NCBI RefSeq assembly: GCF_000378245.1
Contig: NZ_KB899515.1
Location: forward strand, 1-56,255
Reading direction: 5' to 3'
Source: Aromatoleum toluclasticum ATCC 700605
Lineage (GTDB): Bacteria; Pseudomonadota; Gammaproteobacteria; Burkholderiales; Rhodocyclaceae
Length of the DNA: 56,255 nucleotides
Shown here: piece by piece, positions 1-56,255 of the stretch
Layout of the letters: each line of letters begins with the position of its first letter
How positions within the stretch are numbered: position 1 is the stretch's first letter
The notes under the pieces: model-generated
Databases searched by the model: none
Seen by the model: the letters and a program-made list of their open reading frames with translations, nothing else
What the model was told of the DNA's origin: nothing
Program-made: the position numbers and the translations under genes

Positions 1-152
1 ATGCCGATCAGACACGGCGGCATCTGCGCGAACAGCGGCAGCAGATCGGCACGTCCGACACTTCGCCTGAGCAGCACCTTGCCATCCCTCCCGACCCCAT
101 GCACACTGAATACATTCTTCGCCAGGTCGACACCGACAGTGGTAACGTTCAT
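1..152 (-). CDS. IS110-family transposase, N-terminal part (runs off left edge)
   Basis: Reading the minus strand from the ATG at 152 gives about 50 residues beginning MNVTTVGVDLAKNVFSVHGV, the typical start of an IS110-family (DEDD) transposase. The Asp of GVDLAKN is the first acidic residue of the RuvC-like catalytic core. A GAGGAGG ribosome site sits a few bases upstream. The rest of the gene lies outside the window, so it is unclear whether the element is intact. IS110 elements usually lack long terminal inverted repeats, and none is claimed here. It marks the left side of a lower-GC accessory stretch. Confidence 0.85.
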   Translation of the reverse strand, partial: MNVTTVGVDLAKNVFSVHGVGRDGKVLLRRSVGRADLLPLFAQMPPCLIG

Positions 153-249
153 TTCGACTCCTCCTCACCGTGATTGAGACTTTCGCAATCCCAATCTGGC
201 ACACCGATGCCCCAGGTGCAGGGGGAGTCCATTTCATTCGTTGGGCGCC

Positions 250-933
250 ATGATAAAAGCGAGGCTTCGGCTACCTGTATTGGCTGCGATTTTCACTGTC
301 CTTTCTATTATCTATCTCGCTACCGAATATTTCAGAGCACGGGAAGCAGACAATGATGAAGAGAACAATCGTCTGCGTGAAATCGTCGCATCGAAGTACA
401 ACGAGCTTCCGTTTCCTTCGATGGGCACGCTTGTCTACGAGGAAGGCAGCGCAAGCCGTAAGTGCAAAATGGCCGAGATCAGGAAGTTGTTTTCTTCCGA
501 TATGGCGCCAGCGGAAATCTGTAGGGCCATTTATTCTTCGCTATCTCCAGAACACTGGGCCTCTCGCGATGGGTGTAGAGTCAAGACCTACCCGTACAAC
601 CCGAAAGATATCGCGCCAACAAGGCCCGCTTACGAATACGCTGGGCTCGATGCTTGCATCAAACCGTTTCCCTGCAAGTTTGGAATCGAGGTGACTACCG
701 CACCTAAAGAGGCATGGGGTAGCCTGTTCATGCTGTCACACTATGGTGAAAGGAAGGCTATCCCCCTTGCAAGGAACCGCGGCAAATCGTTTTATACGGT
801 TACCCTCCACTATTATTCTGAGGAAAACACGTATGCACGTCTCTGCCCTGGACGTGCAGAGTGCGAATGTGACTGGAACTCTTTGCAATGGTGGAGATTT
901 CAGGATGGTTCAGGCTTTTATCGTTCGGACTAA
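250..933 (+). CDS. hypothetical membrane-anchored protein
   Basis: A 227-residue protein that I cannot assign to a family. It has one N-terminal hydrophobic segment (about residues 6-24) after a short basic stretch, so it is probably anchored in the inner membrane with the remainder periplasmic. The C-terminal two thirds contain about eight cysteines (for example ECECDW near the end), suggesting disulfides or metal binding. The in-frame TTG at 241 is a less likely start than the ATG at 250. Base composition is clearly lower in GC than in the chromosome further right, and the gene lies between an IS110 gene and an attC-like motif, consistent with acquisition by transfer. Confidence 0.6.
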   Translation: MIKARLRLPVLAAIFTVLSIIYLATEYFRAREADNDEENNRLREIVASKYNELPFPSMGTLVYEEGSASRKCKMAEIRKLFSSDMAPAEICRAIYSSLSPEHWASRDGCRVKTYPYNPKDIAPTRPAYEYAGLDACIKPFPCKFGIEVTTAPKEAWGSLFMLSHYGERKAIPLARNRGKSFYTVTLHYYSEENTYARLCPGRAECECDWNSLQWWRFQDGSGFYRSD

Positions 934-1035
934 ATTTATGCATTTAGCCAACTCAATATGCGTGAACGATCAACGGGAATTAGCGTTCGATACCAGCGAT
1001 TGCGAAAATACCACGAGTCCAGCCGAAGCGATGTC

Positions 1036-1087
1036 GCCCAACACTACGCTGCAGCCGACCGGTCAAAATGGCCTGCCCCCGGCTGCA
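1036..1087 (+). repeat. attC-like half site (possible degenerate integron recombination site)
   Basis: GCCCAAC (1036-1042) matches the RYYYAAC R'' box of integron attC sites. It is followed by a perfect 8-bp inverted repeat, TGCAGCCG (1050-1057) and CGGCTGCA (1080-1087), of the kind that forms the attC stem. The closing GTTRRRY box is not found at the expected distance, so the site would be degenerate. The rest of the 934-1160 gap shows nothing else I can name. Confidence 0.3.
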
Positions 1088-1160
1088 CACTTATGCACTC
1101 GAGCCTCGTCGGTAGTAAGCTTGCCGCGAAGCCGCCAAATCTCTTCCTGCTGCCCACGTC

Positions 1161-2252
1161 ATGAGAACCATTCCAGACGAATCAGAAAGCTTGCTAGGGC
1201 CTGCGTCGCAGGGGGAACCGGTGGTCGCTCAGCTCGCGGGGCTGTCGCCGGCATATTTCGGCATGGTCATGGCGACGGGCATTGTCTCGCTCGCGGCACA
1301 CCTGCTGGAGATGCGATCCGTAGCCAGGGCGTTGTTCCTGCTCAATTGCGTCGTTTATATCGTGCTGTGGTTTCTTACCATATTGCGCGTCGTGCGCTAC
1401 CCGCGGCGACTCTTCGATGACCTGATCGATCACCTTCGCGGGCCCGGCTTTTTCACGTCCGTGGCAGCCACATGCATCCTCGGCAGCCAGTTCGTGCTGC
1501 TGGAGGGGGAATACCGCATCGCCATGGTGCTCTGGGGAGGAGCGGCCGTGCTGTGGATCGGACTCACCTACGCGATCTTCACCGGCTTCACGGTCAAGAA
1601 GGACAAGCCGCCGCTGCATCAGGGGATCAGTGGCGCCTGGTTGCTCGCCGTGGTGGCGACGCAATCGATCGCGGTGCTCGGCGCATTGCTGGCGGCGCAT
1701 ATCGAGCAGCCAGGTCGACTGGAGATGAACTTCCTGGTGCTTTCGATGTGGCTATGGGGCGGCATGCTCTATATCTGGATGATGTCGCTGATCTTCTACC
1801 GCTACACATTCTTTCCGTTCTCTCCCAGTGATCTGTCGCCGCCGTACTGGATCAACATGGGCGCGATGGCGATCTCGACGCTGGCGGGGTCGCTGCTCAT
1901 CCTGAACGGGCATGACGCGCCTTTCCTGCTGTCGCTGCTGCCTTTCATCAAGGGGTTCACCGTCTTCTACTGGGCGACCGGCACATGGTGGATACCGATG
2001 CTGTTGCTCCTGGGCGTGTGGCGCCACGGCTATCGGCGTTTCCCCCTGCGGTACGATCCGCTTTACTGGGGCGCGGTGTTCCCCCTGGGCATGTACGCGA
2101 CCTGCACGCACCGGATGATCGAGGCGATGGGTTTCGAATTCCTTGGCTTCCTGCCGGAGCTGTTCGTGTACATCGCGCTGGCTGCGTGGATAACGGTATT
2201 CGCGGGGTTTGCCCGCTATCTCCTGCGACACGTCAATGCATTTCGTTTCTAG
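1161..2252 (+). CDS. TDT-family transporter (tellurite-resistance/dicarboxylate transporter, TehA/SLAC1-like)
   Basis: A 363-residue integral membrane protein of about ten hydrophobic segments. The N-terminal LSPAYFGMVMATGIVS stretch and the regular pairing of helices are typical of the tellurite-resistance/dicarboxylate transporter (TDT) family, which includes TehA, malate permeases and sulfite exporters and shares the SLAC1 anion-channel fold. The substrate cannot be read from sequence; a monovalent or dicarboxylate anion is likely. The ATG at 1161 has no obvious Shine-Dalgarno sequence. The gene stands alone, with non-coding DNA on both sides in the accessory region. Confidence 0.8.
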   Translation: MRTIPDESESLLGPASQGEPVVAQLAGLSPAYFGMVMATGIVSLAAHLLEMRSVARALFLLNCVVYIVLWFLTILRVVRYPRRLFDDLIDHLRGPGFFTSVAATCILGSQFVLLEGEYRIAMVLWGGAAVLWIGLTYAIFTGFTVKKDKPPLHQGISGAWLLAVVATQSIAVLGALLAAHIEQPGRLEMNFLVLSMWLWGGMLYIWMMSLIFYRYTFFPFSPSDLSPPYWINMGAMAISTLAGSLLILNGHDAPFLLSLLPFIKGFTVFYWATGTWWIPMLLLLGVWRHGYRRFPLRYDPLYWGAVFPLGMYATCTHRMIEAMGFEFLGFLPELFVYIALAAWITVFAGFARYLLRHVNAFRF

Positions 2253-2294
2253 ATATTCTCCAGCGCAAAGGAGCTGACGAAGGGATTAGCAAAA

Positions 2295-2303
2295 GCGTTG
2301 GGC
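2295..2303 (+). repeat. attC R'-like core GCGTTGGGC upstream of ynfA-like gene
   Basis: GCGTTGGGC matches the GTTRRRY crossover core of integron attC/attI sites, preceded by the usual GC. It lies about 95 bases upstream of the YnfA-like gene, whose downstream side carries a GCCCAAC half site. No matching R'' box or stem is visible upstream, so this is a motif-level observation only. Confidence 0.2.
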
Positions 2304-2397
2304 CCCATGAGCCACCTTTCATTTTTGACCGAGCGTTGCATGCCGTACCACCAGTGCCGATTCTTGTATTCTTCTCTGCGGCCTGTGGAGCATTCGA

Positions 2398-2730
2398 ATG
2401 TTTGAGCTAAAAACTATTGCACTGTTCTTCGTTACGGCAGTCGCCGAAATTGTTGGCTGCTACCTTCCATACCTTTGGCTCAAAGAAGGCAAGAGCGCGT
2501 GGCTTCTCGTTCCCGCTTCTCTGAGTCTGGCGCTTTTTGCATGGCTGCTTTCGCTCCATCCTGCAGCAGCGGGGCGTGTTTACGCTGCCTACGGCGGCGT
2601 TTACGTTTTCGTCGCGATCATGTGGCTATGGCTCGTCGATGGAATCAAACCCACCGCTTGGGATATTGCCGGTTCTCTCGTTGCGGTGGTTGGCATGGCA
2701 ATCATTATGTTTGCTCCAAGGCATGGATAG
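2398..2730 (+). CDS. ynfA: YnfA/UPF0060-family small membrane protein
   Basis: This 110-residue protein has four predicted membrane helices and strong, nearly full-length similarity in pattern to E. coli YnfA, including [20 protein letters not shown] and the central [17 protein letters not shown] block. The family resembles small-multidrug-resistance proteins and has been linked to efflux, but its substrate here is unknown. GGAG at 2387-2390 is placed correctly for the ATG at 2398. It is flanked by attC-like half sites (2295 and 2754). Small efflux genes of this kind are frequent integron-cassette cargo, which is inference here. Confidence 0.85.
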
Positions 2731-2753
2731 CCTCCACAGTCTTCGCGTCTGTG

Positions 2754-2780
2754 GCCCAACCCGGCAGTCGAGCGGAACGC
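2754..2780 (+). repeat. attC-like half site between ynfA-like and DHFR-like genes
   Basis: GCCCAACCCGGCAGTCGAGC and the bases after it resemble the R''-L'' half of an attC site (RYYYAAC, then a TCGAGCGG-type stem arm). The second half is missing: the ribosome site and start of the next gene follow within 16 bases. It may be a truncated cassette boundary or a chance match. Confidence 0.3.
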
Positions 2781-2795
2781 AAAGGAGATCATGCG

Positions 2796-3347
2796 ATGCG
2801 AAAACTGATCATGTGGAATCTCGTCACCCTCGATGGTTACTTCGAGGGTGCGAAGAGCTGGGACTTGCCTTGGCACGAGCGGGTCTGGGGCGAAGAACTC
2901 GAACGATTCTCGCTTGAGCAGTTGGAGTCAGCCGATGCGCTTTTGTTCGGACGCGTAACCTATGAGGGCATGGCCGCATATTGGCAGACGGAACAGGGAA
3001 ATATTGCGGATTACATGAACAGTCTTCCGAAGGTGGTCTGTTCGCGCACCCTGCAGACTGCGGCGTGGAACAACACGACATTGGTAAAGGACAAGGTCGC
3101 AGAGGAAGTGGCCAGGCTGAAGCAACAGGGAAATGGAAACATATTCGTCTTCGGGAGTGCCGATCTTTCGAGGACTCTTATGAACGAGGGGCTTTTTGAC
3201 GAATATCGTATTGGTATTGCCCCGGTGATTCATGGCAGCGGCAGACTCTTGTTTGCTGACGGATTAAAACAACAAGGGCTTCAGTTGCTCGAATCACGCC
3301 CGCTTTCGGTCGGCTGCGTGATCCTTCGCTATCAAAGAATGGAGTGA
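2796..3347 (+). CDS. dihydrofolate reductase family protein (RibD C-terminal domain)
   Basis: A 183-residue cytoplasmic protein with the RibD_C/DHFR-like fold. Visible markers are the N-terminal MRKLIMWNLVTLDGYFEG strand-loop, the GRVTYEGMAAYW segment that contacts NADPH in the family, FVFGSADLSRTLM in the middle and APVIHGSGRLLF near the end. Members are NADPH-dependent reductases of mostly unknown substrate. A true DHFR or riboflavin role is not supported, because the deaminase half is absent. The reading frame is open upstream, but AAAGGAG at 2781-2787 fits the ATG at 2796. It lies in the putative cassette-like block. Confidence 0.8.
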   Translation: MRKLIMWNLVTLDGYFEGAKSWDLPWHERVWGEELERFSLEQLESADALLFGRVTYEGMAAYWQTEQGNIADYMNSLPKVVCSRTLQTAAWNNTTLVKDKVAEEVARLKQQGNGNIFVFGSADLSRTLMNEGLFDEYRIGIAPVIHGSGRLLFADGLKQQGLQLLESRPLSVGCVILRYQRME

Positions 3348-3442
3348 CAACCTCGTCCCGAGACGGTTCGTCTGACAACGCCATCGGCACGGGCGGCTGC
3401 TCCGGCGCGCGCATCGGAACGGCTGCAATCCAGGAGGTACCC

Positions 3443-4264
3443 GTGGCAGACGAAAGACGCAAGGATCTGTGGGATAAAGTGGCCTCAGTGACGCCGCTGG
3501 TACTTGGAATCGCTGTTACGGGGGTCGGTGCCCTTTTCACTCAGGTGTACAATTTTCGCCAACTGCAATTGAATCAAATTGCGGCCCTCGACAAGCTCCG
3601 TCCGTTACTGACTTCTGATAAGCCGGAGGAACGGGAATTTGGCTACGCGTCCTTTGCTGCCTTGGGCTATGAAGACATTGCAGTGAGAATCGTGCAGCTC
3701 AAGAAGGATGAATCAGGGCGATCCGTGCTGGTTGAACTGCAGAGAGTCGGTTCGCCGCAAGTGCAGGCAAATGCGGCCGATGCTTTGCGGTCACTCGATG
3801 AAGCTCAGAAACTCGTAAATATTGCTGAATTCGGTACGCCAGAACCCAGTGAGGCTCAGCTCAAGACGGAACGCCCTGAACAGAGAGTTCCTTATGCGAG
3901 GTGGGCACAGCAAACCGCTAGGGATCTCGGCGTGTCATCGAAATTGGGGGTTGCGATCCTCTACGATACAGCCATTCAGATTGGCCAGGGCCGTGCCCGG
4001 AAGCTACAGGCAGCAGCCTCTGAGAGGGTGCCGCCTCCGCTAAGCTCGAGAGAGAAGGAGGCGGCGTGGCTGGATGCGTTCCTCGACCTGCGCGATAAGG
4101 CAATGCAGCAGGGGGCTCTGGCCAAGTTTTACCCGTCGATCAAGCCACGAATTGATCGGCTCCGGGGGCTAGTGGAGAAGGGAGACTGGGACCTCGATAC
4201 GGTCGCGACGGCCAACGGATCGGTGGAGGCGGGCGCGCCGCATGAGACGCGCCCCTCACCTTAG
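3443..4264 (+). CDS. membrane-anchored protein with HEAT-like region and GH46 chitosanase-like C-terminal lobe
   Basis: A 273-residue protein starting at GTG 3443, chosen because AGGAGG lies at 3432-3437; the ATG at 3344 overlaps the previous gene and lacks a ribosome site. One membrane segment (about residues 14-33) is followed by a helical, HEAT-repeat-like stretch (about 45-120). The C-terminal part (about 170-255), with YDTAIQIGQG, a Glu followed by AWLDAFLDLRDKAM and a final GDWDLD, resembles the C-terminal lobe of GH46 chitosanases. The N-terminal catalytic lobe of that family is not recognisable, so enzymatic activity is doubtful. Codon use is unlike the high-GC genes further right. 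The function is unknown. Confidence 0.55.
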   Translation: MADERRKDLWDKVASVTPLVLGIAVTGVGALFTQVYNFRQLQLNQIAALDKLRPLLTSDKPEEREFGYASFAALGYEDIAVRIVQLKKDESGRSVLVELQRVGSPQVQANAADALRSLDEAQKLVNIAEFGTPEPSEAQLKTERPEQRVPYARWAQQTARDLGVSSKLGVAILYDTAIQIGQGRARKLQAAASERVPPPLSSREKEAAWLDAFLDLRDKAMQQGALAKFYPSIKPRIDRLRGLVEKGDWDLDTVATANGSVEAGAPHETRPSP

Positions 4265-4302
4265 CTGGATGGAGAGAAGCCGCGAGCCCCTTGTGGGGGA
4301 CG

Positions 4303-4411
4303 AGATAGGGCGCAGACCACGTTTTTTTGACGGTGAACGTAGTCGGGAACGAGAAGTCGAGCCAGACAAGACGGATGTGAAACCGCAAAATCGTGGTCTG
4401 TCCCCTATTTT
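4303..4411. repeat. imperfect long inverted repeat, REP-like (CAGACCACG family)
   Basis: A left arm at 4303-4321 (ATAGGGCGCAGACCACG) and a right arm at 4392-4411 (CGTGGTCTGTCCCCTATTTT) form an imperfect inverted repeat of about 18 bp around roughly 70 bases. The core CAGACCACG/CGTGGTCTG is the kind of sequence found in REP-like elements associated with RAYT transposases; no transposase gene is present here. It separates the accessory block from the MocR gene. Confidence 0.5.
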
Positions 4412-4425
4412 TGGACGGCCGGTCG

Positions 4426-5853
4426 TCACCCTGCGGCGAATGCGCCGAGGCGCCGGATTGCGTCCTCGATGCGCGGCGACCACGGGTGGCCGCAGTTGAG
4501 GCGCAGGCAGTTCTTGAAGTGCCCGCCGGGCGAGAACAGTTCTCCCGGCACGATGGCGATGCCGGCCTGTGCGGCTTGTTCGAACAGCGCCATGCCGTCG
4601 CCGTCGGCCGGCAGTTCGACCCACAGCACGAATCCGCCCTGCGGCTGCGAGATGCGCGTGCCTGCGGGGAAGTAGCGCAGCACCGCTTCGGACATCTGCA
4701 TGACCTGCTTGTGAAAGGCTCGCCGCAAGAAGCGCAGATGGCGGTCGGAGGCGCTCGATTCGAGGTAGCGCGCGGCAACCGCCTGCGTCACCGGGTTCGT
4801 CGCGCCGGAGGTGAGCGTCTTCTGCAGCAGTACGTCGGCGTGGTAGCGCCCGGCTGCGACGTAGCCGAGGCGCAGCGACGGGATCAGCGTTTTCGACAGC
4901 GATGAGCACAGCATGACGTTGCCGGTCGCGTCGAAGGACTTGAGCGGCCAGGGGCGTTGCAGGCCGAAATACAGCTCGCCGAAGATGTCGTCCTCGATCA
5001 CCGGGATGCCCCGTTCGGCGGTCAGCGTGGCGAGGCGGCGCTTTTCGTCGTCGGGCATCAGGCTGCACAGGGGGTTGTTGAAGGTGGTGACGAGCAGGCA
5101 CGCAGCGATGCGCCGTTCGCGGCTCGCGATTTCCAGCGCGTCGACGGACAGGCCGAGCCGCGGGTGGGTCGGGATCTCCAGCGCCTTCAGGCCGAGCTGT
5201 TCCAGCAGCTGCAGCATGAGGTAGTAGGACGGCGATTCGACCGCGACCGTGTCGCCGGGCTTCGTGACCGCGCGCAGGCACAGCAGCAGGGCTTCGGTGC
5301 AGGAATTGGTGACGACGATCTCGTCGGCGGCGAGCGCCTGTCCCCAGGTCAGCGAATGCCGCACGAGCTGGCGCACGAGCTCGGGGTGGTTGAGCATCGA
5401 GTGGCTCGCCGCTTCGAGGAGGTGCCCGGCGTGCCGCCCGATCTGCCCGTACAGGCGCTGCAGCGCCGCGATCGGCAGCAGTTCGGGGGCGGGCAGGGCG
5501 GCACCGAGGGGCACCATGTCGGGGCGGCTGTTGAGCGTCACGACGCGCATCAGCCGGCTGCTGATGTCGACCGCCACCGGGCGGGTGCGGCGCGGACGCG
5601 CTTGCGGTTCGAGCTGGTTGGTGTGACAGGCGGCGGGCGGCCGCACGAAGAAGCCCGACTGCGGCCGGGCCTCGATCTGGCCACGTTCTTCGAGCTGGCG
5701 CAGTGCCTGAACGACGGTGGAGATCGACAGCTTCTTCTCGCGCGCCATCGTGCGTACGGAGGGCAGGCGGTCGCCCGGGCGCAGGATGCGCTCGGCGATC
5801 ATGCCGCCCAGTTCGTCGGCGAGCTGTTCGTAGCGCAGCGTGCGCTGGTCCAT
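4426..5853 (-). CDS. MocR-type transcriptional regulator (GntR HTH fused to class I aminotransferase domain)
   Basis: A 475-residue fusion protein. Residues about 5-75 form a GntR winged helix (PGDRLPSVRTMAREKKLSIS). Residues about 110-470 form a fold-type I PLP aminotransferase domain, with NPLCSLMP and the SSLSKTLIPSLRLGY segment carrying the PLP-binding lysine. MocR proteins use PLP as effector or cofactor and often control vitamin B6, GABA or amino-acid genes; the target here is unknown. The frame is open further upstream, but MDQRTLRYEQL at 5853 is the normal start for the family. It diverges from the DUF2917 gene, with a palindromic operator candidate between them. Confidence 0.88.
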   Translation of the reverse strand: MDQRTLRYEQLADELGGMIAERILRPGDRLPSVRTMAREKKLSISTVVQALRQLEERGQIEARPQSGFFVRPPAACHTNQLEPQARPRRTRPVAVDISSRLMRVVTLNSRPDMVPLGAALPAPELLPIAALQRLYGQIGRHAGHLLEAASHSMLNHPELVRQLVRHSLTWGQALAADEIVVTNSCTEALLLCLRAVTKPGDTVAVESPSYYLMLQLLEQLGLKALEIPTHPRLGLSVDALEIASRERRIAACLLVTTFNNPLCSLMPDDEKRRLATLTAERGIPVIEDDIFGELYFGLQRPWPLKSFDATGNVMLCSSLSKTLIPSLRLGYVAAGRYHADVLLQKTLTSGATNPVTQAVAARYLESSASDRHLRFLRRAFHKQVMQMSEAVLRYFPAGTRISQPQGGFVLWVELPADGDGMALFEQAAQAGIAIVPGELFSPGGHFKNCLRLNCGHPWSPRIEDAIRRLGAFAAG

Positions 5854-5941
5854 TTGCGTTCCGTCCCGGCAAGGCGTTGTCGCGCATTGTCCTGCCGGCC
5901 GTCCACGACCGAAAGGCACAGTTGCGTCCATTTCCGACCAG

Positions 5942-5967
5942 TACACTTTGGAAAAGTGCAAAGTGTA
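5942..5967. promoter_or_regulatory. candidate MocR operator in divergent promoter region
   Basis: TACACTTTG (5942-5950) and CAAAGTGTA (5959-5967) form a perfect 9-bp inverted repeat with an 8-base spacer that itself contains AAAAGTG, giving AAAGTG twice in direct orientation as well. It lies between the divergent mocR and DUF2917 genes. MocR proteins commonly bind such repeated sites in their own divergent promoters. Confidence 0.5.
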
Positions 5968-6061
5968 TCGATGTCAATTTCGTTTCCGTGTGTCTGTACT
6001 GGACTGTTCGCGATTCCTAGACTGGCATTGCGCGATCAATGACGATTTCAGGAGAGCGAAC

Positions 6062-6388
6062 ATGCGGGTGTTATCGAGCAGCGGAACGATCAAGCTGGAC
6101 GAATGGAGTCCGCTCGCCTTGCGCGATGCGAGCGGATTGCGCGTGGAGTGCACCCGGGGGCGGATCTGGGTGACGGTGGAAGGGCAGGCGGGCGACTTCT
6201 TCCTCGATGCGGGCGAGGGGATGCGTGTAACGAGCGGCGGTCTGGTGCTCATCGAAGGGGTGCCGCGCGGCAGCGTGCGCCTCGTCGCCGACGCGCCGTG
6301 GCCGGTGCGCTGGGCGAGCCGCGTGCTCGGCCGCCTGCATCGGCCGCGTGCGCTGCGTTCCGCCGGCCCCGCGGGCGCGGCGATCTGA
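6062..6388 (+). CDS. DUF2917-family protein
   Basis: A 108-residue protein matching the DUF2917 pattern: a short beta-rich domain with LRVECTRGRIWVTVEG and DFFLDAGEGMRV, cupin-like in appearance, followed by a basic tail. Its biochemical role is unknown. GGAG lies just before the ATG at 6062; the longer open frame upstream crosses the intergenic operator and is not used. Genes of this family are often next to transcription regulators in betaproteobacteria, and here it is divergent from mocR and 54 bases before a lysR gene. Confidence 0.75.
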   Translation: MRVLSSSGTIKLDEWSPLALRDASGLRVECTRGRIWVTVEGQAGDFFLDAGEGMRVTSGGLVLIEGVPRGSVRLVADAPWPVRWASRVLGRLHRPRALRSAGPAGAAI

Positions 6389-6442
6389 TCGGCGGGTCGA
6401 GCAAGCGGGGGAGCGCGGAGCGGTAAGCGGGGAGAGGCCCGC

Positions 6443-7393
6443 ATGCGGTACAGTGCGTGGCATCCCCAACCTGGCATGGCGCGCATGGACCGCTACACCG
6501 AAATCCGCAGCTTCGTCCTCGTCGCCGAGAAGGGCAGCTTTGCTGCTGCGGCGCTGGTCGAGGGCGTCACGCCGGTGGTCATGGGGCGTCGCCTCGATGG
6601 CTTGGAAAAGCGCCTCGGCGTGCGCCTGATGCACCGCTCGACGCGCGGCCTCACGCTGACCGACCTCGGCGAGCAGTTCCTCGAGCAGTGCCGCCACCTG
6701 CTCCACGAGTTCGACGAGGCCGAAACCAGCGTCAGCGCCGGGCGCGACACGGTGCGCGGGCACCTTGTCGTTTCCGCCCCCGCGGCCTTCGGACGCCGCC
6801 ACGTGGCCGCGCACGCGCCGGCCTTCAAGGCGCGCTACCCGGAACTCAAGCTGTCGTTCAATCTAACCGACAGCGTCGTCGATCTGGTGCGCGAGGGCTA
6901 CGACATGGGCATCCGCATCGGCGAGGTCACCGATCCCAACTACGTCGCCGTCCGGCTGTTCCCGAACCGGCGCGCCGTCTGCGGCACGCCGGGATACTTT
7001 GCGCGCCACGGCGAGCCGCGCGTGCTGGAGGATCTGGCACGCCACAATTGCCTCGCGTTCAACCTGCAGGGCGGGCAACAGCGCGGCTGGAGCTTCGTGC
7101 GCGACGGCAAGCTGGTCGCGGTGCGCGTCGATGGCGACCTCGACTGCAATGACGGCGAGCTGCTCTACAGCTGGGTCAAGCAGGGCCTCGGAATCGGCTG
7201 GCGCTCGACCTGGGAGATCCAGGCCGAGCTCAAGCGCGGCGAGCTGGTGACCGTGCTCGACGAGTTTGCCGCGCCCACCTACGACATCCAGGCCGTGTAT
7301 CCGCAGCAGCGCTACCTGCCGGCCAAGGTGCGGCACTTCATCGAGTACCTGAAGGGGATCTACAACACGCCGGGCTACTGGGAGCGCGGCTAG
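6443..7393 (+). CDS. LysR-family transcriptional regulator
   Basis: A 316-residue regulator. The N-terminal winged HTH (about residues 16-75, RYTEIRSFVLVAEKGSF to the TRGLTLTDLG wing) is followed by the periplasmic-binding-protein-like effector domain (about 100-305). GGAGAGG precedes the ATG at 6443. The in-frame ATG at 6485 (MDRYTEIRSF) is the position most family members use and is an alternative start. Its inducer is unknown. It follows the DUF2917 gene on the same strand and has no divergent partner, so its target cannot be inferred. Confidence 0.9.
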   Translation: MRYSAWHPQPGMARMDRYTEIRSFVLVAEKGSFAAAALVEGVTPVVMGRRLDGLEKRLGVRLMHRSTRGLTLTDLGEQFLEQCRHLLHEFDEAETSVSAGRDTVRGHLVVSAPAAFGRRHVAAHAPAFKARYPELKLSFNLTDSVVDLVREGYDMGIRIGEVTDPNYVAVRLFPNRRAVCGTPGYFARHGEPRVLEDLARHNCLAFNLQGGQQRGWSFVRDGKLVAVRVDGDLDCNDGELLYSWVKQGLGIGWRSTWEIQAELKRGELVTVLDEFAAPTYDIQAVYPQQRYLPAKVRHFIEYLKGIYNTPGYWERG

Positions 7394-7508
7394 CCGGCAG
7401 GCATTTACGTGACGCGGGTTGCGTGCTGCACGCTCAGCCTCGCCCCTTGAAGGGGGGAAAGGTGTCCGGGCCTGTCGACTGGCCCGGTCAATAGTCGGCA
7501 CGCCGCGT

Positions 7509-8390
7509 CTATTGCTGCGCGCGGAAGCGGTAGCCCTGGTAGTCGAGCACCACGGCGTCCTTCTCGGCGCTGGTGAGCGTCACGCCTGGCACGACCTCCT
7601 CGCCTTCCTGCACCAGCCGGTCGTTGATCACGACCATGCGCTTGCCCGAATCGGGCGCTGCGGCGAAGCCGGAGATGCTGAGGCGCGGCAGGCTGCTGCG
7701 CACCGCGGGCGGTAGCTCGTGCATGTTCAGGATGCGTCCGTCCGGTCCCTTGCGGTTTGTGGTCGGCGCTGGGGGCGTGCCCTCGGTTGATTTCCCCGGG
7801 CTCGATTCGCTGCGGCGGATCGGGGCGGCCTCCGCGGTCGGTGCCGGGCGCTCGGATTCGGGCGGTTCGCGGCGTGCCTTCGCGACGGGCGCAACGGTTT
7901 TGGCCGGTTCGGGTGCCGCGGCAGGCGTACGCACGGGGGCGAGGGGTTGGAGTGCCGGTGGTGCTGCAGGCGCGGCCGCGGCAGGCGCGGGCTCGGACGG
8001 AGCCGTCCGGGGCGCGACTGATGAGGGGGCTGCAAGCGGAGCCGGGGTGGCAGCCTGGCCCGCTTCTGCCAGCACGTCCTGCTTCGCCTGCGCCGGCCGT
8101 TGTGCGGTTTGCTCCCCCGCCGCGGGCTGGCGTGGCGCTTCGGCGGCGGTTGCGACGGCCGTTGGGGTGGGGGCAGGCGTTGCCGGCTGGGGTGCCTGCC
8201 ACGGCCGCCACCAGCCCAGGATCGCCGCCGCGAGTGCGACCGCGAAACCTGCTGCAAGGTACGGCGGGCGGGACGTTGCGGCTTGCCCCGTGACGTTCGG
8301 TGTGGTCTCGGGAACGGTGTTCAGGTCCGGCACCTTGCCGCGGTGGCGCGCGTGCTCGGATTTCTGCAGGGCTTCGAGGATGTAGGACAT
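7509..8390 (-). CDS. gspB: type II secretion assembly factor GspB
   Basis: A 293-residue inner-membrane protein. It starts MSYILEALQKSEHARHRG, the characteristic cytoplasmic N-terminus of GspB/ExeB, followed by one membrane segment (about 45-63), a long Pro/Ala-rich periplasmic linker (about 65-200), and the C-terminal T2SSB domain (ISGFAAAPDSGKRMVVINDRLVQEG). With GspA it helps insert the secretin multimer into the cell wall and outer membrane. Its start lies one base after the gspA stop codon, so the two are co-transcribed, with gspA first. No other type II secretion gene is in the window. Confidence 0.9.
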   Translation of the reverse strand: MSYILEALQKSEHARHRGKVPDLNTVPETTPNVTGQAATSRPPYLAAGFAVALAAAILGWWRPWQAPQPATPAPTPTAVATAAEAPRQPAAGEQTAQRPAQAKQDVLAEAGQAATPAPLAAPSSVAPRTAPSEPAPAAAAPAAPPALQPLAPVRTPAAAPEPAKTVAPVAKARREPPESERPAPTAEAAPIRRSESSPGKSTEGTPPAPTTNRKGPDGRILNMHELPPAVRSSLPRLSISGFAAAPDSGKRMVVINDRLVQEGEEVVPGVTLTSAEKDAVVLDYQGYRFRAQQ

Positions 8391-8391
8391 G

Positions 8392-10077
8392 CTATTGGGC
8401 CTGCTTCGTCAGGACGGGCGTGCCGGGGTCGGACAGGGCAGCGAGGCGCACGACGGTCATCGGGCCGACCACGCCGTCTTCGGGCAGTCCGGTGCTGCGC
8501 TGGAAGGCGCGCATGCGCTCTTCGATCCGGGCGGAGTAGGTGCCGGCAGGTGCGTCCGGTTCCGCGAGCCCCTCCCAGCGTGCGAGCTGGCGCACGACCC
8601 ACGCGACGTCACTGCCGCGCATGCCGGCGCCGACCGTGCGGTGCCATCCGGACGGCATCCGCCACAACAGGGTGTAGTTGCCGTGCCATTGCCGCCGCAG
8701 GGCGTCGAGCGATACGTCGTGTGTGTCGCCGGCGAACGCGATGCGGGCGCGCTCGCCGTCGAGCGCAAGCAGCGTCGCAAGGAAATTCGGGCCGTCGGGC
8801 TGGCGCAGTTCGACGATGGCCGGCGCGTTCATTGCCCGCAGCTCGTCGAGGCTGCCTTCGCGCCGCAGGCAGTCGAAATCGCGGCGAGCGGCGAGGCGGC
8901 AGGCATCCTCGACGCCCATCAGCCGCGCGTCCAGCCCCCATTGAGCGAACAGGCTGCGCACGGCCATCACCTCGTGCAGCCAGTGTTCGTCGGGCTTCGG
9001 CCAGGCGATCGGTTTCTCCGGCGTTGCCGCGGCCGCTTCGGCGGCGACGGGCTGAGCACCTGCCGCCGTGATGCCCGCGTCCGCCGCCTTGCCTTCGGGG
9101 GCGGCGGGCGGCGCAGGTTCGGATGCCGTGGGGGCGGTTGCGACGGGTGCCGTCGTTTCCGCTGCGGGAACGGCAAGGCCGTAGTGCCAGGTCGCCGCCG
9201 CTCCGCCTGCGAGCGCGACGCCGAGCGCGGCGGCCAGCACGATCCGCCGTGCCGGGAATGCCTGCGGCATGGGGCCCAGCACCTCGCCCGCCGCCTTGTC
9301 CAGCGTGCTGCGCCCGACGCTCGTCTTGCCTTCCACGTAGGCACCCAGCAGCGCCCGGTCGCAGATCACGTTGATGAGGCGCGGCGTGCCGCCGCTCAGA
9401 CGGTACAGGCGATCGATGATCGCGTCCGCAAACAGCCGCTGCTGCCCGCCGGCGACCGCGAGGCGGTGATTCACGTACGCGCCCACTTCCTGCCGCGACA
9501 GGGGCTCCAGGTGGTAGCGCGCGACGATGCGCTGTGCGAGCTGCCGCAGTTCGGGCTGCGCGAGGCGCTCGCGCAGCTCCGGCTGGCCCAGCAGGATGAT
9601 TTGCAGCAGCTTGCGCTCGTGCGTCTCCAGGTTGGTGAGCAGGCGCAGCTGTTCGAGCACTTCGGTCGACAGGTTCTGCGCCTCGTCGACGATCAGCACC
9701 GTCTTGCGCCCGCGCGCATTCGCGTCGAGGAGGTGCCGGTTGATGCTATCGACCAGCACCTTGATCGAGCGTTCGCCCGCCGCGACCGGCACGTGCAGCT
9801 CGTCGCACAGCGTCGCGAGCAGTTCCACCGTGTCGAGCTTGGGATTGAGGATGAAGGCGATGTCGCAGTCGTCCGGCACCTGTTCGAGCAGGCAGCGGCA
9901 GATGGTCGTCTTGCCCGTGCCGACCTCGCCCGTAAGCAGAACGAAGCCGCCATCGACGCGCAGCCCGTACAGCAGGTGCGCGAGCGCCTCGCGGTGACGT
10001 TCACTCATGAAGAGATAGCGCGGATCGGGCGCGATCGAGAAGGGCGCCGCGGAAAACCCGAAATACTCGTTGTACAT
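8392..10077 (-). CDS. gspA: ExeA/GspA-type AAA+ ATPase with C-terminal peptidoglycan-binding domain
   Basis: A 561-residue protein. The cytoplasmic N-terminal AAA+ ATPase starts with the hallmark MYNEYFGFSAAPFSIAPDP and has Walker A GEVGTGKTT (50-58) and Walker B VLIVDEAQ (127-134). A membrane segment follows (about 273-296), then an Ala/Pro-rich linker. The periplasmic part ends in a PG_binding_1 domain (LPEDGVVGPMTVVRLAAL, about 530-548). In Aeromonas, ExeA with ExeB uses ATP and peptidoglycan contact to place the ExeD secretin. It is the first gene of a two-gene minus-strand operon. The 222-base gap upstream, to the divergent lipoprotein gene, should hold both promoters. Confidence 0.92.
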   Translation of the reverse strand: MYNEYFGFSAAPFSIAPDPRYLFMSERHREALAHLLYGLRVDGGFVLLTGEVGTGKTTICRCLLEQVPDDCDIAFILNPKLDTVELLATLCDELHVPVAAGERSIKVLVDSINRHLLDANARGRKTVLIVDEAQNLSTEVLEQLRLLTNLETHERKLLQIILLGQPELRERLAQPELRQLAQRIVARYHLEPLSRQEVGAYVNHRLAVAGGQQRLFADAIIDRLYRLSGGTPRLINVICDRALLGAYVEGKTSVGRSTLDKAAGEVLGPMPQAFPARRIVLAAALGVALAGGAAATWHYGLAVPAAETTAPVATAPTASEPAPPAAPEGKAADAGITAAGAQPVAAEAAAATPEKPIAWPKPDEHWLHEVMAVRSLFAQWGLDARLMGVEDACRLAARRDFDCLRREGSLDELRAMNAPAIVELRQPDGPNFLATLLALDGERARIAFAGDTHDVSLDALRRQWHGNYTLLWRMPSGWHRTVGAGMRGSDVAWVVRQLARWEGLAEPDAPAGTYSARIEERMRAFQRSTGLPEDGVVGPMTVVRLAALSDPGTPVLTKQAQ

Positions 10078-10299
10078 GCGTGCGTCTCGTCTCCGCCGGA
10101 GCGGCCAGGCGTCGTTGCAGGGAATCGCCAGCGCGCCCGCAGGGTGGGACGCTACGCTAGTGTCACATCAAAGCGGCGGATTCGCAAAGGCTGGCCGGCC
10201 CCCTGAACCGTCACGCACGGCCGACGGGGCGCGCCGGCGGACGAATGGCCGCCTTGGCGGTCAAAGGAACGTGATTCCCTTGCCTGGAAGGAGACGACA

Positions 10300-10794
10300 A
10301 TGGGCAAGACTTGGTTGATGCCGGGGGTGGCGCTGATCGCTGCCCTCGCCGGATGCGCCGGCATGGGCGCGGAACGGGACATGCAGGGGGCGGCGGGCAG
10401 CGAGATCCTGCGCGTGCCGCTGACCGCGACACGGTACAACGCGGGACGTATCGGCAGCGCGACGCTTGTTTCGCATGGCGGCGAGACGACCGTCACGCTG
10501 CAGTTGAGCAGCGTGCCGAGCTATGCCTCGCGCCCGATCCATCTCTACACGTATATCCACGGAGGCCGCTGCGATGCCATGAGCGAGCGCCCCGCCTACT
10601 CGCTGACCGACCACGTGCTCGCGAGTCCGCTCGGACGGCAAGGCGCCATCGCGGCCTTTCGCGGACCGGTCACGCTCAGCAACGTCGCGCCGGTATCGCT
10701 GCAGAAACTGCGCGAAACCCCTCACGCGATCAATGTCCTCACAGGCCCGGCGGACGGTGACCGAAGCATCTTTTGCGGGAACATCGTGGGCTGA
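10300..10794 (+). CDS. hypothetical lipoprotein
   Basis: A 164-residue protein with a type II signal peptide: a hydrophobic stretch ending in the lipobox LAGC (Cys19), so it should be lipidated and retained in the envelope. The mature part is mostly beta-rich (repeated VTLQLSSVPSY-type strands) and has one His-Gly-Gly-Arg-Cys motif and a second Cys near the C-terminus that could form a disulfide. I do not recognise the family. The ATG at 10300 has AAGGAG (10288-10293) upstream. It is divergent from gspA and precedes an AHSA1-type gene. Confidence 0.7.
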   Translation: MGKTWLMPGVALIAALAGCAGMGAERDMQGAAGSEILRVPLTATRYNAGRIGSATLVSHGGETTVTLQLSSVPSYASRPIHLYTYIHGGRCDAMSERPAYSLTDHVLASPLGRQGAIAAFRGPVTLSNVAPVSLQKLRETPHAINVLTGPADGDRSIFCGNIVG

Positions 10795-10884
10795 GGGGCG
10801 TCGCATGTCGAACCGACGTCGGCGCGCAGGCCGCACCGGGCGCTCATGTTCCGCCCCGGGTGTGGCAACGTGAGGAGGACGAAC

Positions 10885-11349
10885 ATGAACGAAGAACCCG
10901 CAAGCGGCATCGACTCCGCGGCCGACCGCGCATTCGTGCATGCGCGCCTGATCGACGCGCCGCGCGAGCGCGTCTTCAGGGCCTTCAGCGACCCCGCGCA
11001 CCTCGCGCGCTGGTGGGGACCGAAGGGCTTCAGCAACACGTTTCAGGCGTTCGATTTCCGGCCCGGCGGCAGGTGGCAGTTCATCATGCACGGGCCGGAT
11101 GGCAGGAACTACCCGAACGAGAGCGTGTTCGTCGAAGTCGTCGCGCCGGAGCGGATCGTGGTCGAGCATGTCGTCGGCCATCATTTCGAGCTGACGATCA
11201 CGCTGACGGCACAGGGCGAACAGACGCTCGTCGGCTGGCGCCAGGTATTCGACACGGCGGCGGAGCGGCAGCGCATCGCCGATTTCGTGACCGAGGCGAA
11301 CGAACAGAACCTCGACCGCCTGGCTGCCGAAGTGTGGAATGTCGCCTGA
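10885..11349 (+). CDS. SRPBCC family protein (AHSA1/START-like)
   Basis: A 154-residue cytoplasmic protein of the AHSA1-like START superfamily. Markers are FVHARLIDAPRERVFRAFSDP, the LARWWGPKGFSNTF motif, FRPGGRWQFIMHGPDG and the C-terminal helix EANEQNLDRLA. These small helix-grip proteins bind hydrophobic ligands; no specific function can be assigned. GAGGAGG before the ATG at 10885 decides the start over the upstream ATG at 10846. Confidence 0.85.
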   Translation: MNEEPASGIDSAADRAFVHARLIDAPRERVFRAFSDPAHLARWWGPKGFSNTFQAFDFRPGGRWQFIMHGPDGRNYPNESVFVEVVAPERIVVEHVVGHHFELTITLTAQGEQTLVGWRQVFDTAAERQRIADFVTEANEQNLDRLAAEVWNVA

Positions 11350-11483
11350 GCCGGGCGTGCCGCGATGCGGCAGATGTGTATCGGGCATGCAGAATGCGGG
11401 CGGCTTGATGCAGAATTGCTGCACGCTGCGGCGGATGGTCCGGTTCGTCGGGCGCGACAGTCGTTCAACTCACAGCGAGTCTT

Positions 11484-11861
11484 ATGGCAATTACCCGCAT
11501 TCACCTTGCCGCGGCGACAGCCGTGGCCTTTTCCGTCATCGTGCTCGGCGGCACCGTGATCCGAATCGCCCTGCCGGGCGATGCCTTGATGCTGCGCTTC
11601 AGCTTCTCGCAGCCGCTGACGTGGATCATGGGGCTGACCGGCATCCTGGTCGCGTGGGGGCTGCTGAAGCACTATCGCTGGGCCTGGTGGCTCGGCATGG
11701 GGGCGGCCGCCTACGAGCTCTACCGGGTAGGCAGCCTGATCGTTGATCACGTCAGCTTTTCGCGCCCGCCGGCCTTCTGGCCGCTGCTCGTCGCGGTGCT
11801 GATGCTGACTTTCCTCGTGCTGGCCTTCCCGTCCCACGTGCGGACGTCCTGCAGCCGGTGA
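11484..11861 (+). CDS. small hypothetical membrane protein
   Basis: This 125-residue protein has four hydrophobic segments (about residues 7-28, 44-62, 68-88 and 94-115) and almost no soluble part. No conserved motif is recognised; the size and topology resemble DoxX-like or DUF-type small membrane proteins, but the characteristic residues are not visible. It is monocistronic by spacing, with about 130 bases before and 120 after. Confidence 0.55.
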   Translation: MAITRIHLAAATAVAFSVIVLGGTVIRIALPGDALMLRFSFSQPLTWIMGLTGILVAWGLLKHYRWAWWLGMGAAAYELYRVGSLIVDHVSFSRPPAFWPLLVAVLMLTFLVLAFPSHVRTSCSR

Positions 11862-11981
11862 GTTCAGCCGAGGATCGGTGACCCGGAGTGTAAGCTTCCA
11901 TTTCGCATTGCTGCGCGGGCGGCAGCGTGCCGGCATCATCAACGCATCCGCTCGCGCGGGATCTGACCAGGAGGAACCACG

Positions 11982-12617
11982 ATGAAACTGATCGGCATGC
12001 TCGATTCACCCTATGTCCGCCGCGTGGCGGTGTCGCTGCAGCTGCTCGGGCTGCGCTTCGAACACCAGTCGCTGTCGGTGTTCCGCACCTTCGACCAGTT
12101 CCGCGAGATCAACCCCGTCGTCAAGGCGCCGACCTTCATCTGCGACGACGGCGAGGTGCTGATGGATTCGACGCTGATCCTGCAGTACGCAGAGGCGCTC
12201 GCCCGGCCACGCAGCCTGATGCCCGGTCCGCTGCCGGAAATGCAGCATGCGCTGCGCGTGATCGGGCTCGCGCTGGCGGCCTGCGAGAAGAGCGTGCAGA
12301 TCATCTACGAACGCGGCCAGCGTCCGCCCGAGAAGCAGTACGAACCGTGGGTCGAGCGCGTGACGGGGCAGCTGCTTGCCGCCTTCGGCGCTCTGGAGCA
12401 GGAGGTGAAGCGGCGACCGCTTGCGGTGACGAGCGAGACGATCGACCAGGCGGGGGTGACGACGGCGATCGCGTGGCACTTCGCGCAGCAGCTTGTCCCG
12501 GATGCCGTCCCTGCAGCCGATTTTCCGACGCTCGCGGCGTACTCGTCCCGGGCCGAAGCGCTGCCCGAGTTTCTTGCCGCGCCGCACGGGGCGGGCACCT
12601 ACCGGGCGCACGCCTAG
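11982..12617 (+). CDS. glutathione S-transferase family protein
   Basis: A 211-residue cytosolic GST. The N-terminal thioredoxin-like domain has SPYVRRVAVSLQLLG at the glutathione site (Ser9 is the likely active-site residue), FREINPVVKAPTF with the cis-proline region, and MDSTLILQYAEAL, where the Asp-Ser pair contacts the gamma-glutamyl moiety. The C-terminal all-helical domain begins at about residue 85. AGGAGG lies upstream. Substrate unknown; probably general detoxification. It is followed closely by the GFA-type gene, which may act in a related thiol pathway. Confidence 0.88.
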   Translation: MKLIGMLDSPYVRRVAVSLQLLGLRFEHQSLSVFRTFDQFREINPVVKAPTFICDDGEVLMDSTLILQYAEALARPRSLMPGPLPEMQHALRVIGLALAACEKSVQIIYERGQRPPEKQYEPWVERVTGQLLAAFGALEQEVKRRPLAVTSETIDQAGVTTAIAWHFAQQLVPDAVPAADFPTLAAYSSRAEALPEFLAAPHGAGTYRAHA

Positions 12618-12655
12618 CGAACAACTGGATGAGTTTCGATCATGGGAGCGCGGCG

Positions 12656-13003
12656 ATGATCTACAAGGGGAGCTGCCATTGCGGCCGGATCGCCTTCGAG
12701 GTCGAAGGCGAACTCACGCAGGTCATGGACTGTAATTGCTCGATCTGTGTCCGCAAGGGGGCGCTGCTGTGGTTCGTCCCCCGCGACAAGCTGCGTCTGC
12801 TGACGCCGGAAGAGAACCTCGGTACCTACACGTTCAACACGCACACGATCAAGCACCGCTTCTGCCCGATCTGCGGTATCCATACCTTCGGCGAAGGCAC
12901 GGATCCGCAGGGCAACCGCATGGCGGCGATCAACGTGCGCTGCCTCGAAGGTGTGAAGCTGGCGTCGCTGCCGGTGAAGCACTACGACGGGCGCTCGCGC
13001 TAG
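12656..13003 (+). CDS. GFA family protein (glutathione-dependent formaldehyde-activating-like)
   Basis: A 115-residue zinc protein of the GFA/CENP-V fold. Zinc ligands are visible as CHC (Cys7, Cys9), CNCSIC (Cys26, Cys28, Cys31) and a later CPIC pair, in the normal family order. The family was named for glutathione-dependent formaldehyde activation, but most members have unknown substrates. The ATG at 12656 is favoured by GGAG about eight bases upstream; the ATG at 12629 is in frame but lacks a site. It is probably co-transcribed with the GST gene (38 bases apart). Confidence 0.85.
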   Translation: MIYKGSCHCGRIAFEVEGELTQVMDCNCSICVRKGALLWFVPRDKLRLLTPEENLGTYTFNTHTIKHRFCPICGIHTFGEGTDPQGNRMAAINVRCLEGVKLASLPVKHYDGRSR

Positions 13004-13039
13004 GCGGCCTTGCCCGCCCGGACGGGGTGTCGCATCCGC

Positions 13040-13555
13040 TCAGCGGATCGTGCCGTTGAGCAGCAAGTAGCCTGGCAGCCAGCCGGTGAAGATGCCCTGG
13101 ACGATGGCAGTCCACGCGGTGACGCGGGCGAGCGGCTTCTGCAGCGCGAGCAGCAGGAAGAACAGCAGCCACAGCATGCTCCAGGCGGCCCATGAGGCGC
13201 CCAGCCACAGATCCCAGACGGTATGTGCGCCGGCGAGCGTGTCGATCGCGACCGGGACGGCGGTGATTGCGACAAAGAGGCTGAACCAGCCGAGGCCGCG
13301 TCCGTCGGCGCCGTTGTGGCGGTTGACTGCGACCCACAGGTAGGTGAAGGAGAAGAGCAGCGAAAATGCGGCGGCCTTGATCGAGGCGGCGTCGGCGCCT
13401 TCGCCGAAGGCGAGCTTGAGCGAGACGAGCAGCGTGATGCCGCCGGCGAAGATGTTGATCGTCGGGATCTCGCGGTCGCCGATGCGGCCGAGCATCCACA
13501 GGCCGTTGAGGATCAGGACAGCGCCGACGTAGAAGAGGGTAAGGCCGAGCAGCAT
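13040..13555 (-). CDS. AmiS/UreI-family transporter (urea/amide channel)
   Basis: A 171-residue polytopic protein with six or seven membrane helices and the AmiS/UreI pattern (LFYVGAVLILNGLWMLGRI at the start, FSFTYLWVAVNR in the middle, AWTAIVQGIFTGWLPGYLLL at the end). Family members are proton-gated urea channels or short-chain amide permeases. Here it is the last gene of the minus-strand allantoin operon, where urea is a product of allantoicase and ureidoglycolate lyase, so urea movement is the natural inference. No urease gene is in the window. Confidence 0.85.
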   Translation of the reverse strand: MLLGLTLFYVGAVLILNGLWMLGRIGDREIPTINIFAGGITLLVSLKLAFGEGADAASIKAAAFSLLFSFTYLWVAVNRHNGADGRGLGWFSLFVAITAVPVAIDTLAGAHTVWDLWLGASWAAWSMLWLLFFLLLALQKPLARVTAWTAIVQGIFTGWLPGYLLLNGTIR

Positions 13556-13620
13556 GATCGATTGGGGGAGGCAGTTGGGGGTGGTTCGGGGCGGGTCCGG
13601 CGTTGGGCCGGACCCGGTTT

Positions 13621-14166
13621 TCAGTGCGACAGATCGATCACGACGGGTTCGGGGAGAATCACCTCGTCGCAGTTGTGGCCGGGACCGTCGCGGTCGATGA
13701 CGAGGAAGTCAGCGACCGCGTTAAGTGCGAGTAGGGGATGGTGCCACACCCCGCGCGCGTAGTTCACGCCTTGGTCGCCGCGTGCGAGGAATACGCGCAG
13801 ACCTTCGACGCCGGGCGCCTCGCCGGCAGGGGCGACGACGACGAGGTAGGGCGCGCCCGACAGCGGCATGAAGGCCTGGCTGGCAAGCGGATGTCGTTCC
13901 ATCATCCGCAGCGTGAAGGGTAGCCGCCGCGGCTGGCCGCGAAAGACCGATACGATGCTGCGGCCGTCCGGACCCGGGTCGATGTGCGCGAGATCGTGGA
14001 AGCGCATCGTGTTGCCGCCGTTGATCGCGAAGCGCCGCACGTCGTCGCGTGCCGCGATGACGTCGCCGAAGGGCGCGAAGGCCTCGGGCGTGAGCGCTTC
14101 GGCGACGATGTGGCGTGGTTCAGGCACCTCCGCCCGCAAGGGCAGGGCGTTCATCGTGCCACTCAT
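13621..14166 (-). CDS. allA: ureidoglycolate lyase
   Basis: A 181-residue AllA-family enzyme that splits ureidoglycolate into glyoxylate and urea, the last step of the allantoicase route. Family features are the N-terminal [14 protein letters not shown], a central [22 protein letters not shown] containing the conserved His, [17 protein letters not shown], and [10 protein letters not shown] with the paired histidines. The ATG at 14166 overlaps the alc stop codon (ATGA), so translation is coupled; a slightly longer start at 14184 lies inside alc. It follows alc and precedes the AmiS/UreI gene. Confidence 0.93.
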
Positions 14167-15197
14167 TTTTTTACTTTCCCCCACAGACGCAGGCGGGAGA
14201 CGCCGCCGTCCGGGATGATGTTGAGGCGTACGTGGGTGACGGGCCCGAGCTTGGCGATCTGTTCGGCGAAGCTGTGGATGGCGTCCATGGAGAGCTTCTG
14301 TTCGGGCAGCAGCACGGGCCAGAACATGCTCTGGGTGATCACGGACTGGTCGGTGCCGCCCTCGACGAAGGCGGCCTGGATGGAGCAGCGGTCAGGGTAG
14401 TTGCCCTTGAAGTGGGCGGTGTCGACTTCGATCTTCTCGATCGTGCCGGCCGCACCCAACTGCAGGATGCACCAGTCGGAGCCGGGCTCGCGGCGGCGGC
14501 GGGTTTCCCAGCCGTCGCCCATGTTGATGCCGCGTCCGGGCAGGATCAGGTTGGCGGCGGTGCCGAAGTGCGCGTCGTTCCACGCCACGGGGCGGCCGCC
14601 GTTTTCCAGCGCGACCAGATCGACGAGTTGATCGCCGACGTTCTCAAACACGCCCACCGGCTGGCCATACACGCGCAGACGCGCGATGCCGCCGTCGGGG
14701 TAGATGTTCACGCGCAGGTGCGTGTACGCCGCGTCGGAGTTCGCCTGCAGCAGGTGGTGACTGTTACCCGCGAGCGAGGTCGAGGGCAGGATCTCGACCC
14801 ACTTCGCGTCCTTCAGCGCCGCGACGTCGTCCCAGTCCGAGACGGTCGCCTCGATCGAGACGGCGGGCGCGTAGTTGCCGGTGAAGTGGCTGGTGTCGAC
14901 GTCGAAGCCGCGGATGGTGCCCTTGCGGCCGAGTTTCACGAAGCACCAGTCGTGGCCGGTGGTGCGCTTGCGACGGGTTTCCCAGCCGTCCATCCACTTG
15001 CCGTTGTCGTCGTACTTGCCGGGGATGAACTGGGCCGGTTCGGGGTTGAGCATGCGCGAGACTTCGGCGAAGAAGTCGTCGGAGGCATGCAGCGCCTTCG
15101 CGCCGATGCGCGGATTGGCGAGATCCACCGAGCGGGTGGCCCAGTCGGGCAGGTTGGCGGGTTCGGCGATGCGGATGCTGCCGGCGTTGTGACTCAT
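14163..15197 (-). CDS. alc: allantoicase
   Basis: A 344-residue allantoicase, converting allantoate to ureidoglycolate and urea. The protein shows the family's internal duplication: DGWETRRKR...HDWCFVKLG in the first half and DGWETRRRR...SDWCILQLG in the second, each within a jelly-roll repeat, and [34 protein letters not shown] close the two halves. Together with allA it gives the glyoxylate-yielding branch rather than the ureidoglycine branch. It lies downstream of an NCS1 permease with a repeat element between them. Confidence 0.95.
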
Positions 15198-15276
15198 GCG
15201 ATGGTTCTCCGTGGGGTTGGGGGCGGGCGGGATCGAGTGCCACCGTGCTTCAAGTGGGCGAATTAGCGGACTCGAA

Positions 15277-15376
15277 CGTAGGGCGGGCGGAGCCGTAGGC
15301 GTAACCCGCCAATCGGACGGTCGGCACGAGTTCGGCCGGTGATTGGCGGGATGCGCTTCGCTCCTCCCGCCCTACG
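15277..15376. repeat. REP-like palindromic element (CGTAGGGCGGG...CCCGCCCTACG)
   Basis: The outer arms CGTAGGGCGGG (15277-15287) and CCCGCCCTACG (15366-15376) and the inner arms CCCGCCAATC (15305-15314) and GATTGGCGGG (15341-15350) form nested inverted repeats over 100 bases. The element resembles the GC-rich intergenic palindromes common in beta- and gammaproteobacteria. Lying between an NCS1 permease gene and alc on the minus strand, it could act as a transcript-stabilising or attenuating hairpin. Confidence 0.6.
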
Positions 15377-15410
15377 CCTGTTGTTCATCCGGCGTATCCG
15401 CCGCGCGCGT

Positions 15411-16877
15411 TCAGGATGCGGACTCGGTAGCGAGGCGTGGCGTGATCTCAAGTTCGCCTTCGGACACGCTCTGGCCTTTCATCGCCAGGTGGTAGAACAG
15501 GGCGCCGAGCGCGCAGCCGATGAACCAGTTGAAGTCGGCCATGACCTTGGTGCCCGACAGCGTGATCACGACGCCGGCGAGCACAGCGGGAACCAGCGCC
15601 CATATCGCGCGCTTGTTCACCCCGTTGTCGTACCAGTAGGCGCCGCCCGGCTTGTCGCTGTAGAGGTCATCGACGACGATCTTCTTGTTGCGCACGAGGT
15701 AGAAATCCACCAGCAGGATGCCGAACAGCGGGCCGATGAAGGCGGCGAGCATGTCGAGTGTGTAGTGGATCACGTCGGGCGAGTTGAACAGGTTCCACGG
15801 CGTGATGAAGATCGAACCGACCGCAGCGATGAAGCCGCCGGTGCGGAAGCTGATGTGCTTCGGTGCGACGTTGGAGAAGTCGAAGGCCGGCGACACGAAG
15901 TTGGCGACGATGTTGATGCCGATCGTGGCCGTGACGAAGGTGAAGGCGCCGAGCACCGCGGCCAGGGTGTTGTCGATCTTGCTGACGGTCTCGATCGGGT
16001 CGGTGATCATGTGGCCGAACACCGGGATCGTGCCCGAGGTGATGACGACGGTGACGATCGAGAAGGCGAGGAAGTTCACCGGCAGGCCCCAGAAGTTGCC
16101 GCGCTTCACTTCGTCGAAGGTCTTGCCGTAGCGCGAGAAGTCGCCGAAGTTCAGCATCGGGCCCGAGAAGTAGGACACGACCAGCGCGATCGCGGTGATC
16201 ATCGGGCCGACGACGCCCCAGCCTTCGTACTTCACCTCACCGAGGTTGAGGCTGATGTTGTCGATGCCGGCCTTCCAGACGATCCAGCCCGCGAGCAGGA
16301 ACATCACGATGTAGACCGCGGGACCGGCCCAGTCGATGAAGCGCTTGATCGCTTCCATGCCGTGCCAGAACACGATCGCCTGCAGCACCCACATGATCGA
16401 GAAGCCGAGCCAGCCCAGATACGAGAGGCCGGCAAAGCTGCTATGCGCCAGGCTCTCAAGGCCGGGGAAGAAGCGCAACAGCACGATCGTCAGCGCCGAC
16501 GAGGCGAGGAAGGTCTGGATGCCGTACCACGCCACCGCGATCAGGCCGCGGATGATGGCTGGCACGTTTGCGCCCCACACGCCGAAGGCGAGGCGGCAGG
16601 CAACCGGGTAGGGCACGCCGGCCTGCTGGCTGGGGCGTGCGACCAGGTTGCAGAACACGTTGACCAGGCAGATGCCGACGATCAGCGATACCAGGACCTG
16701 CCAGCTGCTGAGGCCGAGTGCGAACAAACTTCCAGCGAAAACGTATCCACCGACACTGTGAACGTCGGACATCCAGAACGCGAAGATGTTGTACCAGTTC
16801 CAGTTCTTGTCTTTCAGAGGACCGAGGTCCTCGTTGTACAGGCGGTCGCTGTAACCCGCCGGCAGGTGCTCTGACAT
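15411..16877 (-). CDS. NCS1-family nucleobase/allantoin permease
   Basis: A 488-residue membrane protein with about twelve helices. NCS1 features are NEDLGPLKDKNWNWYNIFAFWM at the start (the conserved NxDLxP region before TM1), QQAGVPYPVACRLAFGVWG and SYFSGPMLNFGDFSRYG. NCS1 members import cytosine, purines, hydantoins or allantoin with Na+ or H+. The context with alc, allA and puuE makes allantoin or a related ureide the likely substrate. It is the first gene of the minus-strand arm and diverges from gntR across an AT-rich promoter region. A second, more distant NCS1 gene lies at 18808. Confidence 0.9.
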   Translation of the reverse strand: MSEHLPAGYSDRLYNEDLGPLKDKNWNWYNIFAFWMSDVHSVGGYVFAGSLFALGLSSWQVLVSLIVGICLVNVFCNLVARPSQQAGVPYPVACRLAFGVWGANVPAIIRGLIAVAWYGIQTFLASSALTIVLLRFFPGLESLAHSSFAGLSYLGWLGFSIMWVLQAIVFWHGMEAIKRFIDWAGPAVYIVMFLLAGWIVWKAGIDNISLNLGEVKYEGWGVVGPMITAIALVVSYFSGPMLNFGDFSRYGKTFDEVKRGNFWGLPVNFLAFSIVTVVITSGTIPVFGHMITDPIETVSKIDNTLAAVLGAFTFVTATIGINIVANFVSPAFDFSNVAPKHISFRTGGFIAAVGSIFITPWNLFNSPDVIHYTLDMLAAFIGPLFGILLVDFYLVRNKKIVVDDLYSDKPGGAYWYDNGVNKRAIWALVPAVLAGVVITLSGTKVMADFNWFIGCALGALFYHLAMKGQSVSEGELEITPRLATESAS

Positions 16878-16987
16878 GCTTGTCTCCTCATGGCCGCGGC
16901 GAATGCCGCGACGGCTACCTTTGTGGATTGTGCGGTCCTACAGTCGTCGAGGCAGGAACGTATAATTTCTCTTATGAGCTCATTAAC

Positions 16988-17156
16988 TGTATCCGTGTTG
17001 ATATAAAAGTGTATCCAATAGATGAAGTCAAGAAGTTTTTATGGCTTTGCTAAGTGATCCGCGTCGATATTGGTGTCCGGAGTATGTAACAGCAGAGCGA
17101 ATTAATGTGTGCGTTGATTTGTTTGAGTGGATACAAAAAAATATTGAATTGTGTCC
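16988..17156. promoter_or_regulatory. AT-rich divergent promoter region with TGTATCC repeats (candidate GntR operators)
   Basis: The 340-base gap between the NCS1 permease and gntR is much richer in A+T than its surroundings. TGTATCC occurs at 16988-16994 and 17010-17016, its reverse complement GGATACA at 17129-17135, and a one-base variant TGTGTCC at 17150-17156. Two of these are followed by CAA. Repeated short motifs in this position are candidate binding sites for the adjacent FCD-type GntR regulator. No other gene or RNA is apparent in the gap. Confidence 0.45.
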
Positions 17157-17217
17157 AAAGCGGTTCTAGACTTGGTTTAACGACGGGCCGGACGTGTCCT
17201 GCCCGTGCATGGAGACA

Positions 17218-17973
17218 ATGATGGGAAAACGAGCATCTGCCGAACTGGGGACCACGCGCGCCGACGAAGCACTCGGCGGCAACGGCCGTGACGAGGCGAT
17301 CTACCGCAACCTGTTCGTCGCGATCGTCGAGAACCACCTCGCGCCCGGCACCAAGCTGCCCGAGGACACGCTCGCCGAAACCTATGGCGTCAGCCGCACC
17401 AGCATCCGCAAGGTGCTGCAGCGTCTCGCGCATGAGCGTCTGGTGGACGTGCGCCTGAACCGTGGCGCCGCGGTGGCGCAGCCCTCGGTGAGCGAGGCGC
17501 GCGACATCTTCTCCGCGCGTCGCGTCATCGAGTGCGGCGCGATACCGCTCGTCGTCGCGAAGGCGACGCCGCCCGCGCTCGAAGCGCTGCGCGATCTGGT
17601 GCGCCGCGAACATGCCGCGCAGGACGGTGGTGACTGGCGCGAATCGATCTACCTGTCCGGCGCCTTCCACGTCGAACTGATGCGGCTTGCGGGCAACGAG
17701 ACGCTGACCGACTTCCTGACCCAGCTCGTGTCGCGCTCATCGCTCGTGATCGCCACCTATGGCTCACCGCAGACCGCGAGCTGCCGCCATTCCGAGCACG
17801 ACGACGTGATCGAGATCATCGCCCGCGGCGATGTCGAAGGTGCAACGCGCTGGATGGATCGCCACCTGCGCGACGTCGAGCGCACCGTCGTCCTGGTCGA
17901 GGAAGAACCCGCCCCGGCGGACCTGAAGAAGATTCTCGAGGAGGTCGCCCAGCGCCGCCCCAAGCTGCGCTGA
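17218..17973 (+). CDS. GntR-family (FCD/FadR subfamily) transcriptional regulator of the allantoin locus
   Basis: A 251-residue regulator. The N-terminal winged helix (about residues 25-90) contains LAPGTKLPEDTLAETYGVSRTS, and the C-terminal FCD all-helical effector domain (about 100-230) has the expected Asp and His metal/ligand residues (FHVELMRLAGN). GGAG at 17211-17214 supports ATG 17218 or the adjacent ATG 17221. It is divergent from one permease arm and leads the other, so it most likely controls both; the effector would be allantoin or a breakdown product by inference. Confidence 0.88.
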   Translation: MMGKRASAELGTTRADEALGGNGRDEAIYRNLFVAIVENHLAPGTKLPEDTLAETYGVSRTSIRKVLQRLAHERLVDVRLNRGAAVAQPSVSEARDIFSARRVIECGAIPLVVAKATPPALEALRDLVRREHAAQDGGDWRESIYLSGAFHVELMRLAGNETLTDFLTQLVSRSSLVIATYGSPQTASCRHSEHDDVIEIIARGDVEGATRWMDRHLRDVERTVVLVEEEPAPADLKKILEEVAQRRPKLR

Positions 17974-18008
17974 GGACGTTCTCCCTTATTACAAAGAAGG
18001 AGACAGCA

Positions 18009-18740
18009 ATGCTGATACGCGTCATCAACCCCAACACCACCCGCAGCATGACCGAGAAGATCGGCGTCTCGGCGCAGCGCGTTGCCGCCCCCGGCACGCG
18101 CATCGTCGCGACCAATCCGGACAGCGGTCCGGTATCGATCGAGAGCCATTTCGACGAGGCGATCAGTGCGGTCGGCGTCGCCGACGAAGTGCGCAAGGGC
18201 GAGCTGGAGGCGACGGACGCGTACGTGATCGCCTGTTTCGGCGACCCCGGCCTGCTGGCGGCACGCGAGCTCACCCGCGCACCGGTGCTCGGCATCGCGG
18301 AAGCCGCCTTCCATCTGGCGACGATGATCAGCACGCGCTTCTCCATCGTCACGACGCTCTCGCGCACCGGCATCATCGCCGAGCACCTGTTGCAGTCCTA
18401 CGGCTTTGCCCACCACTGCCGCCGCGTGCGCGCGGCCGAGATTCCGGTGCTGGATCTGGAGGACGACGGCGCGTGCGCAGTGAACCGCATCGTCGAGGAA
18501 TGCCTCCGCGCGAAGGCCGAGGACAACATCGGCGCGATCGTGCTGGGCTGCGGCGGCATGGCGGACCTCGCCGACGAGATCCGCGAAGCGGTCGGCCTGC
18601 CCATCGTCGAAGGCGTCACTGCTGCGGTGAAGCTCGCCGAGACGCTTGCGAGCCTCAAGCTCGGCACCAGCAAGCACGGCGATCTTGCCTTCCCGCCGCC
18701 GAAGCGCTTCACCGGGAGATTCGAGCACCTGAGTTCCTGA
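18009..18740 (+). CDS. allantoin/hydantoin racemase (Asp/Glu racemase superfamily)
   Basis: A 243-residue protein of the Asp/Glu/hydantoin racemase superfamily. It starts MLIRVINPNTTRSMTEKIG, the hydantoin/allantoin racemase signature. The two catalytic cysteines expected in the family are visible in VIACFGDPGL and IVLGCGGMADL. In Klebsiella, HpxA interconverts allantoin enantiomers. Here it would make both forms available to a stereoselective allantoinase. AAGGAG lies before the ATG. It sits 35 bases after gntR and 67 before an NCS1 permease. Confidence 0.85.
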   Translation: MLIRVINPNTTRSMTEKIGVSAQRVAAPGTRIVATNPDSGPVSIESHFDEAISAVGVADEVRKGELEATDAYVIACFGDPGLLAARELTRAPVLGIAEAAFHLATMISTRFSIVTTLSRTGIIAEHLLQSYGFAHHCRRVRAAEIPVLDLEDDGACAVNRIVEECLRAKAEDNIGAIVLGCGGMADLADEIREAVGLPIVEGVTAAVKLAETLASLKLGTSKHGDLAFPPPKRFTGRFEHLSS

Positions 18741-18807
18741 AGCACCGCGACGACAGCGCCGAGACGTCCGCAAAGAGGCGTCCGGCTTGCACCGAAGGAG
18801 ACGGAAG

Positions 18808-20196
18808 ATGGCTGTTGCACAACAGAAGATCGTTGCGCCCGGACTGGGCGCAGGTGCCGGGACGGCGGCGCCCGACGCGTCGCAGCACAAGGCGGCAGGC
18901 GAGGAATCGCTCGCGCCGCAGCAGACGCGCATCATGGACCGCTGGTCCTACCTCCTGGCCTGGCTCGGCGGCTGCGTGTCGATCGGCACCTTCGCGATGG
19001 GCTCGAGCCTCGTCGGCCAGCTCAACATGCTGCAGGCGGCGACCGCGATCGCGATCGGCTGCTTCGTCATCGGCATCGCACTCGCGATCAACGGCGCGGC
19101 CGGCCACAAATACGGCATTCCCTTCATGGTGCAGGCGCGCAGCGCCTTCGGCTTCGCCGGCACGCGCTTTCCCGGCTTTGTGCGTGCAATCCCGGCGGTC
19201 GTGTGGTTCGGCTTCCAGAGCTGGATCGGCGCCGGCGCGCTGAATGCGGTGTCGGCGACGATGTTCGGCTACGACAACCTCGTCATGTGGTTCATCGCCT
19301 TCCAGCTCATCCAGGTCGCGCTGTCGATCTACGGTTTCCACGGCATCAAGTGGCTGGAGAACATCGGCAGCGGCTTCATCCTGTTCTCGCTCGTGTACAT
19401 GTTCTACGCGGTGATCACCAAGTTCGGCGGGCAGGTCGATGCGAAGATCACCGGAATCGAAGGCACCTGGGGCCTGCCGTTCTGGGGCGCGACGATGCTC
19501 TTCCTGGGCATCTACAGCACCATGATGCTCAACGTCAGCGACTACTCGCGCGAGTTGCACAAGGACGTGAAGTCCGGCGCGCTGACCGCAATCTACTCGA
19601 TGAGCATCCTGCCGGCGACGCTCTTCATGGGCCTGATCGGCCTGATGGTGTCCGGTGCGACCGGCACCGCCGATCCGATCAAGGTGTTTTCGAGCGCCGT
19701 CGACAACAAGCCGCTGCTCGTCGTGACGCTGCTCTTCATCGCCTTCGCGCAGGTCACGACCAACGTGCTCAACAACGTCGTGCCGCCCGCCTACGTGCTG
19801 ATGGACGTGTTCAAGCTGTCGTTCCGCAAGTCGGCGGTGCTGGTGGGCCTGCTCGCGTTCGCGACCTTCCCGTGGGTGCTGGTCAAGGACGAGTCGGCCG
19901 AAGGGCTGCAGATCTTCGTGCAGACCTACTCGGCCTTCCTCGGCCCGATCTTCGCGATCCTGGTCGTCGATTACTACATCCTGCGCCGCCGCACGCTCAA
20001 CCTGCAGCACTTCTACGACGCCGACGGCCCGTACCGCGGCGTGAACTGGGCCGGCATCGTTGCGACCGCCGTGGGTGCGATGGTGGCGCTGAGCTTCCCT
20101 TCGGTGTCCTGGTACGCGAGCCTGCCTCCGGCCGGGTTTACGTACTGGCTGCTGATGAACCACTGGGACGCCTGCCAGCGCTTCCGCCACAACTGA
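18808..20196 (+). CDS. NCS1-family permease (second copy in the allantoin locus)
   Basis: A 462-residue, roughly twelve-helix NCS1 transporter, divergent in sequence from the one at 15411. It has MDRWSYLLAWLGGCVSIGTF, QARSAFGFAGTRFPGFVRA and LNVSDYSRELHKDV in place of the equivalent segments. A hydrophilic N-terminal tail of about 40 residues precedes the first helix. AAGGAGAC lies before the ATG at 18808; the TTG at 18787 is in frame but has no site. Two NCS1 genes in one locus suggest separate substrates, for example allantoin and a hydantoin or purine. Confidence 0.88.
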   Translation: MAVAQQKIVAPGLGAGAGTAAPDASQHKAAGEESLAPQQTRIMDRWSYLLAWLGGCVSIGTFAMGSSLVGQLNMLQAATAIAIGCFVIGIALAINGAAGHKYGIPFMVQARSAFGFAGTRFPGFVRAIPAVVWFGFQSWIGAGALNAVSATMFGYDNLVMWFIAFQLIQVALSIYGFHGIKWLENIGSGFILFSLVYMFYAVITKFGGQVDAKITGIEGTWGLPFWGATMLFLGIYSTMMLNVSDYSRELHKDVKSGALTAIYSMSILPATLFMGLIGLMVSGATGTADPIKVFSSAVDNKPLLVVTLLFIAFAQVTTNVLNNVVPPAYVLMDVFKLSFRKSAVLVGLLAFATFPWVLVKDESAEGLQIFVQTYSAFLGPIFAILVVDYYILRRRTLNLQHFYDADGPYRGVNWAGIVATAVGAMVALSFPSVSWYASLPPAGFTYWLLMNHWDACQRFRHN

Positions 20197-20387
20197 TCCG
20201 CAGTACCGCGCGGTGGCTGCTTCCACCGCGCCGCAGTGCCCGATGCATGGCCGCGATCCGGCCGGCAGGGGATTTGCTGTGCCGTCGTCTGCGCCCCTAC
20301 CCGGGTGCCGGGGGCTGCGCGGCACCGAATCGCAAGCTTACTAAGCCCGACACCAAACCATCAGACAAGAGAACAAGAGGAGACAGC

Positions 20388-21467
20388 ATGGAAGCAAATA
20401 TCAAGGCAGGCGCCGCGGCCCTCGGGGCCGTCGCCCTGCTCGCGGCGGGGGCGGCGCAGGCGCAGAGCAACGTCACGATCTCGGGCCGCGCCGCGGCGCA
20501 GATCGACATGGTCTCGGCCAAGGGCGCGACCGCCGGCGACGCGGCCGACCTGGACGAACGTACCCGCGTCACCGACATCGCGAGCCGCATCCGCTTCTCG
20601 GGCAAGGAAGACCTCGGCGGCGGTCAGCGCGCCTTTTTCTGGATCGAGGGCAACACGCCGGTCGATGGCCGCGGCGGCATGTTCGGCAACGAAGGGGCCG
20701 AAGGCTACGTCGGACTGGGCGGCGGGTGGGGCGAGCTGATGCTCGGCAAGCGCCACCGGCCGTTCTACATCTCCAGCCTGAGCGCGGACCCGTGGGACAT
20801 CCTCACGCTGGGCAGCATCGACGCCGTCGTGTATGTCGCGCCGCTCAAGCTCGGCGCTCCGCCCAGCGGCTTCCAGGCGCTCAACAGCGTCAATTACTGG
20901 TCGCCCGACTGGAACGGCCTGCGCGTGCGCGGCCAGTTCAGCGCCGGCGAGAACAAGACGGCGACGACGCACGCTACCGACGAATACTCCGTTGCCGCCA
21001 CTTACGAGCTCGGCGGCCTGCACGCGGGCCTCGGCTATCGCCACCAGAAGGGCACGCTCGAAGGCAGCGGCAATTCGCTCGGACTGGTCGCGACCTATGC
21101 GATCCAGGGCGGACCGAAGCTCGGCGCGATCTACGAGGACCACCGCGCCGACTTCACCGGCGATACGCTCCGCATCAACGACTGGGCGCTGACGATGTCC
21201 TGGCCCTTCGGCCCGCACGAGCTGCGCGCGAACTATGCGCGCGACTCGGGCGTCAAGGGGGGAGAGCTGTCGCGCAGCGACACGCGCAGCAGCCATTGGG
21301 CCTTCGGCTACGCGTATCACGCGAGCAAGCGCACCGAGCTGTATGCGCAGTACGCGCGGTTGAAGAACGGTGCAGCTGCGAGCAACGACTTCGACGCCGC
21401 CGTGGGCGGCGTGGCCGCCGGCGCGGATCCGAGGGGGATAGCGCTCGGCATGATCCATTACTACTGA
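20388..21467 (+). CDS. betaproteobacterial outer-membrane porin
   Basis: A 359-residue Gram-negative porin (porin_4/OmpC-like family). A signal peptide ends at about residue 25 (AQA). The mature start SNVTISGRAAAQIDM, RIRFSGKEDLGGGQRAFFWIEG, YVGLGGGWGELMLGKRHRPF and the C-terminal alternating strand ending in Tyr-Tyr are typical of 16-strand trimeric porins. Its place between an NCS1 permease and allantoinase suggests a dedicated outer-membrane entry route for ureides. AAGAGGAGAC precedes the ATG at 20388; the frame is open far upstream only because of GC bias. The 191-base gap before it may hold its own promoter. Confidence 0.9.
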   Translation: MEANIKAGAAALGAVALLAAGAAQAQSNVTISGRAAAQIDMVSAKGATAGDAADLDERTRVTDIASRIRFSGKEDLGGGQRAFFWIEGNTPVDGRGGMFGNEGAEGYVGLGGGWGELMLGKRHRPFYISSLSADPWDILTLGSIDAVVYVAPLKLGAPPSGFQALNSVNYWSPDWNGLRVRGQFSAGENKTATTHATDEYSVAATYELGGLHAGLGYRHQKGTLEGSGNSLGLVATYAIQGGPKLGAIYEDHRADFTGDTLRINDWALTMSWPFGPHELRANYARDSGVKGGELSRSDTRSSHWAFGYAYHASKRTELYAQYARLKNGAAASNDFDAAVGGVAAGADPRGIALGMIHYY

Positions 21468-21536
21468 GCGGGCGAGCGGGGCGGTGCGACCGGCCGGGCG
21501 CACCGCCCGCCCCGCGGAAACCTGCAGGAGAGAAGC

Positions 21537-22472
21537 ATGACCATGAACAAGGATTACCCCCGCGACCTCGTCGGCTACGGCCGCAACCCGCCTTACGCGA
21601 ACTGGCCCGGCCGCGCGCGCGTCGCGGTGCAGTTCGTGCTGAACTACGAGGAAGGCGGCGAGAACTGCGTGCTGCACGGCGACCCCGGCAGCGAGCAGTT
21701 CCTGTCCGAACTCTTCAATCCGCCCGCGATCCCCGACCGCCACCTGTCGATGGAAGGCATCTACGAATACGGTTCGCGCGTCGGCGTGTGGCGCTTCCTG
21801 CGCGAGTTCGAGCGCCGCGGCCTGCCACTGACGATCTTCGGCGTGTCGATGGCCTTGCAGCGCCATCCCGAAGTGACCGCCGCCTTCCGCGAACTCGGCC
21901 ACGAGATCGCCTGCCACGGCTGGCGCTGGATCCACTACCAGAACGTCGACGAGGCGACCGAGCGCGAGCACATGCGCATCGGCATGGAGATCATCGAACG
22001 ACTCACCGGCGAACGCGCGCTGGGCTGGTACACCGGCCGCGATTCCCCCAACACGCACCGCCTCGTCGCCGACTACGGCGGTTTCCTGTACGACGCCGAC
22101 TACTACGGCGACGACCTGCCGTTCTGGATGGAGGTGCAGAAGAGCGACGGCGCGACCGTGCCGCAGCTCATCGTCCCCTATACGCTGGACACCAACGACA
22201 TGCGCTTCGCGCTGCCGCAGGGTTTCTCGCACGGCGACGAGTTCTTCGAATACCTGCGCGACGCTTTCGATGTGATGTATGCGGAAGGCGACGAGCGCCC
22301 CGCGATGATGTCGGTCGGCATGCACTGCCGCCTGCTCGGCCGCCCCGGCCGCTTCCGCGCGCTGCAGCGCTTCCTCGACCACATCGAGAAGCACGACCGC
22401 GTGTGGGTATGCCGCCGCGTCGACATCGCGCGCCACTGGCGCGAGCATCACCCCTACGCGCCGGCACGCTGA
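21537..22472 (+). CDS. puuE: allantoinase PuuE (polysaccharide-deacetylase fold)
   Basis: A 311-residue PuuE-type allantoinase, the metal-independent cyclic-ureide hydrolase that opens allantoin to allantoate. It belongs to the polysaccharide deacetylase (NodB) superfamily and not to the amidohydrolase AllB family. Visible family segments are RDLVGYGRNPPYANWPG, FVLNYEEGGENCVLHGD, EIACHGWRWIHYQ, RALGWYTGRDSPNT and MMSVGMHCRLLGRPGR. It completes, with alc and allA, the path from allantoin to glyoxylate plus urea. GGAGAG lies before the ATG. It is the last gene of the plus-strand arm. Confidence 0.95.
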   Translation: MTMNKDYPRDLVGYGRNPPYANWPGRARVAVQFVLNYEEGGENCVLHGDPGSEQFLSELFNPPAIPDRHLSMEGIYEYGSRVGVWRFLREFERRGLPLTIFGVSMALQRHPEVTAAFRELGHEIACHGWRWIHYQNVDEATEREHMRIGMEIIERLTGERALGWYTGRDSPNTHRLVADYGGFLYDADYYGDDLPFWMEVQKSDGATVPQLIVPYTLDTNDMRFALPQGFSHGDEFFEYLRDAFDVMYAEGDERPAMMSVGMHCRLLGRPGRFRALQRFLDHIEKHDRVWVCRRVDIARHWREHHPYAPAR

Positions 22473-22577
22473 ACCCCTGCGGAAGGCCGGTCGCCGCTGG
22501 ACGGCCGCCTCCGCGTCCGGTACGCGCTGCGTGCGATCCGCGCCCGTGCCGTGCCGCAGGTTGCGCGGCGTGAGGGC

Positions 22578-22594
22578 CTTAAGACACGGTTAAG
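22578..22594 (+). promoter_or_regulatory. direct-repeat box CTTAAG-N5-GTTAAG (PmrA/QseB-like)
   Basis: CTTAAG (22578-22583) and GTTAAG (22589-22594) are spaced by five bases, very close to the CTTAAG-N5-CTTAAG boxes bound by PmrA/QseB-type OmpR-family regulators. It lies 124 bases upstream of the ion-channel gene, with a weak CATAGA -10-like element about eight bases further on. No such regulator gene is in the window. Confidence 0.4.
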
Positions 22595-22717
22595 TCATGC
22601 TCGCATAGACTCCGCATCGATGTGCGCGGAATCTGTTTCCGGTTGCCCATGGGGGCGGCACGGCCCGCAGTTCATGCGGCCGGCGCATCGTGAGCCACTG
22701 TCGGGAGATCCGCGTCC

Positions 22718-23173
22718 GTGTACATCGTGTTTTTCGCCTGCGCCCTGCTGATCGTGTCGAGCACGGTGCTGCATTACGAAGCCCTGCGGGTGCTGAATTC
22801 GACGCTCCCGCGGTTGGGAATACCGAACCGCACCAAGCTCCTCGTCGTCATGGGAGGGACCTTCCTCGCGCATGCGGTCGAGATCGCGCTGTATGGTGCG
22901 GCCCTCTACATCCTTGTCCGCTTCCTGAACGCCGGCGAGTTGTCCGGTAAGGCGGGTTTTTCTCTCGCCAGTTGCCTGTACTTCTCGGCGGAAACCTACA
23001 CGTCGCTCGGCTTCGGCGACCTGACGCCGACCGGGCCGGTGCGCCTGCTGGCGGGCGTCGAGGCGCTCAACGGACTCCTGCTGATCGGCTGGTCGGCCTC
23101 CTTCACCTACATCGCCATGGAGCGGTTCTGGAGCGTCGATCCCGCAGCGCCGCGCGACGGGGACGGACAATAG
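22718..23173 (+). CDS. small two-helix ion channel protein (K+ channel pore family)
   Basis: A 151-residue inner-membrane protein of the Ion_trans_2 class. Hydrophobic helices at about residues 1-20 and 45-68 are followed by a pore helix with the selectivity-filter-like TSLGFGD (95-101) and a final helix (about 108-132). The filter differs from the canonical TVGYGD by Leu and Phe, as in several bacterial homologues, so K+ selectivity is likely but not certain. No regulatory RCK domain is attached. The GTG at 22718 starts the frame. Confidence 0.75.
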   Translation: MYIVFFACALLIVSSTVLHYEALRVLNSTLPRLGIPNRTKLLVVMGGTFLAHAVEIALYGAALYILVRFLNAGELSGKAGFSLASCLYFSAETYTSLGFGDLTPTGPVRLLAGVEALNGLLLIGWSASFTYIAMERFWSVDPAAPRDGDGQ

Positions 23174-23358
23174 CGATCCCCCCGTCAGCAGGCGTTTCGC
23201 GCCGAAGTTCCGTGCCGTACCGTCCCACTTGCCGACGAGGTTCGCCACACCTATGGTGATATATGGTCGATGCATGGCCGATCCCGGCTGCGGCGGCCAC
23301 CTCGCCTGCGCACTGCCGCAGCGGCAGGCGCGGAACACTGAACAGCAAGGAGATTCGT

Positions 23359-23931
23359 ATGACCAGGTACAAGGTTGGGTACTTTGTCGGCAGCCTCTCG
23401 AGCACCTCGATCAATCGCATGCTGGCGAAGGCGCTGGTACGTCTGGCGCCCCCTGAACTGGAGCTGACCGAAATCCCGATCAGGGACCTGGCGCTCTACA
23501 GCCAGGATTACGATGCCGACTTCCCGCCGGTCGCTCGCGCCTTCAAGAAGGCGATCGGTGATTCGGATGCCATCCTGTTTGTAACACCGGAATTCAACCG
23601 CTCCATTCCCGGCGGCCTGAAGAATGCGATCGACTGGGCGAGCCGCCCCTGGGGCCAGAACTCCTTCGCCCGCAAGCCCACCGCCGTGATCGGAGCCTCA
23701 CCCGGCTCGATCGGCACGGCCGTAGCCCAGCATAGCCTGCGCGGTGTGCTGTGCTACTGCAACGCGCCGCTGATGAACACGGTCGAGGCATACATCCAGT
23801 TCAAGCCGGGCCTCATCACCGAGGACGGACAGGTCACGGATGACTCGACGGCCGAGTTCCTGCGCAACTACATGAACGAGTTCCATGCCTTCATCGTGCG
23901 CGTGCTGACTGTGCTGCCGCGCACCACCTGA
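23359..23931 (+). CDS. NADPH-dependent FMN reductase (YieF/ChrR-like)
   Basis: A 190-residue flavodoxin-fold oxidoreductase. The N-terminal GSLSSTSINRMLAKAL is the FMN phosphate-binding loop, and TPEFNRSIPGGLKNAIDWASRP is the characteristic flavin/NADPH site of the FMN_red family (quinone, chromate or azo reductases such as E. coli ChrR). GASPGSIGTAVAQ follows in the expected place. AAGGAG at 23347-23352 fixes the start at 23359. It probably protects against quinones or metals; a bipartite ChrA lies 14 kb away and is not linked. It is monocistronic. Confidence 0.88.
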   Translation: MTRYKVGYFVGSLSSTSINRMLAKALVRLAPPELELTEIPIRDLALYSQDYDADFPPVARAFKKAIGDSDAILFVTPEFNRSIPGGLKNAIDWASRPWGQNSFARKPTAVIGASPGSIGTAVAQHSLRGVLCYCNAPLMNTVEAYIQFKPGLITEDGQVTDDSTAEFLRNYMNEFHAFIVRVLTVLPRTT

Positions 23932-24022
23932 TCGGTCGGCCGGACGTCACCCGATGATCGGCGGGGCGGGCATTCCGCCCGTCGATCCGGTCGTGGGGTG
24001 GCGTTTCGGCACGACCCATCCG

Positions 24023-24068
24023 TTCGGAAAACCGAACGGATCTGCGGCCGGAAATTCGGATTTCCGAA
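24023..24068 (+). promoter_or_regulatory. tandem AauR-type enhancer sites (TTCGG-N4-CCGAA x2)
   Basis: TTCGGAAAACCGAA (24023-24036) and TTCGGATTTCCGAA (24055-24068) are two exact copies of the TTCGG-N4-CCGAA inverted repeat described for AauR in Pseudomonas. Their centres are 32 bases apart, about three helical turns. They lie roughly 80-120 bases upstream of a sigma-54 promoter, the usual place for an enhancer-binding protein, and an AauR-like regulator is encoded at the end of this gene block. Confidence 0.8.
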
Positions 24069-24144
24069 CGGCCGCGCACAACTCCGATTCCACTGTTCCA
24101 TGCGCGCCAAGGGCTGGGCGCCTTGCGCAGTGCAGCAAAAAAGC

Positions 24145-24160
24145 TGGCACGCCGTCTGCA
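24145..24160 (+). promoter_or_regulatory. sigma-54 (-24/-12) promoter of gltI
   Basis: TGGCACGCCGTCTGCA matches the TGGCACG-N4-TTGCA consensus with GG and GC exactly ten bases apart; only one base of the -12 block differs. Transcription would start at about 24172, some 35 bases before the gltI ATG. The tandem inverted repeats upstream and the sigma-54 regulator at 30595 complete the circuit. Confidence 0.8.
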
Positions 24161-24207
24161 ATGGATATGGCCATCGGGATTATTTATCCCGCCATACCAA
24201 AGGAGAC

Positions 24208-25116
24208 ATGATGTTGCCGCGCAAGCCCCTGAATGCCACCCTCGCCGCCCTGATCACCGTCGGTGCCGTCGCCCTCGTGCCCGCCGTCGCGCAGGCCAAT
24301 ACGCTGCAGAAGATCAAGGAAACCGGGAGCATCACGCTCGGCCATCGCGAATCCTCGATCCCGTTCTCCTACTACGACCAGAACCAGCAGGTGGTGGGCT
24401 ATTCGCAGGAGATGATGCTGAAGGTCGTCGAGGCGATCAAAGCCGAGCTGAAGATGCCGAACCTGCAGGTGCGCATGATGCCGGTGACCTCACAGAACCG
24501 CATTCCGCTGGTGCAGAACGGCACCGTGTCGATCGAGTGCGGTTCGACGACGAACAACAGCGAGCGCGCGAAGCAGGTGGCCTTCTCGAACACGATCTTC
24601 GTCGTCGGCACGCGTCTGATGACGAAGAAGGAGTCGGGCGTGACGGACTTCGAGCAGCTCGCCGGCAAGAACGTCGTGACGACCGCCGGCACGACCTCGG
24701 AGCGCCTGCTGCGCAAGATGAACGAGGAAAAGAAACTCGGTATGAATATCATCAGCGCGAAGGACCACGGCGAGTCTTTCCTCACGCTGGAAACCGGGCG
24801 CGCGGTCGCTTTCATGATGGACGACGCGCTGCTCTATGGCGAACTGGCGAAGGCCAAGCGCCCGGCCGACTGGACCATCACCGGCACGCCGCAATCATAT
24901 GAAGCCTACGGCTGCATGATGAGCAAGGACGATCCGGCTTTCAAGAAGGTGGTCGATGCGGCGATCGCGAAGACCATGACTTCCGGCGAGGCCGAGGCGA
25001 TCTATAACAAATGGTTCCTCGCGGCGATCCCGCCGAAGAACATCAACCTCGGCTTCCCGATCTCGGATGTGATGAAGAAGCTCTTCAAGGAGCCGAACGA
25101 CCGCGCGTTCGAGTGA
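24208..25116 (+). CDS. gltI: glutamate/aspartate ABC transporter, periplasmic binding protein
   Basis: A 302-residue solute-binding protein of the SBP_bac_3 family. A signal peptide ends near AQA-N (about residue 30). The mature part has TGSITLGHRESSIPFSYYD, VSIECGSTTNNSERAKQVAFSN and VTTAGTTSERLLRKMN, typical of GltI/DEBP proteins for acidic amino acids. AAGGAG precedes the ATG at 24208. It is transcribed from a sigma-54 promoter and heads a block in which ansB separates it from the permease genes. A 6-bp GC hairpin at 25153-25169, just after it, may raise the level of gltI message over the downstream genes. Confidence 0.95.
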   Translation: MMLPRKPLNATLAALITVGAVALVPAVAQANTLQKIKETGSITLGHRESSIPFSYYDQNQQVVGYSQEMMLKVVEAIKAELKMPNLQVRMMPVTSQNRIPLVQNGTVSIECGSTTNNSERAKQVAFSNTIFVVGTRLMTKKESGVTDFEQLAGKNVVTTAGTTSERLLRKMNEEKKLGMNIISAKDHGESFLTLETGRAVAFMMDDALLYGELAKAKRPADWTITGTPQSYEAYGCMMSKDDPAFKKVVDAAIAKTMTSGEAEAIYNKWFLAAIPPKNINLGFPISDVMKKLFKEPNDRAFE

Positions 25117-25150
25117 TCGGTCCGGTCCCGACCCCAACTGAAAAATATAA

Positions 25151-26272
<1,122 letters not shown>

Positions 26273-26281
26273 GAGCTTGTC

Positions 26282-26300
26282 CCCGGATTTCAAGTCCGGG
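26282..26300 (+). other. GC-rich hairpin between ansB and gltJ
   Basis: CCCGGA (26282-26287) and TCCGGG (26295-26300) can pair around a seven-base loop, eight bases after the ansB stop codon. No T-run follows, so it is not a standard intrinsic terminator; it may partly attenuate transcription or protect the upstream message. It lies in the 153-base gap before gltJ. Confidence 0.4.
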
Positions 26301-26425
26301 TAAGCACCCGATCTCCCGCCCCTGAAGCATCCCGTACCGCCGGCGCCTCGTGCGCCGGGGGCAGGGGACGGCTGCGCCGGTTGCATCCGCCGGGGCCTTT
26401 TCCTCCGACGTTTCTGGAGTCATGC

Positions 26426-27163
26426 ATGGAATACCAATGGAATTGGGGCGTGTTTCTGCTCCCCAGCGCCGTCAATGACGGCACCTATCTCGACTGGATG
26501 TTCGCGGGTCTGAAGACGACGCTCGCGCTGTCGCTGTCGGCCTGGGTGATCGCGCTGCTGGTCGGTGCGGTCGTCGGCGTGCTGCGCACCGCACCGCACC
26601 GCGGACTTTCCTTCGCTGCGACCGCCTACGTCGAGATGTTCCGCAACATCCCGCTGCTGGTGCAGCTCTTCTTCTGGTATTTCGTGCTGCCGGAGATGCT
26701 GCCGGCTGCCGTCGGCGATGCCTTCAAGGCGATGAACCCGGTCGCGCAGCAATTCATCGCGGCGATGGTGTGCCTGGGCTTCTTCACCAGCGCGCGGGTG
26801 GCCGAGCAGGTGCGCTCGGGCATCAACGCGCTGCCGCGCGGGCAGAAGAACGCAGGCCTCGCGCTGGGGCTGACGCTGCCGCAGACCTACCGCCACGTGA
26901 TGCTGCCGATGGCTTTCCGCCTGGTCGTGCCGCCGCTGACCTCGGAGTTCCTCAACGTGTTCAAGAACTCGGCCGTGTGCTCGACGATCGGCCTCCTCGA
27001 ACTCGCCGCACAGGGCCGCCAACTGGTCGATTACACCGCGCAGCCCTACGAGTCCTTCGTCGCGGTGACGGTGGCCTACCTCGCGATCAACGTCGTCGTG
27101 ATGCTCCTGATGCGCAAGACGGAAGCGCTCGTGCGCGTTCCCGGTTACCTCGGAGGCAAGTGA
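26426..27163 (+). CDS. gltJ: glutamate/aspartate ABC transporter permease
   Basis: A 245-residue inner-membrane permease of the HisM/GltJ class with about five helices. [11 protein letters not shown] at the start, [21 protein letters not shown] and the EAA cytoplasmic loop ([20 protein letters not shown]) are visible. It pairs with GltK to form the membrane channel energised by GltL. CTGGAG at 26414-26419 favours the ATG at 26426. Two bases separate it from gltK, so the two are translated together. Confidence 0.95.
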
Positions 27164-27164
27164 A

Positions 27165-27854
27165 ATGTTCGGTTCTTACGAATTCGACTGGTCGTCGATC
27201 CCCGGCTCGCTGAACTTCCTCGGCCAGGGCCTGATGGTGTCGCTCGAGATCACCGCGCTGGCGATCGTCGCCGGCATCGTGTGGGGCACGCTGCTGGCGA
27301 TGGCGCGCCTGTCGTCGATCAAGCCGCTGGCGTGGGCCGCGGCCGGCTACGTCAATCTCTTCCGCGCCATCCCGCTGGTGATGGTGCTGCTGTGGTTCTT
27401 CCTGATCGTGCCGAAGTTCCTCGAGAGCTTCCTCGGCCTGCCGCCGGGTTCCGACGTGCGCCTCGCCTCCGCGATGATCGGTTTCGCGCTGTTCGAGTCC
27501 GCGTACTACGCGGAGATCATCCGCGCCGGCATCCAGTCCGTGCCCAAGGGCCAGCTCGCCGCCGCCCACGCGCTGGGCATGAGCTACCCGCAGGCGATGC
27601 TGCACGTCGTGCTGCCGCAGGCCTTCCGCAACATGGTGCCGCTGCTGCTGACGCAGGCCATCATCCTGTTCCAGGACACCTCGCTGGTCTATGTGTCGGC
27701 GCTCGCCGACTTCTTCGGCGCGGCCTACAAGGTCGGCGACCGCGACGGACGGCTCGTGGAGCTGGTGCTCTTCGCCGGTGCCGTCTACTTCGTGCTGTGC
27801 TTCGCCGCCTCGCAAGCCGTGCGCCACTTCCAGAAACGCCTGCAGGGCGCCTGA
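27165..27854 (+). CDS. gltK: glutamate/aspartate ABC transporter permease
   Basis: A 229-residue permease of the same superfamily as gltJ, starting [16 protein letters not shown]. It has [23 protein letters not shown] and the EAA loop [23 protein letters not shown], which docks to the ATPase. It begins one base after gltJ and is followed by gltL after about 53 bases. Order and content match gltJKL of other proteobacteria. Confidence 0.95.
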
Positions 27855-27907
27855 GCGCCACCGCACTCCGTTCCTAACGAATACACATCGACTTCAAGGG
27901 CATCGTC

Positions 27908-28636
27908 ATGATCACGATCGACAAAGTCAGCAAGCATTACGGCAATTTCCAGGTCCTCACCGATTGCTCCACCCACGTGAACAAGGGCGAGGTGGTCGTC
28001 GTCTGCGGCCCCTCGGGTTCGGGTAAATCCACCCTCATCAAGTGCGTGAATGGCCTGGAGCCCTTCCAGCAGGGCGACATCCATGTGAACGGCACCTCGG
28101 TCGGTGCGCCGAAAACCAATCTCTCGAAGCTGCGCGCCCACGTCGGCATGGTGTTCCAGCACTTCGAGCTGTTCCCGCACATGACCATCCGCGACAACCT
28201 GGGCCTCGCGCAGATCAAGGTGCTCAAGCGCGACAAGGACGAGGCGGCGGAGAAGGGGATGTACTTCCTCGACCGCGTCGGCCTCAAGGCGCATGCGCAC
28301 AAGTTCCCGGGCCAGCTCTCCGGCGGCCAGCAGCAGCGCGTCGCGATCGCCCGCGCGCTCGCGATGGACCCGATCTGCATGCTGTTCGACGAGCCGACCT
28401 CGGCGCTCGATCCGGAGATGATCAACGAGGTGCTCGACGTGATGACCGAGCTGGCGCAGGAAGGCATGACCATGATGTGCGTGACGCACGAGATGGGTTT
28501 TGCCAAGCGTGTCGCACACCGCGTGATCTTCATGGACCACGGCAAGATCGTCGAGGACGACAGCAAGGAAGCCTTCTTCGCCAACCCGCGTTCGGAGCGC
28601 GCGCAGCAGTTCCTCGCGAAGATCCTGCAGCACTGA
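27908..28636 (+). CDS. gltL: glutamate/aspartate ABC transporter ATP-binding protein
   Basis: A 242-residue polar amino-acid ABC ATPase. Walker [10 protein letters not shown] (34-42), the Q-loop in [14 protein letters not shown], the signature [17 protein letters not shown], Walker [14 protein letters not shown] and the switch His in CVTHEMGFA are all intact. It powers GltJK. It is followed after 78 bases by the sensor-kinase gene, so the transporter and its regulators probably form one long transcriptional unit. Confidence 0.96.
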
Positions 28637-28714
28637 TGTCGTCGGCGCGGCGAGGCGGGGATTCGCCGCCCGGACTGAACTAGAATCCCCGCACCGTCCG
28701 CCCGATCGTTTTCG

Positions 28715-30594
28715 ATGCCCCCCCGCCCACGTATCCACGTCGCTGTCCGCCTCGCGCTGGTCGCAGCCTGCATGTTGCTGGCCGGCGTCGCGGTCTACCA
28801 CTTTAGCGCCCGCGCCGGCCTCGCGGCGCTGCGTGCGGACACGCGCCACGACCTCGATCTGCTGGCGACTGCGGTCGACGGCTCGGTCACCCGTTACGAG
28901 CATCTACCCAGTGCCGTCGCGCTGAGCAGCGAGGTTCTCCGCCTGTTGCGCGCCGGAGGGGCGGAACGCGATCCGCTGCAGCCCGCGGCGAACCATTACC
29001 TCGAGCAGCTCAACAGTTTCTTCGGCGGCCTCGCGATCTTCGTCCTCGACACCGAGGGCACGGTGGTTGCGTCCAGCGACTGGATCTACTCCGACAACCT
29101 GCTCGGCCAGAACCAGAAGCTGCGCGCCTACTTCCAGGCCGCCGTGCGCGGCGCGCCGGACCGCTACTACGCGATCGACGAAACGCGCAGCGAGGCGGGC
29201 TATTTCTTCGCTCAGCCGATCCGCGACGAAGGCCAGGACTGGCGCGTCGTCGGCGTCGCGGTCGTGAAGATCGGCCTTGCCGACCTCGAACGCCGCTGGA
29301 TGCCGCGCGACGAGCCGGTGCTGCTGGCCGATGCCAACGGCGTCGTCATCGTCGCGTCCGTGCCGGACTGGAAATACACCGCGCTGCGCCCGCTTAGCGG
29401 CGAAGTCGCTGCCGAAATCGGCGCGACGCGCCGCTACGGCGATCACGTGATCCGCGCCTTCCCCGTCACACTCGGCACGGCCGGCGCGGGCCAGACGACG
29501 CTCGTCGCCTTCCCGGAGGCGCCGACGCTCGCCGGCGAGCGCCGCCTCAAGGCGCGCGATTTCCTCGTCGAGACGCGCCTGCTGCCTGGCATCGGCTCGC
29601 AGCTGGTGACTTTCGCCGACCTGCGCGCACGCCGCGCCGATGCGCTGACCGACGCCGCGCTCGGCGCCGCCGCGACGGGCTGCGTGCTGCTGCTCGGGCT
29701 GTTCCTGCAGCAGCGCCGGCGCACGCTGAAGAGCCGCGCCGAAGCGCAGGTCCTGCTGCAGAGAGCCAACGCCGAACTGGAGCAGAAGGTGAGCCTGCGC
29801 ACGAGCGATCTCACCGAGGCGAACGAGCGCCTGCGCGCCGAAGTTGCCGAGCGCGAACGCGCCGAACAGACGCTGCGCGCGGCGCAGGACGAACTCGTGC
29901 AGGCGGCCAAGCTCGCCGTGCTGGGCCAACTCGCGACCGGCATCACGCACGAGCTCACGCAGCCGCTGGGCGCGCTGCGCACGCTGGGCGGCAACGCGAT
30001 CGAATTCATGCGCCGCGGCGATCAGGCGACGGCGCAAGGCAACCTGGAAATCATGGCGACGCTGGTCGATCGCATGGGCGAGATCATCGATCCGCTGAAG
30101 ACCTACGCGCGCAAGTCGCCCGCGCGCCCCGTGTCCGTCGACGTCGCGCACGCGCTGCGCAGCGCGCTCTTCCTCCTCGACCAGAAGCTGCGCCGCGCCG
30201 GCGTCACGGTCGACAACCGCTGCGAGCCGGGCAGGGCGCTCGCGTGGTGCGACCAGAACCGCCTCGAGCAGGTGCTGGTGAACCTCATCGGCAACGCGGT
30301 CGATGCGATGGGCGAAAGTCCCGTGCGCACGCTGCGCCTCGAAGCGGAGGCCGCGGCGTCCGGGCGGCTCCTCGTGCGCGTCATCGACAGCGGGCCCGGC
30401 CTGTCGGATGATGCGCTCGCGCACATCTTCGAACCCTTCTTCACGACCAAGCCGGCCGGCGTCGGCCTCGGGCTGGGCCTCGCGATCTCGCAGGACATCG
30501 TCCGCGACTTCGGCGGCGACCTCTCCGCGGCCAACCATCCCGCCGGCGGTGCGGTATTCACGCTCGACCTGCCGACGGCCGGAGAACAACAGGC

Positions 30595-30598
<4 letters not shown>
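28715..30598 (+). CDS. aauS: DctB/AauS-like sensor histidine kinase
   Basis: A 627-residue membrane kinase. TM1 (about 11-30), a periplasmic double-PAS/dCache sensor (about 31-300), TM2 (about 308-327), a coiled-coil linker (about 345-395), then the H-box THELTQPLGALRTL with His412, the N-box VLVNLIGNAVDAMGE and the G-boxes DSGPGLSDD and GVGLGLGLAISQDIV. The architecture is that of C4-dicarboxylate sensor DctB and acidic amino-acid sensor AauS. Linkage to gltIJKL/ansB and the AauR-type DNA sites points to glutamate/aspartate sensing. Its stop overlaps the start of the response regulator (ATGA). Confidence 0.85.
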
Positions 30599-31953
<1,355 letters not shown>

Positions 31954-31965
31954 CCCGCGCGGGTC

Positions 31966-32041
31966 TGTGGGTGCGGCTTCAGCCGCGAATGGGCCGCGCC
32001 ACGTGCGACACCGCTGATTCGCGGCTGAAGCCGCTCCCACA
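31966..32041. repeat. REP-like inverted repeat, 25-bp arms
   Basis: The arm at 31966-31990 (TGTGGGTGCGGCTTCAGCCG...) pairs with the arm at 32017-32041 (...CGGCTGAAGCCGCTCCCACA) with a single mismatch, around a 26-base centre. The GTGGGAGCGGCTTCAGCCGCGAAT consensus is a familiar intergenic repeat of pseudomonads and relatives. Lying 13 bases after the aauR stop, it may stabilise or end the long glt transcript. Confidence 0.7.
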
Positions 32042-32141
32042 TGGCGCCTCGCTCTGCGCCGGCGACGCGCCATGCGGCCATCGGCGCCCGGATCCTTCAG
32101 CGGCTAGAATCGACCGGTTTCCCTTCCTCGAGCACAACCCC

Positions 32142-33572
32142 ATGACCATCCTGCGCGACAAGCTCTACATCGGCGGCCGCTGGACCACCCCCTCCGGCCC
32201 CGCCCTCATCGACGTCATCGATCCGAGCGACGCCTCGGTCTATGCCCGCATCCCTGAAGGTACGCCGGCCGACGCCGAGGCCGCGATCGTCGCCGCCCAT
32301 GCCGCCTTCGATTCCTGGTCGCGCCTGCCCGCGAGCGAGCGCGCCGAATACATCGAACGCATCGCCGCCGGGCTCGAGGCCCGCCGCGACGAGCTCGCCG
32401 CTGCGATCGCGCACGAGGTCGGCATGCCGCTGAAGATGGCCGGACGCTTCCAGGTCGCCGGGCCGGTCGGCAGCTGGAAGCACTACGCGAAGCTCGCACG
32501 CGAATTCCAGTGGGAGGAGCGCGTCGGCAATTCGCTCGTCGTGCGCGAACCGATCGGCGTCGTCGGCGCGATCACGCCGTGGAATTTCCCGCTCAACCAG
32601 ATCTCGCTGAAAGTCGCCCCCGCGCTCGCGGCCGGCTGCACGGTCGTGCTGAAGCCCTCCGAGGTGGCGCCGATCAACGCCTTCATCCTCGCCGAAGTCA
32701 TCGCCGAGGCGGGCCTGCCCGCGGGCGTGTTCAACCTCGTTACCGGCTACGGTCCGGTCGTCGGTGAGGTGCTGGCGTCCGATCCGCGCGTCGACATGGT
32801 GTCCTTTACCGGCTCGACGCGCGCCGGCCGTCGCGTCGCCGAACTCGCCGCGGCCACCGTCAAGAAGGTCGCGCTGGAACTCGGCGGCAAGTCGGCTTCG
32901 GTGATCCTCGACGACGCAGACCTCGCCGCCGCGGTGAAGGGTACGGTGTCGAACTGCCTGCTGAACTCCGGCCAGACCTGCTCGGCGCACACGCGCATGC
33001 TCGTACCGCGCGCGAAGCTCGCGCAGGCGGCCGAACTCGCCGCCGCGGCGACGGCATCGTTCAGGGTCGGGCCGGCGTTCGCGGAAGACAGCAAGCTGGG
33101 CCCGCTCGTGTCCGACGTGCAGCGCGAGCGCGTGGTCGGCTACATCCGCCGCGGCATCGCCGAAGGGGCGAAGCTCGTCGCCGGCGGCCCCGACGCGGCG
33201 CCCGCCGGCAGCGGCTTCTTCGTCGCGTCGACCGTGCTGGTCGTCGAGGACCGCAAGGCCACCGTCGCACAGGAGGAGATCTTCGGCCCGGTGCTCGTGA
33301 TCCTGCCGCACGACGGCGACGAGGACGCGATCGCGCTCGCGAACGACTCGATCTATGGCTTGGGTGGCGGCGTGTGGGCGGGCAGCGACGACCACGCGCT
33401 GGCGGTCGCGCGGCGCATCCGTAGCGGCCAGATCGACATCAACGGTGCGCCGTGGAACCCGCGTGCGCCCTTCGGTGGTTTCCGCCAGTCCGGCCTCGGC
33501 CGTGAGAACGGCGTCTACGGGCTGGAAGAGTTCCTCGAATTCAAGGCGATCCAGCTGCCGCAGAAGGCCTGA
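32142..33572 (+). CDS. NAD(P)-dependent aldehyde dehydrogenase
   Basis: A 476-residue ALDH-superfamily enzyme. The conserved segments are [29 protein letters not shown] (cofactor), [11 protein letters not shown], the general-base Glu246 in ALELGGKSA, the nucleophile Cys280 in [12 protein letters not shown], and [10 protein letters not shown]. The substrate cannot be read from the sequence; the short insertion pattern resembles general aliphatic or semialdehyde dehydrogenases. The start at 32142 is inferred from homology, since no good ribosome site is visible. It is monocistronic, between a REP-like element and the convergent cupredoxin operon. Confidence 0.93.
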
Positions 33573-33596
33573 GCGTCGCGCCGCGCACCGGCGCCC

Positions 33597-34307
33597 TCAG
33601 TAACCGCCGCGACCCGGTGTCGGTGCGCGCCGGGCGCGGAAGTCCGGCGTCAGCCCTATCGTCGTGGCGGCGTCGACAGCGCCGTTCGATGGCACCGCGA
33701 GCTGCCGCGCCGTCGCCTGTTCGCTGCCTTCGAGCTGCGGATGCCAGACCCGCAACGTGTAGTCGCCGCCGGGCAGGCCGCCGAGCGTGGCCTTGCCGTC
33801 GGCGCCCGTCTTGGCGAAGTGGGCGCTTTCGGACACGTAGATGTAGCCGACCATCCAGTCGTGGATGTTGCACCCGAGGATGACGACGCCGGGTTTGTCG
33901 AACAGCACCGGGGCGGTCGGCGTGCCGCTGTAGAGCGGCAGCTCGAAGGTCTTGGGCGGCGAGAACGAGTAGACGTGATGCCGGATGTTGTCGTTGTTCG
34001 GGAAATGGACGCGCGTGCCCACCTGCACCGGCAGCACGTAGGGGACGAACTCCTTGTTGCGCTGGTCTTCTTCCGCGACGCCTGGCGGGTTGCCGGCACC
34101 GGCCGCGCCGCCGGCGGGAACCGCGACCACGACCGCATCGGCGACGGGCTTGCCGTCGCGGTCGCGCACCGTCGCGCGCACATCCCCCGCGAGGGCGGGC
34201 GCTACGGGCAGCGCAAGGGCCGACAGTATCAGCAGGCCGCGAATGGCGTCGTTCGCGATGCGGTCGCGGCGCCGGGCCGGGATCAGGGTGCGTTTCTTCA
34301 TCGCCAT
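33597..34307 (-). CDS. secreted cupredoxin-domain protein (methylamine-utilization/plastocyanin-like)
   Basis: A 236-residue secreted protein. A signal sequence (about 22-40, ending ALA-G) is followed by a carboxypeptidase-regulatory-like beta domain and a plastocyanin-like segment with the type-1 copper ligands visible in order: His in NIRHHVYSF, then Cys, His and Met in GCNIHDWMVGY. Proteins of this type are annotated as methylamine-utilization proteins but occur widely without methylamine genes. The start directly abuts the stop of the beta-barrel gene. It is last of three genes transcribed from 37.7 kb. Confidence 0.75.
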   Translation of the reverse strand: MAMKKRTLIPARRRDRIANDAIRGLLILSALALPVAPALAGDVRATVRDRDGKPVADAVVVAVPAGGAAGAGNPPGVAEEDQRNKEFVPYVLPVQVGTRVHFPNNDNIRHHVYSFSPPKTFELPLYSGTPTAPVLFDKPGVVILGCNIHDWMVGYIYVSESAHFAKTGADGKATLGGLPGGDYTLRVWHPQLEGSEQATARQLAVPSNGAVDAATTIGLTPDFRARRAPTPGRGGY

Positions 34308-35180
34308 TCAGAACCCGTAAAAATAGGACGCGCGGAACAGGTTGCCGCTGTAGTCGATGCCGCCGTCCGCATGGCTGTCGCGGTATTCGTAGCCGAGGCT
34401 GACCGAGGACTGGCGGCCCACTTCGCGGCTCACGCCGATGCTGAACACCCGCGTCCGCGCCTGCATCGTGTAGGCGTAGGTATTGTCGCCGAACACCGGG
34501 TCGGGCGCGATCGCGCTCGATGCGAGGAAGATCGGCAGGTTGCGTTGCGTCGTCGATACGATGTCGCCGCGATGCCAGGTGTAGCCCACCGAGACGAGGT
34601 GGCGCGGGTCGTACGCGAAGTCGGCGCCGATGCCCACGCTGCGGCTCCTGAGGTCGAAGACGTTGGCACGGATGAAGGGAACGACGCGTTCGGGCACGTC
34701 GTCCGATTCGCGCCGCTCGCTGCGCACGAAGGCGCGCAGTGCGAGGCGGTCCGACACGCGCTTGCTCGCCTCGGCTTCGGCCGCATACAGCCATCCATCA
34801 CGCAGCCGGCTGTCGTATTCGAACCGCGTTGCCGATCCCGTCAGCGCAAACTGCGGTACGTAGGGGCCGAGCCCGAACTTCCGGCGGTAGCCCAGCGCGA
34901 GGCTGGCGTTGATGTTGTCGAGCCCGTCGTAATGGCGGTACTTGGTGCCCGCCAGGGTGCCCTTCAGCGACAGGCTGTCGTAGTCGGTGAGCTGGAAGCG
35001 CGGGCCGCCCGATGTGGAAACGGAGAGCGCGAGGTCGCCCTTGATGTCGCGCCCCAGTTGCGCCCGCGTGAGGTTGTCGTCATAGACGAGCTCGACGCCG
35101 AAGTCGTCGAGCACTGCCGCCGATGCCTGGCTTGCGCACAGGACCAGCGCGAGGCAGGCCAGCTTCTCACCGTACTTCAT
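34308..35180 (-). CDS. predicted outer-membrane beta-barrel protein
   Basis: A 290-residue protein with a clean signal peptide (MKYGEKLACLALVLCASQASA) and many alternating amphipathic strands (for example VSVGYTWHRGDIV and SVSLGYEYRDSHADG), ending in a C-terminal Phe (ASYFYGF), the usual barrel-assembly signal. No porin family is recognised. GGAGAC before 35180 decides the start; the longer frame upstream lies in the GGDEF-EAL gene. It sits one base after the GGDEF-EAL stop and directly before the cupredoxin, so the three products probably work together at the cell surface. Confidence 0.75.
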   Translation of the reverse strand: MKYGEKLACLALVLCASQASAAVLDDFGVELVYDDNLTRAQLGRDIKGDLALSVSTSGGPRFQLTDYDSLSLKGTLAGTKYRHYDGLDNINASLALGYRRKFGLGPYVPQFALTGSATRFEYDSRLRDGWLYAAEAEASKRVSDRLALRAFVRSERRESDDVPERVVPFIRANVFDLRSRSVGIGADFAYDPRHLVSVGYTWHRGDIVSTTQRNLPIFLASSAIAPDPVFGDNTYAYTMQARTRVFSIGVSREVGRQSSVSLGYEYRDSHADGGIDYSGNLFRASYFYGF

Positions 35181-35181
35181 G

Positions 35182-37674
35182 TCAAGTCTCCTTCGCCGTC
35201 GTGCCGTGCGGCGCCCCACGGCGCGCGAGCCAGGGTTCGAGCTGCGTGACCGGCAGCGGCTTGCAGATGTGATAACCCTGCAGGTAGTCGCAGCCCATGG
35301 CGCACAGCAATTGACGCACCTCGTCCGTCTCGACGCCCTCGGCAACGACGCTCAGCCCCATGTTGTGGGCGAGGTCGATCACCGAGCGCACGATCGTCAT
35401 GTCGTCGGGATCGCGCGCCATGTCGATGACGAAGCTCTTGTCGATCTTCAGTTCGGCCACCGGCAGGCGCTTCAACTGCGCGAGCGACGAATAGCCCGTA
35501 CCGAAGTCGTCGATCGACAGGCTGAAGCCCATCTCGTGCAGCCGTGCCACCGTGTCGAGCGCGCGCGCCGGGTCATCGATGAGCGCACTTTCGGTGATTT
35601 CCAGCCGGAACCACTGCGGCGATGCGTCATGGCTCGCCAGCAGTTCGGCACAGCGCTGTGGCAGTTCGGGGCCGAGCAGGTCGCGTGCGGAAAGGTTGAT
35701 CGACACCTCCAGCGCCAGCCCCGCCGCGCGCCAGCGGGCACATTGCTCGAAGGCGCGGCCCATCACCCACCGCGTGATCTCGCGGATACAGCCCGTCTGC
35801 TCGGCGAAGGGAATGAACTGGTCGGGCGGCACGAAGCCGCGCACCGGATGCTGCCAGCGCACCAGCGCCTCCACGCCGGTGATCCGGCCGCTGGCGAGGT
35901 CGAGGCGCGGCTGGTAGTAGAGCACGAGCTGATCTTCGTCGACGGCCTGGCGCAGTTCGCCGCTCAGCGACAGCCGGCCGTGGCTTTCGGCTTCAGTATC
36001 GAAGGCGACGTCGTAGACGGCGCAGCCCATGCGCTTGCGCTTGGCCACGTACATCGCCGCATCCGCCCGGCTCATCAGCACATTGGGGTCGTCGCCGTGG
36101 TCGGGGAAGGTCGCGATGCCGATGCTGCCGCCCACGTCGAGCTGGCGGCCTTCGACGAATACCGGCGCTTCGAAGGCTTGCAGGATCTTGCGTGCGGTCG
36201 CTTCGGCCATCGCCTCGCTGGCGGTGGGCAGCAGCACCGCGAACTCGTCGCCGCCCAGGCGGGCGGGTGTATCGGATGCGCGCACGAGCACTGCGCGCAG
36301 GCGTTCCGCGACCTCGCACAGCAGGCGGTCGCCGACGTGATGGCCGAGCGTGTCGTTGACCTCCTTGAAGCGGTTCAGGTCGATGAGCAGCACGCTCACC
36401 GGTTGCGCGAGCCGGCGGGCGAGCCCGACCGCCTGCTGCAGGCGCTCGTTGAACAGCGCACGGTTGGGCAGGCCGGTCAGCGCGTCCTGCAGAGCCATCG
36501 ACTTGATCTGCTGCTCGCGTGCGGCGATCGCCAGCCGCATGCGGTTGAAACTGGCCGCGAGCTCCCCGAGCTCGTCGGAGCGTGTCGCAGGCGGTCCCTG
36601 GTCATATTCGCCGCGTTCCATGCGGCGCGCGAATTCGGCCAGTGCCGATACCGGCCGTGAAATGCTGCGCGCGATCAGCAGGCTGCCGACCACCGTCGCG
36701 CACAGGCTGAAGGCAGCGAGCGCGAGCAGGATGACACGCAGCCCGTCGAAGCGCGCGATCGCGGCGCCCAGCGAGCTTTGCAGGATGGCGACGACCGCAG
36801 CGTTGTCCTCCCGGCCGAGGACCGAACCGGACAACAGGAAATCGGCGCCGAGCAGGTCGGGACTGATCGGCGGCACGGCGGCTCCCGCCGGGGGGGCGAG
36901 CGCCCCCAGTAGCGCGCTGGTCTTCGGCGGCGGCAGCGTCGTCGCAGCAACGTGCCAGCCGCGCCCGCGCGCCCACGTGGCGAAAGAAACGTCGAGGCCG
37001 GTGAGCAGGCTGAGATCCTGCGCGAGCTTGTTGTCGACGGTGAACGCCACCATCACCCACGCGACCGGAACCGGCGCCAGCACCGGCACGACGACGAGCT
37101 GGAAGGGCGCATCGTCGATCAGCGCGATCGCGGATGCAGCACCCTTGCGTTCGGCGTTTTCGATCAGGTGTGGAAACGGAAACAGCGGCCGTTCGCCTTG
37201 GTTGCCCTGTGCAGCGGTTTCACCGATCACCCGCCGGTCGAGCCCGATCAGCATCATCTTCGCGGCACCGATGCGCGCCGCGTGGTTGGCCATTGCGGAA
37301 ACGATGGTCGCATGGTCGTTGCTCATCAGCGCCTGACGCAGGCCGAAATCCGACGCGAGCACGCTCGCGGCCGTCGTCAGCTGCTGGGTGCGGTCCTCCA
37401 TCACGCGGCCGAATATCCGCCGCCCGACGTCGACTTCCTTGCGCACCGACTCGCGTGCGTTCTCCGATACCGCCCAGTTCAGCGCAACCAGGGTCACGAG
37501 CTGGATCGCCACCAGCAGCAGCGCGACAAAGACGATGACCTGATGAGCGACGAAGCGCGCCATGCTCACGCGGTCGGCGAACAGCCCGCGAACGGCCTTC
37601 CGCGCGGCGCACAGGAGGGGGCTAAGGCGCTGGAGGATGCACGACGGAGAGGAGCAGGGCAGGTGAGCCGCCAT
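35182..37674 (-). CDS. membrane GGDEF-EAL protein (c-di-GMP turnover)
   Basis: An 830-residue inner-membrane protein. TM1 (about 41-65), a periplasmic sensor (about 66-305), TM2 (about 313-335), HAMP (about 336-390), a GGDEF domain (about 400-560) and an EAL domain (about 575-820). LGGDEF is intact and has an RASD inhibitory I-site five residues upstream. EAL is intact (VEALVRW) with DDFGTGYSS and the ETD-type motif conserved in part (GVETDEV). Both synthase and phosphodiesterase activity are therefore possible. It is first of a three-gene operon with a barrel and a cupredoxin. MARFVAHQ at 37563 is an alternative start. Confidence 0.92.
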   Translation of the reverse strand: MAAHLPCSSPSCILQRLSPLLCAARKAVRGLFADRVSMARFVAHQVIVFVALLLVAIQLVTLVALNWAVSENARESVRKEVDVGRRIFGRVMEDRTQQLTTAASVLASDFGLRQALMSNDHATIVSAMANHAARIGAAKMMLIGLDRRVIGETAAQGNQGERPLFPFPHLIENAERKGAASAIALIDDAPFQLVVVPVLAPVPVAWVMVAFTVDNKLAQDLSLLTGLDVSFATWARGRGWHVAATTLPPPKTSALLGALAPPAGAAVPPISPDLLGADFLLSGSVLGREDNAAVVAILQSSLGAAIARFDGLRVILLALAAFSLCATVVGSLLIARSISRPVSALAEFARRMERGEYDQGPPATRSDELGELAASFNRMRLAIAAREQQIKSMALQDALTGLPNRALFNERLQQAVGLARRLAQPVSVLLIDLNRFKEVNDTLGHHVGDRLLCEVAERLRAVLVRASDTPARLGGDEFAVLLPTASEAMAEATARKILQAFEAPVFVEGRQLDVGGSIGIATFPDHGDDPNVLMSRADAAMYVAKRKRMGCAVYDVAFDTEAESHGRLSLSGELRQAVDEDQLVLYYQPRLDLASGRITGVEALVRWQHPVRGFVPPDQFIPFAEQTGCIREITRWVMGRAFEQCARWRAAGLALEVSINLSARDLLGPELPQRCAELLASHDASPQWFRLEITESALIDDPARALDTVARLHEMGFSLSIDDFGTGYSSLAQLKRLPVAELKIDKSFVIDMARDPDDMTIVRSVIDLAHNMGLSVVAEGVETDEVRQLLCAMGCDYLQGYHICKPLPVTQLEPWLARRGAPHGTTAKET

Positions 37675-37912
37675 GAGTCAGGCGCCCCCTCTGTTCAGGG
37701 GGGGCGGCGTGCCTCGTTCCGCGACGGCGTTCGGTGACATGTACTGGCGCTCGTCCTGGGGCGGGTGGCGCCGCCGGTGAAAGCCAAAGGAATGGGTGCG
37801 GGCGTCTCCGGCGCTTCTGCTACCGCGAACGCACCGCATCCGTCTCTCCCGTGTGTATGTACGGGAGTGCCTGATAGGTTACCGATTCTTGCGGTAAGGG
37901 TACGAGAGATCT

Positions 37913-37926
37913 TTGACTTCGATCAA
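37913..37926 (-). promoter_or_regulatory. FNR/Anr-like box upstream of the GGDEF-EAL operon
   Basis: TTGACTTCGATCAA differs by one base from the FNR consensus TTGAT-N4-ATCAA. On the minus strand a -10-like AAGAAT lies 22 bases downstream of the box, which is the spacing of FNR at -41.5. The start codon of the GGDEF-EAL gene is about 240 bases away, leaving a long leader. Within the 37675-38013 gap there is also a perfect 7-bp hairpin (37846-37867, CTCCCGT/ACGGGAG). No gene is seen there. Confidence 0.5.
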
Positions 37927-38013
37927 TGCGGACTGTTACGTAGTTGTAGGGTGCCGTTCGCGAGTCCCCGCGGCGGCAAGGCGATCGACAGGCGCGTTCC
38001 GGCTTCATTCCGG

Positions 38014-38562
38014 TTATACCCAGCCCAGCCCGCCGACCGTTGCGCCGACGACGATCATCCAGATCGGCGCGAGCCGCGTCTTCAAGGTCACCGCCATGGT
38101 CGCGGCGATCAAGGCGAGTGCGCCAAGCCGGTGATCCGGCGCCGCGATGAAAGGCAGGCTCAGCAGCCAGCCGGTCGCGAACACCAGTCCGACCGACACC
38201 GGTGCGAGGCCTGCGGTGAAGGCGCGCACTGCCGGCGTATCGCGGCGCTGCGCTCCCCAGCGGCTCACGCCCAGCGACAGCAGCGTCGACGGCAGCAGGA
38301 TGCCGACCAGCGCGGCGGCGGCGCCGACCACGCCGGCGACCTGGAAGCCCAGCACTGGCACGAACAACACGTTCGGCCCCGGCGCGGCCTGCGCCAGCGC
38401 GATCGCCGTCGTGAAGTCGGCGTCGTCGAGCCAGCCGCGCTCGGCGACGAGGAAGCGGTGCATCTCGGGCGCGGTCGACATCGCGCCGCCGATCGACAGC
38501 AGCGAGAGCATCAGGAAGCGCAGGAAAAGGTCGAAAAGATCGGCCAGGGGCAGGCTGCTCAT
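38014..38562 (-). CDS. chrA: chromate transporter ChrA, second (C-terminal-type) half
   Basis: A 182-residue protein of about five or six helices with the ChrA (CHR) domain: LSIGGAMSTAPEMHRFLV, then the conserved ALAQAAPGPNVLFVPVLGF. Alone it is a short-chain CHR protein; with the gene before it, which overlaps by four bases (ATGA), it forms a bipartite pair equal to one long ChrA. Such pairs export chromate in characterised species. The ATG at 38562 is chosen because of the overlap; the longer frame begins inside the neighbour. Confidence 0.88.
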   Translation of the reverse strand: MSSLPLADLFDLFLRFLMLSLLSIGGAMSTAPEMHRFLVAERGWLDDADFTTAIALAQAAPGPNVLFVPVLGFQVAGVVGAAAALVGILLPSTLLSLGVSRWGAQRRDTPAVRAFTAGLAPVSVGLVFATGWLLSLPFIAAPDHRLGALALIAATMAVTLKTRLAPIWMIVVGATVGGLGWV

Positions 38563-39149
38563 GGCCGGGCTCCTTCCCGGCGCGCGATGCGCCAACGCGC
38601 GAGGCACCAGCCCGCCGTGCCCAGTCCGATCACGACCCACGCGAGCGGCGCGCGGAACACCGTCACCGCGACCAGCGTCGTCAGCCCGAGCAGCGCGCAC
38701 AGCAGGGGCCCGAGCGCATTGCGGCGCAGTGTGCCCAGCATCTTCAGCGCCATCGCGAGGATCAGCCCTGCAGCGACGGCCCCCATCCCGCGCAGCGCGC
38801 CCGCGACGGCCGGGAAGCTCGCGAGCTGGTTGTAACTGGCGGCCAGCACGATCACCAGCACCAGCGGCGCAAGCAGCATCCCGCTGATCGCCGCGAACGC
38901 GCCGCGCCAGCCGAAGAAGCGGTCACCGAGCATCAGCGACAGATTGACGACGTTGGGGCCGGGCAGCAGCTGCGCGACGGAATAGGCATCGACGAATTCC
39001 TCCCGCGTCATCCAGCGTCGGCGATCGACGAGTTCGCGCTGCGCCACGGCGAGCACCCCGCCGAAGCCTTGCAGCGCAAGCACGGTGAAGGCGATGAACA
39101 GATGCCACGGCGAGTGCGGGCGGGGATGGTCTGGCGTGGCGGGTGTCAC
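38559..39149 (-). CDS. chrA: chromate transporter ChrA, first (N-terminal-type) half
   Basis: A 196-residue CHR-domain membrane protein: LQGFGGVLAVAQRELVDRR, then DAYSVAQLLPGPNVVNLSL, which match the conserved G-rich and PGP motifs of the family. It is the partner of the gene at 38014 and is translated first. Bipartite short-chain ChrA transporters work as heterodimers with opposite membrane orientation. No chrB regulator is nearby. Its upstream region meets the divergent promoter of the amidase operon. Confidence 0.88.
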   Translation of the reverse strand: MTPATPDHPRPHSPWHLFIAFTVLALQGFGGVLAVAQRELVDRRRWMTREEFVDAYSVAQLLPGPNVVNLSLMLGDRFFGWRGAFAAISGMLLAPLVLVIVLAASYNQLASFPAVAGALRGMGAVAAGLILAMALKMLGTLRRNALGPLLCALLGLTTLVAVTVFRAPLAWVVIGLGTAGWCLARWRIARREGARP

Positions 39150-39297
39150 GGGCGGTGTGTTCTTGCGGTGGGGGCGGGCCGGGCATCGGCCGCGATCGAA
39201 CGCGAGAGCTTAGCGCAAAGCGGAGCGGGCGGCGCGGCCCGGAAGGAGGGGCGTGCAGCGGGGTGTATCAAAAATTCTTATCGATCCATCGAGGCCG

Positions 39298-39341
39298 TTG
39301 ACAGGTAGCAGGCATCGGCTGCATAGTTTGTCCGGACAAAC
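39298..39341 (+). promoter_or_regulatory. sigma-70-type promoter overlapped by perfect 16-bp palindrome (operator of the amidase/TRAP operon)
   Basis: TTGACA (39298-39303) and CATAGT (39322-39327) are separated by 18 bases. The perfect palindrome GTTTGTCCGGACAAAC (39326-39341) overlaps the -10 and start region, and a second, looser repeat TGTCCG-N6-CGGACA overlaps it. This placement predicts repression. The GntR/UTRA regulator inside the downstream operon (49428) is the obvious candidate ligand, by inference. Confidence 0.65.
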
Positions 39342-39372
39342 GGACATACGTACAAACAAGGTGCAGACAAGG

Positions 39373-41043
39373 ATGCAGGCAAAGATGAGTGGCGTCGAGG
39401 GTGTGTGTCACGCCGGGGATTCGGCGAGCTTGCAGGCCCGGTCCGATGCGAGCGCGACGCTGCTTGCGGGACGAGGCTTCTCCATCCCCGATGCGGACCG
39501 CGCCGATGTGCTGGCTGCCGCCGACGAGCTGGCGGCGACGGTCGACCGCGCGGTTGCGGCCCTCGCGCCGGGAGTTGCCCCGGAGCCGTTTGCCGACGCG
39601 CTGCAGCGGCTTGCGCGCCCGCCGCTTGCCGGGGGGAACTGCGCGACGACGGCAGCGGGCGCGGGCGTTGCGCATTGCGAAGACGCGGTGCGCACGCATC
39701 TCGCCTGCATCGACATGGCCGCGCCGGGAAGGCTGGCGTGGCGCGAGATCGATGTCGAACGGGCGCTGCAACGAGCACGCCAGCTCGACGAGGAGCGGGC
39801 GCGGGGCCATGTCCGTGGTCCGCTGCACGGCGTTGTTCTCGGTGTGAAGGATATGTTCGACAGGCTCGGTCGTGTGGCGGGCTGGGGCTCGCCGCTGCGC
39901 GAGGGCGCCGCTCCCGCCGCGGCCGATGCAACGGTGGTCGCGCGTCTGGAGCAGGCCGGCGCGGTGATCCTCGGAACCCAGCATATGGCCGAGTTCGCAT
40001 TGTCGCCGACCGGCCTCAACGCGACCTGGGGGCCGGGGCGCAACCCGTGGAATGTCGAGCATGTTTCGGGCGGCAGCTCCAGTGGCGGAGGCATGACGGT
40101 GGGTGCCGGGCACGTCGCGCTTGCGATCGGTTCGGATACCGGTGGGTCGGTGCGCCTGCCTGCCGCCCTGTGCGGCGTGACGGGGTTGAAGCCGACGCAG
40201 CATCGCATCAGCGTGGCCGGTGCGATGCCGCTGGCGCCGAGCCTCGACTGCGTCGGGCCGCTCGCGCGCTCCGCGGAGTTGTGCGCCCACGCCTACGTGG
40301 CGATGGCCGGCGCCGACTCCGCCGATCCGTCCTGTCTCGCTGCAGCGGTCGTTTCGCCGATTCTCGATGTGCCGGCCGATTGCCTGAGCGTCGCGGTGCC
40401 CCGTTTCGAGGTAGGGACGCTCCTGTCGCGGGACATGCTCGTTGCGCTGGAGCAAGCGACGCGCAGCCTCGCCGATGCCGGCGTTCGCATCGTGCCGGTG
40501 GATCTGCCCGACCTCGATCTGCCCGGGCGACTCGCCTCCGTGCTGCTCGCGACGGAATCCGCCGCGGTGCATCGGCGATGGCTCGAAGACCAGCCCGAGC
40601 GCTATGGGCGCCAGGTCCGGCGGCGCCTGTCGCGCGGCCTGCTGACCGCGAGCGTCGATTATTACGACGCGCTGCGCCTGCGCGCCCCGCTGATGCGCCG
40701 CTTCGTCGAGCGCACGCTCGACGGCGTCGATGCGTTGCTGCTGCCGGTGACGCCCGATGTCGCGCCGCGGGTTGTCGATACCGTCGGCGACGACGAGCGC
40801 CGTCTGGAAGCCGAGTTCGCGAAGCTGTCGTTCTGGACCCGCGGCATCAACTATTTCGGCGTACCCGCGCTGGCGGTGCCCGCGGGCTTCGGTGCGTGCG
40901 GGCTGCCGCTCGGCATCCAGTTCGTCGGTCCGCCGCTCGGCGAGGATCGCGTCCTCGCCCTCGGACACTGCTTCCAGCGCCACACCCGCTGGCACCTCCG
41001 CACCCCCGGCGATGATCGCCACGCAATGAATCCGGCCCGCTGA
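39373..41043 (+). CDS. amidase (amidase-signature family)
   Basis: A 556-residue amidase-signature hydrolase. The catalytic Ser-cisSer-Lys triad is visible: Lys159 in GVKDMFDRLG, Ser236 in GGSSSGGG and the nucleophile Ser259 in GSDTGGSVRLPA. An extra N-terminal region of about 110 residues precedes the core. It is cytoplasmic, with no signal peptide. The start is uncertain (39373 or 39385). As first gene of the C5-dicarboxylate-type operon it would release a carboxylic acid and ammonia from an amide before CoA activation; the actual substrate is unknown. Confidence 0.88.
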   Translation: MQAKMSGVEGVCHAGDSASLQARSDASATLLAGRGFSIPDADRADVLAAADELAATVDRAVAALAPGVAPEPFADALQRLARPPLAGGNCATTAAGAGVAHCEDAVRTHLACIDMAAPGRLAWREIDVERALQRARQLDEERARGHVRGPLHGVVLGVKDMFDRLGRVAGWGSPLREGAAPAAADATVVARLEQAGAVILGTQHMAEFALSPTGLNATWGPGRNPWNVEHVSGGSSSGGGMTVGAGHVALAIGSDTGGSVRLPAALCGVTGLKPTQHRISVAGAMPLAPSLDCVGPLARSAELCAHAYVAMAGADSADPSCLAAAVVSPILDVPADCLSVAVPRFEVGTLLSRDMLVALEQATRSLADAGVRIVPVDLPDLDLPGRLASVLLATESAAVHRRWLEDQPERYGRQVRRRLSRGLLTASVDYYDALRLRAPLMRRFVERTLDGVDALLLPVTPDVAPRVVDTVGDDERRLEAEFAKLSFWTRGINYFGVPALAVPAGFGACGLPLGIQFVGPPLGEDRVLALGHCFQRHTRWHLRTPGDDRHAMNPAR

Positions 41044-41085
41044 GAACGCCGGCAACAGGGCACCCCTACCCACCAAGGAGAAGAC

Positions 41086-42078
41086 ATGAAGATTGCACTG
41101 AATCGCCTCGCACGATGGTCGCTGACGCTTGCCGCCGCATGGTGCACACAGGTCGGAGCGGCCGAAATGATCATCACCAGCGAAGTGCCGATCTCGACCA
41201 ACCCCAGCCCCTATATCGAGCAGTTCATCGCCGAGGTCGGCAAGCGCACCAATGGTGCGATTCAGGGCAAGTACTTCCCCGCCTCGCAGCTCTACAACGA
41301 TCGCGACGCGCTCGCCGCGCTGGGAACGGGCGGCGTGCATATGGTCTGGCCCGTGGCGAGCCGCCTCGAGCTGATGGACCAGCGTCTGGGCGCGATCAGC
41401 CTGCCTTTCCTGCTCGGAACGCGCGAGATGACCAACCGCTGCTTCGCCGACGGCTTCACGCGCCAGGTGTCGGGCTACATCGAGCCGCGCGGCGTCAAGG
41501 TGCTGGGCTTCCTGCGCACGGCCGAGCTGCTCTTCATCATGAAGAGCCGCGACGTGCAGCGTGTCGAGGACCTGAAGGGGCAGAAGGTCCGCGTCGTGGG
41601 CGGCAAGGTGATGCTCGATGCGATGCAGTCGATCCACGCGAGCCCGGTATCGATGGCCGCCTCGGAAATGTCCGCGGCCCTCGCGCAGGGCGCGATCGAC
41701 GGGGCGATGACCTCGCCGGCGGGCTGGGTGGATGTGCTCGGGAGCACCGCGAAATTCGCGGCGCTCGCCCCCGGCATGGCGCTGGCGACCTCGGCCGTCG
41801 CAGTCGACAAGGCCTGGTTCGACGCCCTCCCCGAAGCCCAGCGCAAGGTCATCCAGACCGCGCTCGACGAAATCATCGTGCGCCAGTGGAAAGAGACCGT
41901 CGTCAAGGACGAGCAACTGGTGAAGCAGATGGTCGATCAGGGCGGCACCTACCGCGTGCTCTCCGCCGCCGAAACGGAGCGCTTGAAGGAGCGCTTCCTT
42001 GGCGCCGGCCAGGGCTTCCGCGACAAGCATCCGGACGTGTTCAGGCAGGTCGAGGATCTGCGCAAGACCTGCCTGTGA
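41086..42078 (+). CDS. dctP: TRAP transporter periplasmic solute-binding protein (DctP-like), first copy
   Basis: A 330-residue DctP-family binding protein with a signal peptide (about residues 1-25, ending GAA-E). The family core TNGAIQGKYFPASQLYNDRDALAALGTGGVHM, the LRTAELLFIMKSRDVQ region and KVRVVGGKVMLDAM, with the Arg that binds the carboxylate, are present. It is a clear paralogue of the protein at 42757 in the same operon. AAGGAGAA precedes the ATG. The ligand is likely a dicarboxylate or a half-amide, by context. Confidence 0.92.
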   Translation: MKIALNRLARWSLTLAAAWCTQVGAAEMIITSEVPISTNPSPYIEQFIAEVGKRTNGAIQGKYFPASQLYNDRDALAALGTGGVHMVWPVASRLELMDQRLGAISLPFLLGTREMTNRCFADGFTRQVSGYIEPRGVKVLGFLRTAELLFIMKSRDVQRVEDLKGQKVRVVGGKVMLDAMQSIHASPVSMAASEMSAALAQGAIDGAMTSPAGWVDVLGSTAKFAALAPGMALATSAVAVDKAWFDALPEAQRKVIQTALDEIIVRQWKETVVKDEQLVKQMVDQGGTYRVLSAAETERLKERFLGAGQGFRDKHPDVFRQVEDLRKTCL

Positions 42079-42146
42079 GCGGTGCTGCGTGATCCCCGAC
42101 GGGCCGGCCGCGGCCGGTCATCCATTCAATATACGAGGAGATATCA

Positions 42147-42659
42147 ATGAGCGTCAGACAGATCGGCGAACAACGCTACCGGGGCCAGATCGGCCGTTAC
42201 TTCGAGGATTTCGAGGTGGGCGACGTGTATGAGCACCGCCCCGGCCGCACGCTGACCGACAACGACAACATCCAGTTCTCGCTGCTGACGATGAACTACC
42301 ACCCGATGCACTGCGACGCGGCGTTCGCCGGGAAGAGCGAATTCGGCAAGCTGCTGATGAACAGCGGCCTGACGCTCGCGGTGGTGCTGGGCATGACGGT
42401 GCCGGACGTCAGCGGCAAGGCGATCGCCAACCTCGGCTGGAAGGAAATCAAGCTGCTCGCCCCGGTGTTCGCCGGCGACACGATCTACGCCGAGTCCGAG
42501 GTGCTGGAAAAGCGCGAATCGAAATCCCGCCCGACGCAGGGCATCGTCACGGTGCGCACGCTCGGCAAGAAGGCAGACGGCACCGTTTTCATGGAGTTCG
42601 TGCGCAGCGCGCTGATCCAGAAGCGCGAAGGCAGCCAGGATGCCGACGCCGGTTATTGA
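42147..42659 (+). CDS. MaoC-family enoyl-CoA hydratase (candidate itaconyl/mesaconyl-CoA hydratase)
   Basis: A 170-residue hot-dog-fold protein of the MaoC dehydratase family. FEDFEVGDVYEHRPGRTLTDNDN carries the catalytic Asp-Asn region, followed by NYHPMHCDAAFA with the catalytic His, and NLGWKEIKLLAPVFAGDTI. In the Pseudomonas itaconate pathway a MaoC-type protein (Ich) hydrates itaconyl-CoA to citramalyl-CoA. The neighbouring CoA-transferase and CitE-like genes support that role here, without proof. GAGGAG lies before the ATG. It is oddly placed between two dctP genes. Confidence 0.82.
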   Translation: MSVRQIGEQRYRGQIGRYFEDFEVGDVYEHRPGRTLTDNDNIQFSLLTMNYHPMHCDAAFAGKSEFGKLLMNSGLTLAVVLGMTVPDVSGKAIANLGWKEIKLLAPVFAGDTIYAESEVLEKRESKSRPTQGIVTVRTLGKKADGTVFMEFVRSALIQKREGSQDADAGY

Positions 42660-42756
42660 GCCGCTGCGGCAGGGCCGCCCGGCAGCGGTGTGCCGCGCAA
42701 CGCAAACACAAAGCGGGCGACACCGCCCCGACACAACCGAGAGGAGACCTTCCGTG

Positions 42757-43758
42757 ATGACATTCAAGCGTCTTGCCGCAAGTGCGATCGCTTCCCTGTG
42801 CGTGATGGCGCACGCGGGCGGCGCATCGGCCGCCGATCTGGTCCTGCCCAGCGAGGTCGCCGCGACCCACTGGAAGACCAAGTACATGAACCAGTTTGCC
42901 GAGGGCGTCGCCAAGCGCACCAACGGCGCACTCAACGTGAAGGTCTTCCCCGCGGGGCAGCTCTATAACGACCAGGACGCCCTCGCGGCGCTGGGCACCG
43001 GCGCCGTGCACATGGTGTGGCCGGTCGCGGTGCGCGTCGAATCGATCGAACCGCGCACCGGCATCGTCAATCTGCCGTTCGCGGTCAGCGACGACATGAT
43101 GACGAACCAGTGCTTTTCCGACGGGCTCACGACCTTGATGTCGTCGTATGTCGAGCCCCGCAACCTGAAGATCCTCGGCTTCCTGCGCACCGCCGACCTG
43201 TTCTTCGTGTTCCGCAACCGCGACGTGCAGAAGATGGAGGACCTGAAGGGCGCGAAGATCCGCGTTACCGGCGGCAAGGTGTTCCAGGAGACGATGAAGA
43301 GCCTCAACACCAGCCCGGTGTCGATGGCCGCCTCGGAGATGAGCACCGCGCTCGCGCAAGGGGCGATCGACGGCGTGTATACCTCGCCGGCCGGCTGGGC
43401 GGAGATGATAGGCATGACCGGAAAGTACGCGTGGTACGTCCCCGGCTTCTCGCTGACGACTTACGCGATCGTCGTCGACAAGGGCTGGATCGACGGTCTG
43501 CCGGAAGCGCAACGCAAGGCCATCACCGATACGATCAAGGAGATCACGCCGCGCCAGTGGAAGGAAGTTACCGCCGAGGACAAGCAACTCGTCGACAAGA
43601 TGGTCGCCCAGGGTGCCGTGTTCCGCACCGCAACGCCCGAGGAAGCGAAGCGCTGGCGCGCGCTCGCCAAGAGCAACGAGAAGGTGTTCACCGACAAGTA
43701 TCCGGAGGCGATCCAGAAGCTCGGTGAGCTCGAGAAGCGGTGCGGCTATGGCAATTGA
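42757..43758 (+). CDS. dctP: TRAP transporter periplasmic solute-binding protein (DctP-like), second copy
   Basis: A 333-residue binding protein with a signal peptide (ending ASA-A at about residue 25). It is a paralogue of the 41086 product: the same order of TNGALNVKVFPAGQLYNDQD, HMVWPVAVRVE, FLRTADLFFVFRNRDVQ and SPVSMAASEMSTALAQGAID. GAGGAGACC precedes the start (ATG 42757; GTG 42754 is possible). It directly precedes dctQ and dctM and so is likely the primary partner of that membrane complex, with the other copy widening substrate range. Confidence 0.92.
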   Translation: MTFKRLAASAIASLCVMAHAGGASAADLVLPSEVAATHWKTKYMNQFAEGVAKRTNGALNVKVFPAGQLYNDQDALAALGTGAVHMVWPVAVRVESIEPRTGIVNLPFAVSDDMMTNQCFSDGLTTLMSSYVEPRNLKILGFLRTADLFFVFRNRDVQKMEDLKGAKIRVTGGKVFQETMKSLNTSPVSMAASEMSTALAQGAIDGVYTSPAGWAEMIGMTGKYAWYVPGFSLTTYAIVVDKGWIDGLPEAQRKAITDTIKEITPRQWKEVTAEDKQLVDKMVAQGAVFRTATPEEAKRWRALAKSNEKVFTDKYPEAIQKLGELEKRCGYGN

Positions 43759-43768
43759 GGCTGCAGCC

Positions 43769-44353
43769 ATGAAACACGAGTCCATCCCGGCGCCCGCGCC
43801 GACGATTGCCCCGCAGGGGCGCGTGACGGAGCCGCGCCGGAGCTGGTGGCAGTGGTTCGAATCCGGCCCGCTGCTGAGCTTTGCGACGCTGATGTTCCTC
43901 GCCTCGACCGCGATCATGCTGATCGAAGGCGGCAGCCGTTCGCTGTTCGACGAAAGCTATTTCTGGGCCGAGGAGTCGGTGCGTTACCTGATGGTGTGGG
44001 CCTTCTTCCTGACGCTGGGGGCGGCCGGCACCGCGGGCAACCACATCCGCACCGAGTTGCTGGTCGACCACATGCCGGCGGGCATCCGCAAGGCCATGCA
44101 CGTCGTCGCCAGCCTCGTCGGCATCGGCTTCGGCGTGGGGCTCTTCTACGCCTCGCTGCCGCAGGTCCAGCGCTACTACACGATGGGGATGATGACCGAA
44201 TCGAACCTGGACCTGCCGGTGTGGATCCTGTTCCTCGCCATGCCCCTCGGCGCGCTGCTGCTGCTCGGCTACTACCTCCGCTGTCTCGTGCGCGCGCTGC
44301 GCGGCGAGGATCCCTACGCATCCTCGCACGGCCCGACCGGCTCCGAACTCTAG
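43769..44353 (+). CDS. dctQ: TRAP transporter small membrane subunit (DctQ)
   Basis: A 194-residue protein with four membrane helices (about 40-60, 75-95, 115-140 and 155-175). Family features are WAEESVRYLMVWAFFLTLGAA and HIRTELLVDHMPAGIRK between helices 2 and 3. A hydrophilic N-terminal tail of about 30 residues is present. ATG 43769 is preceded by GAGG; ATG 43748, overlapping the previous stop, is the alternative. It forms the QM complex with the next gene. Confidence 0.88.
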   Translation: MKHESIPAPAPTIAPQGRVTEPRRSWWQWFESGPLLSFATLMFLASTAIMLIEGGSRSLFDESYFWAEESVRYLMVWAFFLTLGAAGTAGNHIRTELLVDHMPAGIRKAMHVVASLVGIGFGVGLFYASLPQVQRYYTMGMMTESNLDLPVWILFLAMPLGALLLLGYYLRCLVRALRGEDPYASSHGPTGSEL

Positions 44354-44361
44354 GAGACATC

Positions 44362-45633
44362 ATGCTCATCGCAACTTCCCTCGTGCTGATGCTGGTCCTG
44401 CTCGCCGTCGGCACGCATGTCGCCGTCGCGCTCGGGCTGGTCAGCACGGGCCTGATCCTGATGCTCGACGGCGTGCCCACCACGGTGATCGCGCAGACGG
44501 CCTTCAAGTCGGTCAACAGCTACCCGCTGATGGCGATCCCGATGTTCGTGCTCGCCGGCAACCTGATGATGCGCGGCAACATCGCGAGCCTGATGATCGA
44601 CCTCGTCGGCAGCCTGGTGCGCGCCGTGAAGGGCGGACTCGCGCTGACGGTCATGATCGCCAGCGTGTTCTTCGCCGCGGTGTCCGGCTCCAGCGTCGGC
44701 TCGGCGGCGGCGATCGGCGCCTCCACCGTCGATGGCCTCAAGCGCGAGAAGTACCCCGCGCGCTTCTCTGCCGGCATCGTCGCGGTCGGCGGCACCCTCG
44801 GCCTGATGATCCCGCCCTCGCTCGGCTTCATCCTGATCGGCTCCATCGTCGGCCTGCCGGTGGACAAGCTCTTCATCGCCGGCGTGCTACCGGGCCTGAT
44901 GGAAGCGACCCTGCTGATGATCGCGGTGGTGGTCATTTCGCGTCGCTACAACTTCGGTGCCAGCGCGCAGAGTCCGGACTGGAGCGGCTTCTCGCGCCGC
45001 CTTCCGGGAGCGGGCGCGGCGCTGATGATGCCGGTGCTGATCCTCGGCGCCATCTACACGGGCTACCTGACCCCGACCGAAGTCTCCGCCTTCGCCGCCG
45101 CCTATGCCGTGCTGCTGTGCGTGCTGGTCTACCGCAGTGTCACGCTGGGCGGCGTGTGGCAGGTCGCGAAGGACTCGCTGCTGCAGACGACCATGATCTT
45201 CGCGGTCGTCATGGGCGGGAGCCTGATCGGCTTCGTGCTGGCGCGCATGGGCGTCTCGGCCCAGCTCGTCGCCGCGATCACCGCGATGGACATGAGCCCG
45301 TGGCAGTTCCTGCTGCTCGCGAACGTCGTGCTGCTGATCCTGGGCATGTTCCTCGACGGCGTCGCGATGATCGTGCTGACCGCGCCGCTGCTGTTCCCGG
45401 TTGCCACCGCGCTGGGCATCAACCCGATCCACTTCGCCGTGATCATGGTCGCCAACGTCGAGATCGCAACGCTGACCCCGCCGATCGGCCTCAACCTGTT
45501 TGTCATGAGCGGCATCACCAGGCTGCCCGTGCATGAAGTCGCCCGCGGCGTGCTGCCCTTCTACGGCGTGCGCCTTGTGGGCCTGATGCTCGTCTCCTAC
45601 ATCCCGCAGATCTCTTTGTTCCTTGTCGATTGA
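44362..45633 (+). CDS. dctM: TRAP transporter large membrane subunit (DctM)
   Basis: A 423-residue polytopic protein of the TRAP large-subunit family with about 11-12 helices. Conserved features are FKSVNSYPLMAIPMFVLAGNLM, the Na+-site glycine-rich ASVFFAAVSGSSVGSAAAIG and the second pseudo-repeat VEIATLTPPIGLNLFVM. It moves the ligand delivered by DctP with Na+. AGGAGA precedes the ATG, eight bases after dctQ. Confidence 0.95.
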   Translation: MLIATSLVLMLVLLAVGTHVAVALGLVSTGLILMLDGVPTTVIAQTAFKSVNSYPLMAIPMFVLAGNLMMRGNIASLMIDLVGSLVRAVKGGLALTVMIASVFFAAVSGSSVGSAAAIGASTVDGLKREKYPARFSAGIVAVGGTLGLMIPPSLGFILIGSIVGLPVDKLFIAGVLPGLMEATLLMIAVVVISRRYNFGASAQSPDWSGFSRRLPGAGAALMMPVLILGAIYTGYLTPTEVSAFAAAYAVLLCVLVYRSVTLGGVWQVAKDSLLQTTMIFAVVMGGSLIGFVLARMGVSAQLVAAITAMDMSPWQFLLLANVVLLILGMFLDGVAMIVLTAPLLFPVATALGINPIHFAVIMVANVEIATLTPPIGLNLFVMSGITRLPVHEVARGVLPFYGVRLVGLMLVSYIPQISLFLVD

Positions 45634-45646
45634 GGAAGAACCCCCG

Positions 45647-47050
45647 ATGAATGCTCCTAAATCCCCCGCCGACGCGCTGATCGCGCCGATCCTCGCAAAA
45701 TTCGCCGCCGATCTCGACTACGATGCCATCCCCGCCGAGGTGCGCGAACGCGCGAAGTACCTGATCCTCGACGCCGTCGGCATCGCCCACGCCTCGACCC
45801 GTTACGACTTCGCCCACCGCTCGCTGTCGGCCGTGTCCGAGTTCGGCCGCGGCGACGCCGACGTCATCGGCCTCTCAGCCAAGCTCACGCTGCGCGACGC
45901 GGTGCTGATGAACGGCATCCTCGTGCATGGCCTGGACTACGACGACACCCACGCCCGCGGCGTCATCCACGCCACCGCGAGCTGCTTTCCGACGGCGCTG
46001 GGCGTGGCCGCGCAAGCGGGCCTCACCGGCCGCGAACTCCTCGCCGCCTACATCGTCGGCATGGAAGTCGCGACCCGTCTCGGCTCGGTCGCGAAGGGCG
46101 GCTTCCACCAGACCGGCTTCCACCCGACCGGCCTCATCGGCACCTTCGCCTGCGCGCTGATCGCCGGCCGCCTGCACGGCATGAACGCCGATCAGCTCGC
46201 GATGGCGCAGGGCATCGCGCTCTCGGTCGCCTCCGGCAGCCTCGAGTTCCTGCAGGACGGCGCGTGGACCAAGCGCATGCACCCCGGCTGGGCTGGGGTC
46301 GCCGGCATCACTGCGGCCACGCTCGCGAAGCACGGTTTCGTCGGCCCGAAAGCGGCCTACGAAGGGCGCTTCGGCCTCTACAACAGCCACCTCGGCGCGC
46401 TCGCCGAGAACTGCGACTACGTGCTCGCCACCGAAGGTCTCGGCGAAGCCTGGGAGGTCGCCCAGGTTGCGGTCAAGCCGCTGCCCGCCTGCCACTTCAC
46501 GCACTCCTGCGCCGATTCGGCGATGGCGATCGCCCGCGCGCACACCTTCCGCCCCGAGGACATCGAGAAGGTGAGGGCGCTGATCCCTGCCGAGGTCGTC
46601 AAGACCGTGTGCGAGCCGGTCGTCAACAAGCAGAAGCCGCAGAACAGCTACGACGCCCAGTTCAGCATCCCGTATGCGGTGGCCTCAGGCCTCGTGCGCG
46701 GGCGCTTCGGCCTGGGCGAGCTGGAGGACGGCGCGCTCGCAGATCCCGCCGTGCTGGCAGTCGCCGGCAAGGTCGCCTACGAGGTCGACCCGAACTCGGC
46801 CTTCCCCAGGTACTACTCCGGCGAAGTCATCGTCACGCTGCGCGACGGGCGCGAATTCACGCACCGCGAGCACGTCAACCGCGGCGCCGCCGACCGCCCG
46901 ATCACCAACGAGGAAGTCGTCGACAAGTACATGGAGAACGCCTGCCTCGCCGTGTCGCCGCAGCGCGCACGCCAGATCCGCGACACCGTGCTCGCGCTCG
47001 ACGAAATGCCCGCCGGCGCCTTCTCCGACGCGCTCGCCGCACAGGCCTGA
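45647..47050 (+). CDS. MmgE/PrpD-family protein
   Basis: A 467-residue protein of the MmgE/PrpD fold (2-methylcitrate dehydratase, cis-aconitate decarboxylase, immune-responsive gene 1 relatives). Visible segments are LDAVGIAHAS, HGLDYDDTHARGVIHATASCFP, FHPTGLIGTFACALIAGRL and KPLPACHFTHSCADSA, which hold the conserved Asp/His/Lys active-site residues. The equivalent gene is present in the itaconate cluster of P. aeruginosa, where its exact reaction is not established. A C5/C6 tricarboxylate or isomer interconversion is plausible. GAGGAAG precedes ATG 45647. Confidence 0.85.
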   Translation: MNAPKSPADALIAPILAKFAADLDYDAIPAEVRERAKYLILDAVGIAHASTRYDFAHRSLSAVSEFGRGDADVIGLSAKLTLRDAVLMNGILVHGLDYDDTHARGVIHATASCFPTALGVAAQAGLTGRELLAAYIVGMEVATRLGSVAKGGFHQTGFHPTGLIGTFACALIAGRLHGMNADQLAMAQGIALSVASGSLEFLQDGAWTKRMHPGWAGVAGITAATLAKHGFVGPKAAYEGRFGLYNSHLGALAENCDYVLATEGLGEAWEVAQVAVKPLPACHFTHSCADSAMAIARAHTFRPEDIEKVRALIPAEVVKTVCEPVVNKQKPQNSYDAQFSIPYAVASGLVRGRFGLGELEDGALADPAVLAVAGKVAYEVDPNSAFPRYYSGEVIVTLRDGREFTHREHVNRGAADRPITNEEVVDKYMENACLAVSPQRARQIRDTVLALDEMPAGAFSDALAAQA

Positions 47051-47086
47051 CCCCCGACCCCGACCGACGAACACAGAGACCAAGAC

Positions 47087-48244
47087 ATGAACATGGCTAC
47101 GCATCTTGAAGAGGAACAGCTGATCCTCGATTCGCTCGACCGCTTCCTCGAGACCGAAGTGAAGCAGCACGTGCATCAGCTCGAGCACGACGACATCTAC
47201 CCGGCTGAGATCGTCGAGAAGATGAAGGAGCTGGGCCTCTTCGGCTGCATCATCGACACCGACTACGGCGGCCTGGGCCTCTCGACCTCCACCTACGCGA
47301 AGATCGTCGCGCGCATCTCCGAGACCTGGATGTCGCTGTCCGGCATCATCAACTCGCACCTCATCATGGCCGCCGCGGTGCAGCGCCACGGCACGCCCGA
47401 ACAAAAGGCGTACTACCTGCCCAAGTTCGCCACCGGCGAGCTGCGCGGCGGCATCGGCCTCACCGAGCCCGACGCCGGCACCGACCTGCAGGCCATCCGC
47501 ACGGTCGCGAAGCGCGACGGCGACCACTACGTCGTCAATGGCACCAAGACCTGGATCACCAACAGCATGTACGGCAACACCATCGCGCTGCTGGTGAAGA
47601 CCGACCCCGCCGCCCAGCCGCGCCACAAGGGCATGAGCCTGCTGATCGCCGAGAAGGGCCCCGGCTTCAAGGTCGCCCGCAAGCTCGAAAAGCTCGGCTA
47701 CCGCGGCATTGACACCTGCGAGCTGGTGTTCGAGGACTACCGCGTGCCGGTCGACCGCCTCATCGGCGGCGTCGAAGGCGTCGGCCTCAAGCAGGTGCTG
47801 TCGGGCCTCGAGCTGGGCCGCATCAACGTCGCCGCGCGCGGCGTCGGCGTCGCCAGCGCCGCGCTGAAGGAGGCGACCAGCTACTCGCAGGTGCGCAAGA
47901 CCTTCGGCAAGCCGATCTGCGAGCACCAGGCCATCCAGCTCATGCTCGGCGAGATGGCGACCCGCGTCGAAGCCTCGCGCCTCCTGGTCGAATCGGCCGC
48001 CAGGGCCTACGACGAAGGCCGCCGCTGCGACATGGAAGCCGGCATGGCCAAGTACTTCGCCACCGAATCGGCGGTGACCAACGCGATGGATGCGATGCGC
48101 ATCCACGGCGGCTATGGCTACTCCAAGGAATACAACATCGAGCGCCTGTACCGCGACGCGCCGCTGCTGACCATCGGCGAAGGCACCAACGAACTGCAGC
48201 GCATCATCATCGCCAAGCAACTCATCGAGAGGAACCCGGCATGA
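47087..48244 (+). CDS. acyl-CoA dehydrogenase
   Basis: A 385-residue FAD enzyme of the acyl-CoA dehydrogenase family. GIGLTEPDAGTDLQ and KTWITNSMYGN are the flavin and substrate loops, RKTFGKPICEHQAIQ is the helix of the C-terminal domain, and Glu365 in IGEGTNELQRIII is the probable catalytic base. In this context it could oxidise a methylsuccinyl-CoA- or glutaryl-CoA-type substrate to the enoyl-CoA used by the MaoC hydratase; this is inference. Its stop overlaps the CoA-transferase start by four bases. Confidence 0.92.
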   Translation: MNMATHLEEEQLILDSLDRFLETEVKQHVHQLEHDDIYPAEIVEKMKELGLFGCIIDTDYGGLGLSTSTYAKIVARISETWMSLSGIINSHLIMAAAVQRHGTPEQKAYYLPKFATGELRGGIGLTEPDAGTDLQAIRTVAKRDGDHYVVNGTKTWITNSMYGNTIALLVKTDPAAQPRHKGMSLLIAEKGPGFKVARKLEKLGYRGIDTCELVFEDYRVPVDRLIGGVEGVGLKQVLSGLELGRINVAARGVGVASAALKEATSYSQVRKTFGKPICEHQAIQLMLGEMATRVEASRLLVESAARAYDEGRRCDMEAGMAKYFATESAVTNAMDAMRIHGGYGYSKEYNIERLYRDAPLLTIGEGTNELQRIIIAKQLIERNPA

Positions 48245-49431
48245 GTCTCCCCCTTGCAGGCGTGCGCATCATCGCCGTCGAACAGTACGGCGCGGGTCCC
48301 TTCGGCACGCAACATCTGGCGGACCTCGGCGCCGAGGTCATCAAGGTCGAGAACCCGGGCGACGGCGGCGACGTCGGCCGCAGCGTCGGCCCCTATTTCT
48401 TCGACAAGGGCGACAGCCACTTCCACCAGTCCTTCAACCGCAACAAAAAGAGCATCACGCTCGACCTGAAGAAGCCCGAAGGGCAGGAAGTGCTGCATGA
48501 GCTCGTGAAGACCGCCGACGCCGTGTTCGACAACCTGCGCGGCGACATCCCTGCAAAGCTCGGCCTCACCTACGAGCACCTGAAGGAATACAACCCGAAG
48601 ATCGTCTGCGGCCACCTCTCCGCCTACGGCCGCACGGGCGAGCGCGCGAAGTGGCCCGGCTACGACTACCTGATGCAGGCCGAAGCCGGCTACCTCTCCG
48701 TCACCGGCGAACCCGACGGCCCGCCGGCGCGCTTCGGCATCTCCATCATCGACATGATGACCGGCACCATGTCCGCGCTGGGCCTCGTGTCGGCCATCGT
48801 CGGCGCCCGCGCGAGCGGCGTGGGGCGCGATGTCGACGTCAGCCTCTTCGACGTCGCCATGCACAACCTCAGCTACCTCGCCACCTGGTACCTCAACGAA
48901 GGCGTGGTCACCGGCCGCGCGCCGCGCTCCGCCCACCCCTCGCTTACGCCCAGCCAGCTCTACCGTACGCAGGACGGCTGGATCTTCATCATGTGCAACA
49001 AGGAGAAATTCTTCGGCGTGCTGTGCGAACTGATCGGCCGGCCCGAATGGGCGACCGATCCGCGTTTCGAGAACTTCGCCGCGCGCCTCGCGCACCGCGA
49101 CGAACTCACCGAGATGCTGGACGCCGTGCTGATGACGGCCACAACTGCCGACTGGATGCAGCGCTTCGGCGGCAGCGTGCCCGCCGCCCCGGTCAACGAC
49201 ATCGCCCAGGCGCTCGACAATCCGTTCGCGCGCGAGCAGGGCCTCGTCGTAGATGTCCCGCACCCCGCGCGCGGCACCATCCGCACCGTCGCCTGCCCGA
49301 TCCGCTGCCCCGGCGAGGAGCTCCCCAGACGTCCCGCGCCCCGGCTCGGAGCGGATACACTCGCCGTCCTCGGCAGCATCAGGGACGATGACCAATGGAT
49401 CGCGAACTTGAGCAGGAATCAGGTGATATGA
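48241..49431 (+). CDS. class III CoA-transferase (CaiB/BaiF family)
   Basis: A 396-residue family III CoA-transferase. The catalytic Asp171 is in FGISIIDMMTGTMSAL, and AEVIKVENPGDGGDVGR and FNRNKKSITLDLKKPEG are the typical N-terminal CoA-binding stretches. In the itaconate pathway the homologue Ict moves CoA from succinyl-CoA to itaconate. It overlaps the dehydrogenase upstream (ATGA) and the GntR gene downstream (the GntR start lies within its last codons), so all are tightly coupled. Confidence 0.92.
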   Translation: MSLPLAGVRIIAVEQYGAGPFGTQHLADLGAEVIKVENPGDGGDVGRSVGPYFFDKGDSHFHQSFNRNKKSITLDLKKPEGQEVLHELVKTADAVFDNLRGDIPAKLGLTYEHLKEYNPKIVCGHLSAYGRTGERAKWPGYDYLMQAEAGYLSVTGEPDGPPARFGISIIDMMTGTMSALGLVSAIVGARASGVGRDVDVSLFDVAMHNLSYLATWYLNEGVVTGRAPRSAHPSLTPSQLYRTQDGWIFIMCNKEKFFGVLCELIGRPEWATDPRFENFAARLAHRDELTEMLDAVLMTATTADWMQRFGGSVPAAPVNDIAQALDNPFAREQGLVVDVPHPARGTIRTVACPIRCPGEELPRRPAPRLGADTLAVLGSIRDDDQWIANLSRNQVI

Positions 49432-50201
49432 ACCCCCAACCCCCGCAGCTGCTGGCCTCCGGTCAGCCCCGCTATGTCGTGCTCGCGCAGGCATTGATGG
49501 ACGACATCGTGTCCGGGCGTTATCCGCTCGACGGCCTGCTGCCGACCGAGATCGAACTGTGCCAGCAGTTCAACGTCAGCCGGCACACCGTGCGCGAGGC
49601 CATCCGGCGACTGAGCGACCTGGGGCTGATCAGCCGGCAGCCGGGGGTGGGCACGCGCGTCAAGGCGACCCAGATCGCCTCGCGCTACACGCAGTCGAGC
49701 GATGGCATAGAGGACCTCTACAAATTCGTCCGCGATGTGCGCCTCGCAGTCTCCGGCCACGGCGACGTGATCGCCGACGAAGAACTCGCCGAACTCCTCG
49801 AATGCAAACGCGGGCAGGCCTGGCTGCACGTCGAGGGCCTGCGCTACGTCGCCGACGAGACGGTGCCGATCGCGCGCACCGACGTCTATATCGCGCGCGC
49901 CTACCGCGGCATCGTCGAGGATCTCGGCGACGAACAGGTCCCCATCTACTCGTTGATCGAAAAGCGCTACGGCCTGCGCGTCGTAGAGGTGCGCCAGCAG
50001 GTGCGCGCGGTCAATATCGGCACCACGGACGCCGCGCGGCTGCATGTCGAACCCGGCTCGGCCGGCCTGCAGGTCGTGCGCAAGTATTTCGCCCCCAACG
50101 ACGAACTGCTCGAAGTCGGCGTCAGTCTTCACCCCGGCGAGCGCTTCAGCTATTCGTCGACACAACGCCTCGAACTCCAGAACGGAGGCAAGGGCCGGTG
50201 A
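49428..50201 (+). CDS. GntR-family regulator with UTRA domain
   Basis: A 257-residue regulator: winged helix (about residues 10-80, VSGRYPLDGLLPTEIELCQQ and HTVREAIRRLSDLG), then a UTRA ligand domain (about 95-245, including VPIARTDVYIARAYRGIVED). HutC/UTRA-type regulators usually repress catabolic operons and are released by a pathway metabolite. It lies within the operon, overlapping the CoA-transferase stop and the MFS start. The palindrome at 39326 is its best candidate site. P. aeruginosa uses a LysR gene at the equivalent cluster instead. Confidence 0.9.
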   Translation: MNPQPPQLLASGQPRYVVLAQALMDDIVSGRYPLDGLLPTEIELCQQFNVSRHTVREAIRRLSDLGLISRQPGVGTRVKATQIASRYTQSSDGIEDLYKFVRDVRLAVSGHGDVIADEELAELLECKRGQAWLHVEGLRYVADETVPIARTDVYIARAYRGIVEDLGDEQVPIYSLIEKRYGLRVVEVRQQVRAVNIGTTDAARLHVEPGSAGLQVVRKYFAPNDELLEVGVSLHPGERFSYSSTQRLELQNGGKGR

Positions 50202-51403
50202 AGGCCGTCGTCATCCCGCTCGCGGCAACCCTTGCCGTGCAAGCGCTCGTCTCCATGGCCGCGCTCACGGCGCCGGTGCTCGCCCCCGAGGCCGGCGCCG
50301 AACTCGGCATCCCCGCCACGCTGGTTGGCGTGTTCGTCGCCCTGATCTACGTCGGCGCGATGCTCTCCAGCCTCGCCAGCGGCAACCTCGTCGTGCGCTA
50401 CGGCGCGATCCGCGTCAGCCAAGTATGCCTCGTCCTGTGCGGTGCCGGTGTGGGGCTGGCGGCCGTCGGATCCCCCGGGCTCATGGCCGTCAGCGCGCTG
50501 CTGATCGGCCTCGGCTACGGCCCCGTGACGCCCGCGAGCTCTCACATCCTCGCGCGCACGACGCCCGCGCATCTGATGGGTTTCATGTTCTCGCTCAAGC
50601 AGACGGGCGTGCCGCTCGGCGGTGCCCTTGCGGGCGCGCTGGTACCGAGCTTCGTGATGTTGTGGGGCTGGCGCGGCGCCGCCTTCGCAGTCTGTGCCGC
50701 CTGTGCAGCGATGGCACTGCTCGCACAGCCGACGCGCGCGGGCTTCGACGCAGACCGCGACCCCGCGCGCCGCATCTCGCTCGCCGGCGTGTTCAAGCCC
50801 CTCGCGATGGTGTTCGCCTATCCGCGCATCCGCGACCTCGCAATCTGCACCTTCTTCTTCGGTGCGATGCAACTGTGCCTGACGACCTATCTCGTCACCT
50901 ACCTGACGGCCGCCTACGGCATGCCGCTCGTCACCGCCGGCCTTGTGCTCGCAGCGACCCAGGGCGCCGGCATCGGCGGACGCCTCGTGTGGGGGCTCGT
51001 CGCCGACCGCTGGATCGCGCCGCGTCGCCTGCTGAGCCTGCTCGCACTGGCGATGGCCGCATCGTCGCTCCTCACCGCCGCCTTCGATCCGCACTGGCCG
51101 CTCGTCGCAGTCATCGCCGTCAGCATGGCCTTCGGCGCCACCGCGATAGGCTGGAACGGCGTCTACCTCGCCGAAGTCGCGCGCCTCGCCCCGGTCGGGC
51201 AGGCCGGCGCACTCACCGGCGGCACCTTGTTCTTCACCTACTTCGGGGTCGTCGCCGGACCACCGGCGTTTGCTGCCCTGGTCGGCGCGACCGGATCCTT
51301 TGCGGCCGGCTACGCCGCGATCGGCAGCGTGATCCTCGCCATCGGCCTCCTGCTGGTTCTGACACAGGCGCGCCGCCCGGCCGAATGCACCGAAACCGCC
51401 TGA
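50198..51403 (+). CDS. MFS transporter
   Basis: A 401-residue major-facilitator protein with twelve predicted helices. The inter-domain loop is at about 180-210 and the A-motif-like GRLVWGLVADRWIAPRRLL between TM8 and TM9 is evident; the first half has SGNLVVRYGAIR in the equivalent loop. The start is GTG 50198, overlapping the regulator's stop (GTGA), with GGAGG upstream. It offers a second transport route besides the TRAP system, perhaps for a related acid or for efflux of an intermediate. No closer substrate assignment is possible. Confidence 0.85.
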   Translation: MKAVVIPLAATLAVQALVSMAALTAPVLAPEAGAELGIPATLVGVFVALIYVGAMLSSLASGNLVVRYGAIRVSQVCLVLCGAGVGLAAVGSPGLMAVSALLIGLGYGPVTPASSHILARTTPAHLMGFMFSLKQTGVPLGGALAGALVPSFVMLWGWRGAAFAVCAACAAMALLAQPTRAGFDADRDPARRISLAGVFKPLAMVFAYPRIRDLAICTFFFGAMQLCLTTYLVTYLTAAYGMPLVTAGLVLAATQGAGIGGRLVWGLVADRWIAPRRLLSLLALAMAASSLLTAAFDPHWPLVAVIAVSMAFGATAIGWNGVYLAEVARLAPVGQAGALTGGTLFFTYFGVVAGPPAFAALVGATGSFAAGYAAIGSVILAIGLLLVLTQARRPAECTETA

Positions 51404-51456
51404 TTCCCTATATCCACTCGACCCCGACTCGCGATAATCACAAAGGAGACACCGGC

Positions 51457-52260
51457 ATGTCCCCCCGTTCCTACCTCTTCGTCCCCGGCGACCGTGCCGA
51501 GCGCTTCGACAAGGCCTGCGCCGCCGGCGCCGACGCAGTGATCATCGACCTCGAGGACGCGGTAACGCCCGAGCGCAAGGCCGCTGCCCGCGAGGCAGTC
51601 CGGGCCTGGCTTGCGGCCGGGGGGCGAGCCTGCGTGCGCCTGAACGGGACCGACACCGAATGGTTCGACGACGACTGCGCGCTGCTCGACCTGTCCGGCG
51701 TCGTCAACGTCGTGCTGCCCAAGGCCGAGCGCGCCGACCAGCTGCAGCGCCTCGCCTCCCGGCTGCGCCCGGGCGTGCGCATCGTTCCCATCGTCGAAAC
51801 GGCGCTCGGTCTGTGGAACGCGCTCGAACTCGCCGGCGCCCCCGGCGTCGAGCGGCTCGCCTTCGGCTCCGTCGATTTCCAGCTCGACTGCGGCATCCTC
51901 GGCGATGGCGAGGAACTCCTCTACGCGCGCTCGCGCCTCGTCCTCGCCTCCGCGATCGCCCGCATCGATGCCCCGGTCGACGGCGTCACCGTTGCAATCC
52001 ACGACGCCGGACAACTGCAGGCCGACACCCGCCGTGCGCGCCAGCTCGGCTTCGGCGCCAAACTGTGCATCCACCCGAAACAGGTCGTTCCCGTGAACCA
52101 CGGCTTCATGCCCGCCGAGGCCGAAGTCACCCACGCCCGCGCGATCATGGCCGCGGTGGACGCCGCAGCCGGAGTCGGGGTCATCACGCTCGACGGCAAA
52201 CTCATCGACCGCCCGGTGATCGAACGCGCACGCAAGATCCTGGAGCGGGTGACAGCATGA
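51457..52260 (+). CDS. CitE-like CoA-ester lyase (candidate citramalyl-CoA lyase)
   Basis: A 267-residue HpcH/HpaI-CitE family lyase. RSYLFVPGDRAERFDKA, IIDLEDAVTPERKA (Mg2+-binding Glu-Asp), the metal ligand Glu in PIVETALGLWNAL and GAKLCIHPKQVVPVN are the family motifs. In the itaconate route the homologue Ccl splits citramalyl-CoA into acetyl-CoA and pyruvate, the step that links this operon to central metabolism. AAGGAGAC precedes ATG 51457. Its stop overlaps the start of the methyltransferase gene. Confidence 0.9.
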   Translation: MSPRSYLFVPGDRAERFDKACAAGADAVIIDLEDAVTPERKAAAREAVRAWLAAGGRACVRLNGTDTEWFDDDCALLDLSGVVNVVLPKAERADQLQRLASRLRPGVRIVPIVETALGLWNALELAGAPGVERLAFGSVDFQLDCGILGDGEELLYARSRLVLASAIARIDAPVDGVTVAIHDAGQLQADTRRARQLGFGAKLCIHPKQVVPVNHGFMPAEAEVTHARAIMAAVDAAAGVGVITLDGKLIDRPVIERARKILERVTA

Positions 52261-52970
52261 ATGCCCCCGTGTCCGCGCCACCCGAACTGATCGCCGACGA
52301 GTTCGCGCTACTCGTGCGCATGTTCCCGCTGGTGGGCGCCCGCGTGCTCGACCTCGGTTGCGGCACGGCCGACATGAGTCGCCGCATATTGAACGAGGGC
52401 GGGGCGGAGCGGGTCGTCGCGATGGAAGCCGACACGGTTCAGCACGCCGCAAACCTCGCCGCCGCGCCCATCCCCGGCCTTCGCTTCGAGCACGGCGGCG
52501 CCGAAGCCATCGCCCATCCCGACGCCACCTTCGACCTCGTGACCATGTTCAAGTCGCTGCACCACGTCCCGGTTGGCCTCATGGACCGCGCGCTCGCCGA
52601 GATCCGCCGGGTACTGCGCCCCGGCGGCGAACTCTACGTCTCCGAACCCGTCTTCGCCGGCGAATTCAACGAAATCATGCGCCTCTTCCACGACGAGGAA
52701 GAAGTCCGCGCCGCAGCCCTCGCCGCGACGCAGCGCGCTACCCGGGCCGGCATCTTCGCGCAGGTCGAGGAACTGCACTTCGTCGCCCCGATCGCCTTCC
52801 GCGATTTCGCGGACTTCGAGGCGCGCATGATGCACGTCACCCATTCCCGATTCGATCTCGATCCGGACCGCATCGAACGCGTTCGCCATCGCTTCGTTCA
52901 GTCGGCGGGTACCGGCGCCGTCCGCTTCGCGCGTCCGATGCGCGTCAACCGCCTGCGCCGGGTCGACTGA
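52257..52970 (+). CDS. class I SAM-dependent methyltransferase
   Basis: A 237-residue Rossmann-fold methyltransferase. Motif I VLDLGCGTADMSRRIL, an acidic end of beta2 (VVAMEAD) and post-motif segments (FDLVTMFKSLHHV, EIRRVLRPGGELYVSEP) are intact. It overlaps the lyase gene (ATGA) and closes the operon ahead of a strong terminator. Its substrate is unknown. Trans-aconitate-type methyltransferases are one precedent for methylating a small polycarboxylate, but the similarity is not specific enough to claim it. Confidence 0.88.
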   Translation: MNAPVSAPPELIADEFALLVRMFPLVGARVLDLGCGTADMSRRILNEGGAERVVAMEADTVQHAANLAAAPIPGLRFEHGGAEAIAHPDATFDLVTMFKSLHHVPVGLMDRALAEIRRVLRPGGELYVSEPVFAGEFNEIMRLFHDEEEVRAAALAATQRATRAGIFAQVEELHFVAPIAFRDFADFEARMMHVTHSRFDLDPDRIERVRHRFVQSAGTGAVRFARPMRVNRLRRVD

Positions 52971-53036
52971 AGCGACCGGCGGCTGTCTCTTCGGCGACCC
53001 ATCTTCCCTCCCTCTCCCGCGAGGTCGCCGAACCTT

Positions 53037-53081
53037 CCCCGGCCGCCCGAACAACGTGTCGGCGGCCGGGATATTTTTTTC
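53037..53081 (+). terminator. rho-independent terminator of the amidase/TRAP/CoA operon
   Basis: CCCGGCCGCC (53038-53047) pairs perfectly with GGCGGCCGGG (53061-53070) across a 13-base loop, and is followed at once by ATATTTTTTT. It lies about 70 bases after the methyltransferase stop. The rest of the gap to the next gene at 53346 shows no coding sequence I can support; it should carry that gene's promoter. Confidence 0.88.
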
Positions 53082-53345
53082 GATCCCGCAGTCAACGTAC
53101 ACGCCGGTGCCGTGGGGCCGAGGTTGCGCGCCGCGGACGTCACAGTCGCGAGAGCAGCCGGGAAGACGTTGAAGCGGCATGGTCCGCCTGCTGAAGCGGT
53201 TCCCCCTACGCGGCCCCGGCACTCCGCTTGCCACGCTCGTTCGAGCAGCGGACTGAAGAACAAAACCTGCCCGAAGAAAATCCCCGGCGCCCCTGGAACG
53301 ATTCGTGTGCAGCCTGCCTCAGCAATCACTCCCCGCGTTTTTGCC

Positions 53346-53747
53346 ATGCGCTGCGCCACAGCGGGCTGCATCGCACTGTCCCTCGCCTGGATGCCGAACC
53401 TTCCCGCACAGGACCAGCCCGTCCCGGCCGCCATCGACACCGATGGCGTCCAGCGCGTCACCATCGTCGGCGGGAGCTACTTCTTCCGGCCCGATCGCAT
53501 CCTCGCCAAGGCCGGCCGGCCGCTTCATCTCATCGTCAGCATGGAGGAGGGCATCGTTCCGCACCGCTTCGTGCTCGACGGCCCGGACGGTAAACCGGTC
53601 GCCGATATCGAGCTCGCCACGAAACCGAAGACGGTTCAGATCGAGCTGCCGCCGGGGCAGTATGCATTCAGCTGTCCGAACCGCCTCCTCATGTTCAAGA
53701 GCCATCGCGAACGCGGCATGTCCGGCACGCTCGAAATCCGCAACTAG
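53346..53747 (+). CDS. small secreted cupredoxin-like protein
   Basis: A 133-residue protein with a probable signal peptide (about residues 1-22, ending in AQD). The mature part is a cupredoxin fold: strand VTIVGGSYFFRP, then PHRFVLD with the first His ligand, and CPNRLLMFKSHRERGM providing a Cys, a His and a Met in the spacing of a type-1 copper site. It resembles stand-alone cupredoxins and quinol oxidase-type CuA-less domains. It may carry electrons or bind copper in the periplasm. The longer open frame upstream has no ribosome site and no conserved sequence. Confidence 0.65.
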   Translation: MRCATAGCIALSLAWMPNLPAQDQPVPAAIDTDGVQRVTIVGGSYFFRPDRILAKAGRPLHLIVSMEEGIVPHRFVLDGPDGKPVADIELATKPKTVQIELPPGQYAFSCPNRLLMFKSHRERGMSGTLEIRN

Positions 53748-53886
53748 CCCCACCGTCTCCACCGCCCGCGTCGGACCACGCCGGGCGTGGCCCCGACCGA
53801 CCCGGAAACCACCATGTGTCGGTTTCACTCTAATAGACAAGGTCGCGAATAAGCGTCCATCCCCCTCGACAACTCCGGAGTCAGAG

Positions 53887-54159
53887 ATGCGTACCGCCCT
53901 CCTGCTTGCGCTCGCCGCACTGCTTGCGTCCTGCGCCACCCCCGCCGAGCGTGCTGCCCAGGTCGAACGCGAGGTCGAACAGATGATCACCGTGTATGGG
54001 CCGGCCTGCGAACGACTCGGCTACAAGCAGGAGACCGACCCGTGGCGAGACTGCATCCTGCGGCTCAATGCGCAGGAGCGCTATGAGCGTTACAGCCGGA
54101 TGCCCACATCCACCACCTGCATCGGTCATCGCGGATTCTTCCATTGTTCGACATTCTGA
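53887..54159 (+). CDS. small putative lipoprotein
   Basis: A 90-residue protein with a lipobox LASC (Cys16) after a short hydrophobic signal, so it is probably lipidated. The mature peptide is polar and contains four further cysteines (in PACERLGY, RDCILRL, TTCIGH and FHCSTF), which could form two disulfides. Unknown family. Its upstream region shows no clear operator. Confidence 0.55.
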   Translation: MRTALLLALAALLASCATPAERAAQVEREVEQMITVYGPACERLGYKQETDPWRDCILRLNAQERYERYSRMPTSTTCIGHRGFFHCSTF

Positions 54160-54256
54160 GAACCGGCCCCGGAGCTCCGAGGCGTGATCCTGCCCCTAAG
54201 CCCCGGGCCATACCCCGATTTAGGGGCGGTGCCATCATGACCTGCGGGCATGCGAC

Positions 54257-54889
54257 GTGCGTTGGCTGATGCTCTCCCTGGCCCTGAGTGCGGCCGGTCC
54301 GGCTGCAGCGGATCTCCTGCACGACTCACAGGAACGCTTTCGTGCGCTCGAAGGCTACCGCGTCACCCTCCGTTCTCTCGCGGCCGACGGCCAGCGGCAA
54401 GTGATCGTCTACGCCTACCGCAAACCTGGCTGGATACGCCTGGTCTTCGTCGAACCCCATCGCGGCGCGGCGCTCGTCTATGATCCCGCCGCACGCCGCG
54501 TGCACCTCCGGCCGTTCGGCTCCGGGCACTTCCCCGTCCTCAACCTTGCCCCCGACAACCCCCTGATCCGCAGCGCCGGGGGGCACAGCGTCGATCGCTC
54601 CGATGTCGGATCGCTGCTCGCAAAACTCGTCGAACTGCGCTCAAGGGGCGGAGCCGGCGCGCCGGCCGACGCCGAAGTCGCCCGCCGCCCCGCGCACTTC
54701 GTCGAAATCACCGGAGCGGGGAGCGCCCACGTCGACGGCGTGCATCGCTACCGCGTCTGGTTCGAACAGGAGACCCTCTTTCCCCTGAAGGTGCAAAGCT
54801 ACGACGCGGCGCTGGATCTCATCGAATCGGTCGACATGAGCGATGCCGAGCTCGACCCTGCCTTCCCGGAGCGTCTCTTCACTCCCTGA
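54257..54889 (+). CDS. secreted LolA-like/DUF1571-type protein
   Basis: A 210-residue protein with a signal peptide (ending AAA-D at about residue 19) and a LolA/DUF1571-like half-barrel pattern (DSQERFRALEGYRVTLRSL, VYAYRKPGWIRLVFVEPHRG, WFEQETLFPLKVQSYD). It may bind a lipid or act in envelope assembly; the closest precise family is uncertain. GTG 54257 begins the frame, and ATG 54269 is possible. An 8-bp hairpin (54192-54199 with 54220-54227) precedes it. The SRPBCC gene follows after 12 bases. Confidence 0.6.
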   Translation: MRWLMLSLALSAAGPAAADLLHDSQERFRALEGYRVTLRSLAADGQRQVIVYAYRKPGWIRLVFVEPHRGAALVYDPAARRVHLRPFGSGHFPVLNLAPDNPLIRSAGGHSVDRSDVGSLLAKLVELRSRGGAGAPADAEVARRPAHFVEITGAGSAHVDGVHRYRVWFEQETLFPLKVQSYDAALDLIESVDMSDAELDPAFPERLFTP

Positions 54890-54901
54890 CAGCGAGCAAT
54901 C

Positions 54902-55402
54902 ATGCGACCGCCGGCCAGCAACCAATACCACCTGACGACGCTCTGGCAGCTCGATGCGCCCATCGAGACTGTCTGGGACGTCATCACGCACCCCGAATGC
55001 TGGCCCGACTGGTGGGCCGGCGCCGAATCCGTCGTCGCGCTGGATGCCGGCGACCCCGACGGCATCGGCGCACGCCAGCAATACACCTGGAAAGGGCGCC
55101 TGCCTTACCGCCTGCGCTTTACCAGCTGTGTCACCCGTGTCGAGCGCCATCGTCTCCTCGAAGCGCGCGTCGTGGGCGAAGTCGAAGGCGTCGGCCGCTG
55201 GCACTTCGCCGTCAGCGACGGAATGACGACCCTCCGCTATGAGTGGCTCGTCTGCACCAGGTCGCTGTGGATGAACGTGCTCGCGCCCCTGGCCCGTCCC
55301 GTGTTCCGCTGGAACCACGATGCCCTCATGCGCGCCGGCGGCGTAGGCCTCGCCCGCCACGTCTGCGCCCGCCTGCATTGCCACGAGACCCGATCCTCAT
55401 GA
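54902..55402 (+). CDS. SRPBCC family protein (polyketide cyclase/coenzyme Q-binding-like)
   Basis: A 166-residue START-like protein: YHLTTLWQLDAPIETVWDVI at the start, then HPECWPDWWAGAESV, a common motif in this family, and RYEWLVCTRSLWMNVLAPL near the C-terminal helix. Such proteins bind hydrophobic ligands. It is translated just after the LolA-like gene and overlaps the next gene by four bases (ATGA). No specific role is known. Confidence 0.75.
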   Translation: MRPPASNQYHLTTLWQLDAPIETVWDVITHPECWPDWWAGAESVVALDAGDPDGIGARQQYTWKGRLPYRLRFTSCVTRVERHRLLEARVVGEVEGVGRWHFAVSDGMTTLRYEWLVCTRSLWMNVLAPLARPVFRWNHDALMRAGGVGLARHVCARLHCHETRSS

Positions 55403-55890
55403 TCCCGCCGTACCCTCTTGCGGTGGCCTGCGCCGCCATCTTTGCCGGCACCGTCGCCACCTTTGCCCAGATGCTGCTGTGGTGGTTCGAGGGGACGCCC
55501 GTCATCGATACGCTCCTGCGCGACGCCCGCCTGACCGCCGCCATCATCATGGGCGCCGACGTGTTGCAGCAGGGGCCCGGCTGGCGCTGGGACGTCATGG
55601 CGTGGGCAACCGCCGTCCACTTTGCGCTGTCGTTCATCTACGCACTGATTGCCTGGCCGCTCGCGCGCGCCCTGAACCTCGCCGCCGCCGTCGGTTTCGG
55701 CGCCCTCTACGGCGCCGCAATCTACGTGATCAACCTCCACGGCTTCACCTGCGTATTTCCCTGGTTCGATGTTTCCCGCGGATGGGTCACCATCCTCGCG
55801 CATCTGGTATTCGGCGCCGCCCTGTTCGCGAGCGGCGCTTGCCTCGCCCGTCGGATGCCCCCGCAGCGATTCGTCTCCGGGAGCCGGTAA
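55399..55890 (+). CDS. hypothetical membrane protein
   Basis: This 163-residue protein has four or five hydrophobic segments (for example AVACAAIFAGTVATFAQML, FALSFIYALIAWPLARAL and LVFGAALFASGACLA). It resembles small DUF-type membrane proteins, but no specific motif was recognised. The ATG at 55399 overlaps the SRPBCC stop; the longer open frame upstream is read within that gene. Confidence 0.6.
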   Translation: MIPPYPLAVACAAIFAGTVATFAQMLLWWFEGTPVIDTLLRDARLTAAIIMGADVLQQGPGWRWDVMAWATAVHFALSFIYALIAWPLARALNLAAAVGFGALYGAAIYVINLHGFTCVFPWFDVSRGWVTILAHLVFGAALFASGACLARRMPPQRFVSGSR

Positions 55891-55956
55891 CAAGCGAAGC
55901 CCCACGGACTGCCGCAGCCCGAAACGAACTAAATTCGATGAACCGCGCTAAAGCGC

Positions 55957-55984
55957 TTGACGGCTTGATTGAGCTCTATATAAT
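55957..55984 (+). promoter_or_regulatory. rRNA operon promoter P1
   Basis: TTGACG (55957-55962) and TATAAT (55979-55984) are spaced by 16 bases, followed by a GC-rich discriminator (TCGCGCC), as is usual for stringently controlled rRNA promoters. It lies in non-coding DNA after the last gene. Confidence 0.75.
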
Positions 55985-56083
55985 TCGCGCCTCTTCAGCG
56001 CTGCAGCGGATTCGTTGGTGGCGGTGGGGAGAGGAAAGAGGTGGGTAGTGCGGCGGCGGATTTAAAAAAGTTTGCTGCGGTGC

Positions 56084-56112
56084 TTGACGAAAGCGGTAAG
56101 GTTTGTCAGAAT
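56084..56112 (+). promoter_or_regulatory. rRNA operon promoter P2
   Basis: TTGACG (56084-56089) and CAGAAT (56107-56112) are separated by 17 bases. An A-tract (TTTAAAAAAG, 56061-56070) lies just upstream of the -35, as an UP-like element. It lies about 130 bases after P1 and reads toward the 16S gene beyond the window. Confidence 0.75.
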
Positions 56113-56136
56113 CTCTTTCTCGCTGAAACGGCAGCG

Positions 56137-56255
56137 GTTCTTTAAAAAATTGGACAACCGATAAGTGTGGGTGCTTGGTTGGCGCGACCGGAACTGCTTC
56201 GGCGGTTTTAATGTTGCAAAGATTGAGTGCTCATATGTAAGTCAGTAATGATTTC
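56137..56255 (+). other. rRNA operon leader with boxA-like antitermination site
   Basis: GTTCTTTAAAAA (56137-56148) is a boxA-like sequence, followed by the ATTGGACAACCGATAAGTGT stretch and its continuation, which is typical of rrn leaders in the Rhodocyclales. The window ends in the leader, and the 16S rRNA gene should start within tens of bases to the right. No mature rRNA sequence is inside the window. Confidence 0.75.

Follow-up and report, generated by a model that had tools for sequence, protein, structure and literature searches.

The window analysed here is a 56,255-nucleotide stretch of contig NZ_KB899515.1 (GCF_000378245.1) from the soil-type bacterium Aromatoleum toluclasticum ATCC 700605. 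Thirteen genes, all on the + strand, span positions 39373-52970, with an operator on the 5' side and a strong terminator on the 3' side; with the start codons chosen in the analysis, intergenic distances run from -11 to 97 bp. Family searches assigned genes 1-6, in order, to Amidase, DctP, MaoC/MC_hydratase, DctP, DctQ and DctM. The products are an AtzE/GatA-like amidase signature enzyme with an N-terminal helical extension (39373-41043; family, fold and triad), the TRAP binding protein DctP1 that accompanies the amidase (41086-42078) and its counterpart in the core cluster, DctP2 (42757-43758; both by family search and locus comparison), a RipB/Ich-like MaoC hydratase (42147-42659), and the small (DctQ, 43748-44353) and large (DctM, 44362-45633) TRAP membrane subunits. 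All three TRAP components, DctP, DctQ and DctM, were recognised by family search. Genes 7-13 were assigned to MmgE_PrpD (45647-47050; family, tree and alignment), acyl-CoA dehydrogenase (47087-48244), CoA_transf_3, a class III (CaiB/BaiF) CoA-transferase (48241-49431), GntR+UTRA (49428-50201), MFS (50198-51403), CitE-like CoA lyase (51457-52260) and class I SAM methyltransferase (52257-52970), with trees also available for the dehydrogenase, the CoA-transferase and the lyase. The methyltransferase gene overlaps citE by 4 bp.

Positions 39326-39341 (+) carry a perfect palindrome of 16 bp, GTTTGTCCGGACAAAC, which is a putative GntR-type operator conserved upstream of related loci. A putative sigma-70 -35/-10 pair (TTGACA-18-CATAGT, 39298-39327, +) is a 10/12 match that is weak taken alone, sites of this quality numbering 4 in the scanned 18 kb vs 1.5 expected in shuffles. 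The intrinsic terminator at 53038-53080 (+) consists of a hairpin (53038-53070; -25.4 kcal/mol, z -4.1) followed by T's. This hairpin was missed by a simple terminator scan, probably owing to its bulge and loop. The original prediction had proposed the 13-gene same-strand order with its enzyme names, an operator before the genes and an intrinsic terminator after them, and all of these were borne out by the coordinates, the family searches, the palindrome and the hairpin.

The genes maoC, prpD, acad and caiB occur together in 52 of 80 related loci, and gntR and citE are present as well in 39 of 80, many of the remaining loci being cut by contig or flank ends. Presence was counted by tblastn because the gene caller missed genes in several loci; the genomes compared are related, and co-occurrence counts are not independent. 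Gene order in the core, maoC-[transport]-prpD-acad-caiB-gntR-[mfs]-citE, is preserved, and the transport slot holds variously TRAP, a TctC receptor or an aromatic-acid-type MFS. No prpD match was found in Methylobacterium and some alphaproteobacterial versions of the cluster, and ETF genes lie 3' of the cluster in one scanned Caballeronia (L051). Since the gene set recurs in related loci and has both an operator and a terminator, it is a real, conserved unit.

The regulator has the features of the HutC type, as GntR and UTRA domains were found and a conserved palindromic predicted operator precedes the operon; the candidate operator sequence for the regulator is TTTGTCCGGACAAA. Among the 52 of 80 loci with a placeable first gene, a match of at least 12/14 to the palindrome core was present upstream in 47, vs none of the 2218 control windows taken from these loci, and 36 control loci contained no site at this threshold among 455,842 positions. 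The exact pattern TTTGTMCGKACAAA was present in 28 of 42 genomes, at a single place in 27 of these, and the A. toluclasticum genome has a single exact site. Further operator sites in this genome were sought and rejected, as the 1 exact and 3 two-mismatch places fell below the reversed-pattern control (4 vs 6). The operon would be under the control of its GntR protein, presumably by repression.

The PA0878-PA0886 cluster of P. aeruginosa, with that of C. necator, encodes Ich, Mcd, Msi, Ict and Ccl, five enzyme classes that are biochemically proven according to PMC12290011 and PMC9875883; the TRAP transporter of the P. aeruginosa cluster is IctPQM (PMC12599236). The operon in the window had been predicted to be an expanded itaconate operon with the same enzyme classes. 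The family searches upheld the shared classes. An expanded itaconate operon as such is not supported, as three core enzymes fall in separate clades at ~30% identity, the hydratase belongs to another subfamily, and both clusters coexist in many genomes. Median identity to the known type was 33% for the acyl-CoA dehydrogenase and 31% for the CoA-transferase (separate clades, support 0.90-1.0) and 30% for MmgE/PrpD, also a separate clade. CitE has a median identity of 44% to known-type Ccl, and Ccl sequences are mutually 45% identical; in its tree the known type is not monophyletic and the window type is monophyletic with support of 0.72. The trees also hold homologs less than 43% identical to the window protein (less than 42% for CitE) that belong to neither group (PrpD 4, ACAD 4, CaiB 11, CitE 4). 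Plain orthology with PA0878-0883 was rejected on the strength of trees, identities and the coexistence of both clusters.

The MaoC hydratase gave no blastp match at E 1e-5 to the Ich of known-type locus L126, and the best Pfam families of the two differ. It belongs to the Yersinia-type (RipB-like) subfamily and is 60% identical to the RipB of Rip-type locus L128, which passes the RipB_Ich cut-off that the window enzyme does not reach (225 vs 340 bits). Its active-site segment is HPxHxD in 80/80 sequences vs TQQVHFD in L128 RipB. The window lyase scored 174 of 375 bits with the RipC model, a cut-off so strict that the L126 lyase (170 bits) and the L128 lyase (300 bits) fail too. The window CoA-transferase is CoA_transf_3 and its L128 counterpart AcetylCoA_hydro. 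The phylogenetic check proposed for the three core enzymes was thus divided: the CoA-transferase falls elsewhere, CitE is about as near to Ccl as one Ccl is to another, and the hydratase is nearest to RipB/Ich at 60% identity while lying below the cut-off with a changed active-site segment.

Genome searches for msi and the amidase covered a chosen set of genomes, those of 41 out of 80 loci, and the msi query, in these and in the A. toluclasticum genome, was missing the first isomerase residues. A known-type msi homolog is also present in 19 of the 41 genomes with a window-type cluster. All five known genes were found together in 8 of the 16 msi loci read (16 of the 19 genomes, without G056, G066 and G074), and Caballeronia sordidicola PAMC 26633 holds all three cluster types (L033, L154 and L128). 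In the A. toluclasticum genome, a search at E 1e-10 revealed no second Msi-like gene, and no RipC match exceeded its cut-off. Given the separate clades, the different hydratase and this coexistence, the substrate may differ from itaconate and methylsuccinate, and the comparisons support the operon being a third, parallel branched-diacid module rather than an itaconate operon. Literature searches on the window-type gene set and on half-amides gave no description of this cluster among the matches listed; they did not extend to subscription literature, which makes this absence weak.

The MmgE/PrpD enzyme carries the invariant motif GFHxxGFHP, with a His in place of the Tyr motif that is invariant in 48/48 homologs of >50% identity. 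This residue, His154, aligns gap-free with Tyr in both IDS epimerase and a Bacillus homolog. The motif of S. azotifigens Msi has one residue fewer, and in a MAFFT alignment its Tyr falls a column beyond His154, opposite a variable residue; under either alignment Tyr is absent from the motif in all 50 window-type sequences (0/50). According to PMC12290011, Msi binds carboxylate through His, Glu/Asp, His and Lys. The residues motif-matched to these are invariant in 48/48 homologs of >50% identity, the match between L126 and the published P. aeruginosa numbering resting on motif spacing. The window enzyme lacks the Tyr found in both Msi and IDS epimerase and may therefore not be an epimerase. Cis-aconitate decarboxylase was considered, since its folds rank first, and set aside as less likely, as the aligned enzyme has neither His nor Tyr at the site and the other operon enzymes suit an epimerase better.

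The amidase lies within 15 of 80 related loci, a lower bound given the cut flanks, and was found in four arrangements inside clusters. A second binding protein is present in 7/7 TRAP-type loci with the amidase and in 0/6 without it, where L026 offers only 623 bases on the left. Remote amidase orthologues (62-80% identical) are preceded by the operon's rare operator in 2/2 genomes. In Caballeronia hypogeia (G055), the only second exact TTTGTMCGKACAAA place heads a remote amidase+MFS pair; this amidase is ~78% identical to Paraburkholderia cluster amidases, and the cluster of the same genome is without one. Achromobacter aestuarii (G074) shows the same pattern, and there a 12/14 site precedes the amidase match by 606 bp. 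Three further paralogs (L204-L206) are 44-46% identical to the L060 amidase and occur in genomes that also carry a cluster amidase; the 14 kb covered for each contains no 12/14 site. At E 1e-90, 27 of 41 cluster-bearing genomes gave no amidase match, and the amide arm is therefore optional. Lys159, Ser235/236 and Ser259, which we take to be the Lys-Ser-Ser triad of the amidase signature family, are invariant in 16/16 sequences. The best NCBIfam match is the AtzE model (295.7 bits, below its cut-off of 461), and the nearest folds are GatA and 6c62, labelled 'Biuret hydrolase' and presumably AtzE. A small ORF lies upstream of the amidase in Paraburkholderia-type loci. Profile comparison of this ORF with the window amidase extension gave a probability of 2% (E 0.023), and Pfam and NCBIfam searches gave no match; a fused AtzG domain was set aside as only suggestive. 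The amide hydrolysis proposed earlier was strengthened by the recurrence of the gene, the paired second binding protein and the operator shared with remote amidases, which support its being part of the system across many bacteria.

The methyltransferase gene was detected in 4 of 80 loci, a minimum figure because flanks often stop close to citE, and in one more genome of the same genus (L105). No trans-aconitate methyltransferase model was among the best 25 of its 27 family matches, and that identity was dropped. An ester substrate with methyl transfer, also part of the original prediction, did not hold up: nothing links the methyltransferase to an ester, the 13 genes include no esterase, and a methyltransferase would make rather than cut an ester. 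A ligand could not be taken from TRAP receptors of known structure, the nearest being too distant (best E 1.2e-18).

Gene content, conservation, the shared operator, paralogy and the conserved catalytic residues were all seen directly. We somewhat favour a reading in which GntR controls a dedicated operon that degrades a branched 1,4-dicarboxylate and its mono-amide, using a paralogous, separately assembled set of enzymes with methylsuccinate-pathway logic. The operon's likely task is to take up a small branched diacid or the corresponding amide, release the diacid and convert it to acetyl-CoA and a small keto acid. We infer every reaction, the repression and the substrate. The free diacid would be imported by DctP2-QM and the amide by DctP1 through the same QM, and the amidase would convert the amide to diacid and ammonia. 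The free diacid would be the substrate of MmgE/PrpD, most probably an epimerase supplying the right enantiomer to the class III CoA-transferase, which would form the CoA thioester. The dehydrogenase would then give an alpha,beta-unsaturated CoA, passing electrons to ETF, MaoC would hydrate it, and CitE would split the tertiary hydroxyacyl-CoA into acetyl-CoA and a 2-oxo acid. The substrate may be a methylsuccinate-like C5 diacid, a close analogue being as likely. More tentatively, the operon could represent a third pathway, in three proteobacterial classes, whose substrate is neither itaconate nor methylsuccinate, which in many bacteria takes in the half-amide of that substrate by means of its own importer and an AtzE-like amidase, and whose MmgE/PrpD is a new His-His acid/base type.

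Considerably less probable than the favoured reading is that the operon arose by convergence as a third one for itaconate/methylsuccinate, handling the same substrates with other enzymes plus an amide funnel. The similarity of CitE to Ccl (44% vs 45% among Ccl) and the 60% identity of MaoC to a RipB above the RipB_Ich cut-off fit such an origin, as does a genome without another Msi-like gene (E 1e-10) or RipC above cut-off, and the P. aeruginosa- and Yersinia-type clusters are themselves described as convergent in PMC12290011. However, three paralogous systems for one substrate in one genome are unlikely, and C. sordidicola PAMC 26633 has three cluster types, with known-type msi in 19/41 genomes and the five genes together in 8/16 loci; the His without Tyr in PrpD and HPxHxD against TQQVHFD in MaoC also count against it.

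These active-site changes and the paralogy would also suit a larger or functionalised diacid, such as a C6-C7 alkylsuccinate or tricarboxylate analogue, from which CitE frees a non-pyruvate 2-oxo acid, with the amidase removing an amide from the side chain. A point in its favour is that lyases of the CitE type split several acyl-CoAs. According to PMC12290011, the Msi pocket could accept larger, C3-modified substrates. We consider it improbable, as CitE is close to Ccl and the operon has no kinase or extra CoA enzymes hinting at a larger molecule. That the amidase and methyltransferase are passengers on a plain diacid pathway is very improbable. Their counts of 15/80 and 4/80 (both lower bounds, with cut flanks) would agree with it, but the amidase has four in-cluster arrangements, a second binding protein and operators at 2/2 remote orthologs; for the methyltransferase, the 4-bp overlap with citE is the sole counter-evidence.

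Annotation by gene class alone would label such clusters itaconate degradation, and because this distinct group is often beside the known cluster, the capacity for itaconate/methylsuccinate would be overestimated. A direct handle is offered by the rare operator, as a compound relieving the GntR regulator on it would name the substrate. An amide substrate would point to a natural nitrogen-bearing diacid and define an uncharacterised MmgE/PrpD clade; were the third-pathway reading true, soils would contain an unrecognised amidated diacid.

Compared with known systems, the P. aeruginosa/C. necator cluster has in common a hydratase, acyl-CoA dehydrogenase, MmgE/PrpD, class III CoA-transferase, CitE-like lyase and linked TRAP transporter. 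The window type adds the amidase arm, a second binding protein and an MFS transporter, is without the lactonase gene, and has its own GntR gene and conserved operator. The Yersinia-type Rip cluster (RipA, RipB and RipC) shares the RipB-like single-domain hydratase but uses a class I CoA-transferase (RipA) where the window type has class III, and the window type differs further in having the dehydrogenase and MmgE/PrpD. With AtzE-AtzG and GatA-GatC, the amidase shares the amidase signature fold and Lys-Ser-Ser triad and may share a small part, present as an upstream ORF or N-terminal helical extension, whereas its AtzE score is below cut-off and its gene context is different. Within the MmgE/PrpD family (IDS epimerase, cis-aconitate decarboxylase, 2-methylcitrate dehydratase and methylsuccinate isomerase), the fold and carboxylate-binding residues are shared, but the window enzyme forms its own clade relative to known isomerases, with His at the IDS epimerase Tyr position.

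Thirteen genes were called on the forward strand of the window at 39373–52970, and the families originally assigned to them were confirmed by family searches. The same-strand run described earlier between an operator and a terminator was likewise borne out: the palindrome GTTTGTCCGGACAAAC stands ahead of the genes, and a hairpin (-25.4 kcal/mol) followed by a T tract lies downstream. The acad-caiB, caiB-gntR, gntR-mfs and citE-methyltransferase junctions overlap by 4 bases. Directly upstream, a chromate-transporter-type gene (38559–39149, reverse strand) is divergent from the operon. Elsewhere in the window, at 28715–33572, an aldehyde dehydrogenase comes after a paired sensor kinase and sigma-54 response regulator. 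Contig C25 of the 5.9-Mb genome contains the window; Azoarcus sp. Aa7 was the closest named relative among the matches listed (MaoC 98% identity).

Related loci were collected by comparing the MaoC protein with genome contigs, 80 being kept among the matches listed. These span Beta-, Gamma- and Alphaproteobacteria. maoC, prpD, acad and caiB occur together in 52 of the 80, and gntR and citE are also present in 39; many of the remaining loci end at contig or flank limits. The enzymes and regulator are constant across loci, and the transporter between maoC and prpD is variable. Azoarcus and pseudomonads have TRAP genes there, Bordetella hinzii (and, judged by eye, Variovorax) a TctC-type receptor, and the scanned Caballeronia and Paraburkholderia loci an aromatic-acid-type MFS protein. 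Distribution is patchy: with the window's own genome included in both counts, a close CoA-transferase was found in 4 of 41 relatives at E 1e-120 and, at E 1e-140, in 5 of 274 genomes sampled across the class. Two Methylobacterium loci (L092 and L094) gave no prpD match and carry a methyltransferase (35–36%) after citE.

The operator, scored as at least 12 of 14 bases, was found upstream in 47/52 loci, compared with 5/2600 resampled upstreams and 0/2218 windows elsewhere in the same loci. Of 42 genomes, 28 contain the pattern TTTGTMCGKACAAA, which is confined to a single place in 27; Caballeronia hypogeia is the sole genome with two. Among the 14 genomes without it, the 12 that were read (all but L068 and L073) have a deviating site (12 or 13 of 14 bases) ahead of the cluster. 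The operon is real and conserved, with its own operator.

Amide hydrolysis had been predicted to form part of the system, and the comparisons support this. The amidase recurs in 15 of the 80 listed clusters, in four arrangements. Among 13 TRAP-type loci, two binding proteins accompany the amidase in 7/7 and one is present in 6/6 without it, one of these six having little left-hand sequence. The Caballeronia hypogeia cluster lacks an amidase, and the second operator of this genome stands ahead of a paired amidase and MFS gene on a different contig (amidase ~78% identical to those of Paraburkholderia clusters). Achromobacter aestuarii likewise has no amidase in its cluster and an orthologue elsewhere (62% to the amidase of locus L060); 606 bp ahead of this match is the operator in the variant form seen in a Bordetella cluster. 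No such site was present in the fetched loci of three weaker amidase paralogs. The operator ahead of these remote amidases ties amide hydrolysis to the pathway by evidence other than gene neighbourhood, and the putative amide-feeding arm of the operon is well supported.

By alignment, the window amidase has the full triad (Lys159, Ser235/236, Ser259), and its predicted model is closest to GatA and 6c62. AtzG is described as the obligate partner of AtzE in Pseudomonas sp. ADP (PMC6219798). A small ORF precedes Paraburkholderia-type amidases and the window amidase has N-terminal helices, either of which may be an AtzG-like part. Pairing of MmgE/PrpD with an amidase recurs outside the window-type cluster, in separate Bordetella gene rows (L205:3611-7481 and L204:4413-8391) encoding a receptor that resembles TctC on visual inspection, together with an MmgE/PrpD protein (26%) and an amidase (37–39%); in L205 a 73-aa ORF overlaps the amidase start.

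In the proposed pathway, the diacid and its amide would be imported via two binding proteins sharing one QM pair, the amide would be deamidated, and the free acid would serve as the MmgE/PrpD substrate. The next steps would be CoA transfer, dehydrogenation and hydration, and a final cleavage would yield acetyl-CoA plus a 2-oxo acid; the operon's own GntR protein would exert control. We infer all of these reactions from the protein families and a proven parallel pathway.

MmgE/PrpD keeps His94, His108, His159, Lys209 and Lys277, matched by motif to Msi residues thought to hold the diacid; Asp97 replaces Glu, as in other aligned family members. His154 occupies the position of Tyr in IDS epimerase and the Bacillus homolog in 48/48 window-type sequences, the alignment with Msi here being ambiguous by one column, and none of the aligned window-type sequences has Tyr in this motif. 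The predicted fold (pLDDT 90) scored similarly against cis-aconitate decarboxylases, the Bacillus homolog and IDS epimerase. The window MaoC is 60% identical to RipB of L128, a Rip-type cluster of Caballeronia sordidicola PAMC 26633, but HPxHxD is found in MaoC of all 80 listed loci (70 by pattern, 10 by eye) where L128 RipB has TQQVHFD. Given these two substitutions, isomerisation and hydration look changed; the lyase looks Ccl-like.

A known-type msi homolog is also present in 19/41 genomes holding the window type (E 1e-100). All five known-type genes occur together in 8 of 16 msi loci, seven Bordetella/Variovorax-type loci have only mcd and msi, and no ccl was called in one. C. sordidicola PAMC 26633 additionally holds L128, with a class I CoA-transferase, RipB at 360 bits (cut-off 340) and RipC at 300 bits, below its cut-off of 375; it thus has three parallel branched-diacid clusters, the others being L154 (P. 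aeruginosa type) and L033 (window type). The NCBIfam model RipC_Ccl misses the P. aeruginosa-type citramalyl-CoA lyase, since the homolog at L126:11342-12169 scores 170 bits against a cut-off of 375. The window's own genome gave no further Msi-like protein at E 1e-10. On contig C8 of that genome (L102:9304-15959), two acyl-CoA dehydrogenase homologs (~30%) come after a second pair of MaoC (45%) and CitE (35%); this row probably represents a different pathway.

The nearest studied system is the itaconate/methylsuccinate cluster, whose MmgE/PrpD protein is described as an (S)-(R)-methylsuccinate isomerase and whose dehydrogenase as a methylsuccinyl-C4-CoA dehydrogenase (PMC12290011; PMC9875883). 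Both types occur in Stutzerimonas azotifigens, the known one as L126 and the window one as L024. Compared with L126, the window proteins are 30% (MmgE/PrpD), 32% (dehydrogenase), 33.5% (CoA-transferase) and 42% (CitE) identical, and protein comparison gave no match between the hydratases. Across all collected sequences, the between-group medians are 30, 33, 31 and 44%, respectively. In midpoint-rooted FastTree trees, both groups are monophyletic for MmgE/PrpD, dehydrogenase and CoA-transferase (support 0.85–1.0); the known type is not monophyletic in the CitE tree. With medians of ~30–33%, separate clades for three enzymes and unmatched hydratases, the original prediction of a version of the P. 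aeruginosa-type itaconate cluster was not sustained: judged from sequence, the window operon is not the known itaconate/methylsuccinate cluster. The lyase and hydratase argue for a substrate very close to C5, and a different compound is suggested by the altered residues and by the presence of known C5 clusters in the same genomes. The operon, with its own operator, represents a variant of a known pathway type.
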